A stretch of DNA of 64,000 nucleotides from an uncultured Gemmiger sp. Its GTDB lineage: Bacteria; Bacillota; Clostridia; Oscillospirales; Ruminococcaceae. The stretch spans positions 1 to 64,000 of the forward strand of contig CALXHQ010000011.1 of the NCBI GenBank assembly GCA_944388145.1, read 5' to 3'. Position 1 is the stretch's first letter. The number at the start of each line of letters is the position of its first letter. Shown here one piece after another: positions 1-64,000 of the stretch. The notes under the pieces were generated by a model, which searched no databases, was not told where the DNA came from, and saw only the letters and a list, made by a program, of their open reading frames with translations. A program made the translations under genes and the position numbers.

Positions 1-29
1 GTATGCGATAAACTATTTACGTCGTTCAT
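1..29 (-). CDS. tnpA: IS200/IS605-family transposase TnpA, N-terminal nine codons only
   Basis: The minus strand starts an ATG at position 29 behind a GGGAGG ribosome binding site (40-45) and reads MNDVNSLSH before leaving the window. From family knowledge, this is how many clostridial IS200-type Y1 (HUH) transposases begin, the usual continuation being TKWNCKYHIVF. Nine residues are too few to prove the family, but the 10-bp perfect hairpin upstream (134-156) and the stem-forming leader fit an IS200/IS605 end. The catalytic HUH motif and the Tyr lie outside the window. Confidence 0.6.
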
Positions 30-40
30 TTTTGAATGAC

Positions 41-96
41 CTCCCTTTGCTTGTTTGTGCAGTTGGCAGACCGCACTCCTATTATAGCAAAGGGAG
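41..96 (-). repeat. 11-bp inverted repeat burying the transposase Shine-Dalgarno
   Basis: The arms at 41-51 and 86-96 are perfect complements (CTCCCTTTGCT and AGCAAAGGGAG). The inner arm contains the ribosome binding site of the transposase. The outer arm lies upstream of and touching the -10, so only transcripts entering from outside the element would contain both arms. This is the known logic by which IS elements block translation from impinging transcription; applying it here is inference. Confidence 0.6.
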
Positions 97-169
97 TTTT
101 TATTTCATCATAATCGACATTAGTCTTTTGGGGAACCACTCGCCTAGCGAGTGGTTTTCGGGACACAAC

Positions 170-207
170 AAACTCCCCGTCCGGGCATTTCCCCGGGCGG
201 GGAGTTT
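170..207 (-). terminator. Terminator of the pxp/liv operon
   Basis: A 16-bp stem with one wobble pair (170-185 and 192-207) and a 6-nt loop lies 17 bases beyond the pxpA stop codon. On the minus strand it is followed by TTTGTTGTG, a weak U tract. Confidence 0.7.
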
Positions 208-223
208 ACATTGCAGGCAGCAT

Positions 224-979
224 TCAAAACGGGCGCAGTGCCACACCGGCAACAGGCAAAGCTTTGGACAATTTTTGTACAAAGGCCAGCGCCTTGGGAC
301 CGTCGCCGTGGACGCAGACCGAATCTGCCTGCAACGCCACAGTGCTGCCATCGTTGGCAGTGACTGTGCCTTCCTGTGCCATACGCAGCACACGGGCAAT
401 GGCCCGATCCTCCTCCTCGATCATGGCACCGGGGTTGCCGCGGGGCACCAGCGTGCCGTCCGGCTGGTAACCCCGGTCGGCAAAAACTTCGCTTGCCACC
501 GGCAGCCCGATGGCGCGGGCGGCGGCGACCATCTCGCTGCCGGATAGTGCCAGAAGAATGGCGCCGGGGGCGGCCTGTTGAACCGCGCGGCAGATCGCGT
601 CAGCCAGGGCGCGGTCTTTGGCGGCCATATTGTACAATGCACCGTGGGGCTTGACGTGGTGCAGCGGCACCCCGGCGGCATCGCAGAAGGCTTTGAGCGC
701 GCCGATCTGATAGACGACGCAGTCGGCGGTATCGGAGGGTGAGATGTCCATCTTGCGGCGGCCGAAGCCCACCAGATCGGGCAGGCCGGGATGGGCGCCC
801 ACCTGCACGCCGTATTGTTTGCACAGCGCCACGCTGCGGCGCATGACCGCCGGGTCGCCGGCGTGGAAACCGCAGGCGATGTTGGCAGAGGTGACAAAGG
901 GCAAAATAGCCTCGTCATTGCCGATGGTATAGGCGCCGAAGCTCTCGCCCAGATCGCAATTGAGATCAATGGATGGCAT
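224..979 (-). CDS. pxpA: 5-oxoprolinase subunit A (LamB/YcsF family)
   Basis: The 251-residue protein is full length for the LamB/YcsF family. It shows DLNCDLGE at residues 5-12 and ACGFHAGDP at 35-43, the family signatures. PxpA works with PxpB and PxpC in ATP-dependent opening of 5-oxo-L-proline to L-glutamate in the cytoplasm. It is the last gene of the minus-strand operon, 12 nt after the DUF1445 gene and followed by a terminator. The start follows a GGAGG-like site, and the family assignment is secure. Confidence 0.95.
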   Translation of the reverse strand: MPSIDLNCDLGESFGAYTIGNDEAILPFVTSANIACGFHAGDPAVMRRSVALCKQYGVQVGAHPGLPDLVGFGRRKMDISPSDTADCVVYQIGALKAFCDAAGVPLHHVKPHGALYNMAAKDRALADAICRAVQQAAPGAILLALSGSEMVAAARAIGLPVASEVFADRGYQPDGTLVPRGNPGAMIEEEDRAIARVLRMAQEGTVTANDGSTVALQADSVCVHGDGPKALAFVQKLSKALPVAGVALRPF

Positions 980-991
980 GGCTTGCCTCCT

Positions 992-1792
992 TTACAGTTT
1001 CAGCGCGGCGTTGGTCACGTCGGTGAGGAACATGTGCCCCGGCGCATGGGTGATGCAGAAGGACGGCTTTGACGCCATGACCACCGCCTGCGGAGTGACG
1101 CCGCAGGGCCAGAACACCGGCACTTCCCCCTCCCGGATGGTAACAGCGTCACCGTAGTCGGGGCGGACCAGGTCGGTGATGCCGATCGTTTCGGGAAAGC
1201 CGATTTGAATGGGCATGCCGTGCACCCGGGGCATCCCAGCAGTGACAGCCACCGCCGCCGGTACCAGCCGGTGCGGGATAGGCCGCATGCTGACCACCAT
1301 GTTGCCGTGAAAAACGCCTGCCGTCCGGCAGGGAATGTTTGTGTTGTACATGGGGACGTTGACGCCTTCCTCAATTTGACGGACAGGGATACCGGCCTCC
1401 AGCAGCGCGCTCTCGAAGGAAAAACTGCATCCGATTAAAAAGCTGACCAGATCCTGCCGGGCGTTGAAATAGTCCGACACGTCGGTGGGTTCCGCCACCA
1501 GCTCCCCATGGTCATAGACCCGGTAGCGGGGAATGTCCGTGGCGATGTCACTGCCGGGTGCAAACTGTGCAAAGGTCCGTTCGCCGGCGTCGGCTACCTC
1601 CAGCAGTGGGCAGGCCTTGGGGTTGCGCTGGCAGAACAGTAAAAAATCCCAGGCGAAGGTTTTGGGCAGCACCACCAGATTGCCCTGGGCATAGCCGGCG
1701 CAAAAGCCGGTGGTTGGGCCGGTATACTCCCCTCGGCGGATCGCAGCGCGGGCCGCGGCCGGAGAAAGAGCCCCGGGGGTTGAAACAGTCAT
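992..1792 (-). CDS. DUF1445 family protein (YcsI-like; D-glutamate cyclase N-half homolog)
   Basis: This 266-residue protein matches the YcsI/DUF1445 putative hydro-lyase family in length and in the conserved segments GPTTGFCAGYAQGNLVVLP (residues 25-43) and RPIPHRLVPAAVAVTAGMP. In mammals a DUF1445 domain fused to a DUF4392 domain forms DGLUCY, which interconverts D-glutamate and 5-oxo-D-proline. Here the DUF4392 part is a separate protein encoded upstream at 3522-4592. The gene sits between pxpC and pxpA with short gaps. Its exact reaction is not proven by sequence; participation in D-glutamate cyclase activity is inference from the shared operon. Confidence 0.85.
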   Translation of the reverse strand: MTVSTPGALSPAAARAAIRRGEYTGPTTGFCAGYAQGNLVVLPKTFAWDFLLFCQRNPKACPLLEVADAGERTFAQFAPGSDIATDIPRYRVYDHGELVAEPTDVSDYFNARQDLVSFLIGCSFSFESALLEAGIPVRQIEEGVNVPMYNTNIPCRTAGVFHGNMVVSMRPIPHRLVPAAVAVTAGMPRVHGMPIQIGFPETIGITDLVRPDYGDAVTIREGEVPVFWPCGVTPQAVVMASKPSFCITHAPGHMFLTDVTNAALKL

Positions 1793-1816
1793 AAAAACGC
1801 CTCCTGTTTTGGCAGG

Positions 1817-2815
1817 TTATTTCAATCGATCCGCCACCTGGCGCAGGCGGGCAGCCTGGGCACGGGCGGCAATCACCGCATGCTTGGGATCAACCAAGTC
1901 AAACGTTACCTGCTCTCCCGGGCGAAGCTGGGCCAGCGCAGGCAGATCGGTACTGATGACAGTGGCGATTTTGGCATAGCCGCCGGTGGTCTGATGATCG
2001 GCCAGCATCACAATGGGCTGGCCATTGCTGGATACCTGGACCGAGCCTTCCACAATGCCATCGGACAAAATGTCCGACCCGTGTACAGTGCCGATGGCCG
2101 GGCCGCTGAGTTTGCAGGCCATGCGATTACAGTCCGCTGTGAGCTGATAGACGCCATGGGTAAACGCCTCTTGCCCCATGGATGTGAAGGCGTCCCATTG
2201 CGGCCCCGGCACCGCCCGCAAAAGTGGGAGCCGGGCGGTGCCTTCCCATCGCCAGCAGCGGGCACCGGTGCATGCAAGAACACTGCCCAGCGGATGATCG
2301 GCCCGGCGGCGATGAATCGCCTTCCACCAGGAGGTCACGGCGTCCTCCGGCATGGCAGTGAGAAGTTCGTCCCCTTTCCGCAGCCCGCGGCCTTGAAAGC
2401 CCCCCAAATGGCAGGCCAGGTCGGTGGAACGGCTGCCCCGCACCACCGGCACCACAATACCGCCCCAGACAGCCAGATAGCTGCGCAGCCCTGCCTGCGG
2501 CATCCCAATTTGTAAAACGCTGCCCGCCGGTGCGAACCCAGGTCCGTAAAAGGAGATTGGCTGTCCATCCAGTGTGGCAGGTGCCTGTGCTCCCGTCAGA
2601 GCAAAGACCGCGGCTGTTTCAAACCGGAGGGTCGGCCCCCGGAGGGTGGTTTCCAGCACAGCATCCCCGGGCGGGTTGCCCACCAGCAGATTGGCCAGCC
2701 GGGCAGCGTAGCCATCAGCAGCGCCGCAGGTGCGGTAGCCCTCCGCAGCAGAGCCGGCACGCCCCAGGTCCTGCACAGTGGTCAGGGGGCCCGGGTCCAG
2801 GATGCAGATGCTCAT
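1817..2815 (-). CDS. pxpC: 5-oxoprolinase subunit C (biotin-dependent carboxyltransferase family)
   Basis: The 332-residue protein begins with CILDPGPLTTVQDLGRAG, the hallmark of KipA/PxpC (carboxyltransferase subdomain A/B fold). It also has AARLANLLVGNPPGDAVLE and TTGGYAKIATV near the end. Its start codon overlaps the pxpB stop (ATGA), indicating translational coupling of the two subunits. Together with PxpB it forms the ATP-dependent part of 5-oxoprolinase. Length is normal for the family. Confidence 0.93.
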   Translation of the reverse strand: MSICILDPGPLTTVQDLGRAGSAAEGYRTCGAADGYAARLANLLVGNPPGDAVLETTLRGPTLRFETAAVFALTGAQAPATLDGQPISFYGPGFAPAGSVLQIGMPQAGLRSYLAVWGGIVVPVVRGSRSTDLACHLGGFQGRGLRKGDELLTAMPEDAVTSWWKAIHRRRADHPLGSVLACTGARCWRWEGTARLPLLRAVPGPQWDAFTSMGQEAFTHGVYQLTADCNRMACKLSGPAIGTVHGSDILSDGIVEGSVQVSSNGQPIVMLADHQTTGGYAKIATVISTDLPALAQLRPGEQVTFDLVDPKHAVIAARAQAARLRQVADRLK

Positions 2816-3498
2816 GCAGAGCCCTCCTTTTGTGCCAAAGCGGCAAATTGTTCCGGCGAGATGGCACTGAACCGGATACGGTCCCCCGCTGCATAAGGCA
2901 GCGGTTTGGCCGGGTCAAACAGCTTAAGCGGCGTGCGGCCGATCAGCTGCCAGCCGCCGGGGGATGCCACCGGGTAGATGCCGGTCTGCTCCCCGCCGAT
3001 TCCCACCGAACCGGAGGGGATGCTGGTGCGTGGGTTTTGCAGCCGGGGCGTGGCCAGGCTGGGGTCCAGCCCGCCCAGATAGGGAAACCCGGGCAGAAAC
3101 CCCAGCATATAGATGCGGTATTCCCTGGCAGTGTGGCGGCGGACAACCTCCTGCTCAGTCAGGCCGGCGTGCTGCGCCACAAAGCCCAGATCGGGGCCGT
3201 AGTTCCCACCATAGCAGACCGGAATAGTAACCAGCTTGCCCGCTGCGGTATCCGGCGGCGGCAGATGCCCGGCCAGGTGCACGATGGCGGCCGACATGGT
3301 ATCGTAGTCCGTCACCAGCGGGTCATATCGCACCAGCAGCGAAGCGAAAGCAGGAACCGTCTCACCGGCACCGGGCAGTGCTGCGGCATGGATGGCTGCG
3401 TTCAGGGCAGCCACCTGTGCGCCGATTTCCTGGGAAATCTTTTGGTCGAACACGGCCAGCACGCCGGTATCTCCCACAGGGGCAACGTGGACGGACAT
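2812..3498 (-). CDS. pxpB: 5-oxoprolinase subunit B (KipI family)
   Basis: At 228 residues this has normal PxpB/KipI length. Diagnostic segments are EYRIYMLGFLPGFPYLGGL (about residues 134-152) and the later PSGSVGIGGEQTGIYPVASP, from the carboxyltransferase C/D fold. In Bacillus the homolog KipI was first known as an inhibitor of the KinA kinase, but with PxpA and PxpC it is an enzyme subunit. The gene follows the DUF4392 gene by 23 nt and overlaps pxpC by 4 nt. Confidence 0.93.
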   Translation of the reverse strand: MSVHVAPVGDTGVLAVFDQKISQEIGAQVAALNAAIHAAALPGAGETVPAFASLLVRYDPLVTDYDTMSAAIVHLAGHLPPPDTAAGKLVTIPVCYGGNYGPDLGFVAQHAGLTEQEVVRRHTAREYRIYMLGFLPGFPYLGGLDPSLATPRLQNPRTSIPSGSVGIGGEQTGIYPVASPGGWQLIGRTPLKLFDPAKPLPYAAGDRIRFSAISPEQFAALAQKEGSA

Positions 3499-3521
3499 AT
3501 GGGCACCTCCTGCCTGATGGG

Positions 3522-4592
3522 TCAGTGATTGTCAAAAAAGCCTTTTGCCAATACCGGGCCGAACCAGCGGTCGCTCTCATGAGAGCGGCGGACCGCATAG
3601 GCAGTGCACTGGCGCATCAGGCTGACAATCCCCACATTCATGCGGGTGCTGAAACCGTCGATGCCCGGCAGCAGCGAGCCGGTCATATCAATAAAACCGT
3701 TGCGGGCGGCAACCCGCATGACCTCCGACTCCATATCCTCATGGTGGAGGACCTCCATATCCCTTTTCAGGTAGGCGATGGCGGCCATCAGGCCATAGCA
3801 GCCCCAATCGGAGCAGGTTGCGGTGATGATATTGTCGGTGGAGGTGGCGCTGAGGATACCGCCGCCACAGCCGCATACACATTCGCCGGGACGAGTGTAG
3901 GGCACATACTTTTTGATGTGTTCCCCAATGGAGGCCATGCCGATCTCATTGCCCAGATCGCCGATGGCCACATTGGTAACTCCCCGGCTTTTGAGCAGGT
4001 TCCACAAAGCATCCGTTTTTGCCTGCAATTCGCTCACATCCTGGGACGCCGAGTTGTGGTAGACACCCCGTGCATTGGCACCTGCAGCCTCGATGGCGAT
4101 GACGGCGGCGGGCTGTGCCTGATCGGCCAGCTGCTTTGCCTGTTCTGGGGCTTTCGCAGCATCCTTGGTGAAGGCGACCACGCCCATGCTCAGCGGCAGG
4201 GCCTTGACGGTTTCCAGGTCATCGTAGCAGTGCAGGCCCACCACAGCGGCACAGCGGCGGATGGCCTCCACGCTGTCAGACGGGCAGACAATAACCGGCT
4301 TTGCCCCGAAAGCCAGCACCAGTGCCCTGGCCAGCAGCATCGAGCTGACGGTGCCGTCCATCTCGGGAACTTTGTGGGGAATCAGCACAAAGCCTGTCAG
4401 GATAAAGACCATGTTCCCCGGCTGCACCGCTCTGTTCAAGGCTTCGGCGGCGTGCATGGTCAGCGGTTCGCCGGTAAACTGCCGTGCTCCCGCGTACAGG
4501 ATGCGGCAGACACCGTATCCCCGGGGGTCCAACGTCATCAGGGCGTCCAGATTTTCCCCCACATTGCGCTTTTCCAGTTCATCCCGTGTCAT
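3522..4592 (-). CDS. DUF4392 family protein (D-glutamate cyclase C-half homolog)
   Basis: The start at 4592 is preferred over a longer open frame because MTRDELEKRNVGENLDAL opens the conserved domain and lies 10 nt after the aminotransferase stop; the extension to 4781 is only out-of-frame aminotransferase sequence. The 356-residue protein has the DUF4392 segments ILTGF (near residue 65), IAIEAAGAN, IGDLGNEIGMASIGE and a Cys-rich stretch ECVCGCGGG. Human DGLUCY carries this domain at its C-terminus behind DUF1445. Co-operonic DUF1445 and PxpABC genes suggest conversion between D-glutamate and 5-oxoproline; the activity is inferred. Confidence 0.85.
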   Translation of the reverse strand: MTRDELEKRNVGENLDALMTLDPRGYGVCRILYAGARQFTGEPLTMHAAEALNRAVQPGNMVFILTGFVLIPHKVPEMDGTVSSMLLARALVLAFGAKPVIVCPSDSVEAIRRCAAVVGLHCYDDLETVKALPLSMGVVAFTKDAAKAPEQAKQLADQAQPAAVIAIEAAGANARGVYHNSASQDVSELQAKTDALWNLLKSRGVTNVAIGDLGNEIGMASIGEHIKKYVPYTRPGECVCGCGGGILSATSTDNIITATCSDWGCYGLMAAIAYLKRDMEVLHHEDMESEVMRVAARNGFIDMTGSLLPGIDGFSTRMNVGIVSLMRQCTAYAVRRSHESDRWFGPVLAKGFFDNH

Positions 4593-4602
4593 GGCAGCCA
4601 CC

Positions 4603-5463
4603 TCAATCCAGCACCGACGTCTTGCCGGTATAGTCATAGTATTCCTGCAGGACCGCATCCTGGATAGCCTTGAGGGTTTCGGGATCCTTGCCGCCGGCGG
4701 GGGCGCCGTCCAACTCGTTGGCATGGAGACAGAAGTTGGAGGAGGAGGTGACGATAATCTCGTCGGCGTCGCGCAGTTCATCCAGCGTGAAGGGCTTTTC
4801 CATCACCGTGATGCCCAGGCGGTAGCAGGCCTGGATCATGTGGGTCTTGGCAATGCCCCGCAGGATCAGCTCATCGTTGGGGTGGGAGTAGAACACCCCG
4901 TTTTTCAGGATGGACACGTTGGAGTGGGCGCACTCGGTGACAACGCCGTCCCGGTGGAACACCGTCTCCTGCACATCCAGGTGCTTGGCCTCCTCAGCCG
5001 CCATGACGCTGGGGATCAGGTTCAATGTCTTGATGTTGCAGTGATAGAAACGTGTGTCCGGCCGGGTGACCAGCTTGATGGGCTGGTCAGGATCATTCAG
5101 GCGGTTGGGGCGGATCATCACCCACAGCTTGCCGACCATATCGTCATCAAAGGTATGGTTGCGATCGTTGACGCCGCGGGTGACCTGCCAGTAGACAAAA
5201 TGGGTGGTGCCCTCCACCTGGGCGAGCAGCCCTGTCAGCAGGCTGCCCAGCTCGGTCTTATCCATAGGGATGCGGATGCCCAGCGCCTTTGCGCTGGTGT
5301 AGAAGCGGTCCAGATGGTCCTTGAGCAGATAGACTTTGCCGTTGGCACCGACGGTGGCGTCATAGACACCATCGCCAAAGAAGTGGACGCGGTCGTTGAA
5401 CGGGACTTTGACTTCCTCCGGCGTGCCGTACACGCCATCGTAATAGGCAAGCTCTTTGAGCAT
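4603..5463 (-). CDS. Class IV aminotransferase, D-amino-acid transaminase type
   Basis: The start at 5463 (MLKELAYYDG) is chosen for its GGGGAGGG site 7 nt upstream. The 286-residue fold-type IV PLP enzyme shows FFGDGVYDA near the N-terminus, the PLP lysine in CNIKTLNLIPSV and the cofactor-binding Glu in VTECAHSN. KTLN is typical of D-alanine/D-amino-acid transaminases rather than branched-chain enzymes. Such an enzyme interconverts D-glutamate and 2-oxoglutarate using pyruvate/D-alanine. Its place directly upstream of the D-glutamate-cyclase-like gene supports a D-amino-acid role; exact substrate is unproven. Confidence 0.85.
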   Translation of the reverse strand: MLKELAYYDGVYGTPEEVKVPFNDRVHFFGDGVYDATVGANGKVYLLKDHLDRFYTSAKALGIRIPMDKTELGSLLTGLLAQVEGTTHFVYWQVTRGVNDRNHTFDDDMVGKLWVMIRPNRLNDPDQPIKLVTRPDTRFYHCNIKTLNLIPSVMAAEEAKHLDVQETVFHRDGVVTECAHSNVSILKNGVFYSHPNDELILRGIAKTHMIQACYRLGITVMEKPFTLDELRDADEIIVTSSSNFCLHANELDGAPAGGKDPETLKAIQDAVLQEYYDYTGKTSVLD

Positions 5464-5501
5464 AGGTATTCCCTCCCCAAAATTATTAAAAGAGTTCCCT
5501 G

Positions 5502-6152
5502 TCACTGTTCTCCCGGCTTTTCCACACCGAAACGCAGGTACAGATATTCCTCGATCAAGGCAACGCAGTTGTCCAGCCCGAAGGCGGCGGTGTCCAGGCA
5601 GAGATCATAGTTGGACAGGTCCTTCCAGCGCTTGCCGGTGTGGTAGGTGTAATAATCGTTGCGGTATTTGTCCAGCCGGTCGATGTAGCGCTTGGCCTCG
5701 GCATGGGAGATGCCCTGGCGGGTCATTTCCCGCTGAATACGGTCGGGATAGGGCGCGTCCAAAAAGACCGAGAGCACCCGCTCCTTGTCCTTGAGCACAT
5801 AGTCCGCCGCCCGGCCCACACAGACGTAACTTTCCTGTTCCAGCAGTTTGCGCAGTACCTTGGCCTGATGGGCAAACAAGGCCCGGTCAGACAGGAAGTT
5901 GCCGCTTTCCGGCGGGATGTCACGCCCATCATAGACACTGCGGGACACCTTATACAACAGGCTGCGGCGGGTATCCTCGTCCGCCTGGGCGAAGATCGCC
6001 TCATTGATGCCGCTGTCCTCGCTGGCCAGCCGCAGAAGTTTCTGGTCGTAGAAATCGATGCCGTAGTCGGCGGCGATTTTGCGGCCGATATAACTGCCTC
6101 CTCCGCTGCCGCAGGTGCGGGTGATGGCAATGGCAAAATACTCCTGGCTCAT
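5502..6152 (-). CDS. Cytidylate kinase-like family protein
   Basis: The start at 6152 lies 10 nt behind GGAGGGG. The 216-residue protein begins with ITRTCGSGGGSYIGRKIA, a P-loop typical of the Cytidylate_kin2 (AAA-like NMP kinase) family, followed by DYGIDFYDQKLL and CVGRAADYVL. These proteins are common in gut Clostridia and are not the housekeeping Cmk; their substrates are not established. It lies 23 nt downstream of livF and 38 nt upstream of the aminotransferase, so it is co-transcribed, but no sequence feature ties it to the amino-acid pathway. Confidence 0.8.
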   Translation of the reverse strand: MSQEYFAIAITRTCGSGGGSYIGRKIAADYGIDFYDQKLLRLASEDSGINEAIFAQADEDTRRSLLYKVSRSVYDGRDIPPESGNFLSDRALFAHQAKVLRKLLEQESYVCVGRAADYVLKDKERVLSVFLDAPYPDRIQREMTRQGISHAEAKRYIDRLDKYRNDYYTYHTGKRWKDLSNYDLCLDTAAFGLDNCVALIEEYLYLRFGVEKPGEQ

Positions 6153-6175
6153 CTTGTCCCCTCCTTCGTTGCGGG

Positions 6176-6874
6176 TCACTGGCCCAGGTAGGCTTTTTTG
6201 ACCCGCTCATCGTTCAGCAGATCGCTGGCTTTGCCCTGGATGGTGATATGCCCGGTCTCCAACACATAGGCCCGGTCGGAGATGGACAGCGCCATCTGGG
6301 CGTTCTGCTCCACCAGCAGGATGGTAATTCCCTGCTTGTTGACCTCCTGGATGATGTCAAAGATCTCCTGCACCAGCAGCGGAGACAGTCCCATGGACGG
6401 TTCATCCATCAGGATCATCTTGGGCTTTGCCATCAGCGCGCGCCCAACGGCCAGCATCTGCTGCTCGCCGCCGGACAGGGTTCCGGCCAGCTGGCGGCGG
6501 CGCTCCTTCAGGCGGGGAAAGCGGGTGTAGACATCCTGCATGGTCTCCGACATGCCGACAGGGTCGGCGTAGGCGCCCATCTCCAGGTTTTCTTCCACCG
6601 TCATTTCGGGGAAGATGTGGCGGCCTTCCGGCACATGGGCCAGCTTCAGGTTGATGATCTTGCTGGGCTCGGTTTTGCGCAGATCGTGGCCGTCAAAGAC
6701 AATGCTGCCGGACGCCGCCTTCTCCAGGCCGGTGATGGTGCGCAGCGTGGTGGTTTTGCCCGCGCCGTTGGCGCCGATCAGCGAGACGATCTCGCCGTCA
6801 TTGACGGTCAGCGAGATGCCGTCCAGCGCCTGCACGGCGCCGTAGTTGACCTTCAGGTCCTTCACTTCAAGCAT
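6176..6874 (-). CDS. livF: Branched-chain-type amino acid ABC transporter ATPase LivF
   Basis: The start at 6874 ([12 protein letters not shown]) overlaps the livG stop by 8 nt; the longer frame is livG read out of frame. The 232-residue ATPase contains Walker A GANGAGKTT, signature LSGGEQQM, Walker B MILMDEPSMG and a switch His in LLVEQNAQMAL (Gln variant typical of LivF). It powers a Liv-type (HAAT) importer together with LivG. The substrate could be branched-chain amino acids, but in this operon a 5-oxoproline- or glutamate-related ligand is equally possible. Confidence 0.92.
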   Translation of the reverse strand: MLEVKDLKVNYGAVQALDGISLTVNDGEIVSLIGANGAGKTTTLRTITGLEKAASGSIVFDGHDLRKTEPSKIINLKLAHVPEGRHIFPEMTVEENLEMGAYADPVGMSETMQDVYTRFPRLKERRRQLAGTLSGGEQQMLAVGRALMAKPKMILMDEPSMGLSPLLVQEIFDIIQEVNKQGITILLVEQNAQMALSISDRAYVLETGHITIQGKASDLLNDERVKKAYLGQ

Positions 6875-7679
6875 CCTTTGCTGCCTCCTTTCTCGGTTTG
6901 CCCAGATACGCCTCAATGACCCGGGGATTGTTGGCAACCTCGGCGGGGGTCCCCGCAGCAATGGTAGTGCCGAAGTCCAACACCTGGATGCGCTCACAGA
7001 TTTTCATGACAAGGCTCATGTCATGCTCAATCAGCAGCACGGAGATTTTGAAGGTGTCACGGATATAGTCGATGATTTCCAAAAGTTCCTCCGTCTCGGT
7101 GGGGTTCATGCCGGCGGCAGGTTCATCCAGAAGCAGCAGCTTCATGTCGGTGGCCAGGGCGCGGGCGATCTCCAGCCTGCGCTGCTGACCGTAAGGCAGA
7201 TTGTCGGCCTCCAGGTTTTCCTTGCCGGACAGGTGCACCACATCCAGCAGCTCCATGGCGCGCTTGGTGATATCGGCTTCCTCCCGCCAATATTTGGGAG
7301 TGCGGAAGATGGCCTGGGGCAGCCCGTAGGTCAGGTGCTCCTGCATGGCAGCCTTGACGTTGTCAATGACGGTCATCTTTTTGAACAGGCGGATGTTCTG
7401 GAAGGTACGGGCGATTCCGGCATGGACGATCTGATGGGTCTTTTTGCCGTTCATCCGCTGCCCGCACAGATAGAAGGAGCCCTCGGTGGGTTTGTAGACG
7501 CCGGTGATCAGGTTGAACACGGTGGTCTTGCCGGCGCCGTTGGGACCGATCAGCCCCACCAGCTCAGACTCGCCGATCTCGATGTTGAAGTCATCCACCG
7601 CCTTCAGGCCGCCGAACTGAATCCCCAAGTTCTGTGCTTTCAGGACCGGGACCTTTTTCTCGGTTGTCTTGTCTGCCAT
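6867..7679 (-). CDS. livG: Branched-chain-type amino acid ABC transporter ATPase LivG
   Basis: The 270-residue ATPase has Walker [10 protein letters not shown], Walker [14 protein letters not shown] and the LivG-type switch [11 protein letters not shown]. The PAAGMNP extension after Walker B is characteristic of LivG rather than LivF. It lies 4 nt after livM and overlaps livF. Both ATPases present, so the importer can form the usual heterodimer. Confidence 0.93.
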
Positions 7680-7683
7680 GGTG

Positions 7684-8715
7684 TCACTCCCCTTTCTTTT
7701 CAGCCGCCTGCGGCAGGGCCCCGGCCGCCGCGGCCTTGGCCTTGCCGCGGCCGGCGATCTTTTTCACCAGCCGGGTGAGCGAGAACTCCCACCGGCCGAA
7801 AATGCCGCCCGGACGGAACAGCATGACCAGCACCAGCACCACCGAGTAGCCCAGCATCCGATAGGTAGAGAACTGGCGCATGAACTCAGGCAGGGCGGAC
7901 AGGAAGGCCGCGCCGATGACAGAGCCGGTCAGCGAGCCGGTGCCGCCGATGATAACCTCGGACAGCAGCTCGGCAGAATAGTTGAAATTGAAGTTGGTGG
8001 GGATCATGGCGGTCATGTAATGGGCATACAGCGCGCCGCCCACACCGGCAAAGAAGGAGCTGATGGCAAAAGTCATAACCTTGTAGAACGTGACATTGAT
8101 GCCGGACGCCTCGGCGGCGATGTAGTCCTCGCGGATGGCCTGCACCGTGCGGCCAAACCGGCTGCGGACAAACAGGAACATGATGGTCACGCAGACGGCC
8201 ATAATCCAGAAAGAACTGTGGAAGGTGGCCAGTTTGGGGATGCCGCTCATGGTGCGGCCGCCGCCGGTGATCTCCAGGTTGCAGAACACCACGCGGATGA
8301 TTTCGGCAAAGGCCATGGTAACGATGGCCAGATAGTCTCCCCGCAGCCGCAGTGCCGGGATGCCCACCAGCATACCCGCAATGCCGGCCACCAAGCCGCC
8401 GGCCAGCACCGCCACGATCAGCAGCGCCAGGTCGGACAAGCCCTTGCCTGCCAGCGCGCCCGAGACAATGGCTGAGGCGTAAGCCCCTACCGAGACAAAG
8501 CCGGCATGGCCAAGGGAAAACTCACCCATAAAACCGACCACCAGGTTCAGTGAGGCGACCATGATAATGGTATAACAGGCGGTGGTGCAGACACCCTCCA
8601 CATAGGTAGTGGAATCGCCGAAGCCCTGGAAGGCGAACAGCAGGGTCATAACAGCGAACACCACCGCCACGCCGATAAGGTTTAACAGGTAGCTGAGCTT
8701 GCGTTGTTTCGTCAT
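7684..8715 (-). CDS. livM: Branched-chain-type amino acid ABC permease LivM
   Basis: The 343-residue integral membrane protein has about nine to ten hydrophobic segments and the LivM signatures NLVVGFMGEFSLGHAGF and LRLRGDYLAIVTMAFAEI. The cytoplasmic coupling region GRTVQAIREDYIAAEASG is also present. A basic Ala-rich tail (about residues 318-343) follows the last segment. It pairs with LivH as the transmembrane channel. Confidence 0.92.
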   Translation of the reverse strand: MTKQRKLSYLLNLIGVAVVFAVMTLLFAFQGFGDSTTYVEGVCTTACYTIIMVASLNLVVGFMGEFSLGHAGFVSVGAYASAIVSGALAGKGLSDLALLIVAVLAGGLVAGIAGMLVGIPALRLRGDYLAIVTMAFAEIIRVVFCNLEITGGGRTMSGIPKLATFHSSFWIMAVCVTIMFLFVRSRFGRTVQAIREDYIAAEASGINVTFYKVMTFAISSFFAGVGGALYAHYMTAMIPTNFNFNYSAELLSEVIIGGTGSLTGSVIGAAFLSALPEFMRQFSTYRMLGYSVVLVLVMLFRPGGIFGRWEFSLTRLVKKIAGRGKAKAAAAGALPQAAEKKGE

Positions 8716-8731
8716 GTGGATCAGCCTCCCT

Positions 8732-9622
8732 TTACACTTTCTCGCCGGTGTTGCGGCCCAGGATCCCGGACGGTTTGACCAGCAGGATGACGATCAGGGT
8801 GCCATAGGTAACAGCCTCGTACCAGCCGGGGGCAAACAAGCGGACAAACACCTCGATCAGGCCGATGAGCACACCGCCCAGCATGGCGCCGGGAATGACG
8901 CCGATACCGCCCAGCACCGCAGCGATGAAGGCTTTCATGCCCATGGTGGTGCCCATGTTATTGGTGACGCGGGGATAGGTGGTGCAGTACATCAGCGCCG
9001 CCACAGCAGCCAGCGCGGAGCCGATGGCAAAGGTGACTGTGATAATCTTGTTGACATTGATGCCCATCAGGGTGGAGGCGTCCCGATCCTGGGGTACGGC
9101 ACGCATGGCCTTGCCCAGTTTGGTCTTTTTGACAAAGAGCTGCAGCCCCAGCATGATGGCCAGGCCGATGGCGATGGTCAGCACCACATTCAGCGAGATG
9201 GTGACCCCCGCCACCGTGACCGACGGCAGCGAGAAAATGGCCGCCACATTGTGCGGGCGGGCGCCGAACAGCACCATAGCCAGGTTTTGCAAAAAGATGC
9301 TCATGGCCAGGGCGGTGATCAACGCCGACATGGGGCCGGCTTTGCGCACCGGGCGGTAGGCGAAAATTTCCACCAGCACACCGACAATGGCGCAGACCAC
9401 AATGGCGGCAAAAACGGCCAGCCAGGCCGGCATGCCGTTATTGACCATCAGCGGGACGGTGTAAAACAAAGTGTAGGCGCCGATCATGATAAAATCGCCG
9501 TGGGCAAAGTTGATCATGCGGATGATACCGTAGACCATTGTGTAGCCCAGCGCGATCAGCGCATAGGTGGCGCCCAGGTTCAGCCCGTTGACTATGGACT
9601 GGAAAAACAGCGAGAAGGTCAT
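8732..9622 (-). CDS. livH: Branched-chain-type amino acid ABC permease LivH
   Basis: The start at 9622 (MTFSLFFQSIVNG) is preceded by AAAGGAGAA; a longer frame to 9781 would run through the intergenic terminator and is rejected. The 296-residue permease has GLNLGATYALIALGYTMVYG and INFAHGDF, the LivH signatures, plus the coupling-loop sequence GKAMRAVPQDRDASTLMGI. It is separated from livJ by 241 bases that contain a terminator-like hairpin, so livHMGF and downstream genes are probably expressed below livJ. Confidence 0.93.
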   Translation of the reverse strand: MTFSLFFQSIVNGLNLGATYALIALGYTMVYGIIRMINFAHGDFIMIGAYTLFYTVPLMVNNGMPAWLAVFAAIVVCAIVGVLVEIFAYRPVRKAGPMSALITALAMSIFLQNLAMVLFGARPHNVAAIFSLPSVTVAGVTISLNVVLTIAIGLAIMLGLQLFVKKTKLGKAMRAVPQDRDASTLMGINVNKIITVTFAIGSALAAVAALMYCTTYPRVTNNMGTTMGMKAFIAAVLGGIGVIPGAMLGGVLIGLIEVFVRLFAPGWYEAVTYGTLIVILLVKPSGILGRNTGEKV

Positions 9623-9724
9623 GCTCCATTCTCCTTTCGGTATTTCGGTTTGCGTGCTGCCGGGAAGTGCCGTCTGCCCCGGCGCGTAGCCGGGCTGCGC
9701 GGCAGGGTAAGCGGCATTTCCCAA

Positions 9725-9774
9725 AGAAAAAGGCGGCGCATGGAAGGGCATCTGTGACCAATCCATGCGCCGCC
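9725..9774 (-). terminator. Intercistronic attenuating terminator between livJ and livH
   Basis: A perfect 13-bp stem (9732-9744 and 9762-9774) is followed on the minus strand by TTTTTCTTT. It lies between the binding-protein gene and the rest of the operon, a common arrangement that makes more binding protein than permease. A second GC-rich fold (about 9661-9722) follows. No promoter was recognised between this stem and livH, so read-through is presumably partial. Confidence 0.8.
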
Positions 9775-9863
9775 GTCTCACGAGAAAACCTATGTGCTAT
9801 GCTTGCGTATGGGAGAAGTTTTTCAATGAGAAATGCTTGCTTTCAGGGGAAGGATCGAACGGA

Positions 9864-11114
9864 TCAGCCCTCACGCTGGGCGACGATTTCACCGTCGGGT
9901 CCCAGCGTCTCGAACCACTGGACCTGACCGTCCACATAGGTGTTGAACACGATCTGCTTGGCGGGGTCGCCGTTCTCGTCCAGCGTAAAGGTGCCGCCGA
10001 CGCCGGTGAAGGTCATCCCCGTCATGCCTTTGACCAGGCTGGCGGTGTCGGTGCCGCCGCCGTTCTGGGCCGCCTGGTACAGCATGTAGATCGCGTCATA
10101 GTACAGCGAAGCGCAGGCGTTCAGCGTCTCGGTGCCGTACCGCTCGGTATACTTGGTGACAAAGTTCACAACGGCGGGCGAGGTATCCTCGCTGGAGTAG
10201 TGGTTGGTGAAGTAGCAGTTTTCAAACTGGGATTCCAGACCGGTGATATCCGAGCTGTCCCAGCCATCGCCGCCCATGATGGCGCCGGTGAAGCCGGCAG
10301 CGCGGGCCTGGCTGACCAGCAGCGGCACAGTGTCCTTGAAGCAGGGGTAGTACAGGCACTCGGCGCCAGAGGCTACCACCTGGGAAACCTGGGAAGTGAA
10401 GTCGGTGTCGGTGGTGACACACTGCCCCTCGTAGACAATCTCGATGCCGGCAGCCTCGCAGTTTTCGATGAAGGCGTCCTTCAGGCCGTTGGAGTAGTCG
10501 TCATCGTTGGCATAGATAACCGCAACTTTGGTATAACCTTCGCTTTGTACAAAGAGCGAGGCCATCTTGCCCTGATACGGGTCGATAAAGCAATCACGGA
10601 AGATGGTGGGTCCGGCCAGCGTGACGTCCACGTTGGTGGCGCCGGTGGCCAAAAGCAGCATGTTGTCGGCTGCGGCCTGCTGCGCCATGGGGAGTGTGAC
10701 GCTGGAGAAGAAGCTGCCCACCAGGGCATCGGGGCTATCCGCCATGACCAGGTTGTAGGCGTTCATTGCCTGCTTGGCGTCCTGGGCGTCATCGGCGACC
10801 TCGCCGCCGTTGACGATCTCGATGGTGTAGGGGCCGCCGCTGGAATTGATCTCCTCGACCGCCATATCCACAGCGTTCTGCGCGCCCTCGCCGTAATCAG
10901 CGGAGCCGCCAGTCCGCGGGCCGATAACGCCAACACGGATGACGTTGTCTTCCTCGCCGGAGGAAGCGCCCTCCGCGGTAGAGGAAGAGCCTCCGGCAGC
11001 GGAAGATCCGGAAGATGTTCCGCCGCCCTGGGCGGAGGAGCTGCAGCCGGCCAGCAGGCTGACGCTCATCGCGCCGGCCAGAGCCAGAGACAAAACTTGG
11101 TTGCGCTTTTTCAT
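9864..11114 (-). CDS. livJ: Liv-type amino acid ABC transporter substrate-binding lipoprotein
   Basis: The start at 11114 has GAGGGAA 6 nt upstream. The 416-residue protein opens with a Lys-rich signal peptide ending in LLAGC (lipobox), then a Ser/Gly linker. The periplasmic-binding fold type I (Peripla_BP_6) starts at IRVGVIGPRTGGSADYG and includes LVGSFFSSVTLPMAQQA and IMGGDGWDS. It is the lipid-anchored receptor for the LivHMGF importer. The ligand cannot be read from sequence. Confidence 0.92.
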   Translation of the reverse strand: MKKRNQVLSLALAGAMSVSLLAGCSSSAQGGGTSSGSSAAGGSSSTAEGASSGEEDNVIRVGVIGPRTGGSADYGEGAQNAVDMAVEEINSSGGPYTIEIVNGGEVADDAQDAKQAMNAYNLVMADSPDALVGSFFSSVTLPMAQQAAADNMLLLATGATNVDVTLAGPTIFRDCFIDPYQGKMASLFVQSEGYTKVAVIYANDDDYSNGLKDAFIENCEAAGIEIVYEGQCVTTDTDFTSQVSQVVASGAECLYYPCFKDTVPLLVSQARAAGFTGAIMGGDGWDSSDITGLESQFENCYFTNHYSSEDTSPAVVNFVTKYTERYGTETLNACASLYYDAIYMLYQAAQNGGGTDTASLVKGMTGMTFTGVGGTFTLDENGDPAKQIVFNTYVDGQVQWFETLGPDGEIVAQREG

Positions 11115-11180
11115 GTCGTTCCCTCTTTTCTTCACTTTGGTTGCATAACGAACACGAACCGTCATCCGAATCTGCAAGGT

Positions 11181-11222
11181 AAGAAAAAGGCGCACAGTCC
11201 TGTTGCCAGGTCTGCACGCCTT
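11181..11222 (-). terminator. Leader hairpin 2 upstream of livJ (attenuator-like)
   Basis: Arms at 11187-11197 and 11212-11222 form an 11-bp stem with two G-U pairs. The loop closes further by CCTG/CAGG, and TTTTTCTT follows on the minus strand. It lies inside the roughly 207-nt livJ leader, so it would stop transcription before the operon unless prevented. Confidence 0.7.
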
Positions 11223-11250
11223 TGTGTAGCTTGCGCATTTTGGGGATGAA

Positions 11251-11289
11251 ACAAGAAAGAGGCCGCGCGCTGCTGCCAGCGCTGCGACC
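11251..11289 (-). terminator. Leader hairpin 1 upstream of livJ (attenuator-like)
   Basis: A GC-rich stem (11261-11289, one internal mismatch) is followed on the minus strand by TCTTTCTTGT. With hairpin 2 it makes two successive terminator-like folds in one leader. No T-box, SAM, glycine or glutamine aptamer core was recognised here. Confidence 0.55.
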
Positions 11290-11327
11290 CCTTTGTCCTC
11301 GTTTGCATCCGGTTGGATGATGTTTGC

Positions 11328-11356
11328 ATTATACCAGCGCCACCTGACGATTGCAA
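11328..11356 (-). promoter_or_regulatory. livJ operon promoter
   Basis: Minus-strand -35 TTGCAA (11351-11356) and -10 TATAAT (11328-11333) are separated by 17 bases. Transcription would start near 11321 and give a leader of about 207 nt containing two terminator-like hairpins. Confidence 0.8.
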
Positions 11357-11607
11357 GTGATTTTTGGCGGTATGCCCGAATTTTGGCAATCTTTCCGTGC
11401 CGGGGCAGCTGTATCGGGGGCAAGATTGTGCAGTTTCACGATTTCAAAAAAGAAAGTCAAATCCAACCCGCCCTGGGCTATATCTTACTTTTTATAGCTA
11501 AATCGTTATTTTGCATTAAAATATTAAGTTATTTACAGGGGATTCATCGCTTTGAAGTGGTGATGATCAGCAAACGCTTTCTATCCGTTTGCATTTTTTG
11601 CCCGGGG
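11357..11607. other. AT-rich spacer between divergent liv and gcv promoters
   Basis: No coding sequence, RNA fold or repeat could be supported here. The segment around 11470-11540 is markedly more AT-rich than its surroundings, as expected for a divergent promoter region. Confidence 0.6.
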
Positions 11608-11636
11608 TTGCATTTTTCCAAAGGGGCGTGTAGAAT
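11608..11636 (+). promoter_or_regulatory. Promoter of the glycine cleavage operon
   Basis: -35 TTGCAT (11608-11613) and -10 TAGAAT (11631-11636) are 17 bases apart. The leader to gcvT is about 345 nt and contains the glycine riboswitch and its terminator. Confidence 0.7.
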
Positions 11637-11737
11637 GAAAAAAGCAAAGTTACAGCAGCCTTTGTTCCGTTCATGGCGGCTATTCACTTTATTTTATTTT
11701 GTGTCAGGCTGCTGATTTTGCACAATCCGTGCGATGG

Positions 11738-11893
11738 ACCGCGGGAGAGACCGCCGCAGGCGGCGCCGAAGGGGACGCAGAAACTCTCAGGCAAAAGGAC
11801 CGGGTCCGGACGGAACTCTGGAAAGTCAATGGGGACGCCGATGGGGCAACCCGCCCGCGTGGCGGGGAATCTCTCAGGTATCCGGTACAGAGG
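11738..11893 (+). ncRNA. Tandem glycine riboswitch
   Basis: Two consecutive glycine aptamers are readable. The first (about 11738-11806) has GGCGCCGAAGGGG and AAACTCTCAGGCAAAAGGAC. The second (about 11811-11893) has ACGCCGATGGGGCAA, AATCTCTCAGGTAT and the closing ACAGAGG that pairs with GGAACTCTG. These are the conserved cores of the class. Location ahead of gcvT, followed by an intrinsic terminator, indicates glycine-induced antitermination of its own catabolic operon. Confidence 0.95.
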
Positions 11894-11940
11894 CACAGCA
11901 ACGCACAACGTGCGTTTTGCTGTGCCTTTTGTTTTTGTAC
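11892..11940 (+). terminator. Expression-platform terminator of the glycine riboswitch
   Basis: GGCACAGCAA (11892-11901) pairs with TTGCTGTGCC (11917-11926), with an inner GCAC/GTGC helix, then TTTTGTTTTT. The left arm overlaps the 3' end of aptamer 2 (AGAGGC), the expected switch point. Confidence 0.9.
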
Positions 11941-11987
11941 TTTTGTGCCGATTGATTCCCATGCGGCACCGGGAAAGGATGATTTTG

Positions 11988-13073
11988 ATGGAAAAGATAA
12001 CCCCGCTGTACCAAACGCACTTGGTCGAGGGCGGCAAGATGGTCCCCTTTGCCGGGTATCTGCTGCCGGTGCAGTATCCCACCGGCGTAATTGCCGAACA
12101 CATGGCGGTGCGCACCGCCTGCGGCCTGTTCGATGTCTCCCACATGGGGGAGTTCGTTTTCCGCGGCGAGGGGGCGCTGGCCACCCTGAACCACCTGCTG
12201 ACCAATGATTTTACCAATATGGCGGCGGGTCGGGTGCGCTACACCGCCATGTGCCTGTCCGATGGCGGCACGGTGGACGACCTGGTCATTTACAAGTTTG
12301 CCGACGACTGCTATCTGGCCGTGGTCAACGCCGCCAACCGGGGAAAAGATTACGCCCACATGGCGGCCAATCTGCTGGCGGACACCGAGATTGAGGACAT
12401 CTCGGACAATGTGGCGCAGCTGGCGCTGCAGGGTCCCAATGCCAAAGAGATTCTGGCCCACCTGATTGACCCGGAGCTGCTGCCACAAAAATACTACACC
12501 GCCGTGCGGGAAGTGATCCTGGCAGGCATTCCCTGCATGATCTCCCGCACGGGCTATACCGGTGAGTTTGGTTATGAGCTGTACACCGCAGCGGACGATG
12601 CCCCCAGGCTCTGGAAACTGCTGCGAGATGTCGGCAAAGAACACGGCCTGATCCCCTGCGGCCTTGGTGCCCGGGACACCCTGCGCCTGGAGGCCGCCAT
12701 GCCGCTGTACGGCCACGAGATGGACGAGGCTGTCACCCCGCTGGAGGCCGGGCTGGACTTTGCCGTCAAACTGCAAAAGCCGGAGTTCATCGGGCGGGAC
12801 GCCCTGCTTGCCGCTGGTGCGCCCAAACGGGTGCGGGTGGGGCTGAAAGCCACCGGCCGGGGCATCCTGCGGGAAGAGCAGGATGTCTACTGCGATGGCG
12901 TAAAGATCGGCCGGACCACTTCCGGCACCTTCGCACCCTATCTCAAACAGGCCATCGCCATGGCGCTGGTGGACGCCGCCCACACCACTGTGGGTACTGC
13001 GGTGGAAGTGGACGTGCGCGGACGCCGCGTGCCCGCCGAGATCGTGCCACTGCCTTTCTACAAGCGGGGCTGA
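11988..13073 (+). CDS. gcvT: Glycine cleavage system aminomethyltransferase (T protein)
   Basis: The start at 11988 (MEKITPLYQTHL) lies 8 nt after AAAGGA; an in-frame ATG at 11979 is an alternative. The 361-residue T protein includes CGLFDVSHMGEF, the folate-site region YTGEFGYELY and LGARDTLRLEAAMPLYGHE. It transfers the methylene group from aminomethyl-lipoyl-GcvH to tetrahydrofolate with release of ammonia. It is the first gene behind the riboswitch; gcvH follows after 92 bases. Confidence 0.96.
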   Translation: MEKITPLYQTHLVEGGKMVPFAGYLLPVQYPTGVIAEHMAVRTACGLFDVSHMGEFVFRGEGALATLNHLLTNDFTNMAAGRVRYTAMCLSDGGTVDDLVIYKFADDCYLAVVNAANRGKDYAHMAANLLADTEIEDISDNVAQLALQGPNAKEILAHLIDPELLPQKYYTAVREVILAGIPCMISRTGYTGEFGYELYTAADDAPRLWKLLRDVGKEHGLIPCGLGARDTLRLEAAMPLYGHEMDEAVTPLEAGLDFAVKLQKPEFIGRDALLAAGAPKRVRVGLKATGRGILREEQDVYCDGVKIGRTTSGTFAPYLKQAIAMALVDAAHTTVGTAVEVDVRGRRVPAEIVPLPFYKRG

Positions 13074-13165
13074 GTCCCCTGCCCTGCGGCGTCGTTTTTG
13101 CCCGGGCAACCATTTTTATATTTAAACACAGATAGTCAATTGAACAACAGATGGAGGTACCTACT

Positions 13166-13549
13166 ATGAACATTCCCGCAGAACTGAAGTACACCAAATC
13201 ACACGAGTGGCTGAAAGCGGAAGCGGACGGCAGCTATGCCATCGGCCTGACCGATTACGCCCAGAAACAGCTGGGCGACATTGTGTTTATCAACCTTCCC
13301 GCCGAGGGCGACACCGTGACCGCCGGCGAGGCAATGGCTGATGTGGAGTCCGTCAAGGCAGTGTCTGATGTGTTCAGCCCGGTCACTGGCACAATCGCTG
13401 CGGTGAACGAGGACCTGATGGACGAGCCCCAGCAGATGAACCAGGCTCCCTACGACGCCTGGATTGCCAAGATCGGCGATGTGACCGCCACCGAGGAATT
13501 GCTCTCCGCCAAGGAGTATGAAACATTTTGCAGCAGCGCCAAGGAGTGA
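13166..13549 (+). CDS. gcvH: Glycine cleavage system H protein
   Basis: The start at 13166 has ATGGAGGT upstream. The 127-residue carrier contains YTKSHEWLK at the N-terminus and ADVESVKAVSDVFSPVTG, whose lysine is the lipoylation site. It shuttles the aminomethyl group between P and T proteins and is reoxidised by LpdA. Lipoate is presumably attached by the ligase encoded three genes downstream. Confidence 0.97.
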   Translation: MNIPAELKYTKSHEWLKAEADGSYAIGLTDYAQKQLGDIVFINLPAEGDTVTAGEAMADVESVKAVSDVFSPVTGTIAAVNEDLMDEPQQMNQAPYDAWIAKIGDVTATEELLSAKEYETFCSSAKE

Positions 13550-13554
13550 GGACA

Positions 13555-14880
13555 ATGGCAAGCTATGTACCTTCCACAAAGGCCGAGCGCCAGACCATGC
13601 TGGAGTCGCTGGGTCTTGTCAGCACGGCAGAGCTCTACCACGATGTCCCGCCCGCAGCACGGGTGGAGACGCTCGACCTGCCCGAGGGCAAAAGTGAGCT
13701 GGAAGTGGTGGATGCAATCACGGCGCTGGCCGGCAAAAATCAGGTGTTCCACAGTGTATTTCGCGGTGCGGGCGCCTACAAGCACTACATTCCTGCGGTG
13801 GTGAAGGCAATCACATCCCGGGAGGAGTTCGTCACCGCCTACACCCCCTATCAGGCCGAGATCAGCCAGGGCGTGCTGCAGTCGATCTTTGAGTATCAGA
13901 CCCAAATCTGCGAGCTGACCGGCATGGATGTCTCCAACGCCTCGGTGTACGACGGCGCCACCGCCGCAGCGGAGGCGGTGTTCATGTGCCAGGACCGCAG
14001 GCGCACCGGCGTTCTGGCCGCCGCCACCGCCAACCCGCAGGTTTTGGACGTAATGCGCACCTATTGTGAAAGCCGCGGTGTGCCCTTTACCCTGCTGCCT
14101 GCAAAGGACTATGCCGTCGATCCGGACGCTCTGGCTGAACAGTTGAAGTCCGGCCCCGCCTGCCTGTTTCTGCAAAACCCCAACTATTACGGTGTGCTGG
14201 AGGATGTGCAGCCGGCCGTGGATGCTGCCCATGCCGCCGGGGCCAAGGTGATCCTGTCGGTCAATCCCATCAGCTTGGGTCTGCTGAAAACTCCCGGCGA
14301 GTACGGCGCCGACATCGCGGTGGGAGAAGGCCAGCCACTGGGGCTGCCCATGAGCTTCGGCGGGCCATACCTTGGCTTTATGGCCTGCAAACAGCCGCTG
14401 ATGCGCAAGCTGCCCGGCCGCATTGTGGGCCAAACCACCGACAGCCGGGGCAACCGCTGTTTTGTGCTGACCCTGCAGGCGCGGGAGCAGCACATCCGGC
14501 GGGAAAAAGCGTCCTCCAACATCTGTTCCAACGAGGCGCTGTGCGCCATGACGGCATCGGTGTATCTGGCAGCCATGGGCCCCGGCGGGCTGCGGCAAGC
14601 AGCGGAGAGCTCGGCCAGCCACGCCCATTACCTGGCTGGGCAGCTGAGTGAACTGGGTTTTGGCCTGAAAACCAGCAAGCCCTTCTTCCATGAGTTTCTC
14701 ACCGATTGCCCGGTGAACCCGGAGCTGCTCTGCCGGAAGCTGGAGGCGAAGGGCATCCTGCCCGGTCTGCCGTTGGAGAGCGGCATCCTCTGGTGCTGCA
14801 CCGAGCTCAACCGCAAACCGCAGATTGACGGGCTGACCGCTGCCATCGAGGAGGTGCTGCAAGATGAAGCTGCTGTTTGA
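13555..14880 (+). CDS. gcvPA: Glycine dehydrogenase (decarboxylating) subunit 1
   Basis: The 441-residue protein starts MASYVPSTKAERQTMLESLG 5 nt after gcvH, normal for the P-alpha subunit. It contains HYIPAVVKAI, the PYQAEISQGVLQ segment and ICSNEALCAM. GcvPA and GcvPB form the PLP-dependent P protein that decarboxylates glycine. The split P protein is the usual Firmicutes form. Its last 17 nt overlap gcvPB. Confidence 0.96.
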   Translation: MASYVPSTKAERQTMLESLGLVSTAELYHDVPPAARVETLDLPEGKSELEVVDAITALAGKNQVFHSVFRGAGAYKHYIPAVVKAITSREEFVTAYTPYQAEISQGVLQSIFEYQTQICELTGMDVSNASVYDGATAAAEAVFMCQDRRRTGVLAAATANPQVLDVMRTYCESRGVPFTLLPAKDYAVDPDALAEQLKSGPACLFLQNPNYYGVLEDVQPAVDAAHAAGAKVILSVNPISLGLLKTPGEYGADIAVGEGQPLGLPMSFGGPYLGFMACKQPLMRKLPGRIVGQTTDSRGNRCFVLTLQAREQHIRREKASSNICSNEALCAMTASVYLAAMGPGGLRQAAESSASHAHYLAGQLSELGFGLKTSKPFFHEFLTDCPVNPELLCRKLEAKGILPGLPLESGILWCCTELNRKPQIDGLTAAIEEVLQDEAAV

Positions 14881-16303
14881 GCGTTCCCGCCCCGGGCGCG
14901 GTATGGAATACCTGCCCGCCTGCAATACCCCGCCGGCAGAATTTGCCCCCGGTCAGCTGCGTAACGCGCCGCCGCGCCTGCCTGAGCTGTCCGAGGTGGA
15001 CCTGGACCGGCATTATACCGAACTGGGCAAACAGACCCACGGCGTCAACGATGGGTTCTATCCGCTGGGTTCCTGCACCATGAAGTACAACCCCCGCGTC
15101 AACGAGGCGCTGGCTGCCCTGCCCGGATTTTCGGAGTTACACCCGCTGCAGCCCGCCGAAACTGTACAGGGCGCGCTGGAGGTGCTGTACCGCACCGAAA
15201 AGCTGCTGTGCGAGATCACCGGCATGACCGGCATGACCATGCAGCCCGCCGCCGGCGCTCATGGCGAGTACACCGGCCTGCTGCTGATCCGGCGGTACCA
15301 TCAGTCCCGGGGGGACATGGCGCGCACCAAAATCATCGTGCCGGATTCCGCCCACGGTACCAACCCGGCTTCAGCAGCAATGGCAGGCTTTACCGTGGTA
15401 TCGGTGCCTTCCAACGCCCAGGGCGGCGTTGATTTGGACGCACTGCGGGAGGCTGTTGGCCCCGATACTGCCGGCCTGATGCTGACAAACCCCAACACGC
15501 TGGGCCTGTTTGACCCTAACATTTTGGAGATTACCCGCATTGTGCACGAGGCCGGCGGCCTGTGCTACTACGACGGTGCCAACCTGAACGCCGTCATGGG
15601 CCACGCCCGCCCCGGCAACATGGGCTTTGACTGTGTCCACGTCAACCTGCACAAGACCTTCTCAACGCCCCACGGCGGCGGCGGGCCCGGCAGTGGGCCG
15701 GTGGGCTGCAAGGCGTTTTTGGAGCAGTTCCTGCCCGAGCCGCGGGTGCGGTGTGTCGACGGGGAGTACCGCTTTTTCACCCCGAAGCACAGTCTGGGCC
15801 GGGTGCGCAGCTTCTACGGCAACTTTGCCGTGGTGGTGCGGGCGCTGGCCTACATCCTGTCGCTGGGCAGGGGTGGCATCCCCGAGGCCGCCGAGAACGC
15901 CGTGCTCAACGCCAACTATCTGATGAACCGGCTGGCCGGGCATTACGACATGGCCTGCGGCCACAGCAGCTGTATGCACGAGTTCGTCATAGACCTGAGC
16001 CGCCTGAAGGCGGAAACCGGCGTGACCGCCATGGATGTGGCCAAACGGCTGCTGGACTTTGGCATCCATCCGCCGACGATGTACTTCCCGCTGATCGTCC
16101 ACGAGGCATTGATGGTGGAGCCCACCGAGACCGAAAGCCCTGAGACGCTGGATAAGGCCGCTGAGCTGTTTTTGCAGATCTGGCAGGAGGCCCATGACGA
16201 CCCCGAGCTGCTGCACACTGCCCCGCACACCACCCCCATCGGCCGCCCGGACGAGGTGGCTGCCGCCCGCAAACCGGTGGTGCGCTATTCCTTTGAAAGC
16301 TGA
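14864..16303 (+). CDS. gcvPB: Glycine dehydrogenase (decarboxylating) subunit 2
   Basis: The 479-residue subunit carries the PLP lysine in HVNLHKTFSTPHGGGGPGSG and begins with LLFERSRPGRGMEYLP, typical of GcvPB. QTHGVNDGFYPLGSCTMKYN is fully conserved. The start overlaps gcvPA by 17 nt, supporting coupled translation of the two subunits. Confidence 0.97.
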   Translation: MKLLFERSRPGRGMEYLPACNTPPAEFAPGQLRNAPPRLPELSEVDLDRHYTELGKQTHGVNDGFYPLGSCTMKYNPRVNEALAALPGFSELHPLQPAETVQGALEVLYRTEKLLCEITGMTGMTMQPAAGAHGEYTGLLLIRRYHQSRGDMARTKIIVPDSAHGTNPASAAMAGFTVVSVPSNAQGGVDLDALREAVGPDTAGLMLTNPNTLGLFDPNILEITRIVHEAGGLCYYDGANLNAVMGHARPGNMGFDCVHVNLHKTFSTPHGGGGPGSGPVGCKAFLEQFLPEPRVRCVDGEYRFFTPKHSLGRVRSFYGNFAVVVRALAYILSLGRGGIPEAAENAVLNANYLMNRLAGHYDMACGHSSCMHEFVIDLSRLKAETGVTAMDVAKRLLDFGIHPPTMYFPLIVHEALMVEPTETESPETLDKAAELFLQIWQEAHDDPELLHTAPHTTPIGRPDEVAAARKPVVRYSFES

Positions 16304-16313
16304 GGAACAGCCA

Positions 16314-17339
16314 ATGAGACAGTTGTTTTCCATCACGACTGGCTGCACCGATCTCTACCGGAACCTTGCATTGGAAAAACACCTGATGGACCGGGTGCAG
16401 CCCGGACAATGCATTTTGTATCTGTGGCAGAACGCCAACACGGTGGTGATCGGACGCAATCAGTGCGCTCAGGAGGAATGCCGCATCCCGGAATTGGAAG
16501 CCGACGGCGGCCGCCTGGCGCGGCGCCTTTCCGGCGGGGGTGCAGTCTACCATGACCTGGGCAATTTGAACTTTACGTTTCTGACCCGGCGGGCGGACTA
16601 CGACGTAGCCCGCCAGACCGAGGTAATTCTGCAGGCGGTGCGGGCGCTGGGCGTACCGGCCGTCCGCACCGGGCGCAACGATTTGGTGGCAGACGGGCAG
16701 AAGTTTTCCGGTCACGCGTACTACCGTTCCGGCGACACCTGCTACCACCACGGCACCCTGATGGTGAATGTGGCGCTGGACCGGCTTGGCCGGTACTTGA
16801 AGCCCGCCCCCGACAAACTGAAGGCAAAGGGAGTACAATCGGTGCGGGCACGGGTGGTCAACCTGGCCCATTATTGCCCCGGGCTGACTATTGAGGCCCT
16901 GTGCAGCAGGCTGACCGATGCGTTCGGCCGGGTGTACGGCTTGCCGGTGCAGCCGCTGCCGGACGGATTTGTGGATGACGGTGCCGTGGAGGTGCTGCGT
17001 GCCCGCTTCTCCGCCCCGGACTGGCTGTATGGCCGTTCGGCATCGGACGCCAGCAGCCTGCACCGGGCCGCCGGGCGGTTCAGCTGGGGCGGTGTGACGA
17101 TCCGATTTGCACTGCGTGACGGCCGGTTCAGCCAGGTGGAACTGCACTCGGACGGGCTGGAGGCCGATTACCTGGCCGGCGTGCCCACCCGGCTGGATGG
17201 CTGCGCCTGCACCCGGCAGGCTGTACAGCAGGCGCTGGCAGCCGGGGATGTCGTCCCCGTACTGCAAAACATTGCCCTTGACCTGACCGGGCTGCTCCTG
17301 AACGGGACATCGGCACGAAGGGAGGAGGATTCCGTATGA
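16314..17339 (+). CDS. Lipoate-protein ligase A-type enzyme
   Basis: The start at 16314 follows TGAGGAA, 10 nt after gcvPB. The 341-residue protein has RRLSGGGAVYHDLGNLNFTF and the catalytic-lysine region DGQKFSGHAYY, then an LplA C-terminal accessory domain (about residues 245-341). It would activate scavenged lipoate with ATP and attach it to GcvH. Its place between gcvPB and lpdA suggests a dedicated GcvH ligase. Confidence 0.92.
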   Translation: MRQLFSITTGCTDLYRNLALEKHLMDRVQPGQCILYLWQNANTVVIGRNQCAQEECRIPELEADGGRLARRLSGGGAVYHDLGNLNFTFLTRRADYDVARQTEVILQAVRALGVPAVRTGRNDLVADGQKFSGHAYYRSGDTCYHHGTLMVNVALDRLGRYLKPAPDKLKAKGVQSVRARVVNLAHYCPGLTIEALCSRLTDAFGRVYGLPVQPLPDGFVDDGAVEVLRARFSAPDWLYGRSASDASSLHRAAGRFSWGGVTIRFALRDGRFSQVELHSDGLEADYLAGVPTRLDGCACTRQAVQQALAAGDVVPVLQNIALDLTGLLLNGTSARREEDSV

Positions 17340-18712
17340 AGTACGACCTTGCCATCATCGGCGGCGGGCCGGGCGGCTACACAGCGGCGGATGCCGCGGC
17401 GAAGGCCGGACTTTCGGTGGTGCTGTTCGAGAAGGACAAACTGGGCGGCACCTGCCTGAACCGGGGGTGCATCCCCACCAAGGCGCTGCTGCACGCAGCT
17501 GAAACTTGGTCTGCCATGAATGGTGCCGGTGCCATGGGCCCGCACACCGGGGAAGCACGTTTCGATTGGAACGCCGTTTTAGCCTACCGTGACCGCACGG
17601 TGGAAACGCTGCGCCGGGGTGTGGGCCAGCTGATGCAGGCCGGGAAGGTTGCCCTGGTGCAGGGTACCGCGCAGGTGGCCGAGGAGGGGGTAATCCTGTG
17701 CGGCGGGGAGCGGTATGAGGCTGCGGACATTGTGATCGCTGCCGGCGCTGCCCCCGCCCTGCCGCCCATTCCCGGCCGGGAGCTGCCCGGCGTGTATACC
17801 AGCGACGGGTTGCTGGAGGGAGATGGCAGGCTGCCGGCCTCGCTGGTCATCATCGGCGGCGGCGTGATCGGCGTGGAGCTGGCCAGTGCCTATGCGGCGT
17901 TTGGTTGCCGGGTAACCATTTTGGAGGCGATGGAACGGCTGCTGCCTGCCATGGACCGGGAGCTTGCCCAGCGGCTGACCGCGGCGCTGAAAAAGCAGGG
18001 CGTACAGGTGGCGGTGAAAGCTTCAGTCCAAGAGATTGAGCCGGACGGCAGCAGCTTGGCGGTGGAATACCGTGACGCCCAACAGAACACCGCACGCGTT
18101 CAGGCCGAAGCCGTGCTGATCGCCACCGGCCGGAGCCCCAACGCTGAGCCGTTGTTTGTCGGTTCCTACCGGCCGGAAATTGTCCGCGGCGCCATTGTTG
18201 CCAACGAGGCGGGATGCACCAGTCTGCCCCATCTGTATGTGATCGGCGATGCAAAGGCGGGCAACATTCAGTTGGCGCATCTGGCCGAGGCGCAGGGCAA
18301 AAACGTGGTGGCCTATATTTTGGGCCAGCCGTTGCCGGTGGATACCGCTCTGGTGCCCGCCTGTGTATACACAAACCCGGAGATCGCCTCGGTGGGGATG
18401 ACCGAGACGGAGGCCAGAGCCGCCGGGTTGGCCGTAGCCTGCGGCAAGGCGCTGACCGGCGCCAATGGCCGCTGTGTCATTGCAGGCAGCATTCCGGGCT
18501 TTCTCAAACTGGTCTGCGATAAAGATACCACCCGCCTGCTGGGCGCACAACTCTGCTGGCCCCGTGCCACTGATCTGGTGGCCGAACTGGCGCTGGCGGT
18601 GCAAAAGCGTCTGACCGCCGCGGATCTGGCCGGACTGATCCACCCCCACCCCACCTTTGCCGAGGGCGTGCGTGCCGCGGCGGAACAGGTACTGGCTGCC
18701 AACGTACGCTGA
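17336..18712 (+). CDS. lpdA: Dihydrolipoyl dehydrogenase (L protein)
   Basis: The 458-residue flavoprotein has an N-terminal FAD site IIGGGPGGYTAADAA, redox-active cysteines in GGTCLNRGCIPTKALLHA, an NAD-binding VIIGGGVIGVELAS and the C-terminal catalytic dyad region HPHPTFAEGV. It reoxidises dihydrolipoyl-GcvH. It overlaps the ligase gene by 4 nt and closes the operon ahead of a strong terminator. Confidence 0.95.
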   Translation: MKYDLAIIGGGPGGYTAADAAAKAGLSVVLFEKDKLGGTCLNRGCIPTKALLHAAETWSAMNGAGAMGPHTGEARFDWNAVLAYRDRTVETLRRGVGQLMQAGKVALVQGTAQVAEEGVILCGGERYEAADIVIAAGAAPALPPIPGRELPGVYTSDGLLEGDGRLPASLVIIGGGVIGVELASAYAAFGCRVTILEAMERLLPAMDRELAQRLTAALKKQGVQVAVKASVQEIEPDGSSLAVEYRDAQQNTARVQAEAVLIATGRSPNAEPLFVGSYRPEIVRGAIVANEAGCTSLPHLYVIGDAKAGNIQLAHLAEAQGKNVVAYILGQPLPVDTALVPACVYTNPEIASVGMTETEARAAGLAVACGKALTGANGRCVIAGSIPGFLKLVCDKDTTRLLGAQLCWPRATDLVAELALAVQKRLTAADLAGLIHPHPTFAEGVRAAAEQVLAANVR

Positions 18713-18749
18713 CCTGGCCAGGCAGGCAATCGCCAGACAACATGCAATG

Positions 18750-18797
18750 CCGCATCCGGGCAGAAGGAACTTTTCTGCCCGGATGCGGCATTTTTTG
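18750..18797 (+). terminator. Terminator of the gcv operon
   Basis: A 17-bp stem (GCCGCATCCGGGCAGAA with its complement) is followed by ATTTTTT, 37 bases after the lpdA stop. Confidence 0.92.
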
Positions 18798-18949
18798 CAG
18801 TGTTTATGCCCGGTAAAAGCAGCGAAAGATGGCGATGCCCGCGCTGCCGTGCCACTATCGCTGCGCCAGCGGTAAAAGGCACCGGCAATGGCCAGGCAAA
18901 GCACGGCCTTTCCGCGTTCAGGCATCTGTTCTTTCAGGAAAAGATATGC
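18798..18949. other. Spacer between gcv terminator and selenium island promoter
   Basis: No gene or fold could be supported. It shows a GC-rich, coding-like base use but no frame with a start and ribosome binding site matching a family. Confidence 0.5.
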
Positions 18950-18955
18950 TATAAT
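18950..18955 (+). promoter_or_regulatory. -10 element ahead of the selenium/molybdenum hydroxylase island
   Basis: TATAAT in the context ATGCTATAATG. The -35 at about 18927-18932 (TGTTCT) is poor, so an activator or another start is possible. The first coding ATG (19022) is about 60 nt downstream. Confidence 0.55.
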
Positions 18956-19021
18956 GTCTTTATCGTTATACTTTCAGAAATACTACGCCTGATTTCACGG
19001 GTGCCGGAAGGACAGTACAGC

Positions 19022-19258
19022 ATGATTTGCAGGGAGGACCGGCTGGTCATCACATTTTTCACCACCACCGACGCCATGGCCATGGAACAGTTTTGCCGGG
19101 AGGATGGGGCGGACGGGCGGATCATTCCGGTACCAGGGCACATCACAGCGGGATGCGGCCTGGCCTGGTGTGCATTGCCGGAAAGTGAAGCCGCACTGCG
19201 TGCCCTGATGACCGCCCACGGGCTGCAACCCCAGGGCGTATATCGCTGCATGGTATAA
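19022..19258 (+). CDS. DUF3343 family putative selenium/sulfur carrier protein
   Basis: The 78-residue protein starts behind CAGTACAGC and contains TTTDAMAMEQFCRE and the single conserved Cys in HITAGCGLAW, the pattern of DUF3343 proteins. These small proteins recur with YedF, SelD and YqeB in selenium-dependent hydroxylase clusters and are proposed carriers of Se or S; the chemistry is not established. It is the first gene of the island, 10 nt before the NifS-like gene. Confidence 0.8.
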   Translation: MICREDRLVITFFTTTDAMAMEQFCREDGADGRIIPVPGHITAGCGLAWCALPESEAALRALMTAHGLQPQGVYRCMV

Positions 19259-19268
19259 AGGAGGCCGC

Positions 19269-20408
19269 ATGATCTACTTTGATAACGCCGCCACCACACT
19301 GCAAAAACCTCCCTGCGTGGTGCAGGCAATAACGGCAGCACTTTGCAGCATGGGCAACCCCGGGCGGGGCAGCCACCTCACCGCGCTGGATGCCTCCCGC
19401 ACGGTATTTGGCACGCGTCGTGCACTGGCAGAGCTGTTCCATGCGGAAAGCCCTGACTGTATTGCCTTCACTGCCAACTCCACCCAGGCACTGAACACCG
19501 CCATCAAGGGAATTCTCTCGCCCGGTGATCACGTGGTCACTACGGCGCTGGAGCATAACTCGGTGCTGCGGCCGCTCTACGAGATGGAGTCCCGGGGCGT
19601 GGAGTTGACCATTCTGCCCGCCGACCGGCAGGGTAGGCTGCACTACAAGGACTTTACGGCGGCTATCCGGGGAAATACCCGGGCCATTGTCTGCACTCAC
19701 GGTTCCAACCTGACCGGCAATCTGGTGGATATTGGCCGGATTGGCGCGCTTGCCCGCCGGCGGAGGCTTTTGTTTGTGGTGGATGCCTCCCAGACGGCGG
19801 GAGTGTTCCCCATTGACGTGCAAATGATGCAGATCGATATTCTATGTTTCACCGGGCACAAGAGCTTGCTGGGTCCCCAGGGCACCGGCGGGTTGTATGT
19901 GCGGCCAGGGGTGTCGGTGCTCCCCCTTATCACAGGCGGCAGCGGCGTTCAGAGCTTTCTGCATCAGCATCCATCCCGGATGCCCACCGCGCTGGAAGCC
20001 GGTACGCTGAATGCCCACGGCCTTGCCGGGCTGGGGGCTGCGGTGCGGTATCTTCTGGAAACCGGGGTGGATACCATCCGGGAGCGGGAACTTGCCCTGA
20101 TGCGCTGCTTTTACGAACAGGTACAACGGATTCCGGGGATTATGGTATACGGTGATTTTTCACCGTCTCAGCGCTGCCCCATCGTGGCACTGAACGTGCG
20201 GGACTATGACTCCGGGGTGGTAAGTGATACGCTGGCTGCCCGGTACGGCATCGCCACTCGCCCCGGCGCACACTGCGCACCGCTGATGCACCAGGCGCTG
20301 GGAACGGTGAAACAGGGCGCCGTCCGGTTCAGTTTTTGCCATTATAACACCGAAGAGGAAATTCAAACTGCCGTTGCCGCACTGCGGGAACTGGCAAAGG
20401 AGGAGTAG
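19269..20408 (+). CDS. Cysteine desulfurase/selenocysteine lyase-type class V aminotransferase
   Basis: The 379-residue PLP enzyme begins IYFDNAATTLQKP, the NifS/SufS/CsdB hallmark. It carries the PLP lysine in CFTGHKSLLGPQGTGG and the active-site cysteine in RPGAHCAPLMH, a short SufS-like loop rather than an IscS-type loop. In this setting it probably supplies selenium (or sulfur) for the labile Se cofactor made with SelD and YedF. It is not part of an isc or suf cluster here. Confidence 0.88.
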   Translation: MIYFDNAATTLQKPPCVVQAITAALCSMGNPGRGSHLTALDASRTVFGTRRALAELFHAESPDCIAFTANSTQALNTAIKGILSPGDHVVTTALEHNSVLRPLYEMESRGVELTILPADRQGRLHYKDFTAAIRGNTRAIVCTHGSNLTGNLVDIGRIGALARRRRLLFVVDASQTAGVFPIDVQMMQIDILCFTGHKSLLGPQGTGGLYVRPGVSVLPLITGGSGVQSFLHQHPSRMPTALEAGTLNAHGLAGLGAAVRYLLETGVDTIRERELALMRCFYEQVQRIPGIMVYGDFSPSQRCPIVALNVRDYDSGVVSDTLAARYGIATRPGAHCAPLMHQALGTVKQGAVRFSFCHYNTEEEIQTAVAALRELAKEE

Positions 20409-20412
20409 CTGT

Positions 20413-21027
20413 ATGAAAAAGACAATCGACTGCCGGGGTATGGCCTGTCCCCTGCCCGTTGTCAACGCAAAGAAAGCATCCGAGGAGCTGCAAACCGGCG
20501 ATGTATTGACCGTACTGGTGGACAACGAGGTTGCTGTGCAAAATCTGCAGCGGTTTGCCGCACACAAAGGGTTTGTCTCCACCGCCGAAAAAAGGGCTGA
20601 AAAAGAATTTGCCGTGGTCATAACCGTCTCTGGAGAAGCAGCCGCCAAACAGCCCGAACCGGAAACCGTATGTACGCCGGATGTCCGCCGCAAAGGACTG
20701 ATGGTAGTGCTTTCCGCCAACACCATGGGCAGCGGCGACCCCAAACTGGGCACTGCATTGATGAAATCCTTTGTGTTCGCGCTGACCCGGCAGGACCGGC
20801 TACCGGATACCATCCTGTGCTATAATTCCGGCGCTTACCTGACCTGCCAGGGGTCCGACCTGCTGGAAGATCTGAAGCTGCTGGAATCCGAGGGTGTGAC
20901 CATTTTGACCTGCGGCACCTGCCTGGATTTTTACGGTCTGCGGGATAAGCTGGCCGTGGGCGTGGTGACCAATATGTACGAGATTGTGGAACAGATGGAA
21001 ACCGCCCAGTCCATTGTCAAACCGTGA
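20413..21027 (+). CDS. yedF: Sulfurtransferase-like selenium metabolism protein YedF
   Basis: The 204-residue protein has an N-terminal TusA-like domain (residues 1-75) with DCRGMACPLPVVNAKKA, whose Cys-Pro-Leu-Pro holds the reactive cysteine. A C-terminal DsrE-like domain (about 95-204) with TCGTCLDFYGL follows. This two-domain form is found beside SelD and is used as a marker of selenium utilisation. It starts 4 nt after the NifS-like gene. Confidence 0.9.
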   Translation: MKKTIDCRGMACPLPVVNAKKASEELQTGDVLTVLVDNEVAVQNLQRFAAHKGFVSTAEKRAEKEFAVVITVSGEAAAKQPEPETVCTPDVRRKGLMVVLSANTMGSGDPKLGTALMKSFVFALTRQDRLPDTILCYNSGAYLTCQGSDLLEDLKLLESEGVTILTCGTCLDFYGLRDKLAVGVVTNMYEIVEQMETAQSIVKP

Positions 21028-21036
21028 GGAAATGTC

Positions 21037-22074
21037 ATGGAGACAGAAGTCAAACTGACCAAGCTGGCCACCTGCGCCGGCTGCGGCGCCAAGATGGGCG
21101 CCGGCACACTGGCGAAAATGCTGGAAGGGTTCAAGACCCATGCCGACCCGCGGCTGATCGTGGGCTATGACAAGAGCGACGATGCCAGTGTGTTTGTGCT
21201 GAGCGACGACCTGGCGCTGATCCAGACCACCGATTTTTTTCCACCCATTGTGGATGATCCCTACCTGTACGGCAGGATCGCCGCCACCAATGCGCTGAGC
21301 GATGTCTACGCCATGGGCGGCGAACCCAAGCTGGCACTGAATATTCTGTGTGCCGCCGAAACGATGGAGGATACGGCCATCCGGGAGATTCTGCGGGGCG
21401 GATACGACGCCGCCTACGATGCCGGGGCCATCATTACCGGCGGGCATACCATTCGGGGCGCCGAGCTGATCTACGGGCTGGCAGTATCCGGCTTTGTGCG
21501 GCCGGACCGGGTACTGACAAACGCCGGGGCCAAACCCGGCGACGTACTCATTTTGACAAAGCCCCTGGGGGTTGGCGTACTGACCACCGCTGCCAAGGCT
21601 GAACTGGCCGGGGGCGAGGTAATGCAGCGGGTCTACCGCCAGATGGCCACCCTAAACAAAACCGCACGGGACATTATGGTGAAATACCCGGTACACAGCT
21701 GCACCGACGTGACGGGTTTTGGCCTGATGGGCCACAGTTATGAGATGGCCCAGGGCAGCGGCTGCACGCTGCATATTGCAGCGGACAGCGTCCCCTATCA
21801 CCCGGAAGCGCTGGAGCTGGCGGATATGGGGCTGATCCCCGCCGGGGCCTACCGTAACCGGGAATACGCCGAGCCGGGCGTTGTGCTTTGCCGAGAGATC
21901 CCGCTGGCACTGCAGGATCTCTTTTACGACCCGCAGACCAGCGGCGGTCTGCTGATCGCCGTTGCGCCCGAGGCTGCCGGTGCCTGCCTGGCAGAGCTGC
22001 AGGCCAGTATCCCCGCGGCGGCACAGATCGGCTACGTGACCGAAAAGCAAGGGGCCTATCTCAAATTGGAGTGA
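21037..22074 (+). CDS. selD: Selenide, water dikinase
   Basis: The 345-residue protein matches SelD length. The catalytic motif reads CAGCGAKMG with Cys16 and Lys19 in the positions of the essential Cys17 and Lys20 of the E. coli enzyme, so this is the cysteine, not the selenocysteine, form. Metal/ATP-binding segments GYDKSDDASVF and TTDFFPPIVDDPYLYGRIAA are intact. It makes selenophosphate from selenide and ATP. Co-location with yqeB, yqeC and xdhC rather than selA/selB points to the Se-Mo cofactor trait. Confidence 0.95.
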   Translation: METEVKLTKLATCAGCGAKMGAGTLAKMLEGFKTHADPRLIVGYDKSDDASVFVLSDDLALIQTTDFFPPIVDDPYLYGRIAATNALSDVYAMGGEPKLALNILCAAETMEDTAIREILRGGYDAAYDAGAIITGGHTIRGAELIYGLAVSGFVRPDRVLTNAGAKPGDVLILTKPLGVGVLTTAAKAELAGGEVMQRVYRQMATLNKTARDIMVKYPVHSCTDVTGFGLMGHSYEMAQGSGCTLHIAADSVPYHPEALELADMGLIPAGAYRNREYAEPGVVLCREIPLALQDLFYDPQTSGGLLIAVAPEAAGACLAELQASIPAAAQIGYVTEKQGAYLKLE

Positions 22075-22077
22075 GCT

Positions 22078-22893
22078 ATGAACAACCTGATTCTTGTGCG
22101 GGGCGGCGGAGACCTGGCCACCGGCACCATCTATAAGCTGCGCCGGTGCGGCTTTCCCGTTTTGGTTCTGGAGGCAGCCATGCCCTCCGCCATCCGGCGC
22201 AACGTTGCTTTTTCGGAGGCAGTCTACGAGGGCAGCCAGACAGTGGAGGACATGACCTGCCGCCGGGCGGGCAATCGCGATGAGGCCGGGCGGCTACTCC
22301 GGCAGGAAGGGCTGGCACTGCTGGTAGACCCGGCAGGCGAGGCCATCCAGACCTTCCATCCCATGGCGGTTGTGGACGCTATCCTTGCCAAGAGGAATTT
22401 GGGCACCCGCCGGTCAATGGCGCCCATCACGGTAGCGCTGGGGCCGGGGTTTACCGCCGGACAAGACGTGGACGCGGTGATTGAGACACAGCGCGGCCAC
22501 AATCTGGGCCGGGTGCTGTGGCAGGGATGCGCTGCGCCCAATACCGGGGTCCCCGGCATCATTGCGGGGTATGGCAGGGAGCGGGTCATCCACAGCCCGG
22601 CGGCAGGTGTGCTGCGAAACCTGCACAAGATTACCGATACAGTGCACAAGGGGGAAGCAATCGCGCTGGTGGAAACCGAAAACGGCCATGTGCCGGTGTA
22701 CGCCACACTCGACGGCCTGCTGCGGGGGCTGATCCGGGATGGCTACCCGGTGACCGCCGGCTTTAAGATCGCCGACATTGATCCCCGCAGGGGGGAATAT
22801 CAAAACTGTTTTACCATTTCGGACAAAGCGCGCTGCATTGCCGGCGGCGTGGTGGAAGCAGTTTTGCAGCGGAAGGGGGAGCTGGGGCTATGA
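22078..22893 (+). CDS. yqeB: Selenium-dependent molybdenum hydroxylase maturation protein YqeB
   Basis: The 271-residue protein begins LILVRGGGDLATGTIYKLRR, the Rossmann-like start of the EF2563/YqeB family, and contains APITVALGPGFTAGQDVDAV. YqeB proteins occur almost only with SelD and molybdenum hydroxylases and are thought to take part in inserting labile selenium into the Mo site. The stop overlaps the next gene by 4 nt. Confidence 0.92.
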   Translation: MNNLILVRGGGDLATGTIYKLRRCGFPVLVLEAAMPSAIRRNVAFSEAVYEGSQTVEDMTCRRAGNRDEAGRLLRQEGLALLVDPAGEAIQTFHPMAVVDAILAKRNLGTRRSMAPITVALGPGFTAGQDVDAVIETQRGHNLGRVLWQGCAAPNTGVPGIIAGYGRERVIHSPAAGVLRNLHKITDTVHKGEAIALVETENGHVPVYATLDGLLRGLIRDGYPVTAGFKIADIDPRRGEYQNCFTISDKARCIAGGVVEAVLQRKGELGL

Positions 22894-24278
22894 TCCAGGC
22901 CGTAGTCGGATCGGGCGGGAAAACCACCCTGATCCACAAAAAAGCTGCAGAATACCGCAGCCAGGGCAAGACCGTGTTTGTGACCACCACTACCCATATG
23001 CGCATCGAGCCGGACACGCTGTTGACCGATGATGCCGGCGAGATTCTGCGCCGCCTGACAGAGACCGGCTATGCGATGGCCGGCCGGCCCGAGGGGGAAA
23101 AAATCAAGGCCCTGTCCCCTGCTGTTTACCGGGAGGTCTGCGCCCAGGCCGATGTGGTTCTGGTGGAAGCGGACGGCTCAAAAGGGATGCCGCTGAAATA
23201 CCCCCATGCCGCCGAACCGGTCATCCCGGACAACGCCGATACCATTTTGGTGGTTTGCGGCCTGAATGCCTTGGGGCATCCAGCCAGGGAGGTCTGCCAC
23301 CGGTTGGAGCTGGTGACTGACTGCCTGGGCATCGACGGCGATACCCTTGTCACCCCAAAGCATATCCAGCGGCTGATGACCGATGGGTATCTGAAACCCC
23401 TGCGGGCCAAATATCCGGACAAGGCCGTCACACTGGTGCCCCGCACCGACGGTTCCCTCTACCAGCGGGCCGTGGCAGCACTGATGACCAGCGGGATGGA
23501 TGCAGGACTTTTGCGGCAGGAGTGGTTTCAGCCACAGCCGCGGCTGATTGTGTGCGGCGCGGGCCATGTGGGCCGGGAGGTGGCCGAATTGGCCGCTCGC
23601 CTGGATTTTACCGTCCGTGTTGTGGACGACCGGGCGGATCTTTTAACGCGGGAGCGGTTTCCCGCTGCGGATGAGTTGGTCTGTGATTCTTTCGATCATC
23701 TTTCCCGGCATATGGAAGCCGGCGCCTGCTATGTGGTGGTTACGCCCAATCATAAGGCAGATTACCAGTGTGTGGCTACGATTTTGCCCACTGAATATTC
23801 CTACCTGGGCATGATGGGCAGCAAGCACAAGGTTGCCGCCACCTTTGCCCGGCTGCGGGAAGCCGGCTTTGCCGAGGACCGGATTGGCCGCATCTTTGCC
23901 CCCATCGGCCTGCCCATCGGCGCGGTGACGCCGGCAGAGATCGCTGTCAGCATACTGGCCCAGCTGATTCAGGAGAAAAATCGGACCCACGCAGCTTCGG
24001 CAGACCGGAGCCTGCTGGCGAACCGCGAACCTGGCGTACTGTGTGTTGTGATTGAGGCGGAAGGCTCAGTGCCGCGGGGAGCAGGCAGCATGATGCTGGT
24101 GGGCAGGGAACATCTTTTGGGCAGCATTGGCGGCGGGCAGAGCGAACATCTGGCCATCCTCCACGCCAAAGGGCTGACCGGGGGTGATATCCAGACATAC
24201 CAGCTGCATCACGGTGCGGCCGGCGGCTTGGACATGGTCTGCGGCGGCAGGATTCAGGTGCTGTTTTTGCCCGTTTGA
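22890..24278 (+). CDS. YqeC-XdhC fusion protein for selenium-dependent Mo hydroxylase maturation
   Basis: One 462-residue frame joins three parts. Residues 1-205 are YqeC, with P-loop GSGGKTTLIHKK and VEADGSKGMPLKYP. Residues about 212-355 are the Rossmann domain normally at the C-terminus of XdhC, LIVCGAGHVGREVAELAARL. Residues about 364-462 are the XdhC/CoxI domain normally at the N-terminus, with EGSVPRGAGSMML and GSIGGGQSE. XdhC-type proteins protect and sulfurate or selenate the Mo cofactor. The fusion puts YqeC and an order-swapped XdhC in one chain; no frameshift is visible. Confidence 0.88.
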   Translation: MIQAVVGSGGKTTLIHKKAAEYRSQGKTVFVTTTTHMRIEPDTLLTDDAGEILRRLTETGYAMAGRPEGEKIKALSPAVYREVCAQADVVLVEADGSKGMPLKYPHAAEPVIPDNADTILVVCGLNALGHPAREVCHRLELVTDCLGIDGDTLVTPKHIQRLMTDGYLKPLRAKYPDKAVTLVPRTDGSLYQRAVAALMTSGMDAGLLRQEWFQPQPRLIVCGAGHVGREVAELAARLDFTVRVVDDRADLLTRERFPAADELVCDSFDHLSRHMEAGACYVVVTPNHKADYQCVATILPTEYSYLGMMGSKHKVAATFARLREAGFAEDRIGRIFAPIGLPIGAVTPAEIAVSILAQLIQEKNRTHAASADRSLLANREPGVLCVVIEAEGSVPRGAGSMMLVGREHLLGSIGGGQSEHLAILHAKGLTGGDIQTYQLHHGAAGGLDMVCGGRIQVLFLPV

Positions 24279-24315
24279 CAAGATGGCCGGGACCACGCCC
24301 GGGGAGGTGTTTTTT

Positions 24316-24759
24316 ATGATGAAACTGAGTTTTGATGCGGTGGAACAACTGCTGGCCCGCCCCTGTTACCTGATCGACTGCCTGCCGGAACAAGTTTCAG
24401 CAGACGGGACCGGACAATACTTTGCCGCGGAGGAATTCTGGCTGGCACACCCCGAATTTTTGGACCTGAAACGGCGGTTTACCAACTTGCTGCTGCGGTT
24501 GATGTGCTATTACCACATTGCCATGGAATGGTGCGGCTGGCACGACCAGCCCAGCCCCGACCGGGTGGCAGCCGCCATCGACACGGTGCTGTCCCACGGG
24601 GAAGGCACCATCGATATTCTGTTTCCGGAGGATGACGCCCTGCTGGTATTAAACGGGAACGACTTGTATCTTTCCGTATACAATCCCAACGCCGGGATGC
24701 AGCAGCTGATGCAGGCCATTGCCCGGGCAGAAGGGCTGTTTTGGCGGGACCCCTGCTAA
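24316..24759 (+). CDS. Hypothetical protein at the end of the selenium island
   Basis: The frame opens at ATG 24316 behind GGGGAGGTG; ATG 24319 is the next codon. The 147-residue product is acidic, has no signal peptide or membrane segment, and contains a Trp/Tyr/Cys-rich stretch MCYYHIAMEWCGWHD (about residues 62-76). I do not recognise the family. It is 37 nt after the YqeC-XdhC gene and before a terminator, so it is probably co-transcribed with the island. Confidence 0.7.
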   Translation: MMKLSFDAVEQLLARPCYLIDCLPEQVSADGTGQYFAAEEFWLAHPEFLDLKRRFTNLLLRLMCYYHIAMEWCGWHDQPSPDRVAAAIDTVLSHGEGTIDILFPEDDALLVLNGNDLYLSVYNPNAGMQQLMQAIARAEGLFWRDPC

Positions 24760-24787
24760 ACCGCCCTCTCAGTGCACAAACAACAGC

Positions 24788-24821
24788 AAAACTCCCTGAG
24801 TCGACCGGCTCAGGGAGTTTT
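24788..24821. terminator. Bidirectional terminator between selenium island and ABC operon
   Basis: AAAACTCCCTGAG pairs with CTCAGGGAGTTTT around an 8-nt loop. The A and T runs on both sides let it serve the plus-strand island and the minus-strand permease gene ending at 24846. Confidence 0.9.
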
Positions 24822-24845
24822 GCTGTATGGGGGCAGGCGGTTGGT

Positions 24846-27254
24846 TCAAGCATCCAGCTTGAGGCCTTTCCACTCATACCTGCCGGTCAAATGCTGGCAC
24901 AGTGCAGCGCAGCCTGCGGCCGCGGCCAGCATCAGCAGTACCACCACCCACCAACTGCTATACGGGGCGCCATCGACAGAACGGTACCCCTGCACCGCCA
25001 ACAGCGCCGCAGCATGGAACAGCGGCCAGAAGCCCAGCCACTGGATGCCATTTTCCATGCCGGAAAGCGCCAGCAGCGGCGGCAGGCAATAGGCGGCTGC
25101 ACTGACGAAAAGTGCCGGCAAAAAATTGCCGAACGCCTGCCCCAACCACAGGGTAACCAGTCCCATGCACAGGCAGGCCAAAACCCGGCAGGCAAACCAG
25201 AGCAGCAGCACATCGGCCAGACGGAAGGCGGAAGGCAGTGTTTCCAACTCAGAGATGCTCATAGCCGGAGCATTCAGAGCAGGCAGACCATAGTCCCGCA
25301 GGACCTGAATCAGATGGGGCAGCGTGGTGCCGAAGGCGATCACTGTTGCCGTCCCCCCTGACGCCAGCAGTTTTGCCTGCACAGTGTGCTTGCGCCCCAG
25401 CGGCGTGGCGCACAGAATCTCATCCATGCCGCCTCTGCGCTCCATGGCAAACAGCCCGGCAAAGCAGGCCGCACAGAGCAGCCCTGCATAGAGCGTATCC
25501 TGCAGGTCGGACGTGCCGTCAAAGCCAAACAGCTGGCGGTAGCCGCTCTCGTAAACAAGCCAGGCACCGGGGTGCTCACCAAGATAGCCATTGATGTTTT
25601 GACGGATGACCTGCTGATAGATGCTGTACTTCTGCTGCAGGCCCATGTAGGCCAGCATGGCATCGGAGCTCAAAGCCCCCTGCGCCACCAGGCGCTGAGT
25701 CTCCAACATGGGGGCAAACTCCTCCCCCTGCTGTTCCAGCCAGTCATAGCTTTGCTGGGTGAAGGGACCGGAAACACCTTTCATATAGTAAGCGTAATAG
25801 ATTTCCTCGGCACTGATATAACTTTTCGCCGTCACCCCCTGCCAGACAGCGAAGGCAAGAAAAGCCAGTACAAAAATCAGCGCGCCGTTGGTTACCAGCA
25901 GTTTGCGGGCTTCCTCCCGCCGGATGGTTGTGGCGCGGGTTTTTCGGGCACGGCGCAGCAGCACAAAGCTTCGCTTTGCAGCCGGCAGCAGCTGCGCACG
26001 GGCAAACACCAGGCAAAAGCTCAAAAGAAATGCCGCACCGTAAACAATTGCCGACAGCCATTCCACCAGCGGCAGCCCCACCGGTGTGCCGAACCAGTAC
26101 AGATTGCGGTAGTTCCCCAGCAATTCATTGGTCTGCAACAAGCTGGCCAGATTGGCATACTTCACCACATTCAGCCGGGCGGTGGCAGGAATGGCCGCCC
26201 GGATACCGTACATAGCCAACGGCACTGCCAGTGCCGCCGTCCAGCCTGCCGCAGGCCGCCGGGCATACAGCGCAGCCAACATAACCCACAGCCCCATAAC
26301 AAAGGCTCCCGCCCACTTGGCCAGCAAAAAGCGGAACAGATACTGCCCCACCGTGATCTGCATGGTACAGCGCATCAGGGCGGGCACGCTCTGGATCGTG
26401 CGTCCCAGTGGGCCAAGCCCGAAGCTGGCCGCACAGTAGAGCAGGTTGACCCCATACAGCACGGCCAACACAGCCAGAAGGCTGACGCCAAACGCCGCCA
26501 GTTTGGCCAGCGCGGTCTTGAGCCGGCCTCCGGGCAGCGACCGCACAAGCGAGAGCAGTCCGCTGTCCCGTTCCTGCCGGACCAGGATCAGCGCCAGCAG
26601 CAGCATTCCTGCCAGCAGAATCAGGTCCGTGAAGGCGTAAGAGATGGCGGTGTACAGCCCCTTTTGCGGGTAATAATCGATAGGAGTTTCCCCCAGGCCG
26701 GCGTAGACCCGGGCAGTCAGCTCAATGTTTGCCAGATCATAGCCGGTCTCGTCGTTTTGAAAGATGGAGATGCCGGACAGCTGGGTGGCCTTTTCCTGCA
26801 CGCTCTGCAAAAACTGGGAATAGCCGTTGACGGTGTCGTATTCGCTTAGCAGCTGGGTAAACAACAAGTATTCGGTGTTGGGATCCTCGGTGAAGAGGGT
26901 ATAACTCTTGTCCAGATACTCCTGCTCGTACTGGTCGAACATGGCAGCGTTTTCCTCACGGTAATTGCGCAGCACCACACTGCCGCCATAGGCCAGCTGC
27001 TGGTAATAGTTGTCGATCTTCAGGATACTTTCAAACTCGGTGAGACGGGCGTTCAGGTATTCGCCTTTTTCGGGCATCGTCATACCCGAAAGCTCCTCCC
27101 CCACTGCCCGGTAAGCTCCTGCCGGCGGCTGGTTTGTGGTGGGCCGGGTGCCCATCCAGAGCAGCAACAGGTTGGCGGCTGCCAGCACGCCCAGCAGCAT
27201 CGGAAAGACACGGCCGCCCCACACCTTGCGCAGCTCGGCAAAGAACAGGCTCAT
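24846..27254 (-). CDS. Large ABC transporter permease with duplicated permease halves
   Basis: The 802-residue membrane protein has two similar halves. Each starts with one membrane segment and a long outside region, then a cluster of about five segments. The cytoplasmic loop RQERDSGLLSLVRSLPGGR in the first half matches ERRGGMDEILCATPLGRK in the second. It therefore looks like two ABC-2 permeases fused in tandem, enough for a complete transporter with the ATPase at 27251-28030, whose stop it overlaps by 4 nt. Substrate unknown; export, or membrane-stress resistance, is likelier than import because no binding protein of classic type is present. Confidence 0.85.
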   Translation of the reverse strand: MSLFFAELRKVWGGRVFPMLLGVLAAANLLLLWMGTRPTTNQPPAGAYRAVGEELSGMTMPEKGEYLNARLTEFESILKIDNYYQQLAYGGSVVLRNYREENAAMFDQYEQEYLDKSYTLFTEDPNTEYLLFTQLLSEYDTVNGYSQFLQSVQEKATQLSGISIFQNDETGYDLANIELTARVYAGLGETPIDYYPQKGLYTAISYAFTDLILLAGMLLLALILVRQERDSGLLSLVRSLPGGRLKTALAKLAAFGVSLLAVLAVLYGVNLLYCAASFGLGPLGRTIQSVPALMRCTMQITVGQYLFRFLLAKWAGAFVMGLWVMLAALYARRPAAGWTAALAVPLAMYGIRAAIPATARLNVVKYANLASLLQTNELLGNYRNLYWFGTPVGLPLVEWLSAIVYGAAFLLSFCLVFARAQLLPAAKRSFVLLRRARKTRATTIRREEARKLLVTNGALIFVLAFLAFAVWQGVTAKSYISAEEIYYAYYMKGVSGPFTQQSYDWLEQQGEEFAPMLETQRLVAQGALSSDAMLAYMGLQQKYSIYQQVIRQNINGYLGEHPGAWLVYESGYRQLFGFDGTSDLQDTLYAGLLCAACFAGLFAMERRGGMDEILCATPLGRKHTVQAKLLASGGTATVIAFGTTLPHLIQVLRDYGLPALNAPAMSISELETLPSAFRLADVLLLWFACRVLACLCMGLVTLWLGQAFGNFLPALFVSAAAYCLPPLLALSGMENGIQWLGFWPLFHAAALLAVQGYRSVDGAPYSSWWVVVLLMLAAAAGCAALCQHLTGRYEWKGLKLDA

Positions 27255-28030
27255 TTTCCGTCCCCCTCACCAAACACTGCCAGATACACATCCTCCAGGC
27301 CCTTGCCGGGGGCATAGGTTTCGATCAATTCTGGCACCGGGGCTGCGTCCACGACCTGCCCAGCGCGCAGCAGGATCACCTTGCTGGCAACGCTTTCCAC
27401 ATCGGACACCACATGGGTGGCCACCAGGATAATGCGGTCATGGGCCATCGAAGCCAGAAGCCGCCGGAGCCGCACCCGCTCCCTGGGGTCCAGGCCCGCG
27501 GTGGGCTCATCCAGAATTAATAGCCTGGGGTTTCCCAAAAGTGCTGACGCCAACAAAAGCCGCTGCTTCATGCCTCCGGAGTAGGCGGACAACCGCTTGT
27601 CCAGCTCATCCGCCAGATTGACGGCGGCCGCCACCCGGGCCACCTCATCCGGCACCGCCCTGCGGGGGATCTCCTTCAGCGCTGCCAGATAGGCCAGAAA
27701 CCGGCGGCCGGTGTAGCTGTCATACAGGCCCTGTTGCTGGGGCATATAGCCCAGCACCCGGCGGAACCGAATTCCCCTGGCCGGCACGCCGCACCAGAGT
27801 ACCGCGCCGGAATCGGGGGCCATTGTGCCGGTGATGATATGGATCAGGGTGGATTTGCCCGCGCCGTTCGGCCCCAGCAGACCGTACAGCCCCGGTCCCA
27901 GGGTCAGCGACACCCCATCCAGCGCCTTTTTAACCTTGGGTGCCATCCCACCGCGTTTGGGCAGGCGCAGCAGCGGCTGGGGCAGCAAATAGGTTTTGCG
28001 CAGATTGTCAAGTTTCAGCTCCGGTTGCAT
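27251..28030 (-). CDS. ABC transporter ATP-binding protein, ABC-2 exporter type
   Basis: The start at 28030 (MQPELKLDNLRKTY) has AAAGGAGCAATGCC upstream. The 259-residue ATPase has Walker A GPNGAGKSTLIHI, signature SGGMKQRLL, Walker B LLILDEPTAGLDP and switch His in VATHVVSDVE. The N-terminal insert LLPQPLLRLPKRGGMAPKVK is unusual. It follows the lipoprotein gene ending at 28083 by 52 nt and overlaps the permease gene, so lipoprotein, ATPase and permease form one operon. Confidence 0.92.
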   Translation of the reverse strand: MQPELKLDNLRKTYLLPQPLLRLPKRGGMAPKVKKALDGVSLTLGPGLYGLLGPNGAGKSTLIHIITGTMAPDSGAVLWCGVPARGIRFRRVLGYMPQQQGLYDSYTGRRFLAYLAALKEIPRRAVPDEVARVAAAVNLADELDKRLSAYSGGMKQRLLLASALLGNPRLLILDEPTAGLDPRERVRLRRLLASMAHDRIILVATHVVSDVESVASKVILLRAGQVVDAAPVPELIETYAPGKGLEDVYLAVFGEGDGK

Positions 28031-28082
28031 GGCATTGCTCCTTTCTTTCCGACCTGCAGCCCTGCAGGCCGGCCGCGCCCGT

Positions 28083-29429
28083 TCACAGCAGGGTGATCCA
28101 TGCAAAGTCTGCCGTGGAGTTCAGGTATTCCTCTTTTGTCATGAGCGCCAGTTTCTGCCCCAGCGCCGCCATCATCCCGCCGGGGTTCTGCTCTTCCTCC
28201 ACAGTGGCGGCTACCAGCAGGCGGTCCCCGGTTTGCGCGTAGATCTCGATGGGTACGCGGGTGGCATGATAGTAATTGGAGAGCGTCAGCTCCCGCATCT
28301 CACTGTTTCGGGTGTTGACCGCATAGCAGCTGTACAGCAGCTCAATGTCGCCGTTATCCAGCACGGTGTTGGAAGTCATCGCATTCAGGATGACCCAGTC
28401 ATCCACAAAGGCACGGATAAAAAGATCGTCCGGCCGGTCCACCGGGATGGTTTCCTTCAAATCAGTGATCAGGACACGGTTGTCCCCGGTGGCTGCATCG
28501 ATGCAGCCCAGCGTGATCTGCTGCTCATCCGGGCCGGCCTCCAAATAGTACCAGCCCTCTCCGTGGGGCTGCCCCTGTTTTTCGCCGTTTTGGGGCGGGA
28601 CAATGATGTGCGCCGCGCTGCCATCGAATGGGATCAGCCAAACGGCATCGGTGGGATCGTTGAGATCTGCGCCCGCTTCCACTGTCTTTACGACAAAGCC
28701 GCCGGTTGTAACCCCCTGAAAGAAAGCCCCCGCCATTTTGCCTTCCTCCACCGTCGAAGCAGCGTCGAACAAAGTGGTACGCACCCCGGTGGCGGTATCG
28801 ATCGCCTCCAGGCGGCGGGTGATGGCCGCGTTGTCCCCCTGATTGGATACACCGCTGATCATCATCACCAGCCATCCCGGCCGGTAAGCGGCGCCCGCCT
28901 CAAAGGTTTCGCCGGCGGATAATGTGCACAGGCGCTGCCGGTTGCTGCCATCCAGCTCTGCCCGCTCGAGGTATGCGCCATCCATGCCGTCGTTGTGAAC
29001 AAAAAAGAGGGCATCTTCACAGGCGACGGGCCAGATCTGCTGATCCCCCGCCGGGAACCAGGATGTGCAGCTTTCCCCGTTGTGGGGGCAATTGGCATTG
29101 GAGCACAGGTAGACCTGCTGCCGGGTGGCATAATCGATGTAGGTGGCATGGAAGGTGCCGTCCTCATGGGCGGCGACCTGGTAAAAGCCATCCGCCGTGC
29201 CGCTGCCATACACGGTAAGATCGCAGGAGAGCACCAGCTCATACGGCTGGCCGTTCAGGGCGGCATTGGTTTGCGGGGACGGCTGCGGGAAATCGGGGAG
29301 TTCCTGCCGGGCAGCAGACGATGACTGCGGCGCCGCCCCGCAGGCCGCCAGCAGGCTGACAGACAGCAGCATACATGCCAGCGTGCGGAGTACTTTGACA
29401 AAGCATCTTCCTTGGACTTTGGGCAACAT
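28083..29429 (-). CDS. Lipoprotein with C-x4-C-x-H-x4-C motif (paralog 1)
   Basis: The 448-residue protein has a signal peptide ending LLAAC (lipobox Cys30) and a Gln/Ser/Pro linker. The sequence DYATRQQVYLCSNANCPH follows, giving Cys109, Cys114, His116 and Cys121. The rest looks like a beta-propeller made of blades with ELDGSNRQRLCTL-type turns, and the C-terminus is TKEEYLNSTADFAW. It is the first gene of an operon with an ABC ATPase and permease. The Cys/His set could bind a metal or form disulfides outside the cell. No characterised homolog is recognised. Start at 29429 chosen for GGGGAAGG; other ATGs lie upstream. Confidence 0.85.
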   Translation of the reverse strand: MLPKVQGRCFVKVLRTLACMLLSVSLLAACGAAPQSSSAARQELPDFPQPSPQTNAALNGQPYELVLSCDLTVYGSGTADGFYQVAAHEDGTFHATYIDYATRQQVYLCSNANCPHNGESCTSWFPAGDQQIWPVACEDALFFVHNDGMDGAYLERAELDGSNRQRLCTLSAGETFEAGAAYRPGWLVMMISGVSNQGDNAAITRRLEAIDTATGVRTTLFDAASTVEEGKMAGAFFQGVTTGGFVVKTVEAGADLNDPTDAVWLIPFDGSAAHIIVPPQNGEKQGQPHGEGWYYLEAGPDEQQITLGCIDAATGDNRVLITDLKETIPVDRPDDLFIRAFVDDWVILNAMTSNTVLDNGDIELLYSCYAVNTRNSEMRELTLSNYYHATRVPIEIYAQTGDRLLVAATVEEEQNPGGMMAALGQKLALMTKEEYLNSTADFAWITLL

Positions 29430-29481
29430 GACCTTCCCCTGCCTTTCCCGCATGAAGTGACACTTTCGATGTCTTACCCAC

Positions 29482-29513
29482 ATGGTAGCAGGCGGTTGCA
29501 TCAAAGTTGTATC
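29482..29513 (-). promoter_or_regulatory. Shared direct-repeat promoter of paralog 1/ABC operon
   Basis: On the minus strand GATACAA (29507-29513) and GATGCAA (29496-29502) are 11 bp apart. They are followed after 8 nt by a -10 TACCAT (29482-29487). The same layout precedes four other genes in the region. Confidence 0.65.
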
Positions 29514-29528
29514 AGCTGTGGGGGCGGA

Positions 29529-30842
29529 TCATTGCACTCTCTGGATTGGCTGCAACTCGGGGTCTTGTGCCGCAAACTGCTGTTTTGGGATCAGGCTGTA
29601 CCCGTATACCTGATTTTGCAGGGTGACGGCGGTGCCGTCGCCTTTATGCAGCTCAGCATCCTCATGCCGAATCTCCGTCATCACAAGATAAGCGGTATCA
29701 TTTTCCGCCAGCACCGTGGCGCCCAACGGGTCTTTGCCATCTTCCTGTGTCAGGCATACATCTGAACGGGAAACCGCACCGGTCCCGGTGTCGACCAAAA
29801 TTTGATACCCGTGGTCCTGCTCTGCATCCCAGCAGGGAATGAAGAGGGTGTTGCCCACCAGGTAGGGGGTATCCACCTGCTGGAAGCTATTCCCCGCCAC
29901 TTCGGTCAGGGAGATGGTGGTTTGTACCTGCCCGTTCTCATCGCAAATGGCCACCTGGCGTTCGCCGTCGGGATAGTAATATAGCAGCGTCCCGCCTGCC
30001 ATGTGTGGTTCCGCGTACCGACCGTTGCTGGGGCAAAGATCAGCCAGCTCGCTCAAGGTGCCGGATTGAACATCCAGCGTTGCCAGTGTGTGCGTGGTGG
30101 CCCCCATGTCCCCCTCTGAATTTTCCCGGTTTGGGTCAATGCCGATTTGGTGGAGATAGAGCAGGCCGTCCCGGCAGCCGATGAGATTGTAGTAGTCGTT
30201 TGCGGGCAGGTTGGCAACCACCGCTGCCTCGCCCCCGTCCTCTGGTATTCGCAGTACTTTGGTACCATCAGATTCCTGCTGAAGCAGGTAAAGACATCCC
30301 TGGCCGCCAACGGCGTACATCAAAAGAGTGCTGCCATCATCGCAGGTATAGATCTGTGTCTGAGCACTGCCGTCCAGATTCATCCGGTAGACTGCGCCGG
30401 CAGCCAGAGCACCAAGGTCGCTGTTTTCCACGGAGCCGGAGCGGATAAAGTACAGGTGATCCGCATAGACAAACATACGGTAGTCGCCGACAATGGAATC
30501 CAGGTAGGCGGTGTCTGTTTCGTCGGAATGGTCGCTGTTGACCTGTGTGGATAGCGGAATATCCATACAGGTGGCGTAATCCACATAGCGGATCTGGCCG
30601 GTCAACGCATCAGACAGCCCGGGTTCCACGTAGTAATACCCCTCCGAAGTGCCGGCCCCCACGCTAAGGAGCCGGTCCGGGATCAGCATGGTCAACTGTT
30701 CACCGCCGGAGGGAGGGTTTCCCGCCGCGGGTGCCGCGGAAGGATCGGCGGACCCGCCCGCACCAGAACCCCCGCAGGCTGAGAGAAAGAGCGCCGCCGC
30801 CAGGATGGCTGACACCTGCATACCGGATCTTACTTGTTTCAT
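29529..30842 (-). CDS. Lipoprotein paralog 2, Cys motif lost
   Basis: The start at 30842 (MKQVRSGMQVSAIL) follows AGGAGTGATCTGT; the open frame continues upstream to 31067 only through a gene remnant. The 437-residue protein has lipobox SAC (Cys23), a Gly/Ser linker and the same propeller body. The motif region reads YVDYATCMDIPLSTQVNSDH, so the three Cys of the paralogs are Ser98, Ser103 and Asp110 while His105 stays. It is nearly identical to paralog 3 over the first 40 residues and diverged after. No ABC genes follow it. Confidence 0.83.
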   Translation of the reverse strand: MKQVRSGMQVSAILAAALFLSACGGSGAGGSADPSAAPAAGNPPSGGEQLTMLIPDRLLSVGAGTSEGYYYVEPGLSDALTGQIRYVDYATCMDIPLSTQVNSDHSDETDTAYLDSIVGDYRMFVYADHLYFIRSGSVENSDLGALAAGAVYRMNLDGSAQTQIYTCDDGSTLLMYAVGGQGCLYLLQQESDGTKVLRIPEDGGEAAVVANLPANDYYNLIGCRDGLLYLHQIGIDPNRENSEGDMGATTHTLATLDVQSGTLSELADLCPSNGRYAEPHMAGGTLLYYYPDGERQVAICDENGQVQTTISLTEVAGNSFQQVDTPYLVGNTLFIPCWDAEQDHGYQILVDTGTGAVSRSDVCLTQEDGKDPLGATVLAENDTAYLVMTEIRHEDAELHKGDGTAVTLQNQVYGYSLIPKQQFAAQDPELQPIQRVQ

Positions 30843-30972
30843 ACAGATCACTCCTGTTCCGCAATTTTGCCGCCGCGGCTTTCGGGTTTGTGCCGCAGTT
30901 GTTCTGGTTACAGGATAGCAGGTGCGTGTATCCAAGTTGTAACGCGGGCAGCCCCCGCGGGGTGTCTGGCGC
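30726..30972. repeat. 247-bp near-identical repeat, copy A
   Basis: This copy covers the promoter, leader and first 38-40 codons of paralog 2. It matches 32392-32640 at a constant offset of 1666 bp with only a few substitutions up to an indel near its outer edge. Confidence 0.9.
30912..30943 (-). promoter_or_regulatory. Shared direct-repeat promoter of paralog 2
   Basis: Minus-strand repeats GTTACAA (30937-30943) and GATACAC (30926-30932) lie 11 bp apart. They sit 8 nt upstream of a -10 TATCCT (30912-30917). Confidence 0.65.
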
Positions 30973-30975
30973 CAA

Positions 30976-31280
30976 TTCCGGTTGCACGGCATTGTTCCTT
31001 CCTTCTCACACAGCAAGGTACTCCATGCAAAGTCTGCCGTGGAGTTCAGGGATTCCTCTTTTCGCATACAGTGCCGGGACTTTTCCAGTAGCCGAATGTA
31101 GCATAACAGCCACCTGCCTTTCCCGAATACGGGAGCCTTTTTGGTGGTCCCGCATCCGTGGTGGCAAGCGGCTGTATCAAAGCACCGATATTGTTTTGTA
31201 CGGCAAACTGCGGGGCGAAAGGCTGCGCTGCTTCTGCAAAGCGGACATCAGGTTCATGGTGATTGCAGCAGCCGGACATG
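30976..31280 (-). pseudogene. Remnants of a lipoprotein-ATPase gene junction
   Basis: Bases 30978-31075 resemble 28013-28140, the junction of the paralog 1 C-terminus and ATPase start. ACGCATG-type start sequence is decayed (GGTTGCACGGC against GGTTGCATGGC), and the segment encoding LNSTADFAW is preserved at about 31020-31055. Bases about 31100-31220 resemble the leader of paralog 1 and the 3' end of paralog 2. No intact gene is present, so this is debris of an earlier copy of the unit. Confidence 0.7.
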
Positions 31281-31281
31281 C

Positions 31282-32508
31282 TTACATTCCGGTGATATAT
31301 TGGTAATTGGGCCGGGAATGCAAATAATCGTCCCGGGAGATGAGGGCATAGACCGGGCGCAGGCTGGTGATATCCCCACCGCTTTGTTGCATATTCCAAG
31401 CAGCCCGCACCAGAAGATTGTCGCCGGACTGTGCCAGCACCAGAATGACATTCTGCTGGTCCTTGTAGTACAACGTCATGGGAATGGTTTCGCCAGTGGA
31501 GGGGTTGACATGGTAGTCTGTGATCCGATTGGTTTCCGCATCCAGAAGCTGCACCCGGTACCAGCCGTCCCACAGCCCGAAAACAATAATCTGTGCGTTT
31601 GGTATTCCCGCCTGCGCCGCCAGCGTGTCCGCCTGCCAAGTGAGGATTGTGCCGTCGCTCAGGTCGGTGAAAGTTGCCTGCTGCCCTGTGGTTTGGACAA
31701 GCACATCGCCGAACAGGGTCGCCCCCTGCTGCGAATCAAAGGGCTGCTCGACCAGCGGCTGCTCCATCTCGCCGGTAGCGGTATCATACAACTCCACCGC
31801 ATAGCGGGTCTCGCCGGTGGAGAGCTCTTCATAGGCCAGCGACAGGCCAAGGCGTGTACCGAATCCGGTCAACAGCTGGGCATCTGAATTTTCCGGAAAT
31901 GTGTATAGAAGATCCACCCGCCCATCCTGCAGGCTGATGCGAATCAACTGCATCACCGGCGTGCTATTCTGTACGGTACCTGCCAAGGCATACAAGTTTT
32001 GGGCGTCGGTGTAAATTTCCGGCCGCAGTGTGACAGTCGCATCCAACTGGCATAACGTCTGAGGGTTACTGCCGTCCGGCTGGCAAAGCATCACCCGGGC
32101 TGGAGCGTCTTCCGTTGGTGCAGTCTGGATGATCGCCAGCTGATCCTCCAGCAGAGCAAGCACCGGAACAGCCATATTCTCGATCAGTGCATAGGCAGTG
32201 CAGCTGCTGTCCGAATGGGCACATTCCGGACGGCTACAAAGTGGCATCTGCTGCCGTGAGGCATAGTCGATATAAGTAACGATAGCTGCATTGCCCCACT
32301 CCTCCGTGGTATAGTAACCGTCTGCATTGCCGGCACTGACCAGCTGCAGTTCCTTCGTTGCGGCCGATTGCTCTGCGGAAGATTCTGCTGTCGCGGGTGC
32401 CGCGGAAGGATCGGCGGACCCGCCCGCACCAGAACCCCCGCAGGCTGAGAGAAAGAGCGCCGCCGCCAGGATGGCTGACACCTGCATACCGGATCTTACT
32501 TGTTTCAT
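31282..32508 (-). CDS. Lipoprotein with C-x4-C-x-H-x4-C motif (paralog 3)
   Basis: The start at 32508 matches that of paralog 2 (same leader and AGGAG site). The 408-residue protein has lipobox Cys23, linker and DYASRQQMPLCSRPECAHSD with Cys91, Cys96, His98 and Cys103, then propeller-like repeats such as CQPDGSNPQTLCQLD. The C-terminus ISRDDYLHSRPNYQYITG matches the family end pattern. It stands alone, with its own shared-type promoter. Confidence 0.85.
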   Translation of the reverse strand: MKQVRSGMQVSAILAAALFLSACGGSGAGGSADPSAAPATAESSAEQSAATKELQLVSAGNADGYYTTEEWGNAAIVTYIDYASRQQMPLCSRPECAHSDSSCTAYALIENMAVPVLALLEDQLAIIQTAPTEDAPARVMLCQPDGSNPQTLCQLDATVTLRPEIYTDAQNLYALAGTVQNSTPVMQLIRISLQDGRVDLLYTFPENSDAQLLTGFGTRLGLSLAYEELSTGETRYAVELYDTATGEMEQPLVEQPFDSQQGATLFGDVLVQTTGQQATFTDLSDGTILTWQADTLAAQAGIPNAQIIVFGLWDGWYRVQLLDAETNRITDYHVNPSTGETIPMTLYYKDQQNVILVLAQSGDNLLVRAAWNMQQSGGDITSLRPVYALISRDDYLHSRPNYQYITGM

Positions 32509-32640
32509 ACAGATCACTCCTGTTCCACAATTTTGCCGCCGCGGCTTTCGGGTTTATGCCGCAGTTGTTCTGGTTACAGGATAGCAGGCGCGTGTATCCA
32601 AGTTGTAACGCGGGCACCCCCCCGCGGGGGTGTCCGGCGC
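32392..32640. repeat. 247-bp near-identical repeat, copy B
   Basis: This copy covers the promoter, leader and first codons of paralog 3 and ends at the paralog 4 stop codon. It differs from copy A at only a few positions plus extra C and G residues in the outer GC-rich hairpin. Confidence 0.9.
32578..32609 (-). promoter_or_regulatory. Shared direct-repeat promoter of paralog 3
   Basis: Minus-strand repeats GTTACAA (32603-32609) and GATACAC (32592-32598) lie 11 bp apart. They sit 8 nt upstream of a -10 TATCCT (32578-32583), identical to copy A. Confidence 0.65.
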
Positions 32641-33888
32641 TCAGTTGATATTGGTGAAGTTTGCCGTGCCGGCCATGCAATCATCGAAGGGAATTGCCTG
32701 GTAGAAGGTCCGCTCCCAGCTGGTTTGTGTGGTGCCGTTGTATGCGTTGTTTTCCAAAATCAGGATGTCTTCCTCCGGCCCTGCCGCGCCCACGACCTGC
32801 AGCGGCCGCCCGGTGACGGCGTCGGTGAAGGGAAACTCCACCACCTGGCCGGTCTGGCAGTTGATGGCAAACATCTTGACCTGAAGGGAAGAATCTTCCT
32901 CCACACCGGTGACGCTGTCGACAAACAGGGTATCGTGGTAATACCCCTCAACGTAGATGCCGGCGGTGCCCTGCACGGACGGGAAGCAGTCCGGCAGATG
33001 GATCTCCTGTGTGCCGTCAGTTGCGGTCAGGGTAACCTGTTCCCCGTCGGGTTCCAGCTGGAACCACCAGGGGCCGCTGGCATATCCGACCATCTGCTCC
33101 TGCTCGTACTCGGTGCGGGGCGTCCAGGCCCCAGTGGCCGGCGCATAGGTGGAGACTTTATGGATTCCGTCCGTTGTGATTTCCTTGATCCAAAGTTCGT
33201 CCCCGTCTGTGCCGAGGACAAAGAGATACCCCTCGTTTGCGCTGTAAAGGGTGGTCAGCTCCCCGGTGTTCACGTCCAGGCTGATCAGCTCATTGCTGTA
33301 CGCACCTTCCGGCGAGACGGTTGACCGCGTCAGATACAGGCGCGCACCGTCGCTGACCACACCGGCCCCCATCGTCTGGCCGCTGCCAAAGGTGTAAAGC
33401 GTATGCCGGTCGCCGCCATCGAGGTTGCCCACCTCAATCCTGGCGGGATACTCGTTTTGGCCATCGTTGTAATCGATGAAGAACAGATAGAGATGTTCCT
33501 CGTCCACACCAATGGAGGGGGCAAAGCCGGTGGAAGTGGCAAAGGCGGTGCAGCTGTCGTCCGTGTGCTGGCAATTGGGGCTGGCGCACAGGTAGGTGGC
33601 CTGGCCGGTGGCCAAATCCCAATAGTGGATCATGGAGCGCCCGTCCTCGATCTCAACCCAGTACATTCCCTGGTCGGTACAGGCCTGTGCCCCGGTGTCA
33701 TCCGGGGAAAGGGAAAGCATCTTCAGTTCCCCGGCGGGGGCGTTGTCCCCGGCGGGCGGGGCGGAAGGGGCGGCATTCTCTGACGTTGCGGGCGCTCCCG
33801 CCTGCTGTGCAGAGCACGAAGCAAGTACAGCTGCGGCCATCATTACAGATAGTATTTGCAGAGGGAAAATGTTTGACTTTTTATTCAT
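32641..33888 (-). CDS. Lipoprotein with C-x4-C-x-H-x4-C motif (paralog 4)
   Basis: The 415-residue protein starts behind TTTAGGAGATTTTATCAT. It has a signal peptide with lipobox LASC (Cys25), a Pro/Ala linker and YWDLATGQATYLCASPNCQH, giving Cys101, Cys106, His108 and Cys113. Propeller turns such as NLDGGDRHTLYTF follow. It lacks the GATACAA promoter element of its paralogs and instead follows a secreted-protein gene, with a long hairpin in the gap. Its C-terminus also differs from the others. Confidence 0.85.
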   Translation of the reverse strand: MNKKSNIFPLQILSVMMAAAVLASCSAQQAGAPATSENAAPSAPPAGDNAPAGELKMLSLSPDDTGAQACTDQGMYWVEIEDGRSMIHYWDLATGQATYLCASPNCQHTDDSCTAFATSTGFAPSIGVDEEHLYLFFIDYNDGQNEYPARIEVGNLDGGDRHTLYTFGSGQTMGAGVVSDGARLYLTRSTVSPEGAYSNELISLDVNTGELTTLYSANEGYLFVLGTDGDELWIKEITTDGIHKVSTYAPATGAWTPRTEYEQEQMVGYASGPWWFQLEPDGEQVTLTATDGTQEIHLPDCFPSVQGTAGIYVEGYYHDTLFVDSVTGVEEDSSLQVKMFAINCQTGQVVEFPFTDAVTGRPLQVVGAAGPEEDILILENNAYNGTTQTSWERTFYQAIPFDDCMAGTANFTNIN

Positions 33889-33920
33889 ATGATAAAATCT
33901 CCTAAATGTGTCAATGATGT

Positions 33921-33969
33921 GCCAAATGCCCTACAGTAGCTGTCTTTTTCTACTGGTAGGGCATTTGGC
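33921..33969. repeat. Long 20-bp inverted repeat in the paralog 4 leader
   Basis: Arms 33921-33939 and 33950-33969 are complementary over about 19 pairs with one bulged base around a 10-nt loop. There is no U tract on the minus strand, so it is not a normal terminator of the upstream gene ending at 34016. It may be an RNA stability or processing stem. Confidence 0.75.
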
Positions 33970-34015
33970 TAAGTGTTGAATCCTGTCAATCTATATGCAA
34001 AGGGAGAGATTCATT

Positions 34016-34567
34016 TTACCGGGCTTTCCAAAGTGAAGAAGTGGAAGATCCAACTCCTGTTGTAAAATTGATAATTGCGGAATTGCCGCCGCCGGTAGCA
34101 TTCAGATACTGTCCATCATAATTTGCAAGCCGGAAACGATAACCACTCGCATAGCTTCCTGTGCACATAAGATTCGAATCAAAATAGGCAGTGCTTCCAG
34201 ACCAGAGTATTGCATTACCTGTGTCTTTATCACGGTTAATCATCAGGGTGTATTTCGAACCGTTCGGAGGAGCAGTCTGTACACGAAGCGTCAAATAGCC
34301 ACCACTGCTGGTGTATCCCTTGAAGCGCTGGTCACTGCTGCTAGTGCGAGCCCAGATACGAAGCGGCGTACCTTTTTGCACCGGATTTCCATTGATCGGA
34401 TACGCATTGAGATAGCCACAGCCTGTTTGGCCACCGTAGCTCTGATAGAAGTATTCTTTGCCTGCAAGGCCATTTGTATAGTCGGCCGCAAACGTCGGCA
34501 CGGCCATACCAACGGCCATCACCATAGCCAGCAACAGGGTAAGCAGACGTTTCTTTGCTTTTGTCAT
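34016..34567 (-). CDS. Small secreted protein, unknown function
   Basis: The start at 34567 has AAAGGAGGACATC upstream. The 183-residue protein has a clear signal peptide (residues 1-29, cleavage after TFA) and a Gly/Ser/Tyr-rich body. NRDKDTGNAILWSGS and YRFRLANYDGQYLNATGGG recall lectin-like RICIN/beta-trefoil or SH3-like wall proteins, but no family is secure. It has a consensus promoter and is divergent from a PadR regulator. Base composition is lower in GC than its neighbours. Confidence 0.8.
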   Translation of the reverse strand: MTKAKKRLLTLLLAMVMAVGMAVPTFAADYTNGLAGKEYFYQSYGGQTGCGYLNAYPINGNPVQKGTPLRIWARTSSSDQRFKGYTSSGGYLTLRVQTAPPNGSKYTLMINRDKDTGNAILWSGSTAYFDSNLMCTGSYASGYRFRLANYDGQYLNATGGGNSAIINFTTGVGSSTSSLWKAR

Positions 34568-34705
34568 TTTGATGTCCTCCTTTTCAAAGGTTTTGTTTGG
34601 GTTTGGGTTGGGTTTCGATCCGTACTGCAAAGCGCCCGCGCGCTGGCGCTTGTACCGTAATCATTCGGCCGCTTCGGCGGCCCCTTTTCGTGCTATCTTG
34701 GTTAG

Positions 34706-34734
34706 AGTATACGTCATTGGACAAATTTTGTCAA
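34706..34734 (-). promoter_or_regulatory. Consensus promoter of the secreted-protein gene
   Basis: Minus-strand -35 TTGACA (34729-34734) and -10 TATACT (34706-34711) are 17 bases apart, near-perfect sigma-A. The leader of about 130 nt contains a GGCCGCC hairpin. Confidence 0.85.
34720..34732. promoter_or_regulatory. Palindrome overlapping the -35 (candidate PadR operator)
   Basis: GACAAATTTTGTC is a perfect palindrome around its central base and lies on the -35 of the minus-strand promoter, in the gap shared with the PadR gene. Operator function is inference. Confidence 0.4.
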
Positions 34735-34743
34735 TAAAAAGCA

Positions 34744-34772
34744 TTGAAAATTTACAACTACAATGATAAACT
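34744..34772 (+). promoter_or_regulatory. Promoter of the PadR operon
   Basis: -35 TTGAAA (34744-34749) and -10 TAAACT (34767-34772) are 17 bases apart. The start would be about 36 nt ahead of the PadR ATG. Confidence 0.6.
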
Positions 34773-34814
34773 AAATACAGTCGAACCAAACCCATCGCAG
34801 ATAAAGGCAGAACC

Positions 34815-35204
34815 ATGGCAAATACCAACTCTTCCCGTGCGCCCCGCAGCGGCACCGCCGCCGGTATGCGGGAGTCGATCAAAAAGGCCGTCACCGAGAT
34901 GATGGTCCTGTTTTTGCTGCGCCAAAAGCCGATGTATACCTACGAGATGTCACAGGAGCTTACGCGGCTGACGGGCGGCGTTTATACCTTCAATACGCTG
35001 TATCTTGCCATCTATCGCCTGCAGGAGCACGGCTACATCACCGAGGCCGGCAAGCAGGAGGCGGGCAACCGCCTCAGGGTCTACTTCAAGCTGACGGACG
35101 CCGGGCAGCGGTATCTGGACGAGCTTCTGCCCACTTACCGTGAGATGATCGGCGCGCTGGATTCCCTGCTGGCGCAGGATGGCAAGCTGTACAAGGAGGA
35201 ATGA
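34815..35204 (+). CDS. PadR-family transcriptional regulator
   Basis: The 129-residue protein has the PadR winged helix (about residues 25-105): MMVLFLLRQKPMYTYEMSQEL, split by the recognition segment TFNTLYLAIYRLQEHGYI, and the wing RLRVYFKLTDAGQRYLDE. An N-terminal Ser/Arg extension precedes it. It lies in one operon with the next gene, whose ATG overlaps its stop. PadR proteins usually repress neighbouring membrane or resistance genes in response to a small ligand. Confidence 0.9.
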   Translation: MANTNSSRAPRSGTAAGMRESIKKAVTEMMVLFLLRQKPMYTYEMSQELTRLTGGVYTFNTLYLAIYRLQEHGYITEAGKQEAGNRLRVYFKLTDAGQRYLDELLPTYREMIGALDSLLAQDGKLYKEE

Positions 35205-35617
35205 CCATGTATGAAAGTGAAGTGAAGGATTACTGCCGGCGCGCCGGCAGTCTGCTTGCCTGCAGCCGGGCACAGCGGCAGCAATTTGACCGCCTGACCC
35301 GCCAAAGCGTGCAGGAGTACCTGCAGGAGGTGCCCGGCGCGCCCTGGCCGGAGGTGGAGCGGACGCTGGGCAGCCCTGAGGAGGCCGCCAGTGCGTTTAT
35401 GGAATCCCTTCCGCCAGACACTGCGGAGCATTGGGCCGGCGCGCACAAGTGCCGCCTGCGGCTGGCAGCCGCCGCCGTCTGCCTGGTGTTTGCGCTGCTG
35501 GTAGGTGTGATTGCATTCTTTGTGATAACCAAAGGCGTGGCGATCATCGAAAAGGAAACCACCATCTATTATTTAGATGACAATTCTTCTATGCCGCCGT
35601 TGCCGGATTTGGAATAA
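35201..35617 (+). CDS. DUF1700-like membrane protein partner of PadR
   Basis: The 138-residue protein overlaps the PadR stop by 4 nt; ATG 35207 is an alternative start. Residues 1-80 are a soluble helical region with LGSPEEAASAFMESLP, as in DUF1700/HAAS-type proteins, then one membrane helix (about 88-112) and a short acidic outside tail. PadR genes are very often paired with such proteins, which may act as signal partners. Family placement is by pattern only. Confidence 0.75.
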   Translation: MTMYESEVKDYCRRAGSLLACSRAQRQQFDRLTRQSVQEYLQEVPGAPWPEVERTLGSPEEAASAFMESLPPDTAEHWAGAHKCRLRLAAAAVCLVFALLVGVIAFFVITKGVAIIEKETTIYYLDDNSSMPPLPDLE

Positions 35618-35638
35618 CTTATAAGGAAGACGTGTTTT

Positions 35639-36079
35639 ATGAAAAAGTTCTTTGCAGCTTGCTTTTCCCTCTTGCTGTTGATCGTGGTTGCGGTTCCCTG
35701 CTATGCCGCGCCCCAGCGCGAAATCGTATCAGAGACCACAACGGCATTAGCCAATGGGATAGAATGTACAACGACAATTTATTGGGAAGCTTCTTCCACT
35801 CGTGCATCAACCAGGAAGGGAGGAATCGACCAAAGTTACAGCTATGACGGTAAAACAATTGCAATAGCGCGGCTGACCGCCACTTTCACCTACAACGGCA
35901 GTACCGCAACGGCAATCAGCGCCAGCGGTAGTCATTCGACTGCCTCCGGCTGGTCGTACAGCGGCCAATCCACCTGGTGCAGCGGCGCAACCGCCCATCT
36001 GACCGCCACGGTCTCCGGCCCGGTCAGCTTCCCGGTCAATCTCTCGCTGACCTGTTCGCCCAGCGGAGTTTTGTCCTGA
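35639..36079 (+). CDS. Small secreted protein, unknown function
   Basis: The 146-residue protein starts with a signal peptide MKKFFAACFSLLLLIVVAV cleaved near CYA, then a Thr/Ser-rich body with ATFTYNGSTATAISASGSH and two to three Cys. No family is recognised; the pattern suggests a beta-sandwich. It follows the PadR operon by 21 nt behind AAGGAAG and ends before a terminator, so it is the third gene of that operon. Confidence 0.75.
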   Translation: MKKFFAACFSLLLLIVVAVPCYAAPQREIVSETTTALANGIECTTTIYWEASSTRASTRKGGIDQSYSYDGKTIAIARLTATFTYNGSTATAISASGSHSTASGWSYSGQSTWCSGATAHLTATVSGPVSFPVNLSLTCSPSGVLS

Positions 36080-36107
36080 CCGTATTTCTTCCCCAATCGA
36101 CACACCC

Positions 36108-36144
36108 GGCGCACCGCCTTATCCCTGGCGGTGCGCCGTTTTTT
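36108..36144 (+). terminator. Terminator of the PadR/secreted-protein operon
   Basis: GGCGCACCGCC (36108-36118) pairs with GGCGGTGCGCC (36127-36137), followed by TTTTTT. Confidence 0.92.
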
Positions 36145-36168
36145 CCTTTTCCAAGCCGCCGCCTCTGG

Positions 36169-37542
36169 TCAAAAGGGCAGGCCCGGGTCGCCGCAGATGG
36201 TGTCCACGCCGTAATAAAAGGCCAGCGCCACATTGCGCTCATTTTCAGGATTTTGCATCAGGTCAGACAGGGCGTCGCCCCAAAACGGGCTGAATCGGGT
36301 CCGAGCGGCGGGCAGGATGGGGACTGTCAGATCAGTCTCGCCCGCGGCGCGGCTTTGCTCGATCCGGGCAGCGCGGGCGTCGGTGTTCCGGCGCAGCGCC
36401 GCCAGCTCGGCAACACCGGCGGGCAGCTGCAATGCCAGGGCCAGGGCCAGCACCCCGCAGGCCAGGGCAGGCCAGCGCAGCCGCCGGACCAGACGGTTGG
36501 CGCATACCAGCACCGCCGCGGCCAAAAAGGCCACGGTGCCCAGCATACTGCGCAGCGGATAAGCAGGCGAGGCAGTCATAGCCACATGGCAGGCCGCCGC
36601 ACCGCCCAACAGCCACAGCGCGGGCGGCAGCTGCCGGGGCTGCCGGATGGCTAACTGCGCCGCCAGCAGAACGGCCAGCAGGATCAGCCACCAAGCCTGT
36701 TCCCACAGAGCCAAGGTGTACTGTACCAACCGGGACGGCAGCAGCGCCAGGCCCAGCCCGGCCTGCCCATACCCCGCTGCACGGCGGTAGTTGCCGGGAG
36801 CGGCCATCAGCAGCGCAAAGCCCAGCCATTGCCCCGCCGCGCCCGCCGCCAGCAGACGGGGCATTGGGCGATGGCGGAAATGTATCTGCACCAGGCGGGC
36901 GGTGCAGAGCAGGCAGGCGGCTGCACTCTGGTTTTCCATGCTCCAGCCGGAAAGCAGTCCCAGCAGAAACCACCATCCCGCACCGCGGCGCAGCTGGGGC
37001 ATCCAACCCGGATGGATGTAGGGTCCCAAAAACCACATTGTCGCCGTCATGGTCCACAGGTAGTTCACCGATCCGGTCTGCCAGAGAAAGTTTTGCCCGA
37101 GGGCGGGAGTGCCCACCCAGAGCAGCAGTGCCGCCCCCGCCGCTGTCCACGCCGATGCCGCCGGGCTTTGGGGGCGGGCAAGCTTGGTCAAAGCGGCCGC
37201 CAGCAGCAAAAAAAGCGCTGCATTGCACAGGTCAAACAGCCAGCCCGGCAACAGGGTGGAGATCATCACGATGCCCAATACCGGCAGCCGCCCGCTATGC
37301 ACTGCGCAGACCGCCTTGAGCGAGGACAGCAGGTCCGCCATACTTCGCAGCTTTCCCGCCGGGAAAAGCACCCCGTCCGGCCGGACCGTCAGGCGGCAGG
37401 CAAAAAAGTAATCGTCTGCCACCATGGGTGTCAGCAGGTTCAGAATCAGCATGCACACCCCCGCTCCGGCCAGCACAGCCAGCCAGGGCCGACGAGGCGG
37501 GGCAGGCAGCGCCCTGTAACTTGTTTGTTGGTGCAGTTTCAT
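36169..37542 (-). CDS. DUF6056 family multi-pass membrane protein (glycosyltransferase-like)
   Basis: The start at 37542 follows GAGGGGGATCGT. The 457-residue protein has about ten membrane segments. It carries an outside DDY motif in MVADDYFFACRL, SGRLPVLG, and GQNFLWQTGSVNYLWTM, which mark the DUF6056 family related in layout to GT-C glycosyltransferases. It may add sugars to surface molecules, but no activity is established. The promoter contains one copy of the GATACAA element seen at the lipoproteins. Confidence 0.82.
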   Translation of the reverse strand: MKLHQQTSYRALPAPPRRPWLAVLAGAGVCMLILNLLTPMVADDYFFACRLTVRPDGVLFPAGKLRSMADLLSSLKAVCAVHSGRLPVLGIVMISTLLPGWLFDLCNAALFLLLAAALTKLARPQSPAASAWTAAGAALLLWVGTPALGQNFLWQTGSVNYLWTMTATMWFLGPYIHPGWMPQLRRGAGWWFLLGLLSGWSMENQSAAACLLCTARLVQIHFRHRPMPRLLAAGAAGQWLGFALLMAAPGNYRRAAGYGQAGLGLALLPSRLVQYTLALWEQAWWLILLAVLLAAQLAIRQPRQLPPALWLLGGAAACHVAMTASPAYPLRSMLGTVAFLAAAVLVCANRLVRRLRWPALACGVLALALALQLPAGVAELAALRRNTDARAARIEQSRAAGETDLTVPILPAARTRFSPFWGDALSDLMQNPENERNVALAFYYGVDTICGDPGLPF

Positions 37543-37587
37543 GACGATCCCCCTCTTGTCAAACGGATGAAACCGGCTTTTGCTTTT

Positions 37588-37608
37588 ATGATACCGCCGG
37601 ATTGTATC
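37588..37608 (-). promoter_or_regulatory. Shared-type promoter of the DUF6056 gene
   Basis: Minus-strand GATACAA (37602-37608) lies 8 nt upstream of a -10 TATCAT (37588-37593), the same spacing as at the lipoprotein promoters. A clear second box at 11-bp distance is missing. Confidence 0.55.
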
Positions 37609-37643
37609 CAAACCGTTTCAGTTTGTGTCGAGGGAGGTGCTGT

Positions 37644-39014
37644 TTATGGCAGAAGCTGGACGGGCCGCAGGGCGTCCGCGTCGGAATCCAGATACGCCTG
37701 CTGATTGATCAGCGACCACTCGGCCTGCTGAGGCCCCGCCCCTGGGGTGGCATGATTGCCGGTCACCAACAGTACATCGGCTGCGTTCTTTCCCAACATG
37801 GTGCACAACAGCAAATCGGCGCCGGACTGTTGGCGGATAGTCAGCTCTCGCCGTTCCCCCGTCTGCACCTGAACGGCATAGCAGGAATCGGTGACCCTCC
37901 AGGAGGTACCCGCCTCATTTTGCTGGCTTTGCCCCTGGGAGAGCAGAAACCAGTCCCCCATCTGGCCATCCAGCCAGAAAGAGGTGGCGCCCACGTCCGG
38001 CAGGGTGGAAAGCTCCGTGGCCAGGCCGTTGGGCAGGGTGATGCGCGTCAGTGTGCGGGTATCCAGATCGAGATAAAACAGCCCCGCCTCCGTGAGAAGG
38101 TCGTAGACCCGCCCGCTGTAAGTGACCGTACCGACGGGTTGGGAACTGCCCACCGGGACCACGGTGCAGGTATACTGTGCAGAGCGTTCGATCTCCTCAT
38201 GGATGTCCGCCCAGTCCTGGCCGGGAAAGTCGGCCTCGGATTTGGTTTGGATTTTTTGCCGCAAAACGCAGCAGCCATTTTCGGTAACCCCCAGGAAGGC
38301 CGGTTCGGTCCCGTTCAGCTGGACCGGACAGGTATAAAAATCGGTGCGTGCACCGGTATCCAGGTCGATCGACACCAGTTTGAAGGTGGCGCCGATCCCC
38401 TGCTGGCCGTCGGAGCTCACCTCATTCAGAGCACAAATCAGCTGACTGCCATTGGCGGCAAAAGTCCGACTCAAACGCTCGTTGGCGGCAAATTCCACCA
38501 AAGTATGGCGGTCACTGCCGTCCAGGTTGGCGGCCTCGATGTGAGGAATGGCACGTTCCGGGGCTTCGGCCCCGTAGGTAATATGCACCAGCAGCAGGTG
38601 TTCCCCGCTGACCAGCGGAAGGTAGCCGCCCTCATCAGGGTCAAGCCAGGCGGTACAGTTTTCCTGATCATGGGTGCAGTTTGGGTCAGCGCACAGGTAA
38701 ATTTCCCGGGCAGTCTGGTAGTCAACATAGAGGATTTTGTTACCGGTGGCCTCGTCATAACGAATCTCATAAAAGCCCTGGTCGCCGCCGCACCCCCACA
38801 GAGAGGCATCCTCCCTGGTTAAGGTGACGAAGCCTGTTGCCGCGGGCTCAGCCGGGGTCTGTGTTGGCAGCGGTGCAGCGTCCTGCTCCGATGCAGGAGG
38901 GGCTTCGTTTGGCGGCGTGCACCCCGTCAGCAGCGCAGCGGCCAACAAAGCGGCCATCACAGAGCAGCGGGGCTTTTTCCGGCGATATGTTTGCCGCGGT
39001 TTTAACAGTTTCAT
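37644..39014 (-). CDS. Lipoprotein with C-x4-C-x-H-x4-C motif (paralog 5)
   Basis: The start at 39014 (MKLLKPRQTYRRKK) follows AAAGGTGG. The 456-residue protein has a basic N-region, lipobox LLTGC (Cys32), a Pro/Glu linker and DYQTAREIYLCADPNCTHDQ with Cys108, Cys113, His115 and Cys120. Propeller-like turns such as ANLDGSDRHTLVEF follow, ending in INQQAYLDSDADAL. Its promoter has four GATACAA-type repeats, the most of the group, and a leader of about 190 nt. The DUF6056 gene follows on the same strand. Confidence 0.85.
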   Translation of the reverse strand: MKLLKPRQTYRRKKPRCSVMAALLAAALLTGCTPPNEAPPASEQDAAPLPTQTPAEPAATGFVTLTREDASLWGCGGDQGFYEIRYDEATGNKILYVDYQTAREIYLCADPNCTHDQENCTAWLDPDEGGYLPLVSGEHLLLVHITYGAEAPERAIPHIEAANLDGSDRHTLVEFAANERLSRTFAANGSQLICALNEVSSDGQQGIGATFKLVSIDLDTGARTDFYTCPVQLNGTEPAFLGVTENGCCVLRQKIQTKSEADFPGQDWADIHEEIERSAQYTCTVVPVGSSQPVGTVTYSGRVYDLLTEAGLFYLDLDTRTLTRITLPNGLATELSTLPDVGATSFWLDGQMGDWFLLSQGQSQQNEAGTSWRVTDSCYAVQVQTGERRELTIRQQSGADLLLCTMLGKNAADVLLVTGNHATPGAGPQQAEWSLINQQAYLDSDADALRPVQLLP

Positions 39015-39206
39015 TATAAAACGACCACCTTTCTTTGACGCGGACGGTATAAGAATTTGCAGCCGCAAGGCTGAGAGGCGTGCTCCTTTGCGGAATGCAG
39101 AGCCTGTTTCCGCGGCGGATGCTGCTCCTTCGCCAACATTTTGCGGCTTTCATTTCCTAATAAAAGTCTCGCTTTTATCCTGGGTCTGCCTTTCGGCTCC
39201 AACCCA

Positions 39207-39260
39207 ATCATAACAGGTGGTTGTATCCTGCTTGTACCGTGCTTGTATAAAAGTTGTATC
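39207..39260 (-). promoter_or_regulatory. Promoter with four 11-bp direct repeats (paralog 5)
   Basis: Read on the plus strand, TTGTATC, TTGTACC, TTGTATA and TTGTATC start at 39221, 39232, 39243 and 39254, exactly 11 bp apart. The -10 TATGAT is at 39207-39212 on the minus strand, 8 nt from the first box. Such phasing is typical for head-to-tail binding of OmpR/PhoB-type regulators. Confidence 0.7.
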
Positions 39261-39299
39261 GCCTGTGCAAAAGGCGGCTGCGGATACCCTGCTGCCAGG

Positions 39300-40224
39300 T
39301 CATGAGGCGCCGGTTTCCTCCTCCAAAGGCAGCCAGTTGGGGGCACCGTCCAGGTAATCCTGCTGTTCGATCAGCGCAAGATCCGGTATTTCAACTGTGG
39401 TCGCATAGTGGGTGCCATCTTGCCCGGTGAGCATTGTTTCCCGGCTGCGAATGCCCCGCTGTACCAGGAAACGGCTGCCCACGGAGGCCAACGGCTCGCA
39501 GGGGACGGTGATGTTCCCCTGCCGAAAGCTCAGGCGAACGGGACGGGCGGTGCCATCCGCCAGATGGATCAGATAGGCCTGCCAGTCCGTTCTATGGCGT
39601 GCAATGTCCTGGACGGTGACAAACAATTCTCCATTGCAGGGGGTACCGGCAATCAGGCTGTTGCCGCCATAGTAAGGAATGTCCGTCTGGAATTCCGTCT
39701 CCTGTCCGGTAATCAGATCCCGATGGATCAAATGGCAGCTGTTCCCTTTCCCGGGGGCGAACAGCCACAGCGTATAGCCGTCCGGCACAGCGGTGGGGGC
39801 GGCGGGTCCGTAGTCGTTGGCATACTGATACAATTCAGCGGCGGTCCCGTCCGTCGGGTTGCAGGACAGCCAGGTGTCTGTACCGTCCCCATGGCACAGC
39901 ACCAGCAGCTTGCCTGCCCCGGCGCCCATCAGCCAGGCGGTGTCCGGCAGAGTAATCAGCGTGCGGACATGACCGGCGGCAAGCTCGATGCAGCGCAGTT
40001 CGCGACAAGTGTCGCCCATTTGGCGGCCCAGTACCCGCACAGTCAGGTAGAGGGCTTGGCCATCCCCCGCCACCGCACCGGTGAGGTTCTCGCCGGGGGC
40101 AGCAGTCCAAACCTGACGCCGGTTGCTGCCGTCCGGGGACATTTGCCATAGCGTATCCCGCTGGCCGTCGCTGGAAACGGCAAACAGGCTGTCACCTGCA
40201 CCGGATGCAAAGACGGACAGTGCG
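39300..40224 (-). pseudogene. Lipoprotein paralog 6, 5'-deleted
   Basis: From about codon LSVFASGAGDSLFAV the sequence follows the family propeller (MSPDGSNRRQVW matches ELDGSNRQRL) and ends with the typical IEQQDYLDGAPNW. Signal peptide, lipobox and Cys/His motif are absent. Directly upstream are two GATACAA boxes (40226-40243), but the -10 and start region are missing, so about 100 N-terminal codons and the core promoter were deleted. The frame stays open upstream only through the tRNA gene and is not a real extension. Confidence 0.75.
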
Positions 40225-40225
40225 G

Positions 40226-40243
40226 TTGTATCTGAGTTGTAAC
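40226..40243 (-). promoter_or_regulatory. Orphan direct-repeat element at the paralog 6 deletion edge
   Basis: Minus-strand GTTACAA (40237-40243) and GATACAA (40226-40232) keep the 11-bp period. At the expected -10 position (40212-40217) the sequence is TCCGTC, so no promoter remains. Confidence 0.6.
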
Positions 40244-40461
40244 GGGTGAGGCATCCGCCGGGGCTGCTCTCAGACAGTCGGCCCCTGCGCCATGTAAGTG
40301 GGTCTTTGCCGGCGCCTTTCCCTGCCCGGGAGACACTTGCTTTCCGCAAACAGTTACCGGCAACGCAGAGCACACAGCGTGAGCGGTATTGCCAGTTGTA
40401 CCAGACAACGGCCTTTTGTCCCCCCCTCGAAGTCCTGTTCAAAGAGCGGATAAATAAACAG

Positions 40462-40498
40462 AAAAACGCCACATCTCGGTTTCCCGAAATGTGACGTT
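40462..40498 (-). terminator. Terminator of the tRNA-Ala gene
   Basis: On the minus strand AACGTCACATTTCGGG pairs with CCGAGATGTGGCGTT around a short loop, followed by TTTTTC. Confidence 0.85.
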
Positions 40499-40503
40499 GA
40501 ACT

Positions 40504-40579
40504 TGGTGGACCTGGAGGGATTCGAACCCTTGACCTCTCGGATGCGAACCGAACGCTCTCCCAACTGAGCTACAGGCCC
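40504..40579 (-). tRNA. tRNA-Ala (anticodon CGC)
   Basis: The 76-nt minus-strand gene folds as a full cloverleaf: acceptor GGGCCTG with CAGGTCC, D-arm GCTC/GAGC, anticodon loop TTCGCAT giving CGC, T-arm with TTCGAAT, and an encoded CCA. The G3-U70 pair, the alanine identity element, is present. It has its own promoter and terminator, so it is a single-gene unit. Confidence 0.95.
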
Positions 40580-40599
40580 TTCTTTTCGATAGCTTTGCT

Positions 40600-40628
40600 A
40601 TTATACCACAGGATTCGGCGTTCGTCAA
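40600..40628 (-). promoter_or_regulatory. tRNA-Ala promoter
   Basis: Minus-strand -35 TTGACG (40623-40628) and -10 TATAAT (40600-40605) are 17 bases apart, placing the start about 14 nt before the mature tRNA. Confidence 0.85.
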
Positions 40629-40707
40629 TCCTATTTTTCTGTTTTCCGGCAAGCGAATGGAAGGCCATCTCATTTCACAAATTTTGCGCATGATGTGCAA
40701 TTATCTC

Positions 40708-40736
40708 TTTGCATTTTGCCCCAATTCTGTTATAAT
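40708..40736 (+). promoter_or_regulatory. hpf promoter
   Basis: -35 TTTGCA (40708-40713; TTGCAT is one base to the right) and -10 TATAAT (40731-40736), spacing 16-17. The leader to hpf is about 115 nt. Confidence 0.75.
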
Positions 40737-40857
40737 AATGGTACAGACAGCGTGCCGCCACCCTGGCGGAAGGGTTTCGCCTTGTGGGCCGGCATGTTGC
40801 AGAATTGGCGGTGCGGTCACTTTACGCAGTTGCCGCTCCGCAAAGGAGGCTTGTTCC

Positions 40858-41370
40858 ATGAAAGTTACGTGCACAGGACGCCGGGTTACCTTGAAACCCA
40901 GTTTTGTCGAGAAAGCAGAGGCCAAATTGGCCAAGCTGGATAAGTTTTTCCCCGGTGAGGCGGAAGCTCAGGTGACGGTCAATGTGGAGAAATCCCGCCA
41001 GACCGTTGAGATTACCGTGCGGGAAGGCGGTCTGATGCTGCGTGCGGAGAAGGCCTCGGAGCGCATGGAGGATGCCCTGAACGACGCCTGCGACCTGCTG
41101 ATGCGCCGTGTGGTCAAATACCGCAAACGCCTGGGCGACAAACTGACCAGTGCCGCTGCGGAACTGCTCGCTGCCGAGCCGGAAGAGACTTATGATGTTA
41201 TCCGTGAAAAGCACTTTGCCGTGAAGCCCGCCAGCGTGGAGGAGGCCATCCTGCAAATGAACCTGCTGGGCCACAGCTTTTATGTTTTCCGCAGCGCCGA
41301 TACGAGCGGGATTCAAGTTGTCTACCGCCGGACGGACGGTGGCTACGGCTTGCTGGTGCCGGAGGAGTAA
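40858..41370 (+). CDS. hpf: Ribosome hibernation promoting factor, long form
   Basis: The start at 40858 follows AAAGGAGG. The 170-residue protein has the N-terminal S30AE domain (residues 1-95, VTCTGRRVTLKPSFVEKAEA) and the C-terminal dimerisation domain (about 112-170, REKHFAVKPASVEEAILQMN and GHSFYVFRSADTS). Having both makes it the long HPF that dimerises 70S ribosomes into inactive 100S particles. Confidence 0.95.
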   Translation: MKVTCTGRRVTLKPSFVEKAEAKLAKLDKFFPGEAEAQVTVNVEKSRQTVEITVREGGLMLRAEKASERMEDALNDACDLLMRRVVKYRKRLGDKLTSAAAELLAAEPEETYDVIREKHFAVKPASVEEAILQMNLLGHSFYVFRSADTSGIQVVYRRTDGGYGLLVPEE

Positions 41371-41563
41371 TTGCTGCGTAACGTCTGTTCCCTGCCACCG
41401 CCGCCCCGGGTTGCCGCATGGCTGGCCGGGGTGGTTGGTGAATCGTAGATTCCTGTCGCCTGTGCTTTTGGCGGTTGCTACGCACAGGCGCTTTTTGTGT
41501 CGCTTGCCGCGCAGCGCACTGCATCTGTGCCTGCCGGCGGCAATTTTGTGAGGAGTGATTGAT
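41371..41563. other. hpf 3' region
   Basis: Apart from the terminator at 41456-41497 nothing could be supported. The segment is GC-rich to about 41540 and then turns AT-rich toward the next promoter. Confidence 0.6.
41456..41497 (+). terminator. hpf terminator
   Basis: CGCCTGTGC (41457-41465) pairs with GCACAGGCG (41482-41490), followed by CTTTTTG. Confidence 0.8.
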
Positions 41564-41579
41564 ATGCGGCTGTCAAAAG

Positions 41580-41608
41580 TTGTGTCAAATCAAATTTAAT
41601 CGTAATAT
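41580..41608 (+). promoter_or_regulatory. Promoter of the small ORF/ABC exporter unit
   Basis: -35 TTGTGT (41580-41585) and -10 TAATAT (41603-41608) are 17 bases apart in an AT-rich patch. The start near 41615 leaves only a short leader before the small ORF at 41640. Confidence 0.5.
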
Positions 41609-41639
41609 AGCTTTTTATTTTTATCGGAGGTGTTCGAAA

Positions 41640-41786
41640 ATGCGCTTTTGCAAATTGTTTGGCGCTTATCTTTTTGAATTGTATGGCGCAGGGGTTCATG
41701 CCCTGTGCTTGACGGGGGAATATCCGAATGAAAGAGACACAAAAGGCCGGCGTGCGGCCTTATTTGCACGCGATCTATCAAAATAA
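41640..41786 (+). CDS. Small ORF ahead of an ABC exporter (48 residues)
   Basis: The frame opens behind a strong GGAGGTG site with good spacing and encodes a 48-residue peptide beginning MRFCKLFGAYLFELYGAGVH. The first 25 residues are hydrophobic with two Cys, the rest basic. Its last 59 bases overlap the start of the exporter gene in another frame. It could be a leader for translational coupling or a peptide precursor exported by the neighbour; no family is recognised. Confidence 0.4.
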   Translation: MRFCKLFGAYLFELYGAGVHALCLTGEYPNERDTKGRRAALFARDLSK

Positions 41787-43449
41787 CCGTCTGCGTTTTG
41801 CCGTAACGTTGGCCGGATACCTGATTTTTGGAGCATCGGATACAGTCTTTTCGATTTTGCAAGGGGAGATCTTGAACGTAATTGTGCTGGGCAGCCTGTC
41901 CCGTTTGCTGGGCTTGGCTGCGCTGCTTGCCGCCCTTTTGATTCTTCAGTTTGCGATTTCGTCAGCCACCTACTATCTCAAGTGTCGGTTTGTGCATCAG
42001 GGCATCGCTCAGTACAAGGGCGTTCTGTTCCGGCAGCTCTGCAAAAAGTCCATTGCCGCATTCCAGCAGGAGAGCACCAGCCGGTATCTTTCCCTTTTGA
42101 CCAACGATGCGGGCTCCATCGAGGAGAACTATCTGAACCGCACCACCCTGATAGCGACGATGGGCTTTACCATTGTCACGTCGCTGACCGCCATGGTATT
42201 GCTGAGCTGGAAACTGACGCTGCTCAGCCTTTTTCTCAGCCTGATTCCCGCCGCCGTTTCCGCTGCCATGAGCGGCGAGATGACCCGCCGTGAGAAAGCT
42301 GTCAGCGACCAAAACGAGCATTTTGTGGCCAACCTGAAAGACTTTTTGACCGGGTTTGCAGTGGTCAAGGGATTCAAATCCGAGGATGGGATGATCGCCC
42401 GCTTTGACGAGATGAATCGAAAGACCGAGCTCTGTAAGCAGCGCCGCCGCTGGTGGGACTGCTTGGTGGGGGCGGCCGGCGACCTTTCCAGCGGCATCTT
42501 TATGTTCGGACCATACCTTGCCGGCGCGCTGCTGGCTCTGAACTGCGAGATCGCTGTGGGCACTGTGGTATCTGTGGTCAACCTTTGCAGTACGGTTGCC
42601 TGGTCCATCCGGGATTTTCCCGGTTTTTGGGCCAGCCGCAAGGCGGCACGGGGGTTGATAGATAAGGCAGCCCAGGCAGTCGAAGAGCATGCCGGGCGCA
42701 GCGGCCGGCACATTGCGCCGGTCCTGCGGCAGGGCATCCGGCTGTCCCACGTCAGCTACCGCTACGACGGCAGCAGCACCGAGGCGCTGCGGGATGTCTC
42801 GCTGGAATTTGAGGCCGGGAAAAGCTATGCCATCGTGGGCGGGTCCGGTTCCGGCAAATCCACGCTGCTCAGCCTGCTGATGGGTGCCAGCGCGCAGTAT
42901 GGCGGCAGCATCACCATTGACGGGCAGGAAATGCGGGACATCGACCCCGACAGCCTGTACGACCTGTGCAGCCTGATCGGCCAGAACGTATTCTTGTTTG
43001 ACGACACAGTGGCCAACAACATCACCATGTTCCGGCAGTTCCCTGCCGATGCGGTAGAACGCGCGGTGCAGCGCAGCGGCCTGGCGCCTCTGGCGGCCGA
43101 GCGCGGCTTGAATGCCCCCTGCGGCGAAAACGGCTGCCAGCTTTCGGGCGGAGAACGGCAAAGGGTATCCATTGCCCGTTGCCTGCTGCGGGGCACACCG
43201 GTACTGTTGCTGGACGAGGCCACCGCCGCGCTGGACAACCGGACCGCCTTTGCGGTGACGCAGGCAGTTTTGGACCTGGACGGCCTGACCCGGCTGGTGG
43301 TAACCCACCGGCTGGATGATGCCCTGCTGCGCCGGTACGATGAGATCATCGTGTTGCGGGACGGCACTGTCTGTGAGCGCGGGCGCTTCGATCAACTGAT
43401 GCGCCGGATGGGGTATTTTTACTCACTGTATACCGTCAGCAAAGAATAA
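41728..43449 (+). CDS. ABC exporter, fused membrane and ATPase domains
   Basis: The 573-residue protein starts MKETQKAGVRPYLHAIYQNN behind GGGGGAA. It has six membrane segments (residues 1-310) and a nucleotide-binding domain (about 330-573) with Walker A GGSGSGKSTLL, Q-loop LIGQNVFLFD, signature LSGGERQR, Walker B VLLLDEATAALD and switch His in VTHRLDD. It is a type IV half-size exporter that would act as a homodimer. There is no C39 peptidase domain, and the substrate is unknown. Confidence 0.92.
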   Translation: MKETQKAGVRPYLHAIYQNNRLRFAVTLAGYLIFGASDTVFSILQGEILNVIVLGSLSRLLGLAALLAALLILQFAISSATYYLKCRFVHQGIAQYKGVLFRQLCKKSIAAFQQESTSRYLSLLTNDAGSIEENYLNRTTLIATMGFTIVTSLTAMVLLSWKLTLLSLFLSLIPAAVSAAMSGEMTRREKAVSDQNEHFVANLKDFLTGFAVVKGFKSEDGMIARFDEMNRKTELCKQRRRWWDCLVGAAGDLSSGIFMFGPYLAGALLALNCEIAVGTVVSVVNLCSTVAWSIRDFPGFWASRKAARGLIDKAAQAVEEHAGRSGRHIAPVLRQGIRLSHVSYRYDGSSTEALRDVSLEFEAGKSYAIVGGSGSGKSTLLSLLMGASAQYGGSITIDGQEMRDIDPDSLYDLCSLIGQNVFLFDDTVANNITMFRQFPADAVERAVQRSGLAPLAAERGLNAPCGENGCQLSGGERQRVSIARCLLRGTPVLLLDEATAALDNRTAFAVTQAVLDLDGLTRLVVTHRLDDALLRRYDEIIVLRDGTVCERGRFDQLMRRMGYFYSLYTVSKE

Positions 43450-43458
43450 GTGATAGAA

Positions 43459-43502
43459 AAAGCGTCGGCTGTGGACAGAAATCTGTACTGCCCACAGCCG
43501 GC
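43459..43502. terminator. Bidirectional terminator between ABC exporter and radC
   Basis: GCGTCGGCTGTGG pairs with CCACAGCCGGCGC. The minus strand has TTTTT after the stem; the plus strand only TTTG. Confidence 0.8.
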
Positions 43503-43552
43503 GCTTTGTACTTTCGGCATTTTTGTGGTATACTGCTGCCAGGATATCCGGC

Positions 43553-44299
43553 TCAATAATAGACCTGCTGGTTGTAGGGGTCAAAATGGGGCATACGCCC
43601 GCTTTGGCGCATGGAGCAGGCATCGCCGGTGGTGATGATAATGTGGTCCAGCACATCGATGCCCAGCAGCCCCAGTGCTTTGACAATCTGCGCAGTGGTG
43701 GCAAAGTCGGCTTCCGACGCGGCAGCCAGACCAGACGGATGGTTGTGAGCCAGCAACGCACAGGTACAGCCGGTGGCCACTGCCGCGCGAGCCAGCCGGT
43801 TGATGTCAAACGTCACCTTGTTGGGCAGGCCCTCAGCCACGCGGATATCCCGCAGCGGGGTACAATGATCGTCCATGGCGATCAGATACAGCGCCTCCTG
43901 TTGAAGCCCGAAAAACAGCGGCCGGACGTATTCGATGGCCTGCTCGGTCTGTTTCAGGCTGACACGGCGTCCCCGCTTGTGCAAGCCATAGTACCGGGCA
44001 AAGTCCAGCACCCCGTGGATGAGCCGGGCGCTGGCCGGGCCGATGCCCTCTACCTGGGCAAGCTCTTCCTCACTGGCTTCCAGCACGGCGCAAAAACTTC
44101 CAAACCGCTGGATCAGCGCATGGGCGATGGGATTGGTGTTTTTGCGCGGGATGGCAAAGAACAGCAGATATTCCAACGCCTCGTGCTCGGCAAGGCTTTC
44201 CAGTCCATCCCGCTGGACGCGGGCCTGCATACGGGCCCGATGGTCTGCATGGATGGGCTTCGGCTTTTTGGGCTGTTTGGACTGCATTTCTTCTGCCAT
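43553..44299 (-). CDS. radC: RadC/JAB-domain protein
   Basis: The start at 44299 (MAEEMQSKQPKKPKP) follows GGGGAACCATC. The 248-residue protein has an N-terminal helix-hairpin-helix region (EEELAQVEGIGPASARLI) and the JAB metalloprotease fold with HNHPSG, a following Ser/Asp and LGIDVLDHIIITTG. The motif His and Asp residues are intact. Despite the radC name, a direct repair role is not established for the family. Confidence 0.92.
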   Translation of the reverse strand: MAEEMQSKQPKKPKPIHADHRARMQARVQRDGLESLAEHEALEYLLFFAIPRKNTNPIAHALIQRFGSFCAVLEASEEELAQVEGIGPASARLIHGVLDFARYYGLHKRGRRVSLKQTEQAIEYVRPLFFGLQQEALYLIAMDDHCTPLRDIRVAEGLPNKVTFDINRLARAAVATGCTCALLAHNHPSGLAAASEADFATTAQIVKALGLLGIDVLDHIIITTGDACSMRQSGRMPHFDPYNQQVYY

Positions 44300-44407
44300 G
44301 ATGGTTCCCCGCAATCAAGATCGGGTCTGACAACCCCTTACATTCGACAAAATTCAGCGCTGCTTCTATTATACACGCAGCCGAAGAAAATGAAAAGAGA
44401 GGCCCCC

Positions 44408-45376
44408 ATGAAACAATTCACTGCCGGCCGGAACGAGAACGGCGTGCGGCTTTCCCGGTTTGTGGAGAGTGTGACCCGCAATCTGCCCCGAAGCCTGCTG
44501 TACAAAAGTTTTCGCAACAAGCGCATCAAGGTCAACGGCAAACGGGGCGATCCGGATACCCGCCTGAGCACCGGCGATGTGATTGAGCTGTATTTGAACG
44601 ACGAGTTTTTCCCGGAAAAGCCGGTGCAGGCCAGACCAATCCCTCGCCGCCAACCGCCGGTGAAGGTGATCTATGAGGATGACAACATTGCCGTGCTGTA
44701 CAAACCTGCCCACCTGCTGTGCCACAGTGACCGCACCGGCGACGCCAATCTGGTGGATGCTTTTGCCGCCCAGTTGGAGGCCCAGGGCAAATACGACCCA
44801 AAAGCCGAGAATCGGTTTGCCCCTGCCATCTGCAACCGGTTGGACCGGGGCACCGAAGGCCTTGTGATCGCCGCGAAAAGTTACGCGGCACTGCGGGACA
44901 TGAATGAGGTCATTCGCCAGGATTGGATGAAAAAGGAATACCTGACCATCACGGTGGGAGCGCCGCCCCAGGGGCGCCACGTTGCCTGGCTGCAGCACAG
45001 CGAGAAGAACAACAAAGTTCGCATCCACGCCCGGGAAAGCGAAGGATACAAAAAGATCATCACCGATGTGACGGTGATCCGGCAGTCGGGACCGTTTGCC
45101 CTGTGCCGTATCGGGCTGGTGACGGGGCGTACCCACCAGATTCGGGCACATTTGGCCTACCTGGGTCACCCGGTTTTGGGCGACATCAAATATGGCAACC
45201 GCAAGATGAATGAGCGCACCGCCTTGAAAACCCAGGCCCTTTGCGCCCAACGGCTGACGTTTGGGCGTATTCCGGAGGGAAATACCCTACACTATTTGTC
45301 TGGCCGTGTCATCAAGCTGGAGCATCCTCAGATTGTCAGCCTGTTTGAGAAGTTGGCCTCCGCCAAGCCGCAGTGA
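44408..45376 (+). CDS. RluA-family pseudouridine synthase
   Basis: The start at 44408 has GAGAGG upstream; ATG 44390 is an in-frame alternative. The 322-residue protein has an N-terminal S4-like domain (KRIKVNGKRGDPDTRLSTGD), then the RluA catalytic domain with NRLDRGTEGLVIAAK (catalytic Asp) and LVTGRTHQIRAHLAYLGHP. It isomerises uridines in rRNA or tRNA; which site cannot be told. Confidence 0.92.
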   Translation: MKQFTAGRNENGVRLSRFVESVTRNLPRSLLYKSFRNKRIKVNGKRGDPDTRLSTGDVIELYLNDEFFPEKPVQARPIPRRQPPVKVIYEDDNIAVLYKPAHLLCHSDRTGDANLVDAFAAQLEAQGKYDPKAENRFAPAICNRLDRGTEGLVIAAKSYAALRDMNEVIRQDWMKKEYLTITVGAPPQGRHVAWLQHSEKNNKVRIHARESEGYKKIITDVTVIRQSGPFALCRIGLVTGRTHQIRAHLAYLGHPVLGDIKYGNRKMNERTALKTQALCAQRLTFGRIPEGNTLHYLSGRVIKLEHPQIVSLFEKLASAKPQ

Positions 45377-45525
45377 ACGGCGGTGATCCGTCGGTGGGCT
45401 CCCCCGCTCCCGCAGCCGCATTTTGCGGCCCGGGCGCGTGCGGACGCAGGATGCCCCCTGTGCGCCGTACCGTTTTGCCCTGCCGGCCGGTCGGAATCTG
45501 CTTTTTCAATCCACAGTCCAAAACC

Positions 45526-45580
45526 AACAACACCGCCGCGCCCGGGCAGGAAGTTTCTGCCCGAGTGCGGCGGTGTTGTT
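45526..45580. terminator. Long inverted repeat / bidirectional terminator
   Basis: AACAACACCGCCGC pairs with GCGGCGGTGTTGTT, with an inner CGGGCAG/CTGCCCG helix. It lies between the convergent synthase gene and the gene ending at 45603. U tracts are short. Confidence 0.7.
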
Positions 45581-45602
45581 ATGAAAGGAAATCGGTTCCC
45601 GC

Positions 45603-46655
45603 TTACGCGATCAGCAAGCGATAGATCACGGCCGTGGCAATGATCAGGGCGCAGACAACAGCGGTGATAGGCGGCGCCCAATGGATGATGCGCTCAGCCA
45701 TCACATCGTCTTCGCTCTCCTCGTCCTCATCGGCATAGCGGCCGCGACGACGGGGCGGATCGTATTCCTCGTCATCCTCATCATCGTTGTAATCCACTTC
45801 GCCGGACTGTTCCGTGGTGTCGAACATACGGGTGTTCTCGTCATCGTCCTCGTCGTCATCCAGGATTCCACCGCGGGCTGCATATTGGCGTACTCGCTGC
45901 ATTTCCGGGTTATTCTCCTGTTCCGCGGCTGGGGTAAACTGGGTAGTGGCTTCCTGCTTTTCGATGGCCGCCTGGGCTGCCGCGGCAGTTGCCGCAGCGA
46001 CAGACTGGCCGTTGGCTACAGCGTTAATCTCCCGCTGCTGCTGCTCTGCAGCCTGGCGAGCCTCCTCCAGCACGCGGGTCAACGCCGCCTTGATGTAAGC
46101 ACGGTCGCCGCCGCACTCGCTGCAGACCTGGGTGTTTTCTTCATTGGGATGGAAGGCACCGCAGGCGCAGAACCACCCCTGCTCCACATCCTGCGGGACA
46201 CACACCAACTGTTTGTTGCCGGTGCGCGCCTGCAATGTCTTTGCGATGGAGGCAGGCAGCATCCGCGGGGACTGCAGGCGCACCCGCTTGTAGCTGCGCA
46301 GGTCCACCCCGCGGCCATTCAGGAATGCACGATCCTGCTCGATCTCCACGCTGGAAACCGGTGTGTCACTGACATAGACAGCATCATCGCTGCCAAACAG
46401 ATCGCCGGGCTGCGCGTTGAGCTGCTCATAATAGAAATCATCCTCGCAGAGGACCTGCCCGGCGGCGTCCTTGCATTTGAAGTGGATCACCAGACCGGTC
46501 AGCGGCTCGGTGCCTACATTTTTGAAAGTCAGGCAGACAGCGATCTCCCCGGTCACGTCGCCCTTCAGCAGTTCCACACGCACAAACTGCACCGGACTGC
46601 CGGCGGTATAATAGTTTGCACGGGATTGCGCCATCAGCGAAAAATTTTGATCCAT
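45603..46655 (-). CDS. Zinc-ribbon protein with acidic linker and C-terminal membrane anchor
   Basis: The 350-residue protein has four recognisable parts. A beta-rich N-domain (about 1-130) contains LTFKNVGTEPLTGLVIHFKC. A zinc ribbon has Cys163, Cys165, Cys178 and Cys181 (WFCACGAFHPN and VCSECGG). An Ala/Gln coiled region follows (190-245), then a strongly acidic stretch of Asp/Glu (about 265-320) and one final membrane helix (325-348) with a very short tail. There is no signal peptide, so it is a tail-anchored cytoplasmic protein. Function unknown; it follows ftsH by 133 nt. Confidence 0.8.
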   Translation of the reverse strand: MDQNFSLMAQSRANYYTAGSPVQFVRVELLKGDVTGEIAVCLTFKNVGTEPLTGLVIHFKCKDAAGQVLCEDDFYYEQLNAQPGDLFGSDDAVYVSDTPVSSVEIEQDRAFLNGRGVDLRSYKRVRLQSPRMLPASIAKTLQARTGNKQLVCVPQDVEQGWFCACGAFHPNEENTQVCSECGGDRAYIKAALTRVLEEARQAAEQQQREINAVANGQSVAAATAAAAQAAIEKQEATTQFTPAAEQENNPEMQRVRQYAARGGILDDDEDDDENTRMFDTTEQSGEVDYNDDEDDEEYDPPRRRGRYADEDEESEDDVMAERIIHWAPPITAVVCALIIATAVIYRLLIA

Positions 46656-46788
46656 GCTTCACTCACCCTTGCTTTTTGATTGTTGCTCCTCATCCGGCGT
46701 GCCAGGTACCACGGGCAAGCGGCCTCTTTGAGTGGTATGCCTTTCCATGGTATATGCGTTACAGCGCCGGCCTTTCTACCAGTTTGCT

Positions 46789-48846
46789 TCAGGCTTCCGC
46801 AGGTGCCTCGCCGGCATCTGCCGCGCCGCCTTCTGTCCCATCGTTTGCGGCGGAAGGCTCCGCGGGCATGCTGTCAGCAGCTGCCGCATCGCTTTGCTGC
46901 GCAGGGTCCTGTTCCATAATCTCACGGAATTCATCGCCGGAGATCTTCTCCTTGGCGATCAGCACCTTTGCCACGGCGTGCAGCTTATCCATATGGTCAG
47001 ACAGGATACGGCGGGCATTCTCATAGGATTCGTCCATAATGTCGCGGATTTCGTGGTCAATCTCCGAGGCAGTGACCTCAGAGTACCCCTTGCCCTGAGC
47101 CAAGTCGCGGCCCAGGAAGGTCTGGTTGGGGTCGTTGCCGTAGACCACAGGGCCCAGCCGCTCGGAGAAGCCGTAGCGGGTGACCATGGCGCGGGCCATA
47201 TCTGTGGCGCGCTCCAAGTCATTGGAAGCGCCGGTGGAGATATCGTCCAGCACCAACTGCTCGGCCACGCGGCCGCCCAGCAGGCAGACGATATCCTCGT
47301 ACATGGCCGTGCGGGTCACATAACTGGGCTCCTTGTCAGGCAGATACATCGTATACCCACCTGCAGCGCCGCGGGGGATAATGCTGATCTGGTGCACCGG
47401 GTCGTGGGTGGGGCAGAAGTAGCCGGTAATGGCATGGCCGGCCTCATGGTAGGCGGTCAGTCGCTTTTCCTTGTCGGTAACCACACGGCTCTTCTTTTCG
47501 GGACCGGCCACCACCTTGATGGAGGCTTCCTCAATCTCCGGCTCGGTGATGGCCTTTTTGCCCTTGCGGGCAGCCAGCAGCGCAGCCTCGTTGACAAGAT
47601 TTTCCAGATCGGCGCCGGAGAAGCCGGCGGTGGACTGGGCAATGGTCTTCAGGCTCACATCAGGCCCAAGGGGTTTATTCTTGGTGTGGACGCGAAGAAT
47701 CTCCTCCCGGCCCTTCACATCGGGCAGGCCCACATAGACCTGACGATCGAAACGGCCGGGGCGCAGCAACGCTTTGTCCAGGATATCTGCGCGGTTGGTT
47801 GCCGCCATAACGATAACGCCATCGTTGGCGTCAAAACCGTCCATCTCCACCAGCAGCTGGTTCAGGGTCTGCTCGCGCTCATCGTGGCCGCCGCCAAGAC
47901 CGGTGCCGCGCTGACGGCCCACTGCGTCAATCTCATCGATGAAGATGATGCTGGGCATCGTCTTTTTGGCCTTTTCAAACAGGTCACGCACACGGGAGGC
48001 ACCAACGCCCACATACATTTCCACAAAGTCGGAACCGGAGATTGCATAGAACGGGACACCTGCCTCGCCGGCACAGGCACGGGCCAGCAGCGTCTTACCG
48101 GTACCCGGAGGGCCGACCAGCAGCACACCATGGGGGATGCGGGCCCCCAGAGAGTTAAAGCGTTCAGGTGCCTTGAGGAACTCGACAACTTCCTGCAGTT
48201 CCGCCTTTTCCTCCTCTGCACCGGCCACATCGGCAAAAGTTGCCTTGCGCTGGCTGTCCTGCTGGTCCTTGACCTTGGCGCGTCCCACGTTCATGATGCC
48301 GTTGCCGCCAGCGCCGCTGCGGTACATCGAGATGAACAAAAACGCCACGCCGCCGATCATGATGACGTAGAGGATGATCTCCATCCAGGGGATGGAGGCA
48401 CGCACCGGGGTCATATCATAGACCATGGGGGCATCGGGGTTGGCCTCGTTGTACTGGTCGATATACCCCTTGAGTGTCAGCTCATTGAGGAAATATTCGA
48501 TATAGGGCAATTTGTAGGTTGCCAGCACCTTACCGCCGTTCTGGGGCCCAAAGGGTTCATCCGAACCGGTCAGTTCCTGGAGAAGACCGGCGGACTCAGT
48601 GGCGGGGGCGGCATTCTCCGGCAGGGGCTTTTCCCCTTCTTTCAGGCTCAGCTCAATGGTGCCGGTGTTCAGGTCCAGGTCGAACGCTGTGACCTGGTTG
48701 TTTTCAAAGTATTCAATGACATCCGAATACGCCATGGTACTGGTGTCTGAGCCGGACAGCGACGAATACATGGTTACCATCACTAGGGCCAGAACCAGCA
48801 CGACCGCGATGAGAATGCCACCGCTGAAACGAGGTTTTTGCTGCAA
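46789..48846 (-). CDS. ftsH: ATP-dependent zinc metalloprotease FtsH
   Basis: The 685-residue protein has two membrane helices (about 10-28 and 152-174), an AAA domain with Walker A GPPGTGKT (245-252), Walker [12 protein letters not shown] and second region of homology, and the protease site HEAGH (467-471). The C-terminal 45 residues are Ala/Glu/Ser-rich. It degrades membrane and regulatory proteins. The tilS-hpt-ftsH order is conserved in Firmicutes. Confidence 0.97.
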
Positions 48847-48937
48847 AAAATCAACTCCTACTCTTTCCGTTGTCCGGCGTCCGGGGCATCAGCAGCGGCA
48901 AACCGCCGCTGTCCCTCTCCCCGGGAGGGCAACGCTG

Positions 48938-49486
48938 TTATTCGTAGATTTCGGGTTTCAACACCCCGACATAGGGAAGGTTGCGGTACTTTTCGTCGTA
49001 GTCCAGGCCGTAGCCCACCACGAACTCGTCCGGCACATCAAACCCCTTGTAATCCGGTTCAATGTTGGCCTGACGGCGGCTGGGCTTGGAGAGGATCGCG
49101 CAGATCCTGACACTGTCGGGGTTGCGCATTTTCAGCATGGGGACCAGGTTGGAGAGGGTGACGCCGGTGTCCAGAATATCCTCCACAATCAGCACGTCCT
49201 TGCCGGAAAGATCCTGATCCAGGTCCTTGATGATCTTGACCAGACCGGTGGTGGTTGTGTTGGAACCGCCATAGCTGGACACTACCATAAAATCAATGCC
49301 GCAGGGGATGGTAATGGCGCGCATCAGATCCGCCATAAACACCACAGATCCCTTGAGGATCGAGACCAGAAGCAGATCACGGCCGGCGTAGTCCCGGCTG
49401 ATGGCAGCGCCCAACTCAGCCACCTTGTCCTTCAGCTGCTGCTCCGACACCAGCACGTGGTCGATGTCGCAGTTCATATCGTACAT
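48938..49486 (-). CDS. hpt: Hypoxanthine phosphoribosyltransferase
   Basis: The 182-residue enzyme carries the PRPP-binding motif VLIVEDILDTGVTL and the nearby SSYGGSNTTTTGLVKIIKDL. KGFDVPDEFVVGYGLDYDEK near the C-terminus binds the purine. It salvages hypoxanthine and guanine. It starts 6 nt after tilS. Confidence 0.95.
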   Translation of the reverse strand: MYDMNCDIDHVLVSEQQLKDKVAELGAAISRDYAGRDLLLVSILKGSVVFMADLMRAITIPCGIDFMVVSSYGGSNTTTTGLVKIIKDLDQDLSGKDVLIVEDILDTGVTLSNLVPMLKMRNPDSVRICAILSKPSRRQANIEPDYKGFDVPDEFVVGYGLDYDEKYRNLPYVGVLKPEIYE

Positions 49487-49492
49487 AATTTG

Positions 49493-50884
49493 TCATTCCT
49501 CCGTGTCGCGCCAGGCGTGCACTGCCAGTACCCTGCGGGTGGATGCGTCGGGGGCCAGCCCCTCTGCAAAACCGCACCCGTACAGCCAGAGGACCTCGCT
49601 GCCGTCTGCCAGAAGCGGCATCAGCGCCCGGTCCGCCAGGCTGGTGCCAAGCTCGTTGAACAATTTTTTCAGAGATTTTCTCACGTGGCGCCCCGCCGGG
49701 CGGAAAAAATCTCCCGGCTGACGCGTGCGCAGTAAAATACTCTTTTGTATTTTATCATAATCTGCGCCACAGTTTAAGTCTTTTTTAAAAATTGGTGCAT
49801 TTTTCAGAAAATCTTCATAATTTTGGGTCTCAATTTGCACCACAAAGCCCCCCGGAAGCCGGTAAATACCAGCAAGCGCGGGTTGCGGCGGGGCGGGCGG
49901 GGGCAGGCTGCCGGGCGGCGCCACCCGGCGCAGCAGTCCATCCCGGACCTGATAGGTCACCTGCGGCGTGAGCTGCAACGCACCCTCCCCCCGCAGGATC
50001 AAAAAGCGCAGCAGGCTGACATACTTTTCCTCGGCGTCCCGCACCGGGCTGACCAGACTGTGCAGCGCAGCCTTCAAAACCGGACCGTCGGCGGCGCGCA
50101 GGCGCTGTATGTCGTAGCCGTCTTCCAGCGTGGCCGCCTGCAGCAGGGCAGCCGCCTCGGCCGAAAGCCAGGCGTCCAGTTCCTGCATCTGGCTGCAGAA
50201 CCGTCCGATGGCGCGCTCCGCCGCCGGGTTGGCGCTGGCCAATGCCGGCATGGCGTGGTGGCGAATGCGATTGCGGGCATAGTCATCGGTCTCGTTAGTG
50301 AAGTCCTGCACATAGCTTTGCCCCAGCGCCCGGCAGTATGCGGCGGTTTCGGCGCCGGTCAGGCAAAGGCAGGGCCGTACATAGACGCCCCGCCGCGCCG
50401 GGATGCCGGCCATACCGTGCACCCCCGTGCCCCGGGCCAGCCGGAACAGAATCGTCTCGGCCTGGTCGGAGAGGGTGTGGGCGGTGGCGATCTTGGCTTC
50501 CTCCCGCCGGGCAAGGGTGTCGAACCAGCCGTAGCGCAGCCTGCGGGCCCAATCCTCGCTGGGATGGTCAGGAATCTGCACCCCTTCCCGCACAGCATCG
50601 TAGACAAACAGCTCAATGCCATGGCTGCGGCAGAACTGCCGCACAAAGTCGGCGTCGCGGCGGGATGCCTCGCCACGGATGCCATGGTCCACATGTGTGG
50701 CCAGCACCCGGATGAACAACCGTCGGCGGCAGCGGATCAAAAACAGCAAAAGGGCCATAGAGTCTGCTCCACCGGAGCAGGCTGCAATGACCCTGTCGCC
50801 GGGCTTGAACAGCCCGTGCTGCCGGCAGAAGGCCAGCAGTTTTCGTTCGGTTTCTTCAATTGTCGGATCAACCGTAGTCGTCAT
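49493..50884 (-). CDS. tilS: tRNA(Ile)-lysidine synthase
   Basis: The 463-residue protein has the PP-loop ACSGGADSMALLLFL and the TilS sequences THVDHGIRGEASRRDADFV and TAHTLSDQAETILFRLARG. A C-terminal domain ends with LLRTRQPGDFFRPAGRHVRK. It makes lysidine at C34 of the minor tRNA-Ile. Its start overlaps dnaB by 17 nt. Confidence 0.95.
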   Translation of the reverse strand: MTTTVDPTIEETERKLLAFCRQHGLFKPGDRVIAACSGGADSMALLLFLIRCRRRLFIRVLATHVDHGIRGEASRRDADFVRQFCRSHGIELFVYDAVREGVQIPDHPSEDWARRLRYGWFDTLARREEAKIATAHTLSDQAETILFRLARGTGVHGMAGIPARRGVYVRPCLCLTGAETAAYCRALGQSYVQDFTNETDDYARNRIRHHAMPALASANPAAERAIGRFCSQMQELDAWLSAEAAALLQAATLEDGYDIQRLRAADGPVLKAALHSLVSPVRDAEEKYVSLLRFLILRGEGALQLTPQVTYQVRDGLLRRVAPPGSLPPPAPPQPALAGIYRLPGGFVVQIETQNYEDFLKNAPIFKKDLNCGADYDKIQKSILLRTRQPGDFFRPAGRHVRKSLKKLFNELGTSLADRALMPLLADGSEVLWLYGCGFAEGLAPDASTRRVLAVHAWRDTEE

Positions 50885-52265
50885 GGCTGTAATCCAGGTT
50901 CATAAAGCGGGTGTGGGCGCCGTCCCAGCCAAGGCGTACCGAGGTGGTTTCACCATGGCGGTTTTTGGCGACGATGCACTCGGCCACGTTCTCGTCTGCC
51001 TGATCCCCTTCCCCGTTCTGGCTGTTGTAGTAAGCCGCCCGGTAGAGGAACAGCACCACGTCAGCGTCCTGCTCGATGGAGCCGGAATCACGCAGATCGG
51101 AAAGCTGAGGCCGGTGATCGGACCGGCCGCTGGACTTTTCGGCAGCACGGGACAGCTGGGACAGGGCAATCACCGGGACATTGAGTTCCTTGGCCATGAT
51201 CTTCAGGTTCCGGGTGATATCGCTGATTTCCTGCACACGGCTCTCAGTCCGCTTGGAAGACTGCATCAGCTGCAAGTAATCGATAATAACCAGGCCGATC
51301 TTGTCCTTTTTGGGATCCTGATTGATCTGACGGATCTTGGCCTTGATTTCCGGCACCGAGATGCCGGAGGAATCGTCCATATAGATGGGGGCGTCGTACA
51401 AGAGGGTACTGGCTCCCACCAGATCGTTCCAGTCGGAATCGTTCAGGCGGCCGGTGCGGAAGGTCTGACTGTCGATGCCGGCAGTACTGGACAGGATGCG
51501 GTCGGTGAGCTGTTCACAGGTCATTTCCAGGCTGAACACGATGGTTGGCACCTTCTGCAGGCGGGCCACATTGGTGGCGATGTTCAGCGCAAAGCTGGTC
51601 TTGCCCATGCCAGGGCGGGCGGCCAGTATAATCAGGTCAGAGCGGCCCAATCCGGTGAGCACTGTGTCCAGGTAGGTAAATCCGGTGGGGATACCGGCGT
51701 ACTTGTCCCGGTCGGGGCCGCTGAGTTTCTGCAGCGTGGAGATAACATCCAGAATCGATTCTTTGATCGTCTTGACGCCGGATTTGTCTTTGCCGCTGCG
51801 GATGTCATAAATCTTCTGCTCCGCACTTTCCAACAACAGGTCCGCGTCGGATTCCTCGGCAGACTGCTGCAGGATGGTGCGGGCGGCTTCAATCAGGCGG
51901 CGGGTCTGGTATTTTTCCTTGACGATGCGGATGTAGGAATCCACATTGGACAGGGCAGGCACCGTCTCAGCCAGACGCGCCACATAAATTTTAGCGTCAT
52001 CCGCCCCCTGAAACGCCGGATTCTGGGCCAGGGCGTCCACCAGTGTGACCACGTCCACGGCCTCGTTCTCGGCAAACAGGGCAGCCATCTGGGTGTAGAC
52101 GGCACGGTTCTGCTCCGAGTAGAACATATCCGCTTCCAGCTCAGTAATGAGCTGGGTGAGGATATTCTCATCCATCAGGGCGGCGCCCAGCACGCTCTGT
52201 TCCGCCTGCATATTGTACGGCATCTGGATGCCCAGCCCGGATAGGCTGAGCTCATTGTTCGGCAT
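50868..52265 (-). CDS. dnaB: Replicative DNA helicase DnaB
   Basis: The start at 52265 (MPNNELSLSGLGIQMPYN) follows GGAAGGGAG. The 465-residue helicase has the N-terminal primase-binding domain (AEQSVLGAALMDENIL), and Walker A ARPGMGKTSFALNIA in the RecA core. The DnaB4 motif LSQLSRAAEKSSGRSDHRPQ and the C-terminal arginine-finger region are also intact. It unwinds DNA at the fork. Confidence 0.96.
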   Translation of the reverse strand: MPNNELSLSGLGIQMPYNMQAEQSVLGAALMDENILTQLITELEADMFYSEQNRAVYTQMAALFAENEAVDVVTLVDALAQNPAFQGADDAKIYVARLAETVPALSNVDSYIRIVKEKYQTRRLIEAARTILQQSAEESDADLLLESAEQKIYDIRSGKDKSGVKTIKESILDVISTLQKLSGPDRDKYAGIPTGFTYLDTVLTGLGRSDLIILAARPGMGKTSFALNIATNVARLQKVPTIVFSLEMTCEQLTDRILSSTAGIDSQTFRTGRLNDSDWNDLVGASTLLYDAPIYMDDSSGISVPEIKAKIRQINQDPKKDKIGLVIIDYLQLMQSSKRTESRVQEISDITRNLKIMAKELNVPVIALSQLSRAAEKSSGRSDHRPQLSDLRDSGSIEQDADVVLFLYRAAYYNSQNGEGDQADENVAECIVAKNRHGETTSVRLGWDGAHTRFMNLDYSHDDYG

Positions 52266-52317
52266 GGCGCGCCCCTCCCTTCCCTGCAAAATCAACCCGC
52301 CTGGTGCGAGGGCCGGG

Positions 52318-52764
52318 TCACAGCTCCTCTACTTTGACCTTGAATCCAGCGGAGATGCCGGCATAAAGCTTGACGTTGGCATCGTAGCTGCCGAACTCCT
52401 TGATGCTGGAGGGCAGGTCCACCTTTTTCTTGTCGATCTCGGCGCCGATCAGCTGGCTGAGCACCTCGGCCACTTCCTTGGATGTGACCTTGCCGTACAG
52501 TTTGCCGGACGCGCCGCCTTTTACCTTGACGGTGACAGTCTTATCCTTGATCTTTGCGGCCAGAGCCTGGGCTTCGGCGCGGGCTTCCGCCTCATGGTGG
52601 GCCTTTGCCTCGCTCTTGGTACGGGCCACGTTCAGCGCCCCGGCATCCGCCACTGCGGCCAGGCCGCGGGGGAACAGAAAATTGCGGGCGTATCCGTCCG
52701 ACACTTCATGGATTTCATCCTTCTTGCCAATATTTTTGACGTCCTGCTTGAGAATGACTTTCAC
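52318..52764 (-). CDS. rplI: Large ribosomal subunit protein bL9
   Basis: The 148-residue protein starts [18 protein letters not shown] and has [14 protein letters not shown], the rRNA-binding signature of bL9, a long connecting helix rich in Ala/Glu and a C-terminal domain. It lies 14 nt after gdpP. Confidence 0.97.
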
Positions 52765-52778
52765 AGCAAAACCCTCCT

Positions 52779-54743
52779 TTATTTATTGTTGGCCGACTGT
52801 GCGGCGCGATAAATGTCAATCTGCTCCCGAATACGGTGCTCGGCCTCCTCGGGGGTGCAGTTTTTCAGCTGGGCGCCGGCCATGGTCAGATGACCACCGC
52901 CACCCAAAGGTTCCAGGATAACCTGGACGTTCAGTGCGCCCATGCTACGGGCCGAGATGTTAACCCCGCCGTTTTTGGCCACCGCCACAAAGCTGGCGTC
53001 CACACCGGTAATGGTCAGCAAGTCGTTGGCAGCCATGGGCAAAACCACCGCCATGCCGGGTTCCAGCTCGCCGGAAACCGCAATGGCGCAGCCCTTATAG
53101 ATGTAAGCATCCTCCACAATGCGGGCACGGGCCTCGTATTCCTCCTTGGAGGTGTTGAACAGCAGCTTGGTTTCAGCGGTCTGGGCGCCGCGGCTGCGCA
53201 GCCAGGCGGCGGCCTCAAAGGTGCGTACCCCCACATGCAGCGCAAAGCTGCGGGTATCCAGCATAATGCCTGCCAGCAGAGCCTCAGCTTCCAGCGGAGT
53301 GATGTTGCCCTGGCTGGGCATGAATTGCAGCAGTTCCGTAACAAGTTCACTGGCGCTGGAGGCGTACGGCTCGTGGTAGAGCAGGATGGGGTTGTCGATA
53401 TGTCCCACCGCCATGCGATGATGGTCGATGACCACCACCCGCTGGCACTTTTCGTAGATTTTCTGGCTTTCCAGCAAGCGCTTCTGGTAGGTATCCACCA
53501 CGATCAGCAGCGTTTTGGGGGTAATAAGCTCGTAGGTATCCTCCGGCTCGATAAAATTGTCCCCCTCCCCTGCCTTGTCGAACAGGTCAATGAGCTGGCC
53601 GGCCAGCGTGGCGCCCCGCCGCACCGTAATCACTGAGGGCACACCGCACATCTTGCAGATGCGCAGCACACCAATGGCCGAGCCGATGGCGTCCAGGTCA
53701 CTCATGCTGTGGCCCATGATGAGCACGCTGTCGCTCTGGCGGATCTGGTCCTCCAGTGCATTTGCAAAGATGCGGCTGCGCACATGGCTGCGCTTTTCCA
53801 CCCCGTGGGAGACACCGCCGAAGAATTCAAAACCGTCAAGAGTCTTGACAGCGGCCTGATCGCCGCCGCGGCCCTGGGCGATGTCGATGCTCTCCCGGGC
53901 CATATCCTGGCATTCAGCCAGCGTTTTGCCGCCATGGCCGACGCCGATGGAGATGGTGATCATACCGCCGGGGTGCAGGGCACGCACCTTGTCCAGAATG
54001 TCAAAGCGATGTTTGATCATCCTGCGGATGTGGCGTTCCTCCACCACCGCAATATAGCGGCTGTTGGAAACCCGGCGCAAAAAGCCGGTGGTCTGGCCGA
54101 TGTACTCCTCCAACAGGCGGTTGATGGCCTCCTGCTCATGGGCCTGTTCCGAGTCCTTCATGTCAGTGAACAGCTCGTCGTAGCCATCGACCACAATAAT
54201 CATATAGGCAGGGCGGCTGGCCGTGTACTCGTCCAGGGTATCTTTGTAGAAGGTATCATCCACCAGATAGACGATGCTGGCCCCGTTGGTGGTGGGGCTG
54301 GGGCTGGTATAGGCTGTAAAGCGAAATCCATTGACAGCAATATCCTGACCATGGGGCCGGGCACAGACGTCCAAGTCCAGGCCAGGCAGCATCTGGCTGA
54401 CAGGCGCCATCACCGCATCCCTGCCGCTGAGCACCTGCTCCTTGAAAGCAGCATTATACCACAGCACCTTGCGGCCCGACAAGAGCATGACCGGGATGGG
54501 CAGCCGGGTCAGCGCATACTGCACCTTGCTGCCGCCGAACACATTGCCGCCCAGGTTCCGGGCAATAAAGCTGCGCAGACGGCGCCGGTTGGCAGCCATC
54601 AGCAGGATAGCCGCCGCAAGCAGGATAGCCGGCGCCAGCAGCCACTGGGGCGCAAGCAGCGCCACCGGCACGGCCAGCGCCAAACAGCAGACCACAAGCA
54701 GCAGCAGGATGGCCGCCGTATCCAGATGTAGTTTGTTCTTCAT
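52779..54743 (-). CDS. gdpP: Cyclic-di-AMP phosphodiesterase GdpP
   Basis: The start at 54743 ([16 protein letters not shown]) lies ahead of two membrane helices (about 10-50). The 654-residue protein then has a PAS-like region, a degenerate GGDEF domain and a DHH/DHHA1 phosphodiesterase with [20 protein letters not shown] and [12 protein letters not shown]. It hydrolyses c-di-AMP. The gdpP-rplI-dnaB order is typical of Firmicutes. Confidence 0.95.
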
Positions 54744-54836
54744 GGGACTTCCTCGCTCGTCCCGGGCATATCCCGGGGCGGCCGCAATCAGCGGTTTGTG
54801 CACAATCCTTGCAGTGCGGCATAAAAACGCACAGAT

Positions 54837-56750
54837 TTACACTTCCATCACGATGGGCAGAATCATGGGGCTGCGCTTGGTCTTGCGGTAGATATAACTG
54901 GAAAGCGCCTCCCGCACGCGGGTCTTCAGGCTGTTCCAGTCATGGGCATTGTCCGCCAGAGCGCGGTCCAGAGCGATCTCCACCTGGGTGCGGGCGCCGT
55001 CCATCAGCTCCTCACTTTCACGCACATAGACAAAGCCACGGCTGACCAGCTCGGGGCCGGACAGCACCCGGCCGCTGCGGCCGTCAATGGTGACGGTGAC
55101 AACGATGATGCCGTCCTCCGACAGATGGTGACGGTCACGCAGAACCACATTGCCCACGTCCCCCACGCCATAGCCGTCCACCATAACGGCACCGGCGGGC
55201 ACCGTGCCTTCCAGCACCATACTGTCGCGGGAAAGGCGGATCTTCTGGCCGTTCTCCGCGATATAGATGTTCTGCCGGGGCACATAGCCCAGGTGCTCGG
55301 CGGTCTCGGCATGGCGCTTGAGCTGCTTGAACTCACCGTGGACGGGCAGGAAATACTGCGGGTGGGCCAGGGTCAGCATCAGCTTTTGCTCTTCCTGGCA
55401 GGCATGGCCGGACACATGGGTGTCGTACATATTTTCGTAGATGACCTCCGCGCCCAGGGCCAGCAGGCCGTTGACCACCTTGGTGACGGTCTTTTCATTG
55501 CCGGGGATGGGCCGGGCCGAGATGATGATGAAGTCGCCGGGGCCCACCTTGACGTTGCGATGACTGGCCTGTGCCATGCGGGACAGAGCCGAAAGCGGCT
55601 CACCCTGGCTGCCCGTGGTGATGAGCACCACTTTTTCCGGCGGGTATTTGTTGACTTGTTCGATGTCGATCAGCACGTTATCCGGCACATGCAGATACCC
55701 CAGTTCCTTGGCCATCTCGGTATTGGAAACCATGCTGCGGCCGTTGACTGCCACCTTGCGGCCCGACTCAATGGCCAGGTCGATGATCTGCTGAATGCGG
55801 TAGATGTTGGAGGCAAAGGTGGCCACGATGATCCGCTTTTTGCGGGCCCGGTTGAACAGAGCCCGCACCCCCTCGGCCACCGTCTGCTCGGTGGCGGTAA
55901 AACCAGGGCGCTCGGCGTTGGTGGAATCAGCCAGCAGGGCCAGAACACCGCGGCGGCCATACTCCGCGATGGTGGACAGATCGGTGACGGCATCGCCGGA
56001 CAGCGGGGTGTAGTCCACCTTGAAGTCGCCGGTATGGATGACAACACCGGCCGGGCACTCAATGGCGTAGGCCACCGCATCGGGGATGGAGTGATTGACG
56101 TGGATGGGCTCCACCGTGAAGCAGCCCAGGCGGATCTTCTGCCGGGGGCGGATCTCATTGAATTTGGCGGTGGCGGCCAGGCCGTGTTCCTCCAGTTTGT
56201 TGCGCATCAGGCCGATGGTCAATTTGGTGGCGTAGATGGGCACATTGAACTGACGCAGCAGATAGGGCAGGCTGCCGATGTGATCCTCGTGGCCGTGGGT
56301 GATGAACAAGCCCTTGATGCGGTCCTTGTTCTCCAGCACATAGGTGAAGTCGGGGATAACCAGGTCGATGCCGAACATATCATTGTCCGGGAACACCGAG
56401 CCGCAGTCCACCAGGATCATATCTCCCTGACACTCGTACAGGGTGATGTTCTTGCCCACCTCGCCCAGGCCGCCCAGCGGAATGATATGCATGGGCACCG
56501 CGGCCTGCTCCTCGGTGCGGGGCTGGCTGCGGCGGCGGGGACGCAGCGCCTGGCCGGGCTGCTGACCCACGGCAGCGGTGCGGCGGGGGCGGGGCTGGCG
56601 CGGCGGACGCGCCGGGCGGACGGGCTGCTCTGCCACCTCGGCAGCAGGCTCAGTCTGCCGGGCGGCGGGCGTGCGGCGAGGGCGCCGCTGGGCTGTGCTG
56701 CGGGGCGCTTTTGTGCGGTTGGGCTGACGTTTGCTGCTAAAATCTTCCAT
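54837..56750 (-). CDS. rnj: Ribonuclease J with long basic N-terminal extension
   Basis: The 637-residue protein starts behind CGGAGGTTTCA. Residues 1-85 are Arg/Pro/Ala/Gln-rich and probably disordered. The metallo-beta-lactamase/beta-CASP core begins at MHIIPLGGLGEVGKNITLYE and holds the metal site HGHEDH (152-157) and later DSTNAERPG and TTGSQGEP. The core matches RNase J1/J2, which cut and 5'-degrade mRNA. The extension is longer than in Bacillus RNase J1 (555 residues). Confidence 0.93.
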   Translation of the reverse strand: MEDFSSKRQPNRTKAPRSTAQRRPRRTPAARQTEPAAEVAEQPVRPARPPRQPRPRRTAAVGQQPGQALRPRRRSQPRTEEQAAVPMHIIPLGGLGEVGKNITLYECQGDMILVDCGSVFPDNDMFGIDLVIPDFTYVLENKDRIKGLFITHGHEDHIGSLPYLLRQFNVPIYATKLTIGLMRNKLEEHGLAATAKFNEIRPRQKIRLGCFTVEPIHVNHSIPDAVAYAIECPAGVVIHTGDFKVDYTPLSGDAVTDLSTIAEYGRRGVLALLADSTNAERPGFTATEQTVAEGVRALFNRARKKRIIVATFASNIYRIQQIIDLAIESGRKVAVNGRSMVSNTEMAKELGYLHVPDNVLIDIEQVNKYPPEKVVLITTGSQGEPLSALSRMAQASHRNVKVGPGDFIIISARPIPGNEKTVTKVVNGLLALGAEVIYENMYDTHVSGHACQEEQKLMLTLAHPQYFLPVHGEFKQLKRHAETAEHLGYVPRQNIYIAENGQKIRLSRDSMVLEGTVPAGAVMVDGYGVGDVGNVVLRDRHHLSEDGIIVVTVTIDGRSGRVLSGPELVSRGFVYVRESEELMDGARTQVEIALDRALADNAHDWNSLKTRVREALSSYIYRKTKRSPMILPIVMEV

Positions 56751-57091
56751 TGAAACCTCCGAATAAATGGCTCGGCAAAGCCGGCATCCGACGCTGCGAA
56801 GGACACTTCGCCAGTGGGGACACCGCGCCTTTGCGGATATAAATTTTTGTCTGAATAAAAAACAGCGTACCTGTCACTGTGCCAGTGGGTGGCTTTCAGA
56901 ACAGCGCCGAGTGACCGGATGTTGCGTTGCGACAGCACAAATGCTGTCAAGAACCATACGGGAACCGGGCAGCTTCCTCGGGAAACGCGCCCCATGGACG
57001 CCCTGCCCCGGAATGGCAGCGCCCTCTGTTGAATCAAGCCCATGATAACAGGAGCAGGCGCTGAAGAAACACGAACATTGCAGTTGCCATT
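56751..57091 (-). other. Long leader of the RNase J gene
   Basis: From the promoter at 57092-57121 to the rnj start the transcript has a leader of about 335 nt. It contains short GC-rich stems but no known riboswitch core. No small gene with a ribosome binding site could be supported. Confidence 0.55.
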
Positions 57092-57121
57092 ATTATACGG
57101 CCTTCCCGGCCGCTTTGTCAA
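57092..57121 (-). promoter_or_regulatory. rnj operon promoter
   Basis: Minus-strand -35 TTGACA (57116-57121) and -10 TATAAT (57092-57097) are 18 bases apart. Confidence 0.8.
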
Positions 57122-57140
57122 TCTCGCCGGGGTGCGCCCC

Positions 57141-57169
57141 TTGCCGGTGCCGGGCAAAGCAGGTATAAT
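57141..57169 (+). promoter_or_regulatory. rnhA promoter
   Basis: -35 TTGCCG (57141-57146) and -10 TATAAT (57164-57169) are 17 bases apart, divergent from the rnj promoter. Confidence 0.75.
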
Positions 57170-57251
57170 GGCAGGCAGAACATGCGCCCGGACTGCCTGT
57201 ACCGGGCAATCAAAACCAGTGATAGTATCGGCTGCGAAACGGGAGTTAAAC

Positions 57252-57713
57252 ATGAAACATATTGAGATTTACACCGACGGCGCCTGCAGCGGCAACCCCG
57301 GGCCGGGGGGCTGGGGAGCGATTTTGCGTTTCCGCACAGCTGCAAAAGTTTACGAGAAGGAACTGTCCGGCGGCGAGGCCGGGACCACCAACAACCGCAT
57401 GGAGCTGACCGGCCTGCTGGAGGCACTGCGCCAGCTGAAAGAGCCCTGCGACATTGACCTGTACTCAGACAGCCAGTATGTGATCAACGGGCTGGAGAAG
57501 GGCTGGGCGAAGGGCTGGCGTGCCCGCGGCTGGCGCAAGGCGGACAAGTCCCCCGCCCTGAACGCCGACCTGTGGGCGCAGCTTTTGGAAGAGAGCGAAA
57601 AGCATGTGATCCACTACCACTGGCTGAAAGGTCATGCCGGTCACCCGGAAAACGAGCGCTGTGACCGTATGGCCGTGGCACAGAGCAAAAAGTACGGCGG
57701 AAAGCAGGACTGA
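57252..57713 (+). CDS. rnhA: Ribonuclease HI
   Basis: The start at 57252 follows GGGAGTTAAAC. The 153-residue enzyme has the catalytic acidic residues in [41 protein letters not shown] and HPENERCD. It removes RNA from RNA-DNA hybrids. Length and motifs match bacterial RNase HI. Confidence 0.96.
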
Positions 57714-57776
57714 GTATGCCTGCGGCGGCCGGCCAGCCTTTTGCAAATAGTCTCGCTGTGCCGTCATTTTACTTGC

Positions 57777-57828
57777 AACGCCCGGGCGGGTGTATTTCTT
57801 TGTTCTCCCCCCCTTGACGGGCGTTTTT
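57777..57828 (+). terminator. Possible rnhA terminator
   Basis: AACGCCCG (57777-57784) pairs with CGGGCGTT (57818-57825) over a long loop, then TTTCC. It overlaps the next promoter, so the call is weak. Confidence 0.35.
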
Positions 57829-57842
57829 CCTGATGCTACACT
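57814..57842 (+). promoter_or_regulatory. Promoter of the ABC-2 exporter operon
   Basis: -35 TTGACG (57814-57819) and -10 TACACT (57837-57842) are 17 bases apart, about 85 nt ahead of the ATPase gene. Confidence 0.6.
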
Positions 57843-57935
57843 ACCCTCGAAATTTCGCCGCGTCATTGTGCGGAAAACGGATAGCCACACCTGTTTTCCG
57901 GCCGGGAAACATGGCGCACGGGGGATGTGTCACTT

Positions 57936-58925
57936 ATGGAGATCATCACAGTAAAAGACCTGACCAAGACCTTCACCTACTCCGTCAAAGAGAAGGGGCT
58001 AAGAGGATCCCTGCGCAATCTGTTTGCGCGGCAGACCCGGCAGAAGACCGCAGTCAGCGGTATCAGTTTTGCCGTTGACCAGGGCGAGGCGGTGGGGCTG
58101 CTGGGTCCCAACGGTGCCGGCAAGACCACCACGCTGAAAATGCTTTCGGGTATATTGTACCCCACCAGCGGCGAGGTGAAGGTGGCCGGATATGTGCCCT
58201 GGGAGCGGCAGCGGGAATACCAGCGCCGGTTTGCCATCGTGATGGGGCAAAAGACCCAGCTTTGGCCCGACCTGCCCGCACTGGACACATTCGAGCTGAA
58301 CCGCCGCATCTACCAGATTGACGCGGCCGAGTACCAGCGCACGCTGGACGAGCTGACCAGCCTTTTGGACGTGCGCAGCCTGCTGCAGGTGCAGGTGCGG
58401 CGGCTGTCGCTGGGGGAACGGATGAAGATGGAGCTGATTGCCGCTTTGCTGCACCGGCCGGAGATTTTGTATCTGGACGAGCCCACCATCGGGCTGGATA
58501 TCTTGTCCCAGCGCAGCATCCGGGAATTTTTGCACTACTACAATCAGCAGACAAAAACCACCATCCTGCTGACCAGCCATTACACCGCCGACATTGAGGC
58601 CATCTGCCCCCGCAGCATTATCATCAACCACGGCAGCGTGGTGTTCGACGGGCCGTTGGCCGAGGTAAGCGAGGTGTTCGGCCACAAAAAGCTGGTATCC
58701 CTCAAGGCGCGCCGGGACCTGGACGCTGGAGAATTGGCAGGCTTTGGCACGGTGCGCCGCCTGGATCACAACACCGCCCTGCTGGAGGTGGACCGGGACG
58801 GGTTGCAGGGCTGCCTGCAGCGGCTGTTTGGCGCGCTGCCTGTGGTGGACCTGGACGTGAAAGACATTCCCATCGAGGAAGGCATCGCCTATTTTTACCG
58901 GAAAGCAGGGGTGGGCGCGCAATGA
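57936..58925 (+). CDS. ABC transporter ATP-binding protein (ABC-2 family, DUF990-type operon)
   Basis: The start at 57936 (MEIITVKDLTKTF) is preferred; an in-frame GTG lies at 57927. The 329-residue ATPase has Walker [15 protein letters not shown], signature LSLGERMKME, Walker B ILYLDEPTIGLD and switch His in LTSHYTADIE. An extra domain (about 245-329) follows. LSLGERMKME is typical of ATPases paired with two ABC2_membrane_6-type permeases, as here. Confidence 0.92.
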   Translation: MEIITVKDLTKTFTYSVKEKGLRGSLRNLFARQTRQKTAVSGISFAVDQGEAVGLLGPNGAGKTTTLKMLSGILYPTSGEVKVAGYVPWERQREYQRRFAIVMGQKTQLWPDLPALDTFELNRRIYQIDAAEYQRTLDELTSLLDVRSLLQVQVRRLSLGERMKMELIAALLHRPEILYLDEPTIGLDILSQRSIREFLHYYNQQTKTTILLTSHYTADIEAICPRSIIINHGSVVFDGPLAEVSEVFGHKKLVSLKARRDLDAGELAGFGTVRRLDHNTALLEVDRDGLQGCLQRLFGALPVVDLDVKDIPIEEGIAYFYRKAGVGAQ

Positions 58926-59725
58926 AACCAGCCGGCTACTGCTATATCTTTGGCATGGGGATGCAAAAGGCCATGGCTTACCGGGCCGACTTTTTTCTGA
59001 GCCTTGCCAGCTGCATTTTCCCCATCATCATGCAGGCATACCTGTGGACGGCATTGTACGCCGCCGGCGCAGCCGACACCAACGGCTACACCTATGAACA
59101 GATGATCCTGTATACACTGCTGGCGGGCATCACCTCACGCATTGTGGCCACCGGGTTTGAAAATGATGTGGCACAGGACATCAAGGACGGCGGCCTGAAC
59201 AAGTACCTGGTCAAGCCAGTAAACTACGGCAGCTACTGTTTTGCCCAGTTTGCAGGCAGCAAGGCGGCCGCAGTGGGCTTTCTGCTGGCAGTGACCGCTG
59301 CCGTGCTGGGCGGCGCATCGCTGCTGCTGGGCATTCCCTTTGAGCCGGTGCGGCTGGCGCTGTATGCGCTGTCTCTGGCCCTGGCTCTGGTTTTGAACTT
59401 CTCCATCTTTTTTACCATTGCTTTACTGGGTTTCTGGCTGACTGAGATCCGTCAGCTGTTCGGCACCATTTCCATCGTCATTATGGTCATCAGCGGCGGC
59501 GTGTTTCCGCTGGACATTTTCGGCCCGGCAGCGGCTGCCGCGTCGGCGGTGCTGCCTTTTGGCTACACCACCCAGTTCTGCGTCAACATCGTCAACGGCC
59601 AGCTGACTATGGGCGAGATTGGCTTGGGATTTGCGGCACAGCTTTTTTGGATCATCGTCTTCACCCTTGCGCACAGGGTACTGTGGTGGCAAGGCGCCAA
59701 GCGCTATACTGCTGTGGGCGGCTGA
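58922..59725 (+). CDS. ABC-2 type permease, first subunit
   Basis: The 267-residue membrane protein overlaps the ATPase by 4 nt and has six membrane segments. The conserved cytoplasmic stretch FENDVAQDIKDGGLNKYLVKP is typical of ABC2_membrane_6/DUF990 permeases. It should pair with the next gene as a heterodimeric channel. Substrate unknown. Confidence 0.88.
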   Translation: MKPAGYCYIFGMGMQKAMAYRADFFLSLASCIFPIIMQAYLWTALYAAGAADTNGYTYEQMILYTLLAGITSRIVATGFENDVAQDIKDGGLNKYLVKPVNYGSYCFAQFAGSKAAAVGFLLAVTAAVLGGASLLLGIPFEPVRLALYALSLALALVLNFSIFFTIALLGFWLTEIRQLFGTISIVIMVISGGVFPLDIFGPAAAAASAVLPFGYTTQFCVNIVNGQLTMGEIGLGFAAQLFWIIVFTLAHRVLWWQGAKRYTAVGG

Positions 59726-59739
59726 AGGAGGTGCCTGAC

Positions 59740-60549
59740 ATGAAACGTCTCTGGGCGCGCGTGCGCTATTACCTGGGCCTCTTGGGGCTGTTTGCCAAGT
59801 ATTCGCTGATGGAGCAGATGGAATACCGCATCAACTTTGTGGCCGGCATTGCGGTGGAGTGCGGCTATATGCTCATCAAACTGATGTATGCAGTACTGAT
59901 TTTGAACGCCGGTGCCGAGATCAACGGCCTGACCGCCAACGAGATGCTGATGTGCATCGGCACCTATATCATGGTGACGGGCATTTATATGGGCATCTAT
60001 CCCAACTTTTGGGCGCTGCCCCTCTCGGTGCGGGACGGCAGCCTGGACATGCTGCTGACCAAACCGGTGAACTCCCAGTTTCTTATCACGCTGCGCAAGC
60101 TGGATTTCGGTATGCCCATCCCCGATGTGCTGTGCGGTCTTGCCCTGATCGTGTACGGCTGGCAGCAGCAGGGGCTGCCGGTGACCTTTGCCAATGTGGC
60201 AGGGTTTGTGGTATTCTGTATTACAGGATGGTTTTTGACCTACTGCCTGTTCTTGATCCCGGAGCTGCTTTCCTTCTGGTTCATTTCCACCAACGGGCTG
60301 CAGGCGTTGTCCTCGTCGGTGTTCGATTTCAATAACACACCGATGAACATCTACCCCAAATGGGTACAGCGGCTGGGCATTTTTTTGCTGCCAGTCTTTT
60401 TGATCACCAACTTTCCCACCCTGTTTGTGATGGGCGCGCTCTCACCGGCGATGATCCTGTGGGGGCTGGCTGCACCGCTTTTGATCTTTGCCGTACAGCG
60501 GTTCCTATGGCGCCGGGCCCTGCGGCGATACACCAGCGCCAGCGGCTGA
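59740..60549 (+). CDS. ABC-2 type permease, second subunit
   Basis: The start at 59740 follows GAAGGAGGTGCCTGAC. The 269-residue protein has six membrane segments and the matching stretch LSVRDGSLDMLLTKPVNSQF. It is a diverged partner of the preceding permease, 14 nt after it. mnmA follows 45 nt later on the same strand and may be co-transcribed. Confidence 0.88.
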   Translation: MKRLWARVRYYLGLLGLFAKYSLMEQMEYRINFVAGIAVECGYMLIKLMYAVLILNAGAEINGLTANEMLMCIGTYIMVTGIYMGIYPNFWALPLSVRDGSLDMLLTKPVNSQFLITLRKLDFGMPIPDVLCGLALIVYGWQQQGLPVTFANVAGFVVFCITGWFLTYCLFLIPELLSFWFISTNGLQALSSSVFDFNNTPMNIYPKWVQRLGIFLLPVFLITNFPTLFVMGALSPAMILWGLAAPLLIFAVQRFLWRRALRRYTSASG

Positions 60550-60594
60550 CATCCAGAGTCAGGGGGAAAGGAACGCACAAAATGGAGGTTCCCC

Positions 60595-61650
60595 ATGGAC
60601 GGTTTCAACACATATGAGAAGCAGGACAGAGTTCTTGTGGGTATGAGCGGCGGCGTGGATTCCAGCGTGACGGTGCGCATCCTGCAGGAGCAGGGCTTTG
60701 CGGTGGAGGGCGCGGTGATCCGCTTTTCCCCCGCCCACGACGGTGCCGTGGCCGAGGCCAAGGCCGCCGCCAAGGCACTGGGCGTACCGGTACATGTGAT
60801 CGACGCCGGGGCGGATTTTGAGCGGGAGGTGGTAGCCCCCTTCTGCGCGGATTACTGCGCCGGGCGCACCCCCAACCCCTGCATTCTGTGCAATCCGGGT
60901 GTCAAGTTCAAGCTGCTGGCCAAGAAGGCGGACGAACTGAGCATCCACTACATTTCCACCGGCCACTATGCCCGCATTGAGCTGTGCGCCGACGGTGTCT
61001 GCCGCCTGTGTGCCCCCGAAAGCGCTGCCCGGGACCAAACCTATATGCTTTACCGGCTGAGCGGCGACATTTTGGAGCGTTTGATCCTTCCGCTGGGCGA
61101 ATTTGAGAAGGACGACGTGCGGGAGATTGCCCGGGACATCGGGCTTTCCTGCGCCGACGCCCCCGACTCGATGGAGATCTGCTTTATCCCCGACGGCGAC
61201 CACGCCGGGTTTATCCGCAGCCGGGGTATGCAGCCCAAGACCGGGCGGTTCATCGGCCCGGAGGGCGAGGACCTGGGGGCGCACCTGGGCGTGGACCACT
61301 ACACGGTGGGCCAGCGCAAGGGGCTGGGCATCGCCGCCGGGCGGCCTTTGTTCGTGAAGGCGATTTTGGAAAACGGCGACATCCAGCTGGCCGAGAGCGG
61401 CGGCGAATTCCATACCCGCATTGTGGTGGGAGATGCTGTCACTCCGGACGGCAAGCCCCTGCCAGCGGGCGAGTATCTGGCCAAGATCCGCAGCACTGCC
61501 AAACCGGCCGCCTGCCATGTGACTGCCGAAGGCGGCGCCCTGGCGGCCGACTTTGCCGAGCCGGTACGGGCTGCCGCGCCGGGCCAGAGCGCCGTATTTT
61601 ACAGAGATGGCTATGTGGTGGGCGGCGGCATCATCCTGGCAGCGGAGTAA
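60595..61650 (+). CDS. mnmA: tRNA-specific 2-thiouridylase MnmA
   Basis: The 351-residue enzyme has the PP-loop VGMSGGVDSSVTV, the first catalytic cysteine in NPCILCNPGVKFK and the second in DSMEICFIPDGDHAGFI. The C-terminal barrel starts with HYTVGQRKGLGIA. It thiolates U34 of Lys, Glu and Gln tRNAs. Start ATG 60595 is behind GGAGGTTCCCC. Confidence 0.94.
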   Translation: MDGFNTYEKQDRVLVGMSGGVDSSVTVRILQEQGFAVEGAVIRFSPAHDGAVAEAKAAAKALGVPVHVIDAGADFEREVVAPFCADYCAGRTPNPCILCNPGVKFKLLAKKADELSIHYISTGHYARIELCADGVCRLCAPESAARDQTYMLYRLSGDILERLILPLGEFEKDDVREIARDIGLSCADAPDSMEICFIPDGDHAGFIRSRGMQPKTGRFIGPEGEDLGAHLGVDHYTVGQRKGLGIAAGRPLFVKAILENGDIQLAESGGEFHTRIVVGDAVTPDGKPLPAGEYLAKIRSTAKPAACHVTAEGGALAADFAEPVRAAAPGQSAVFYRDGYVVGGGIILAAE

Positions 61651-61686
61651 CCCGGCCGGGGTTCCCAAAATTAACGACAGCAAAGT

Positions 61687-61722
61687 AAAACCCGGGCAGA
61701 TCCACCTGTCCGGGTTTTGTTT
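61687..61722. terminator. Terminator between mnmA and cca (convergent)
   Basis: AAAACCCGGGCAG pairs with CTGTCCGGGTTTT with one G-U-type pair, then GTTTTG. It can serve both strands. Confidence 0.85.
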
Positions 61723-61752
61723 TGCAGTTTGCCTTTGGGAGGGCAGACCCTC

Positions 61753-63132
61753 TCAGAGCTGTTTCAGGCGATCCAGCAGTGCCGCCTTCTCGTTGGGCAG
61801 CGTGCCGTCCATGACCTCCTCCAGCAGGCTGTGCAGCAGGGTCCCCACCGCAGGTCCGGGACGGATCCCCGCCGCCAGCACATCACCGCCGGTGATTTTC
61901 AGCTGCCGCAGCGTGTAGCAGCCGGTGCGGGCCAGAGTGTGCATCTGTGCCTCAAAGTCGTTGATCTCAGCCCGCCGGGCAGCCACCGCCGCATTGCGGG
62001 CATGGCCGTCCAGGTCGGCCCGCTTGACCGCGCAGAGCAGGGTCAGCCAGGCTTCTCCCCTGCTGCCCAGCAGCCGAAGCGTCGCCGGTGTGTCGTTGAC
62101 CGGCAGCGGGCAGTCATGCACTGCCACCAGGCTGACCACCTGCTGGCGCAGTGCATTGGGTGCTTTCAGCCTGCGGAGGATTCGGTCCGCCATGCGGGCG
62201 CTCTGCCCGTTGTGACCGGGAAAGTGTGCGGCCCCATCCGGGCCTTCCAACCGGCAGGCAGGTTTGGCAATGTCGTGCAGCAGCAGGGTCCAGCGCAGCA
62301 CGCGCAGAGCTGCCTGACGGTCAGCGCCCGGCAGGTCCGCCGCACGCGCTGCCCCCACCGCGACCGCGGTGTGCCGCCAGACATCGTAGCAATGCCATTT
62401 GCCCGGCTGCGTGCAGCCAATGCAGGGCTCGATCTCGGGGATGGCGCCGACCAGGATTGCACCGTACTCGGCCAGGGTACGCCCCGCCGCCGGGCTGGTA
62501 AGCAGCCGGTCAAGCTCGGCAAAAATGCGTTCGGCCGAGACGCGCTGTACCGTATCCCGCAACGCCAGAGCGGACTGTGCGGTGAGCGCCTCCACCCGGA
62601 ACCCCAGCTGGGCGGCAAAGCGCACCGCCCGCAAAATGCGCAGGGCATCCTCGGCAAAGCGTCGATCCGGCTGCCCCACGCAGCGGATCAGGCGGGCATC
62701 CAGATCCCGCCGGCCGCCAAAGCAGTCCACCAGCCCGGTGTCCGGGTGCCAAGCCATCGCATTGACGGTGAAGTCCCGCCGGGCCAGGTCCTCCTCTATC
62801 CGGGGAACAAAGCGCACCGCATCGGGATGGCGGTGGTCGGCGTATCCCCCATCCACCCGAAAGGTGGTAATCTCGTAAGGCTTGCCCTCCAAAAGAACGG
62901 TCACAGTGCCGTGCTTCAAGCCGGTCAGCAGCAGACGCTGCCCGGAGAAGACCGCCTGCGTCTCTTCCGGCAGGGCGCTGGTACAGATATCCCAGTCGCC
63001 GGGGGTACGCCCCAGCAAGCTATCCCGCACACAGCCCCCCACCGCATAGGCCGCATATCCCGCCCGGTTCAGCTGCGCAAGCAGCCAGGCAACCGGCCCG
63101 GGCAGATGCAGCACCATCGACTGATGGTTCAT
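61753..63132 (-). CDS. cca: CCA tRNA nucleotidyltransferase
   Basis: The start at 63132 (MNHQSMVLHLPG) overlaps the preceding stop (ATGA). The 459-residue class II enzyme has the nucleotidyltransferase motif GGCVRDSLLGRTPGDWDICT, then RRDFTVNAMAW and the HD-like segment TLLLHDIAKPACR. It adds or repairs the CCA end of tRNAs. The HD domain is the extended bacterial form. Confidence 0.93.
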   Translation of the reverse strand: MNHQSMVLHLPGPVAWLLAQLNRAGYAAYAVGGCVRDSLLGRTPGDWDICTSALPEETQAVFSGQRLLLTGLKHGTVTVLLEGKPYEITTFRVDGGYADHRHPDAVRFVPRIEEDLARRDFTVNAMAWHPDTGLVDCFGGRRDLDARLIRCVGQPDRRFAEDALRILRAVRFAAQLGFRVEALTAQSALALRDTVQRVSAERIFAELDRLLTSPAAGRTLAEYGAILVGAIPEIEPCIGCTQPGKWHCYDVWRHTAVAVGAARAADLPGADRQAALRVLRWTLLLHDIAKPACRLEGPDGAAHFPGHNGQSARMADRILRRLKAPNALRQQVVSLVAVHDCPLPVNDTPATLRLLGSRGEAWLTLLCAVKRADLDGHARNAAVAARRAEINDFEAQMHTLARTGCYTLRQLKITGGDVLAAGIRPGPAVGTLLHSLLEEVMDGTLPNEKAALLDRLKQL

Positions 63133-63521
63133 TTGCCCGGCCGCCATTCTTCCGCCAGATCCACCACGCAGGCGATGCTGTCGCCCTCTTGCTGCAGAGC
63201 AGCCACTTTTTCACGGGCTGCCTGCGCGTCCGGCATCCAGGTGACCAGGAAAAAATTCTCGGCCGGGACGCCATAGTAGACCCAACTGCCGTCAGCGCGG
63301 ACCAGGTCCTCCAGGTGGTCCAGCTTCTCACCGTCCACCAGGCCCTGGCCCTCCTCGGCGTAGATCATCTCGGGCTGGATCTGGATGGAATTGATGACGT
63401 TGATGCTGCTGTTGATGTAGGTGTCCCGGTCAATCTTCTGATTTCCGGCACGCCAGGCGCTGGCAAAGGCCTTGATGAGCAGTTCACGGACTTCCAGCAT
63501 GGTATCTCCTGCGGTATACAT
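63129..63521 (-). CDS. Hypothetical protein coupled to cca
   Basis: Start 63521 (MYTAGDTMLEVRELLIK) follows AGGGGGAATCC; ATG 63500 behind AGGAGATACC is equally possible. The 130-residue cytoplasmic protein has a helical N-part and WVYYGVPAENFFLVTWMPD. I do not recognise the family. Its stop overlaps the cca start, so translation of the two is coupled. Confidence 0.75.
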   Translation of the reverse strand: MYTAGDTMLEVRELLIKAFASAWRAGNQKIDRDTYINSSINVINSIQIQPEMIYAEEGQGLVDGEKLDHLEDLVRADGSWVYYGVPAENFFLVTWMPDAQAAREKVAALQQEGDSIACVVDLAEEWRPGK

Positions 63522-63550
63522 GGATGGATTCCCCCTATGGTTGATTTTCT

Positions 63551-63567
63551 GTGGTACAGTATACCAC
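63551..63567 (-). promoter_or_regulatory. Extended -10 inside a palindrome ahead of the cca-linked gene
   Basis: The minus strand reads TGGTATACT (extended -10, hexamer at 63558-63563). It lies within GTGGTA-N5-TACCAC (63551-63567), a 6-bp-arm palindrome. The -35 is poor. Operator function is a guess. Confidence 0.45.
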
Positions 63568-63703
63568 AAAACCGCACCGCTGCCCATCTTTTTTCCGCGC
63601 ATCTCCGCCCCGACAGTGATTTTTCCCTTGGCCCCTGATCCGGGGCGAGTTGAGGAATGGAACTGCAACGCCGTTTTGCACAGAGCAAATCCCAAAAAAC
63701 GGA

Positions 63704-63745
63704 TCGGCACCCGAAAAGCAGCTTGGCCTTCTTCGGGTGCCGATT
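63704..63745 (-). terminator. Terminator of the gene at the right edge
   Basis: On the minus strand CGGCACCCGAA pairs with TTCGGGTGCCG, and GTTTTTTGGG follows a few bases later. Confidence 0.75.
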
Positions 63746-63814
63746 TGTGTGCACGATCTTCTCAGGGGAGCGCCCTGCGGCGGTCCCCTGTCCTGGTTGT
63801 ACCGGTTTGAGCAA

Positions 63815-64000
63815 TCATTGCGATGCGCCGGCGTTGTCGGCAGCCCAGGCGTTCAGCTGGTCGTACAGTTCCCCGGAATCGTAGGGCAGCTGCCAGCATT
63901 CAGCCGTCATCGAATCATCCTCACCGCGAACGGTGAGATGGACCCAGCGCTTCTGTGTGTTGCTGTCTGACATCATCGATACCATCTGCGTTTTCCCCAC
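63815..64000 (-). CDS. Hypothetical protein (runs off the right edge)
   Basis: The last 61 residues of a minus-strand frame are visible, with TQKRWVHLTVRGEDDSMTAE and ELYDQLNAWAADN. Internal ATGs near 63970-63986 could be the true start, which would make it a small complete protein. Family not recognised. A terminator follows it at 63704-63745. Confidence 0.5.
   Translation of the reverse strand: MGKTQMVSMMSDSNTQKRWVHLTVRGEDDSMTAECWQLPYDSGELYDQLNAWAADNAGASQ

Follow-up and report, generated by a model that had tools for sequence, protein, structure and literature searches.

What are several divergent surface lipoproteins doing in front of a single ABC transporter? The window, by which we mean the whole stretch of 64,000 nucleotides analysed here from an uncultured Gemmiger sp. 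(GCA_944388145.1, contig CALXHQ010000011.1), raises this question with a set of lipoprotein paralogs, four of which share a C-x4-C-x-H-x4-C motif, lying beside genes for an ATPase, a permease and a small secreted protein (S).

Gene organisation of the array

The features of the array, in window coordinates, are:

34706..34734 (-): promoter-like site, TTGACA-17-TATACT, 11/12 matches
34016..34567 (-): S, small secreted protein of 183 aa, with a Sec signal peptide and without a lipobox; perhaps ricin-B/beta-trefoil-like
32641..33888 (-): W4, predicted propeller lipoprotein, C-x4-C-x-H-x4-C at 33547-33588
31282..32508 (-): W3, predicted propeller lipoprotein, C-x4-C-x-H-x4-C at 32197-32238
29529..30842 (-): W2, predicted propeller lipoprotein, motif position reading S-x4-S-x-H-x4-D
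28083..29399 (-): W1, predicted propeller lipoprotein, C-x4-C-x-H-x4-C at 29064-29105
27251..28030 (-): ABC ATPase, PF00005, E 1.1e-27, 97.7 bits
24846..27254 (-): double ABC-2-like permease, 802 aa, overlapping the ATPase stop by 4 nt
24783..24826 (-): strong terminator-like hairpin of 18 pairs, directly 3' of the permease
37644..39014 (-): W5, predicted propeller lipoprotein, C-x4-C-x-H-x4-C at 38652-38693; not in the ABC operon
39300 to about 40370 (-): W6, decayed lipoprotein copy without a signal peptide; degenerate motif at 40329-40367

The genes for S, W4, W3, W2, W1, the ATPase and the permease look like a single operon. The original prediction had placed copy 1 in an operon with the ATPase and the double permease; the ABC link holds, but it is not peculiar to copy 1, since the operon-like unit spans S and W4 to W1. 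The region contains 8 promoter-like sites against 5.7 expected from shuffles, and two of them score 11/12, namely the site listed above and that of a tRNA. Neither the S gene heading the operon nor the two-component and Agr genes found at relatives figured in the original prediction.

A divergent family of predicted propeller lipoproteins

W1-W5, judged by their sequences, each carry a signal peptide and a lipobox Cys, the latter invariant in a 17-sequence alignment, and the five copies described earlier as intact are so. The sixth, described as deleted, is better called decayed, as its motif remnant is still visible (C-x4-C-x-R-x4-S, one Cys and the His lost) and a motif-free propeller profile matches it at E 2.5e-25; no lipobox Cys or signal peptide was seen in W6 or in L011 of the same genome. 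Identity to W1 among the paralogs is 18-26%, and local BLAST identity among W1-W5 is mostly 24-38%; therefore the claim that most other residues differ stands. W2 and W3 have in common a 255-nt leader that is 94% identical. AlphaFold2 predicts a beta-propeller for W5 (pLDDT 82), in line with the propeller-like domain suspected earlier, and the other lipoproteins are taken to share this fold. LDL-receptor-like PDB matches arise from the short blade repeat 'NLDGSDRR' and were not taken as kinship.

The family is indeed expanded, with 13 matches at E<=1e-3 in the 2.73 Mb genome of origin, and 29 of the 197 genomes sampled across the order have it, some with ten or more copies. Phylum scans found it in at least 3 of 299 genomes with alignment A2 (in one genome two matches cover the signal-peptide end only) and in at least 3 of 398 with alignment A6, both counts being lower bounds because the scans score part of the candidates only. 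A collection scan with the subset alignment A3 gave 9 loci, and viral_contigs contained no relative of the lipoprotein or the permease, the single-sequence permease query reaching close relatives only. Neither the lipoproteins nor the permease scored above the cut-off of any curated family in the scans performed, and the listings of a literature search contained no publication recognisable as treating the lipoprotein family.

A conserved Cys/His loop inside the predicted propeller

A six-frame regex search of the whole window finds C-x4-C-x-H-x4-C exactly four times, all on the minus strand and each in a lipoprotein paralog, confirming the identical spacing reported for four copies. Absence of the motif from wider homologs had been named as grounds for abandoning the original prediction; that check left it standing, as all four residues are kept in 153 of 163 family members from the window and the fetched loci, although the member set is biased to motif-bearing proteins because the collecting profile contains the motif, and the loci are phylogenetically non-independent. 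A motif-free propeller profile, whose training set likewise came from motif-bearing members, recovers 156 of the 163 and 7 further ORFs in the same 89 sequences (W6, three fragments, two motif-less L045 ORFs and one L105 variant). Among ten motif-bearing paralogs of the genome of origin, the invariant columns are the L-C pair, C, H and C of the motif and elsewhere L, D and G. The motif had also been called strict, but across the family its spacing is not entirely so: between the His and the last Cys lie 4 residues in 113 of the 153 members and 2 to 12 in the others, the C-x4-C-x-H part being fixed by the regex used for this count, and in one frame, L105:2797, the His is shifted.

Ten members depart from the full motif. 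All three motif Cys are gone in 7 of the 163, the His alone is replaced or lost in 2, and the remaining frame ends inside the motif. W2 retains its signal peptide and propeller, and since both it and its An87 counterpart are motif-less yet have intact frames, the Cys/His site is dispensable somewhere. The motif was expected between the lipid anchor and the propeller. It does follow the anchor, but the W5 model places it 76 residues past the lipid Cys and within the propeller, so a position just ahead of that domain was rejected; its four residues span 13 residues of one loop (pLDDT blocks 93 and 90).

These features suggest, as the most likely reading, that a structural site for zinc (or another metal) pins this loop of the propeller. 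Three Cys and a His at near-fixed spacing might also serve electron transfer or thiol sensing, as a disulfide, a redox centre or an Fe-S cluster. The lipoproteins have 0-13 additional Cys, so disulfides may still form. However, a disulfide alone would let one Cys drift, and among those of the 163 members whose motif region is complete, none lacks only one or two of the Cys; the 25 recurrent neighbour clusters shown include no conspicuous redox partner. We thus hold a redox role to be quite improbable. Fe-S CDGSH and zinc-knuckle motifs have spacings unlike C-x4-C-x-H-x4-C.

Lipoproteins recur with one ABC transporter

The partnership of the lipoproteins with an ABC transporter extends far beyond the genome of origin. 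Under a run rule of same strand and steps within 1.2 kb, both ATPase and permease accompany 45 of 101 lipoprotein runs and one of the two accompanies 8 more, while neither is nearby in 48, of which 7 lie close to where the fetched sequence stops. L025, which matches part of L024 at 96% identity, was excluded from the member, run, ATPase, neighbour, S and divergence counts, and one operon is counted twice because L022 and L030 (98% identical) were both retained. The order lipoprotein-ATPase-permease holds in 37 of the 45 joint runs, with up to seven lipoproteins per pump. Starting from the permease in 61 genomes of the family, a lipoprotein lies in the same run for 13 of 17 permease genes; one more has the end of a lipoprotein at a contig edge, and three (L063, L064, L065) have no adjoining lipoprotein, L063 being a lone permease of 72% identity in the same-genus genome G352. 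Permease and lipoprotein occur together in 12 of the 13 permease-bearing genomes. Across six lipoprotein-bearing genomes, a lipoprotein match is present within 3.6 kb for 17 of the 18 closest ATPase homologs but for 1 of 62 more distant homologs, itself truncated at a contig end (Fisher p 3e-15, with genomes and cut-offs picked after the hits were seen). A reading in which the lipoproteins are surface adhesins or lectins acting independently, and only tend to lie close to ABC and regulatory genes, would suit the roughly half of runs that have no ABC genes, but the permease-first count, the ATPase contrast and the fixed gene order make this reading very improbable.

The ATPase and permease resemble ABC-2-type exporters, the former through its PF00005 match and the latter at 21.4 bits on PF12730, below the cut-off of 27. 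Hydropathy gives the permease 10 segments and, following segments 1 and 6, two long stretches outside the membrane, at about residues 35-205 and 471-585. It is split into two genes at some relatives (L047, L059, L104), and a structure model from only 4 sequences was unusable (pLDDT 37).

Since Cys3-His is the most conserved feature and adjoins a recurrent ABC transporter, the motif could bind a metal that the transporter moves, with the lipoprotein acting as its metallochaperone-like partner, much as NosL does for NosDFY. Yet up to seven lipoproteins per pump, and the 7 of 163 members without any motif Cys, would be odd for a single metal, and the transporter looks like an exporter, albeit with its permease below the Pfam cut-off. 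Together with the strong variation of the propeller before an unchanged pump described below, this renders metal or small-molecule handling improbable.

Regulators and a small secreted protein

Regulatory genes recur near the lipoproteins, in classes named from the Pfam match of one representative each. OmpR-type response regulators occur at 27 loci (29 on the same strand, 4 opposite), HAMP/HisKA kinases at 17 (21 of 21 on the same strand), AgrC-like proteins at 9 (6 same, 3 opposite) and AgrB-like proteins at 9 (4 same, 5 opposite). That response regulator and kinase share the lipoprotein strand with or without ABC genes, and that 4 loci encode a recurrent MurNAc-L-alanine amidase-like protein (one Pfam-named), favour envelope-stress or antimicrobial-peptide resistance that lacks a self-made ligand: the lipoproteins would sense or trap foreign peptides, induction of the ABC pump would fall to the two-component system as in Bce- or Cpr-type modules, and S proteins would be decoys or cell-wall proteins.

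The distribution of S bears on this alternative from both sides. Most lipoproteins have no S gene, as the rule used finds no S-like ORF upstream of 122 of 156, which again suits stress resistance. Against it, a signal-peptide ORF of 75-215 aa lies just upstream of the other 34, compared with 12 of 537 control genes (odds ratio 12, p 2e-14); 4 of these 34 hits appeared wrong on inspection and were removed before S-protein clustering only. S-lipoprotein pairs also repeat in L137, where six S-like ORFs alternate with seven lipoproteins ahead of one ATPase-permease pair. Taken with the shared boundary of S and lipoprotein described in the next section, these observations leave stress resistance without a self-made ligand somewhat unlikely.

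As to what S is, the window's protein looks lectin-like rather than like a known bacteriocin, a resemblance that would also suit the adhesin reading. A profile of 7 S proteins (A8) matches PDB lectins (best E 5.4e-4, a lead only), and the window's S scores E 0.13 and 13.4 bits on Pfam RicinB_lectin_2, short of the cut-off of 25.6. Scans of 8 distinct S proteins against Pfam (E<=1) and of 9 against NCBIfam gave no match above a cut-off, and a known bacteriocin was rejected on that basis; the nearest approach was a weak match of the L135 S to the JUQZ/BLB8 bacteriocin model NF053514 (E 3.4e-4, 20.8 bits, cut-off 40). Lactococcin 972 models, which we take both libraries to contain, were unmatched by the 8 S proteins in Pfam and by the 9, plus window 35639-36079, in NCBIfam, out of 30 S in all.

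A constant pump behind a variable front

When 9 operons are compared in 36 pairs, the best lipoprotein pair has a median identity of 29, the ATPase one of 76 and the permease one of 64, and the lipoprotein is less conserved than the permease in 28 of the 28 pairs having both. In L026 and L048, the segment running from 17 nt ahead of the ATPase up to and including the permease is 92.7% identical in DNA, whereas blastn finds no match between their S and lipoprotein genes, the lipoproteins being 24% identical; the flanks farther upstream match again. The lipoprotein thus appears, from these alignments, to diverge and to be exchanged along with S before a conserved pump. The two S proteins belong to one loose sequence group, and therefore fast divergence instead of a swap is possible. 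Similarity of S and of lipoprotein correlates weakly (Spearman 0.23, 417 non-independent pairs).

A proposed model

Given gene order, operon-like spacing, co-occurrence, the propeller model, motif conservation and unequal divergence, we propose, with a probability of a little over 40%, that these genes form a polymorphic secreted-protein/lipoprotein/ABC module with a structural metal site, comparable to lantibiotic or lactococcin-972 immunity. The lipoproteins would be its variable, surface-exposed part, paired with one dedicated ABC-2-like transporter, to which some loci would add a Sec-secreted S and a two-component or Agr regulator. The propeller face may bind a cognate ligand at the cell surface, be it the cell's own S, a competitor's S or another envelope-active molecule; the transporter would then move or free the ligand or its lipid-linked target, and the kinase/regulator pair would turn the module on. 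The predicted metal loop could be conserved as a requirement of the fold, or of docking to the permease that the lipoproteins share, even as the binding face varies.

A bolder version, in which exchangeable cassettes of a secreted effector and a zinc-pinned propeller lipoprotein precede a constant ABC immunity transporter and extra lipoproteins form an immunity library against neighbours' effectors, would make this an undescribed polymorphic conflict system of gut Clostridia; we regard it as rather doubtful. In broader terms, this expanded and fast-changing lipoprotein set, often encoded with a pump, a sensor system and sometimes a secreted protein, appears to be a module of gut Clostridia, so far undescribed, for self-protection or for sensing of the envelope. 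If the proposed model is true, it exposes a widespread, fast-exchanging self-recognition or defence module in gut commensals, the Cys3-His motif and one ATPase group become a simple handle for locating it, and the question of which secreted proteins such commensals deploy against one another becomes directly testable. Even if the role is envelope sensing only, many 'hypothetical' surface lipoproteins gain a partner and a context.

Comparison with known systems

DUF5050 (PF16472) proteins share the propeller fold. With the W5 model, Foldseek rank 2 is 3s25, a clostridial 7-bladed protein (TMq 0.39) that is presumably a DUF5050 protein. Membership was rejected, as W2 scores 24.1 bits against a cut-off of 27, W1 and W3-W6 have no DUF5050 match, and DUF5050 is not among the families matched by 17 members of A5 or 10 of A2; we know of no Cys3-His loop in DUF5050 propellers. 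The ferrichrome-bound Bacteroides surface lipoprotein XusB (9hqk) differs in its Gram-negative surface and 6% identity, and ranks 50th, with many propellers scoring equal or higher.

BceAB/NsrFP and Cpr-type modules combine an ABC transporter with a two-component system and sometimes a lipoprotein, and in BceB, a permease of ten helices, a single extracellular domain sits between helices 7 and 8 (PMC5786555). By simple hydropathy our permease also has ten segments, but its two big stretches follow the first helix of each half, and a BceAB-type transporter was rejected.

In the lactococcin 972/streptococcin B operon (PMC11796350), a Sec-secreted small beta protein is followed by presumed immunity and transport genes, under peptide-pheromone control in the pneumococcal case. 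The secreted-protein gene ahead of presumed immunity/transport genes is alike, whereas the array studied here has extra lipoproteins and the scanned S proteins reach no Pfam or NCBIfam cut-off.

In lantibiotic immunity, LanI lowers the ligand concentration at the membrane and LanFEG effluxes the ligand (PMC5786555). Unlike LanI, the lipoprotein here is a predicted propeller that carries a Cys3-His loop, and several copies often accompany one pump; unlike in LanFEG, a single double permease of 802 aa has long stretches outside the membrane, and the ATPase scores 123.1 bits on TIGR03740 against a cut-off of 309.75. In arrangement, LanI, LanFEG and LanRK likewise cluster a surface lipoprotein, an ABC transporter and a two-component system, and the module proposed here may operate like them or like the lactococcin-972 operon.

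Lipoprotein family and Cys3-His motif

A six-frame scan of the window found four occurrences of C-x4-C-x-H-x4-C, each in a minus-strand lipoprotein paralog (W1, W3, W4 and W5). The original prediction was right in describing a family of motif-bearing paralogs.

Lipoprotein paralogs of the window
28083-29399, minus: W1, motif present
29529-30842, minus: W2, full signal peptide and propeller; S, S, H, D at the motif positions
31282-32508, minus: W3, motif present
32641-33888, minus: W4, motif present
37644-39014, minus: W5, motif present
39300 to about 40370, minus: W6, decayed copy lacking a signal peptide; degenerate motif (C, C, R, S) at 40329-40367

The counterpart of W2 in Gemmiger sp. An87 (L023:12869) likewise reads S, S, H, D, which argues that the motif-less state is an inherited variant and not a sequencing slip. 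A tRNA-Ala gene (40504-40579) adjoins the decayed W6, and a DUF6056 membrane protein (PF19528, E 2.8e-82) is encoded immediately 3' of W5 at 36169-37611 on the minus strand.

The genome of origin (2.73 Mb, 98.8% complete) encodes more members outside the window, including six long ones (L007-L012) with the same motif and one (L032:11147) with Gln in place of the motif His. Ten motif-bearing paralogs from this genome align with eight invariant columns (L107, C108, C113, H115, C120, L140, D165 and G221). Counting the genome of origin each time, the family was found in 17 of 61 genomes of the taxonomic family with a ten-sequence profile and, with a profile built from the N-terminal part of 24 sequences, in 29/197 genomes of the order, 13/291 of the class and 3/398 of the phylum sample. 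Nine loci in the named collection carry it, including those of Gemmiger formicilis, Gemmiger sp. An87 and Fournierella massiliensis. None of the members scanned reached a Pfam or NCBIfam cut-off, and no description of the family was among the papers listed by literature searches.

We pooled the window with 88 fetched loci, 89 in total; L025 was excluded because it nearly duplicates L024. This gave 163 members spread over 85 of the 89. All four motif residues are kept in 153 members, 147 of which read C, C, H, C, while in six the last Cys is shifted C-terminally by a few residues; of the remaining ten, seven lack all three Cys, two lack only the His, and one is a 138-aa frame that ends within the motif. 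Setting aside this cut frame and the decayed W6, which the profile missed, loss of only one or two Cys is seen in none of the members. A propeller profile free of the motif recovered 156 of the 163 members from the pooled loci, together with seven further frames: W6, three fragments, two motif-less frames of L045, and L105:2797, in which the His is shifted. That the three Cys appear to be lost jointly or not at all is what a single joint site predicts, although it says nothing about which metal is bound, or whether a metal is bound at all. By inference only, the Cys3-His loop is taken as a putative structural metal site, most likely for zinc.

Linkage of lipoproteins to an ABC transporter

Four of the window's paralogs lie between a gene for a small secreted protein, S, and a transporter.

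Further features of this minus-strand unit
34734-34706, minus: promoter-like site, 11/12 matches
34567-34016, minus: S, 183-aa secreted protein
28030-27251, minus: ABC ATPase
27254-24846, minus: 802-aa permease
24826-24783, minus: terminator-like hairpin, 18 pairs

The order is promoter-like site, S, W4, W3, W2, W1, ATPase, permease and hairpin, and terminator-like matches on this strand before the final hairpin have at most 10 pairs; we infer that the genes from S to the permease are co-transcribed. The lipoprotein array bears scars of recombination: W2 and W3 have a 255-nt leader in common at 94% identity (30711-30965 and 32377-32631), yet the proteins are 38% identical by BLAST and differ in their mature parts. 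In addition, a repeat of a W1-like gene's 3' end lies ahead of W2 (28084-28142 and 31009-31067). On the plus strand, a PadR regulator (PF03551) is encoded at 34815-36079 together with two further proteins, one of 138 aa and a secreted-looking one of 146 aa; a 12-pair terminator-like hairpin (36107-36138) closes this unit. The 146-aa protein had no family match and may be another S-like protein.

Including the window, 45 of 101 same-strand lipoprotein runs contain homologs of both ATPase and permease, in the order lipoprotein, ATPase, permease in 37 of the 45; six runs have the permease only, two the ATPase only and 48 neither (seven of these near the end of the fetched stretch). Since these counts rest on loci fetched for their lipoprotein matches, starting from the permease is a fairer test. 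With the window permease as query, the 61 family genomes yielded 17 permease genes (18 match pieces, two from one gene), of which 13 share their run with a lipoprotein. Another (L066) has only the end of a propeller gene beside it, at the contig start, and three lack an adjoining lipoprotein: L063, from the same-genus genome G352 and 72% identical, L064 and L065. Twelve of the 13 permease-bearing genomes also encode the lipoprotein. In a search of six lipoprotein-bearing genomes with the window ATPase, a lipoprotein match was no more than 3.6 kb away for 17 of the 18 closest homologs, versus one of 62 more distant homologs, itself truncated at the end of its contig; the associated p of 3e-15 is descriptive, as genomes, rank cut and distance were picked after the lists had been seen. 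The suspicion that the lipoproteins serve the ABC transporter is well supported, and more generally than first proposed.

Constant pump and changing front

Over the 36 pairs among nine related operons, the best lipoprotein pair has a median identity of 29%, compared with 76% between ATPases and 64% between permeases, and lipoprotein identity is below permease identity in all 28 pairs having both permeases. Alignments of S among these operons cover only 10-130 residues (median identity 37%). The contrast is clearest between L026 (Fournierella) and L048 (genome G323): their DNA is 92.7% identical over a stretch that opens 17 nt ahead of the ATPase gene and runs beyond the permease gene, whereas blastn finds no match over their S and lipoprotein genes, the lipoproteins being 24% identical; farther upstream the match resumes (91-95% over about 0.4 kb each). 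Such a pattern would be expected from exchange of an S-lipoprotein cassette ahead of a fixed pump. The alternative is that the front diverged very fast, because the two S proteins still share one loose group.

The contigs of L024 (labelled Fournierella massiliensis) and L025 (labelled Gemmiger sp. An87) share 8.8 kb at 96.4% identity, beginning shortly upstream of the lipoprotein gene; blastn finds no match ahead of it. Recent transfer or an insertion boundary would account for this. L022 (CALVUV010000143.1) carries the label 'uncultured Bacilli bacterium' and matches contig C5 of the genome of origin at 98.3% identity over 5.5 kb, so its bin label is probably wrong.

Secreted proteins and other partner genes

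An ORF of 75-215 aa with a signal peptide stands directly upstream of 34/156 lipoproteins, versus 12/537 control genes. After removal of four that looked wrong by eye, the remaining 30 fell into 15 sequence groups, so S itself is diverse; one matches a bacteriocin model weakly, and that of the window looks lectin-like. At L137, six S-like ORFs alternate with seven lipoproteins, followed by one ATPase-permease pair.

The ORFs found up to 5 kb away from a lipoprotein, ATPase or permease gene were clustered by Blast, and Pfam named one representative of each of the following groups. OmpR-type response regulators occur at 27 loci (29 on the same strand, four opposite), HAMP/HisKA kinases at 17 (21/21 same strand), AgrC-like kinases at nine (six same, three opposite), AgrB-like proteins at nine (four same, five opposite) and a MurNAc-L-alanine amidase-like protein at four. 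Regulator and kinase genes precede lipoprotein, ATPase and permease at L052, L100 and L103; at L029, L037, L044 and L050 the order is regulator, kinase, another gene (X) and lipoprotein, without the ABC genes. At L057, L067 and L135, a 238-248-aa gene (at L067 a 238-aa LytTR response regulator), AgrC, AgrB and a small protein precede lipoprotein, ATPase and permease. In L058:6027-16951, each of four lipoproteins is followed by a 457-496-aa protein, a relative of which (L113:8330) resembles a solute-binding protein by eye, and a protein that by eye is of ricin-type beta-trefoil lies near L036, L043 and L050.

Discussion

We propose that these genes would form one envelope module, in which a variable surface receptor, the lipoprotein, works with a dedicated ABC-2-like pump, joined at part of the loci by a regulator and a small secreted protein. 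Self-protection against the cell's own secreted protein, or that of neighbours, may be the most economical role. It is favoured because an exchangeable front and a fixed pump fit it, as does the weak bacteriocin match of one S. Against it, an upstream S is missing for most lipoproteins, three of the transporters have no lipoprotein beside them, and the window S looks lectin-like. The weakly matched model relates to the bacteriocin JUQZ-1, the subject of PMC11747845. In lactococcin-972 operons, according to PMC11796350, the immunity role of the two downstream genes is without experimental proof. For self-protection, the module can be likened both to these operons, with their Sec-secreted bacteriocin, and, following PMC5786555, to LanI/LanFEG, in which a lantibiotic-immunity lipoprotein is paired with an ABC transporter.
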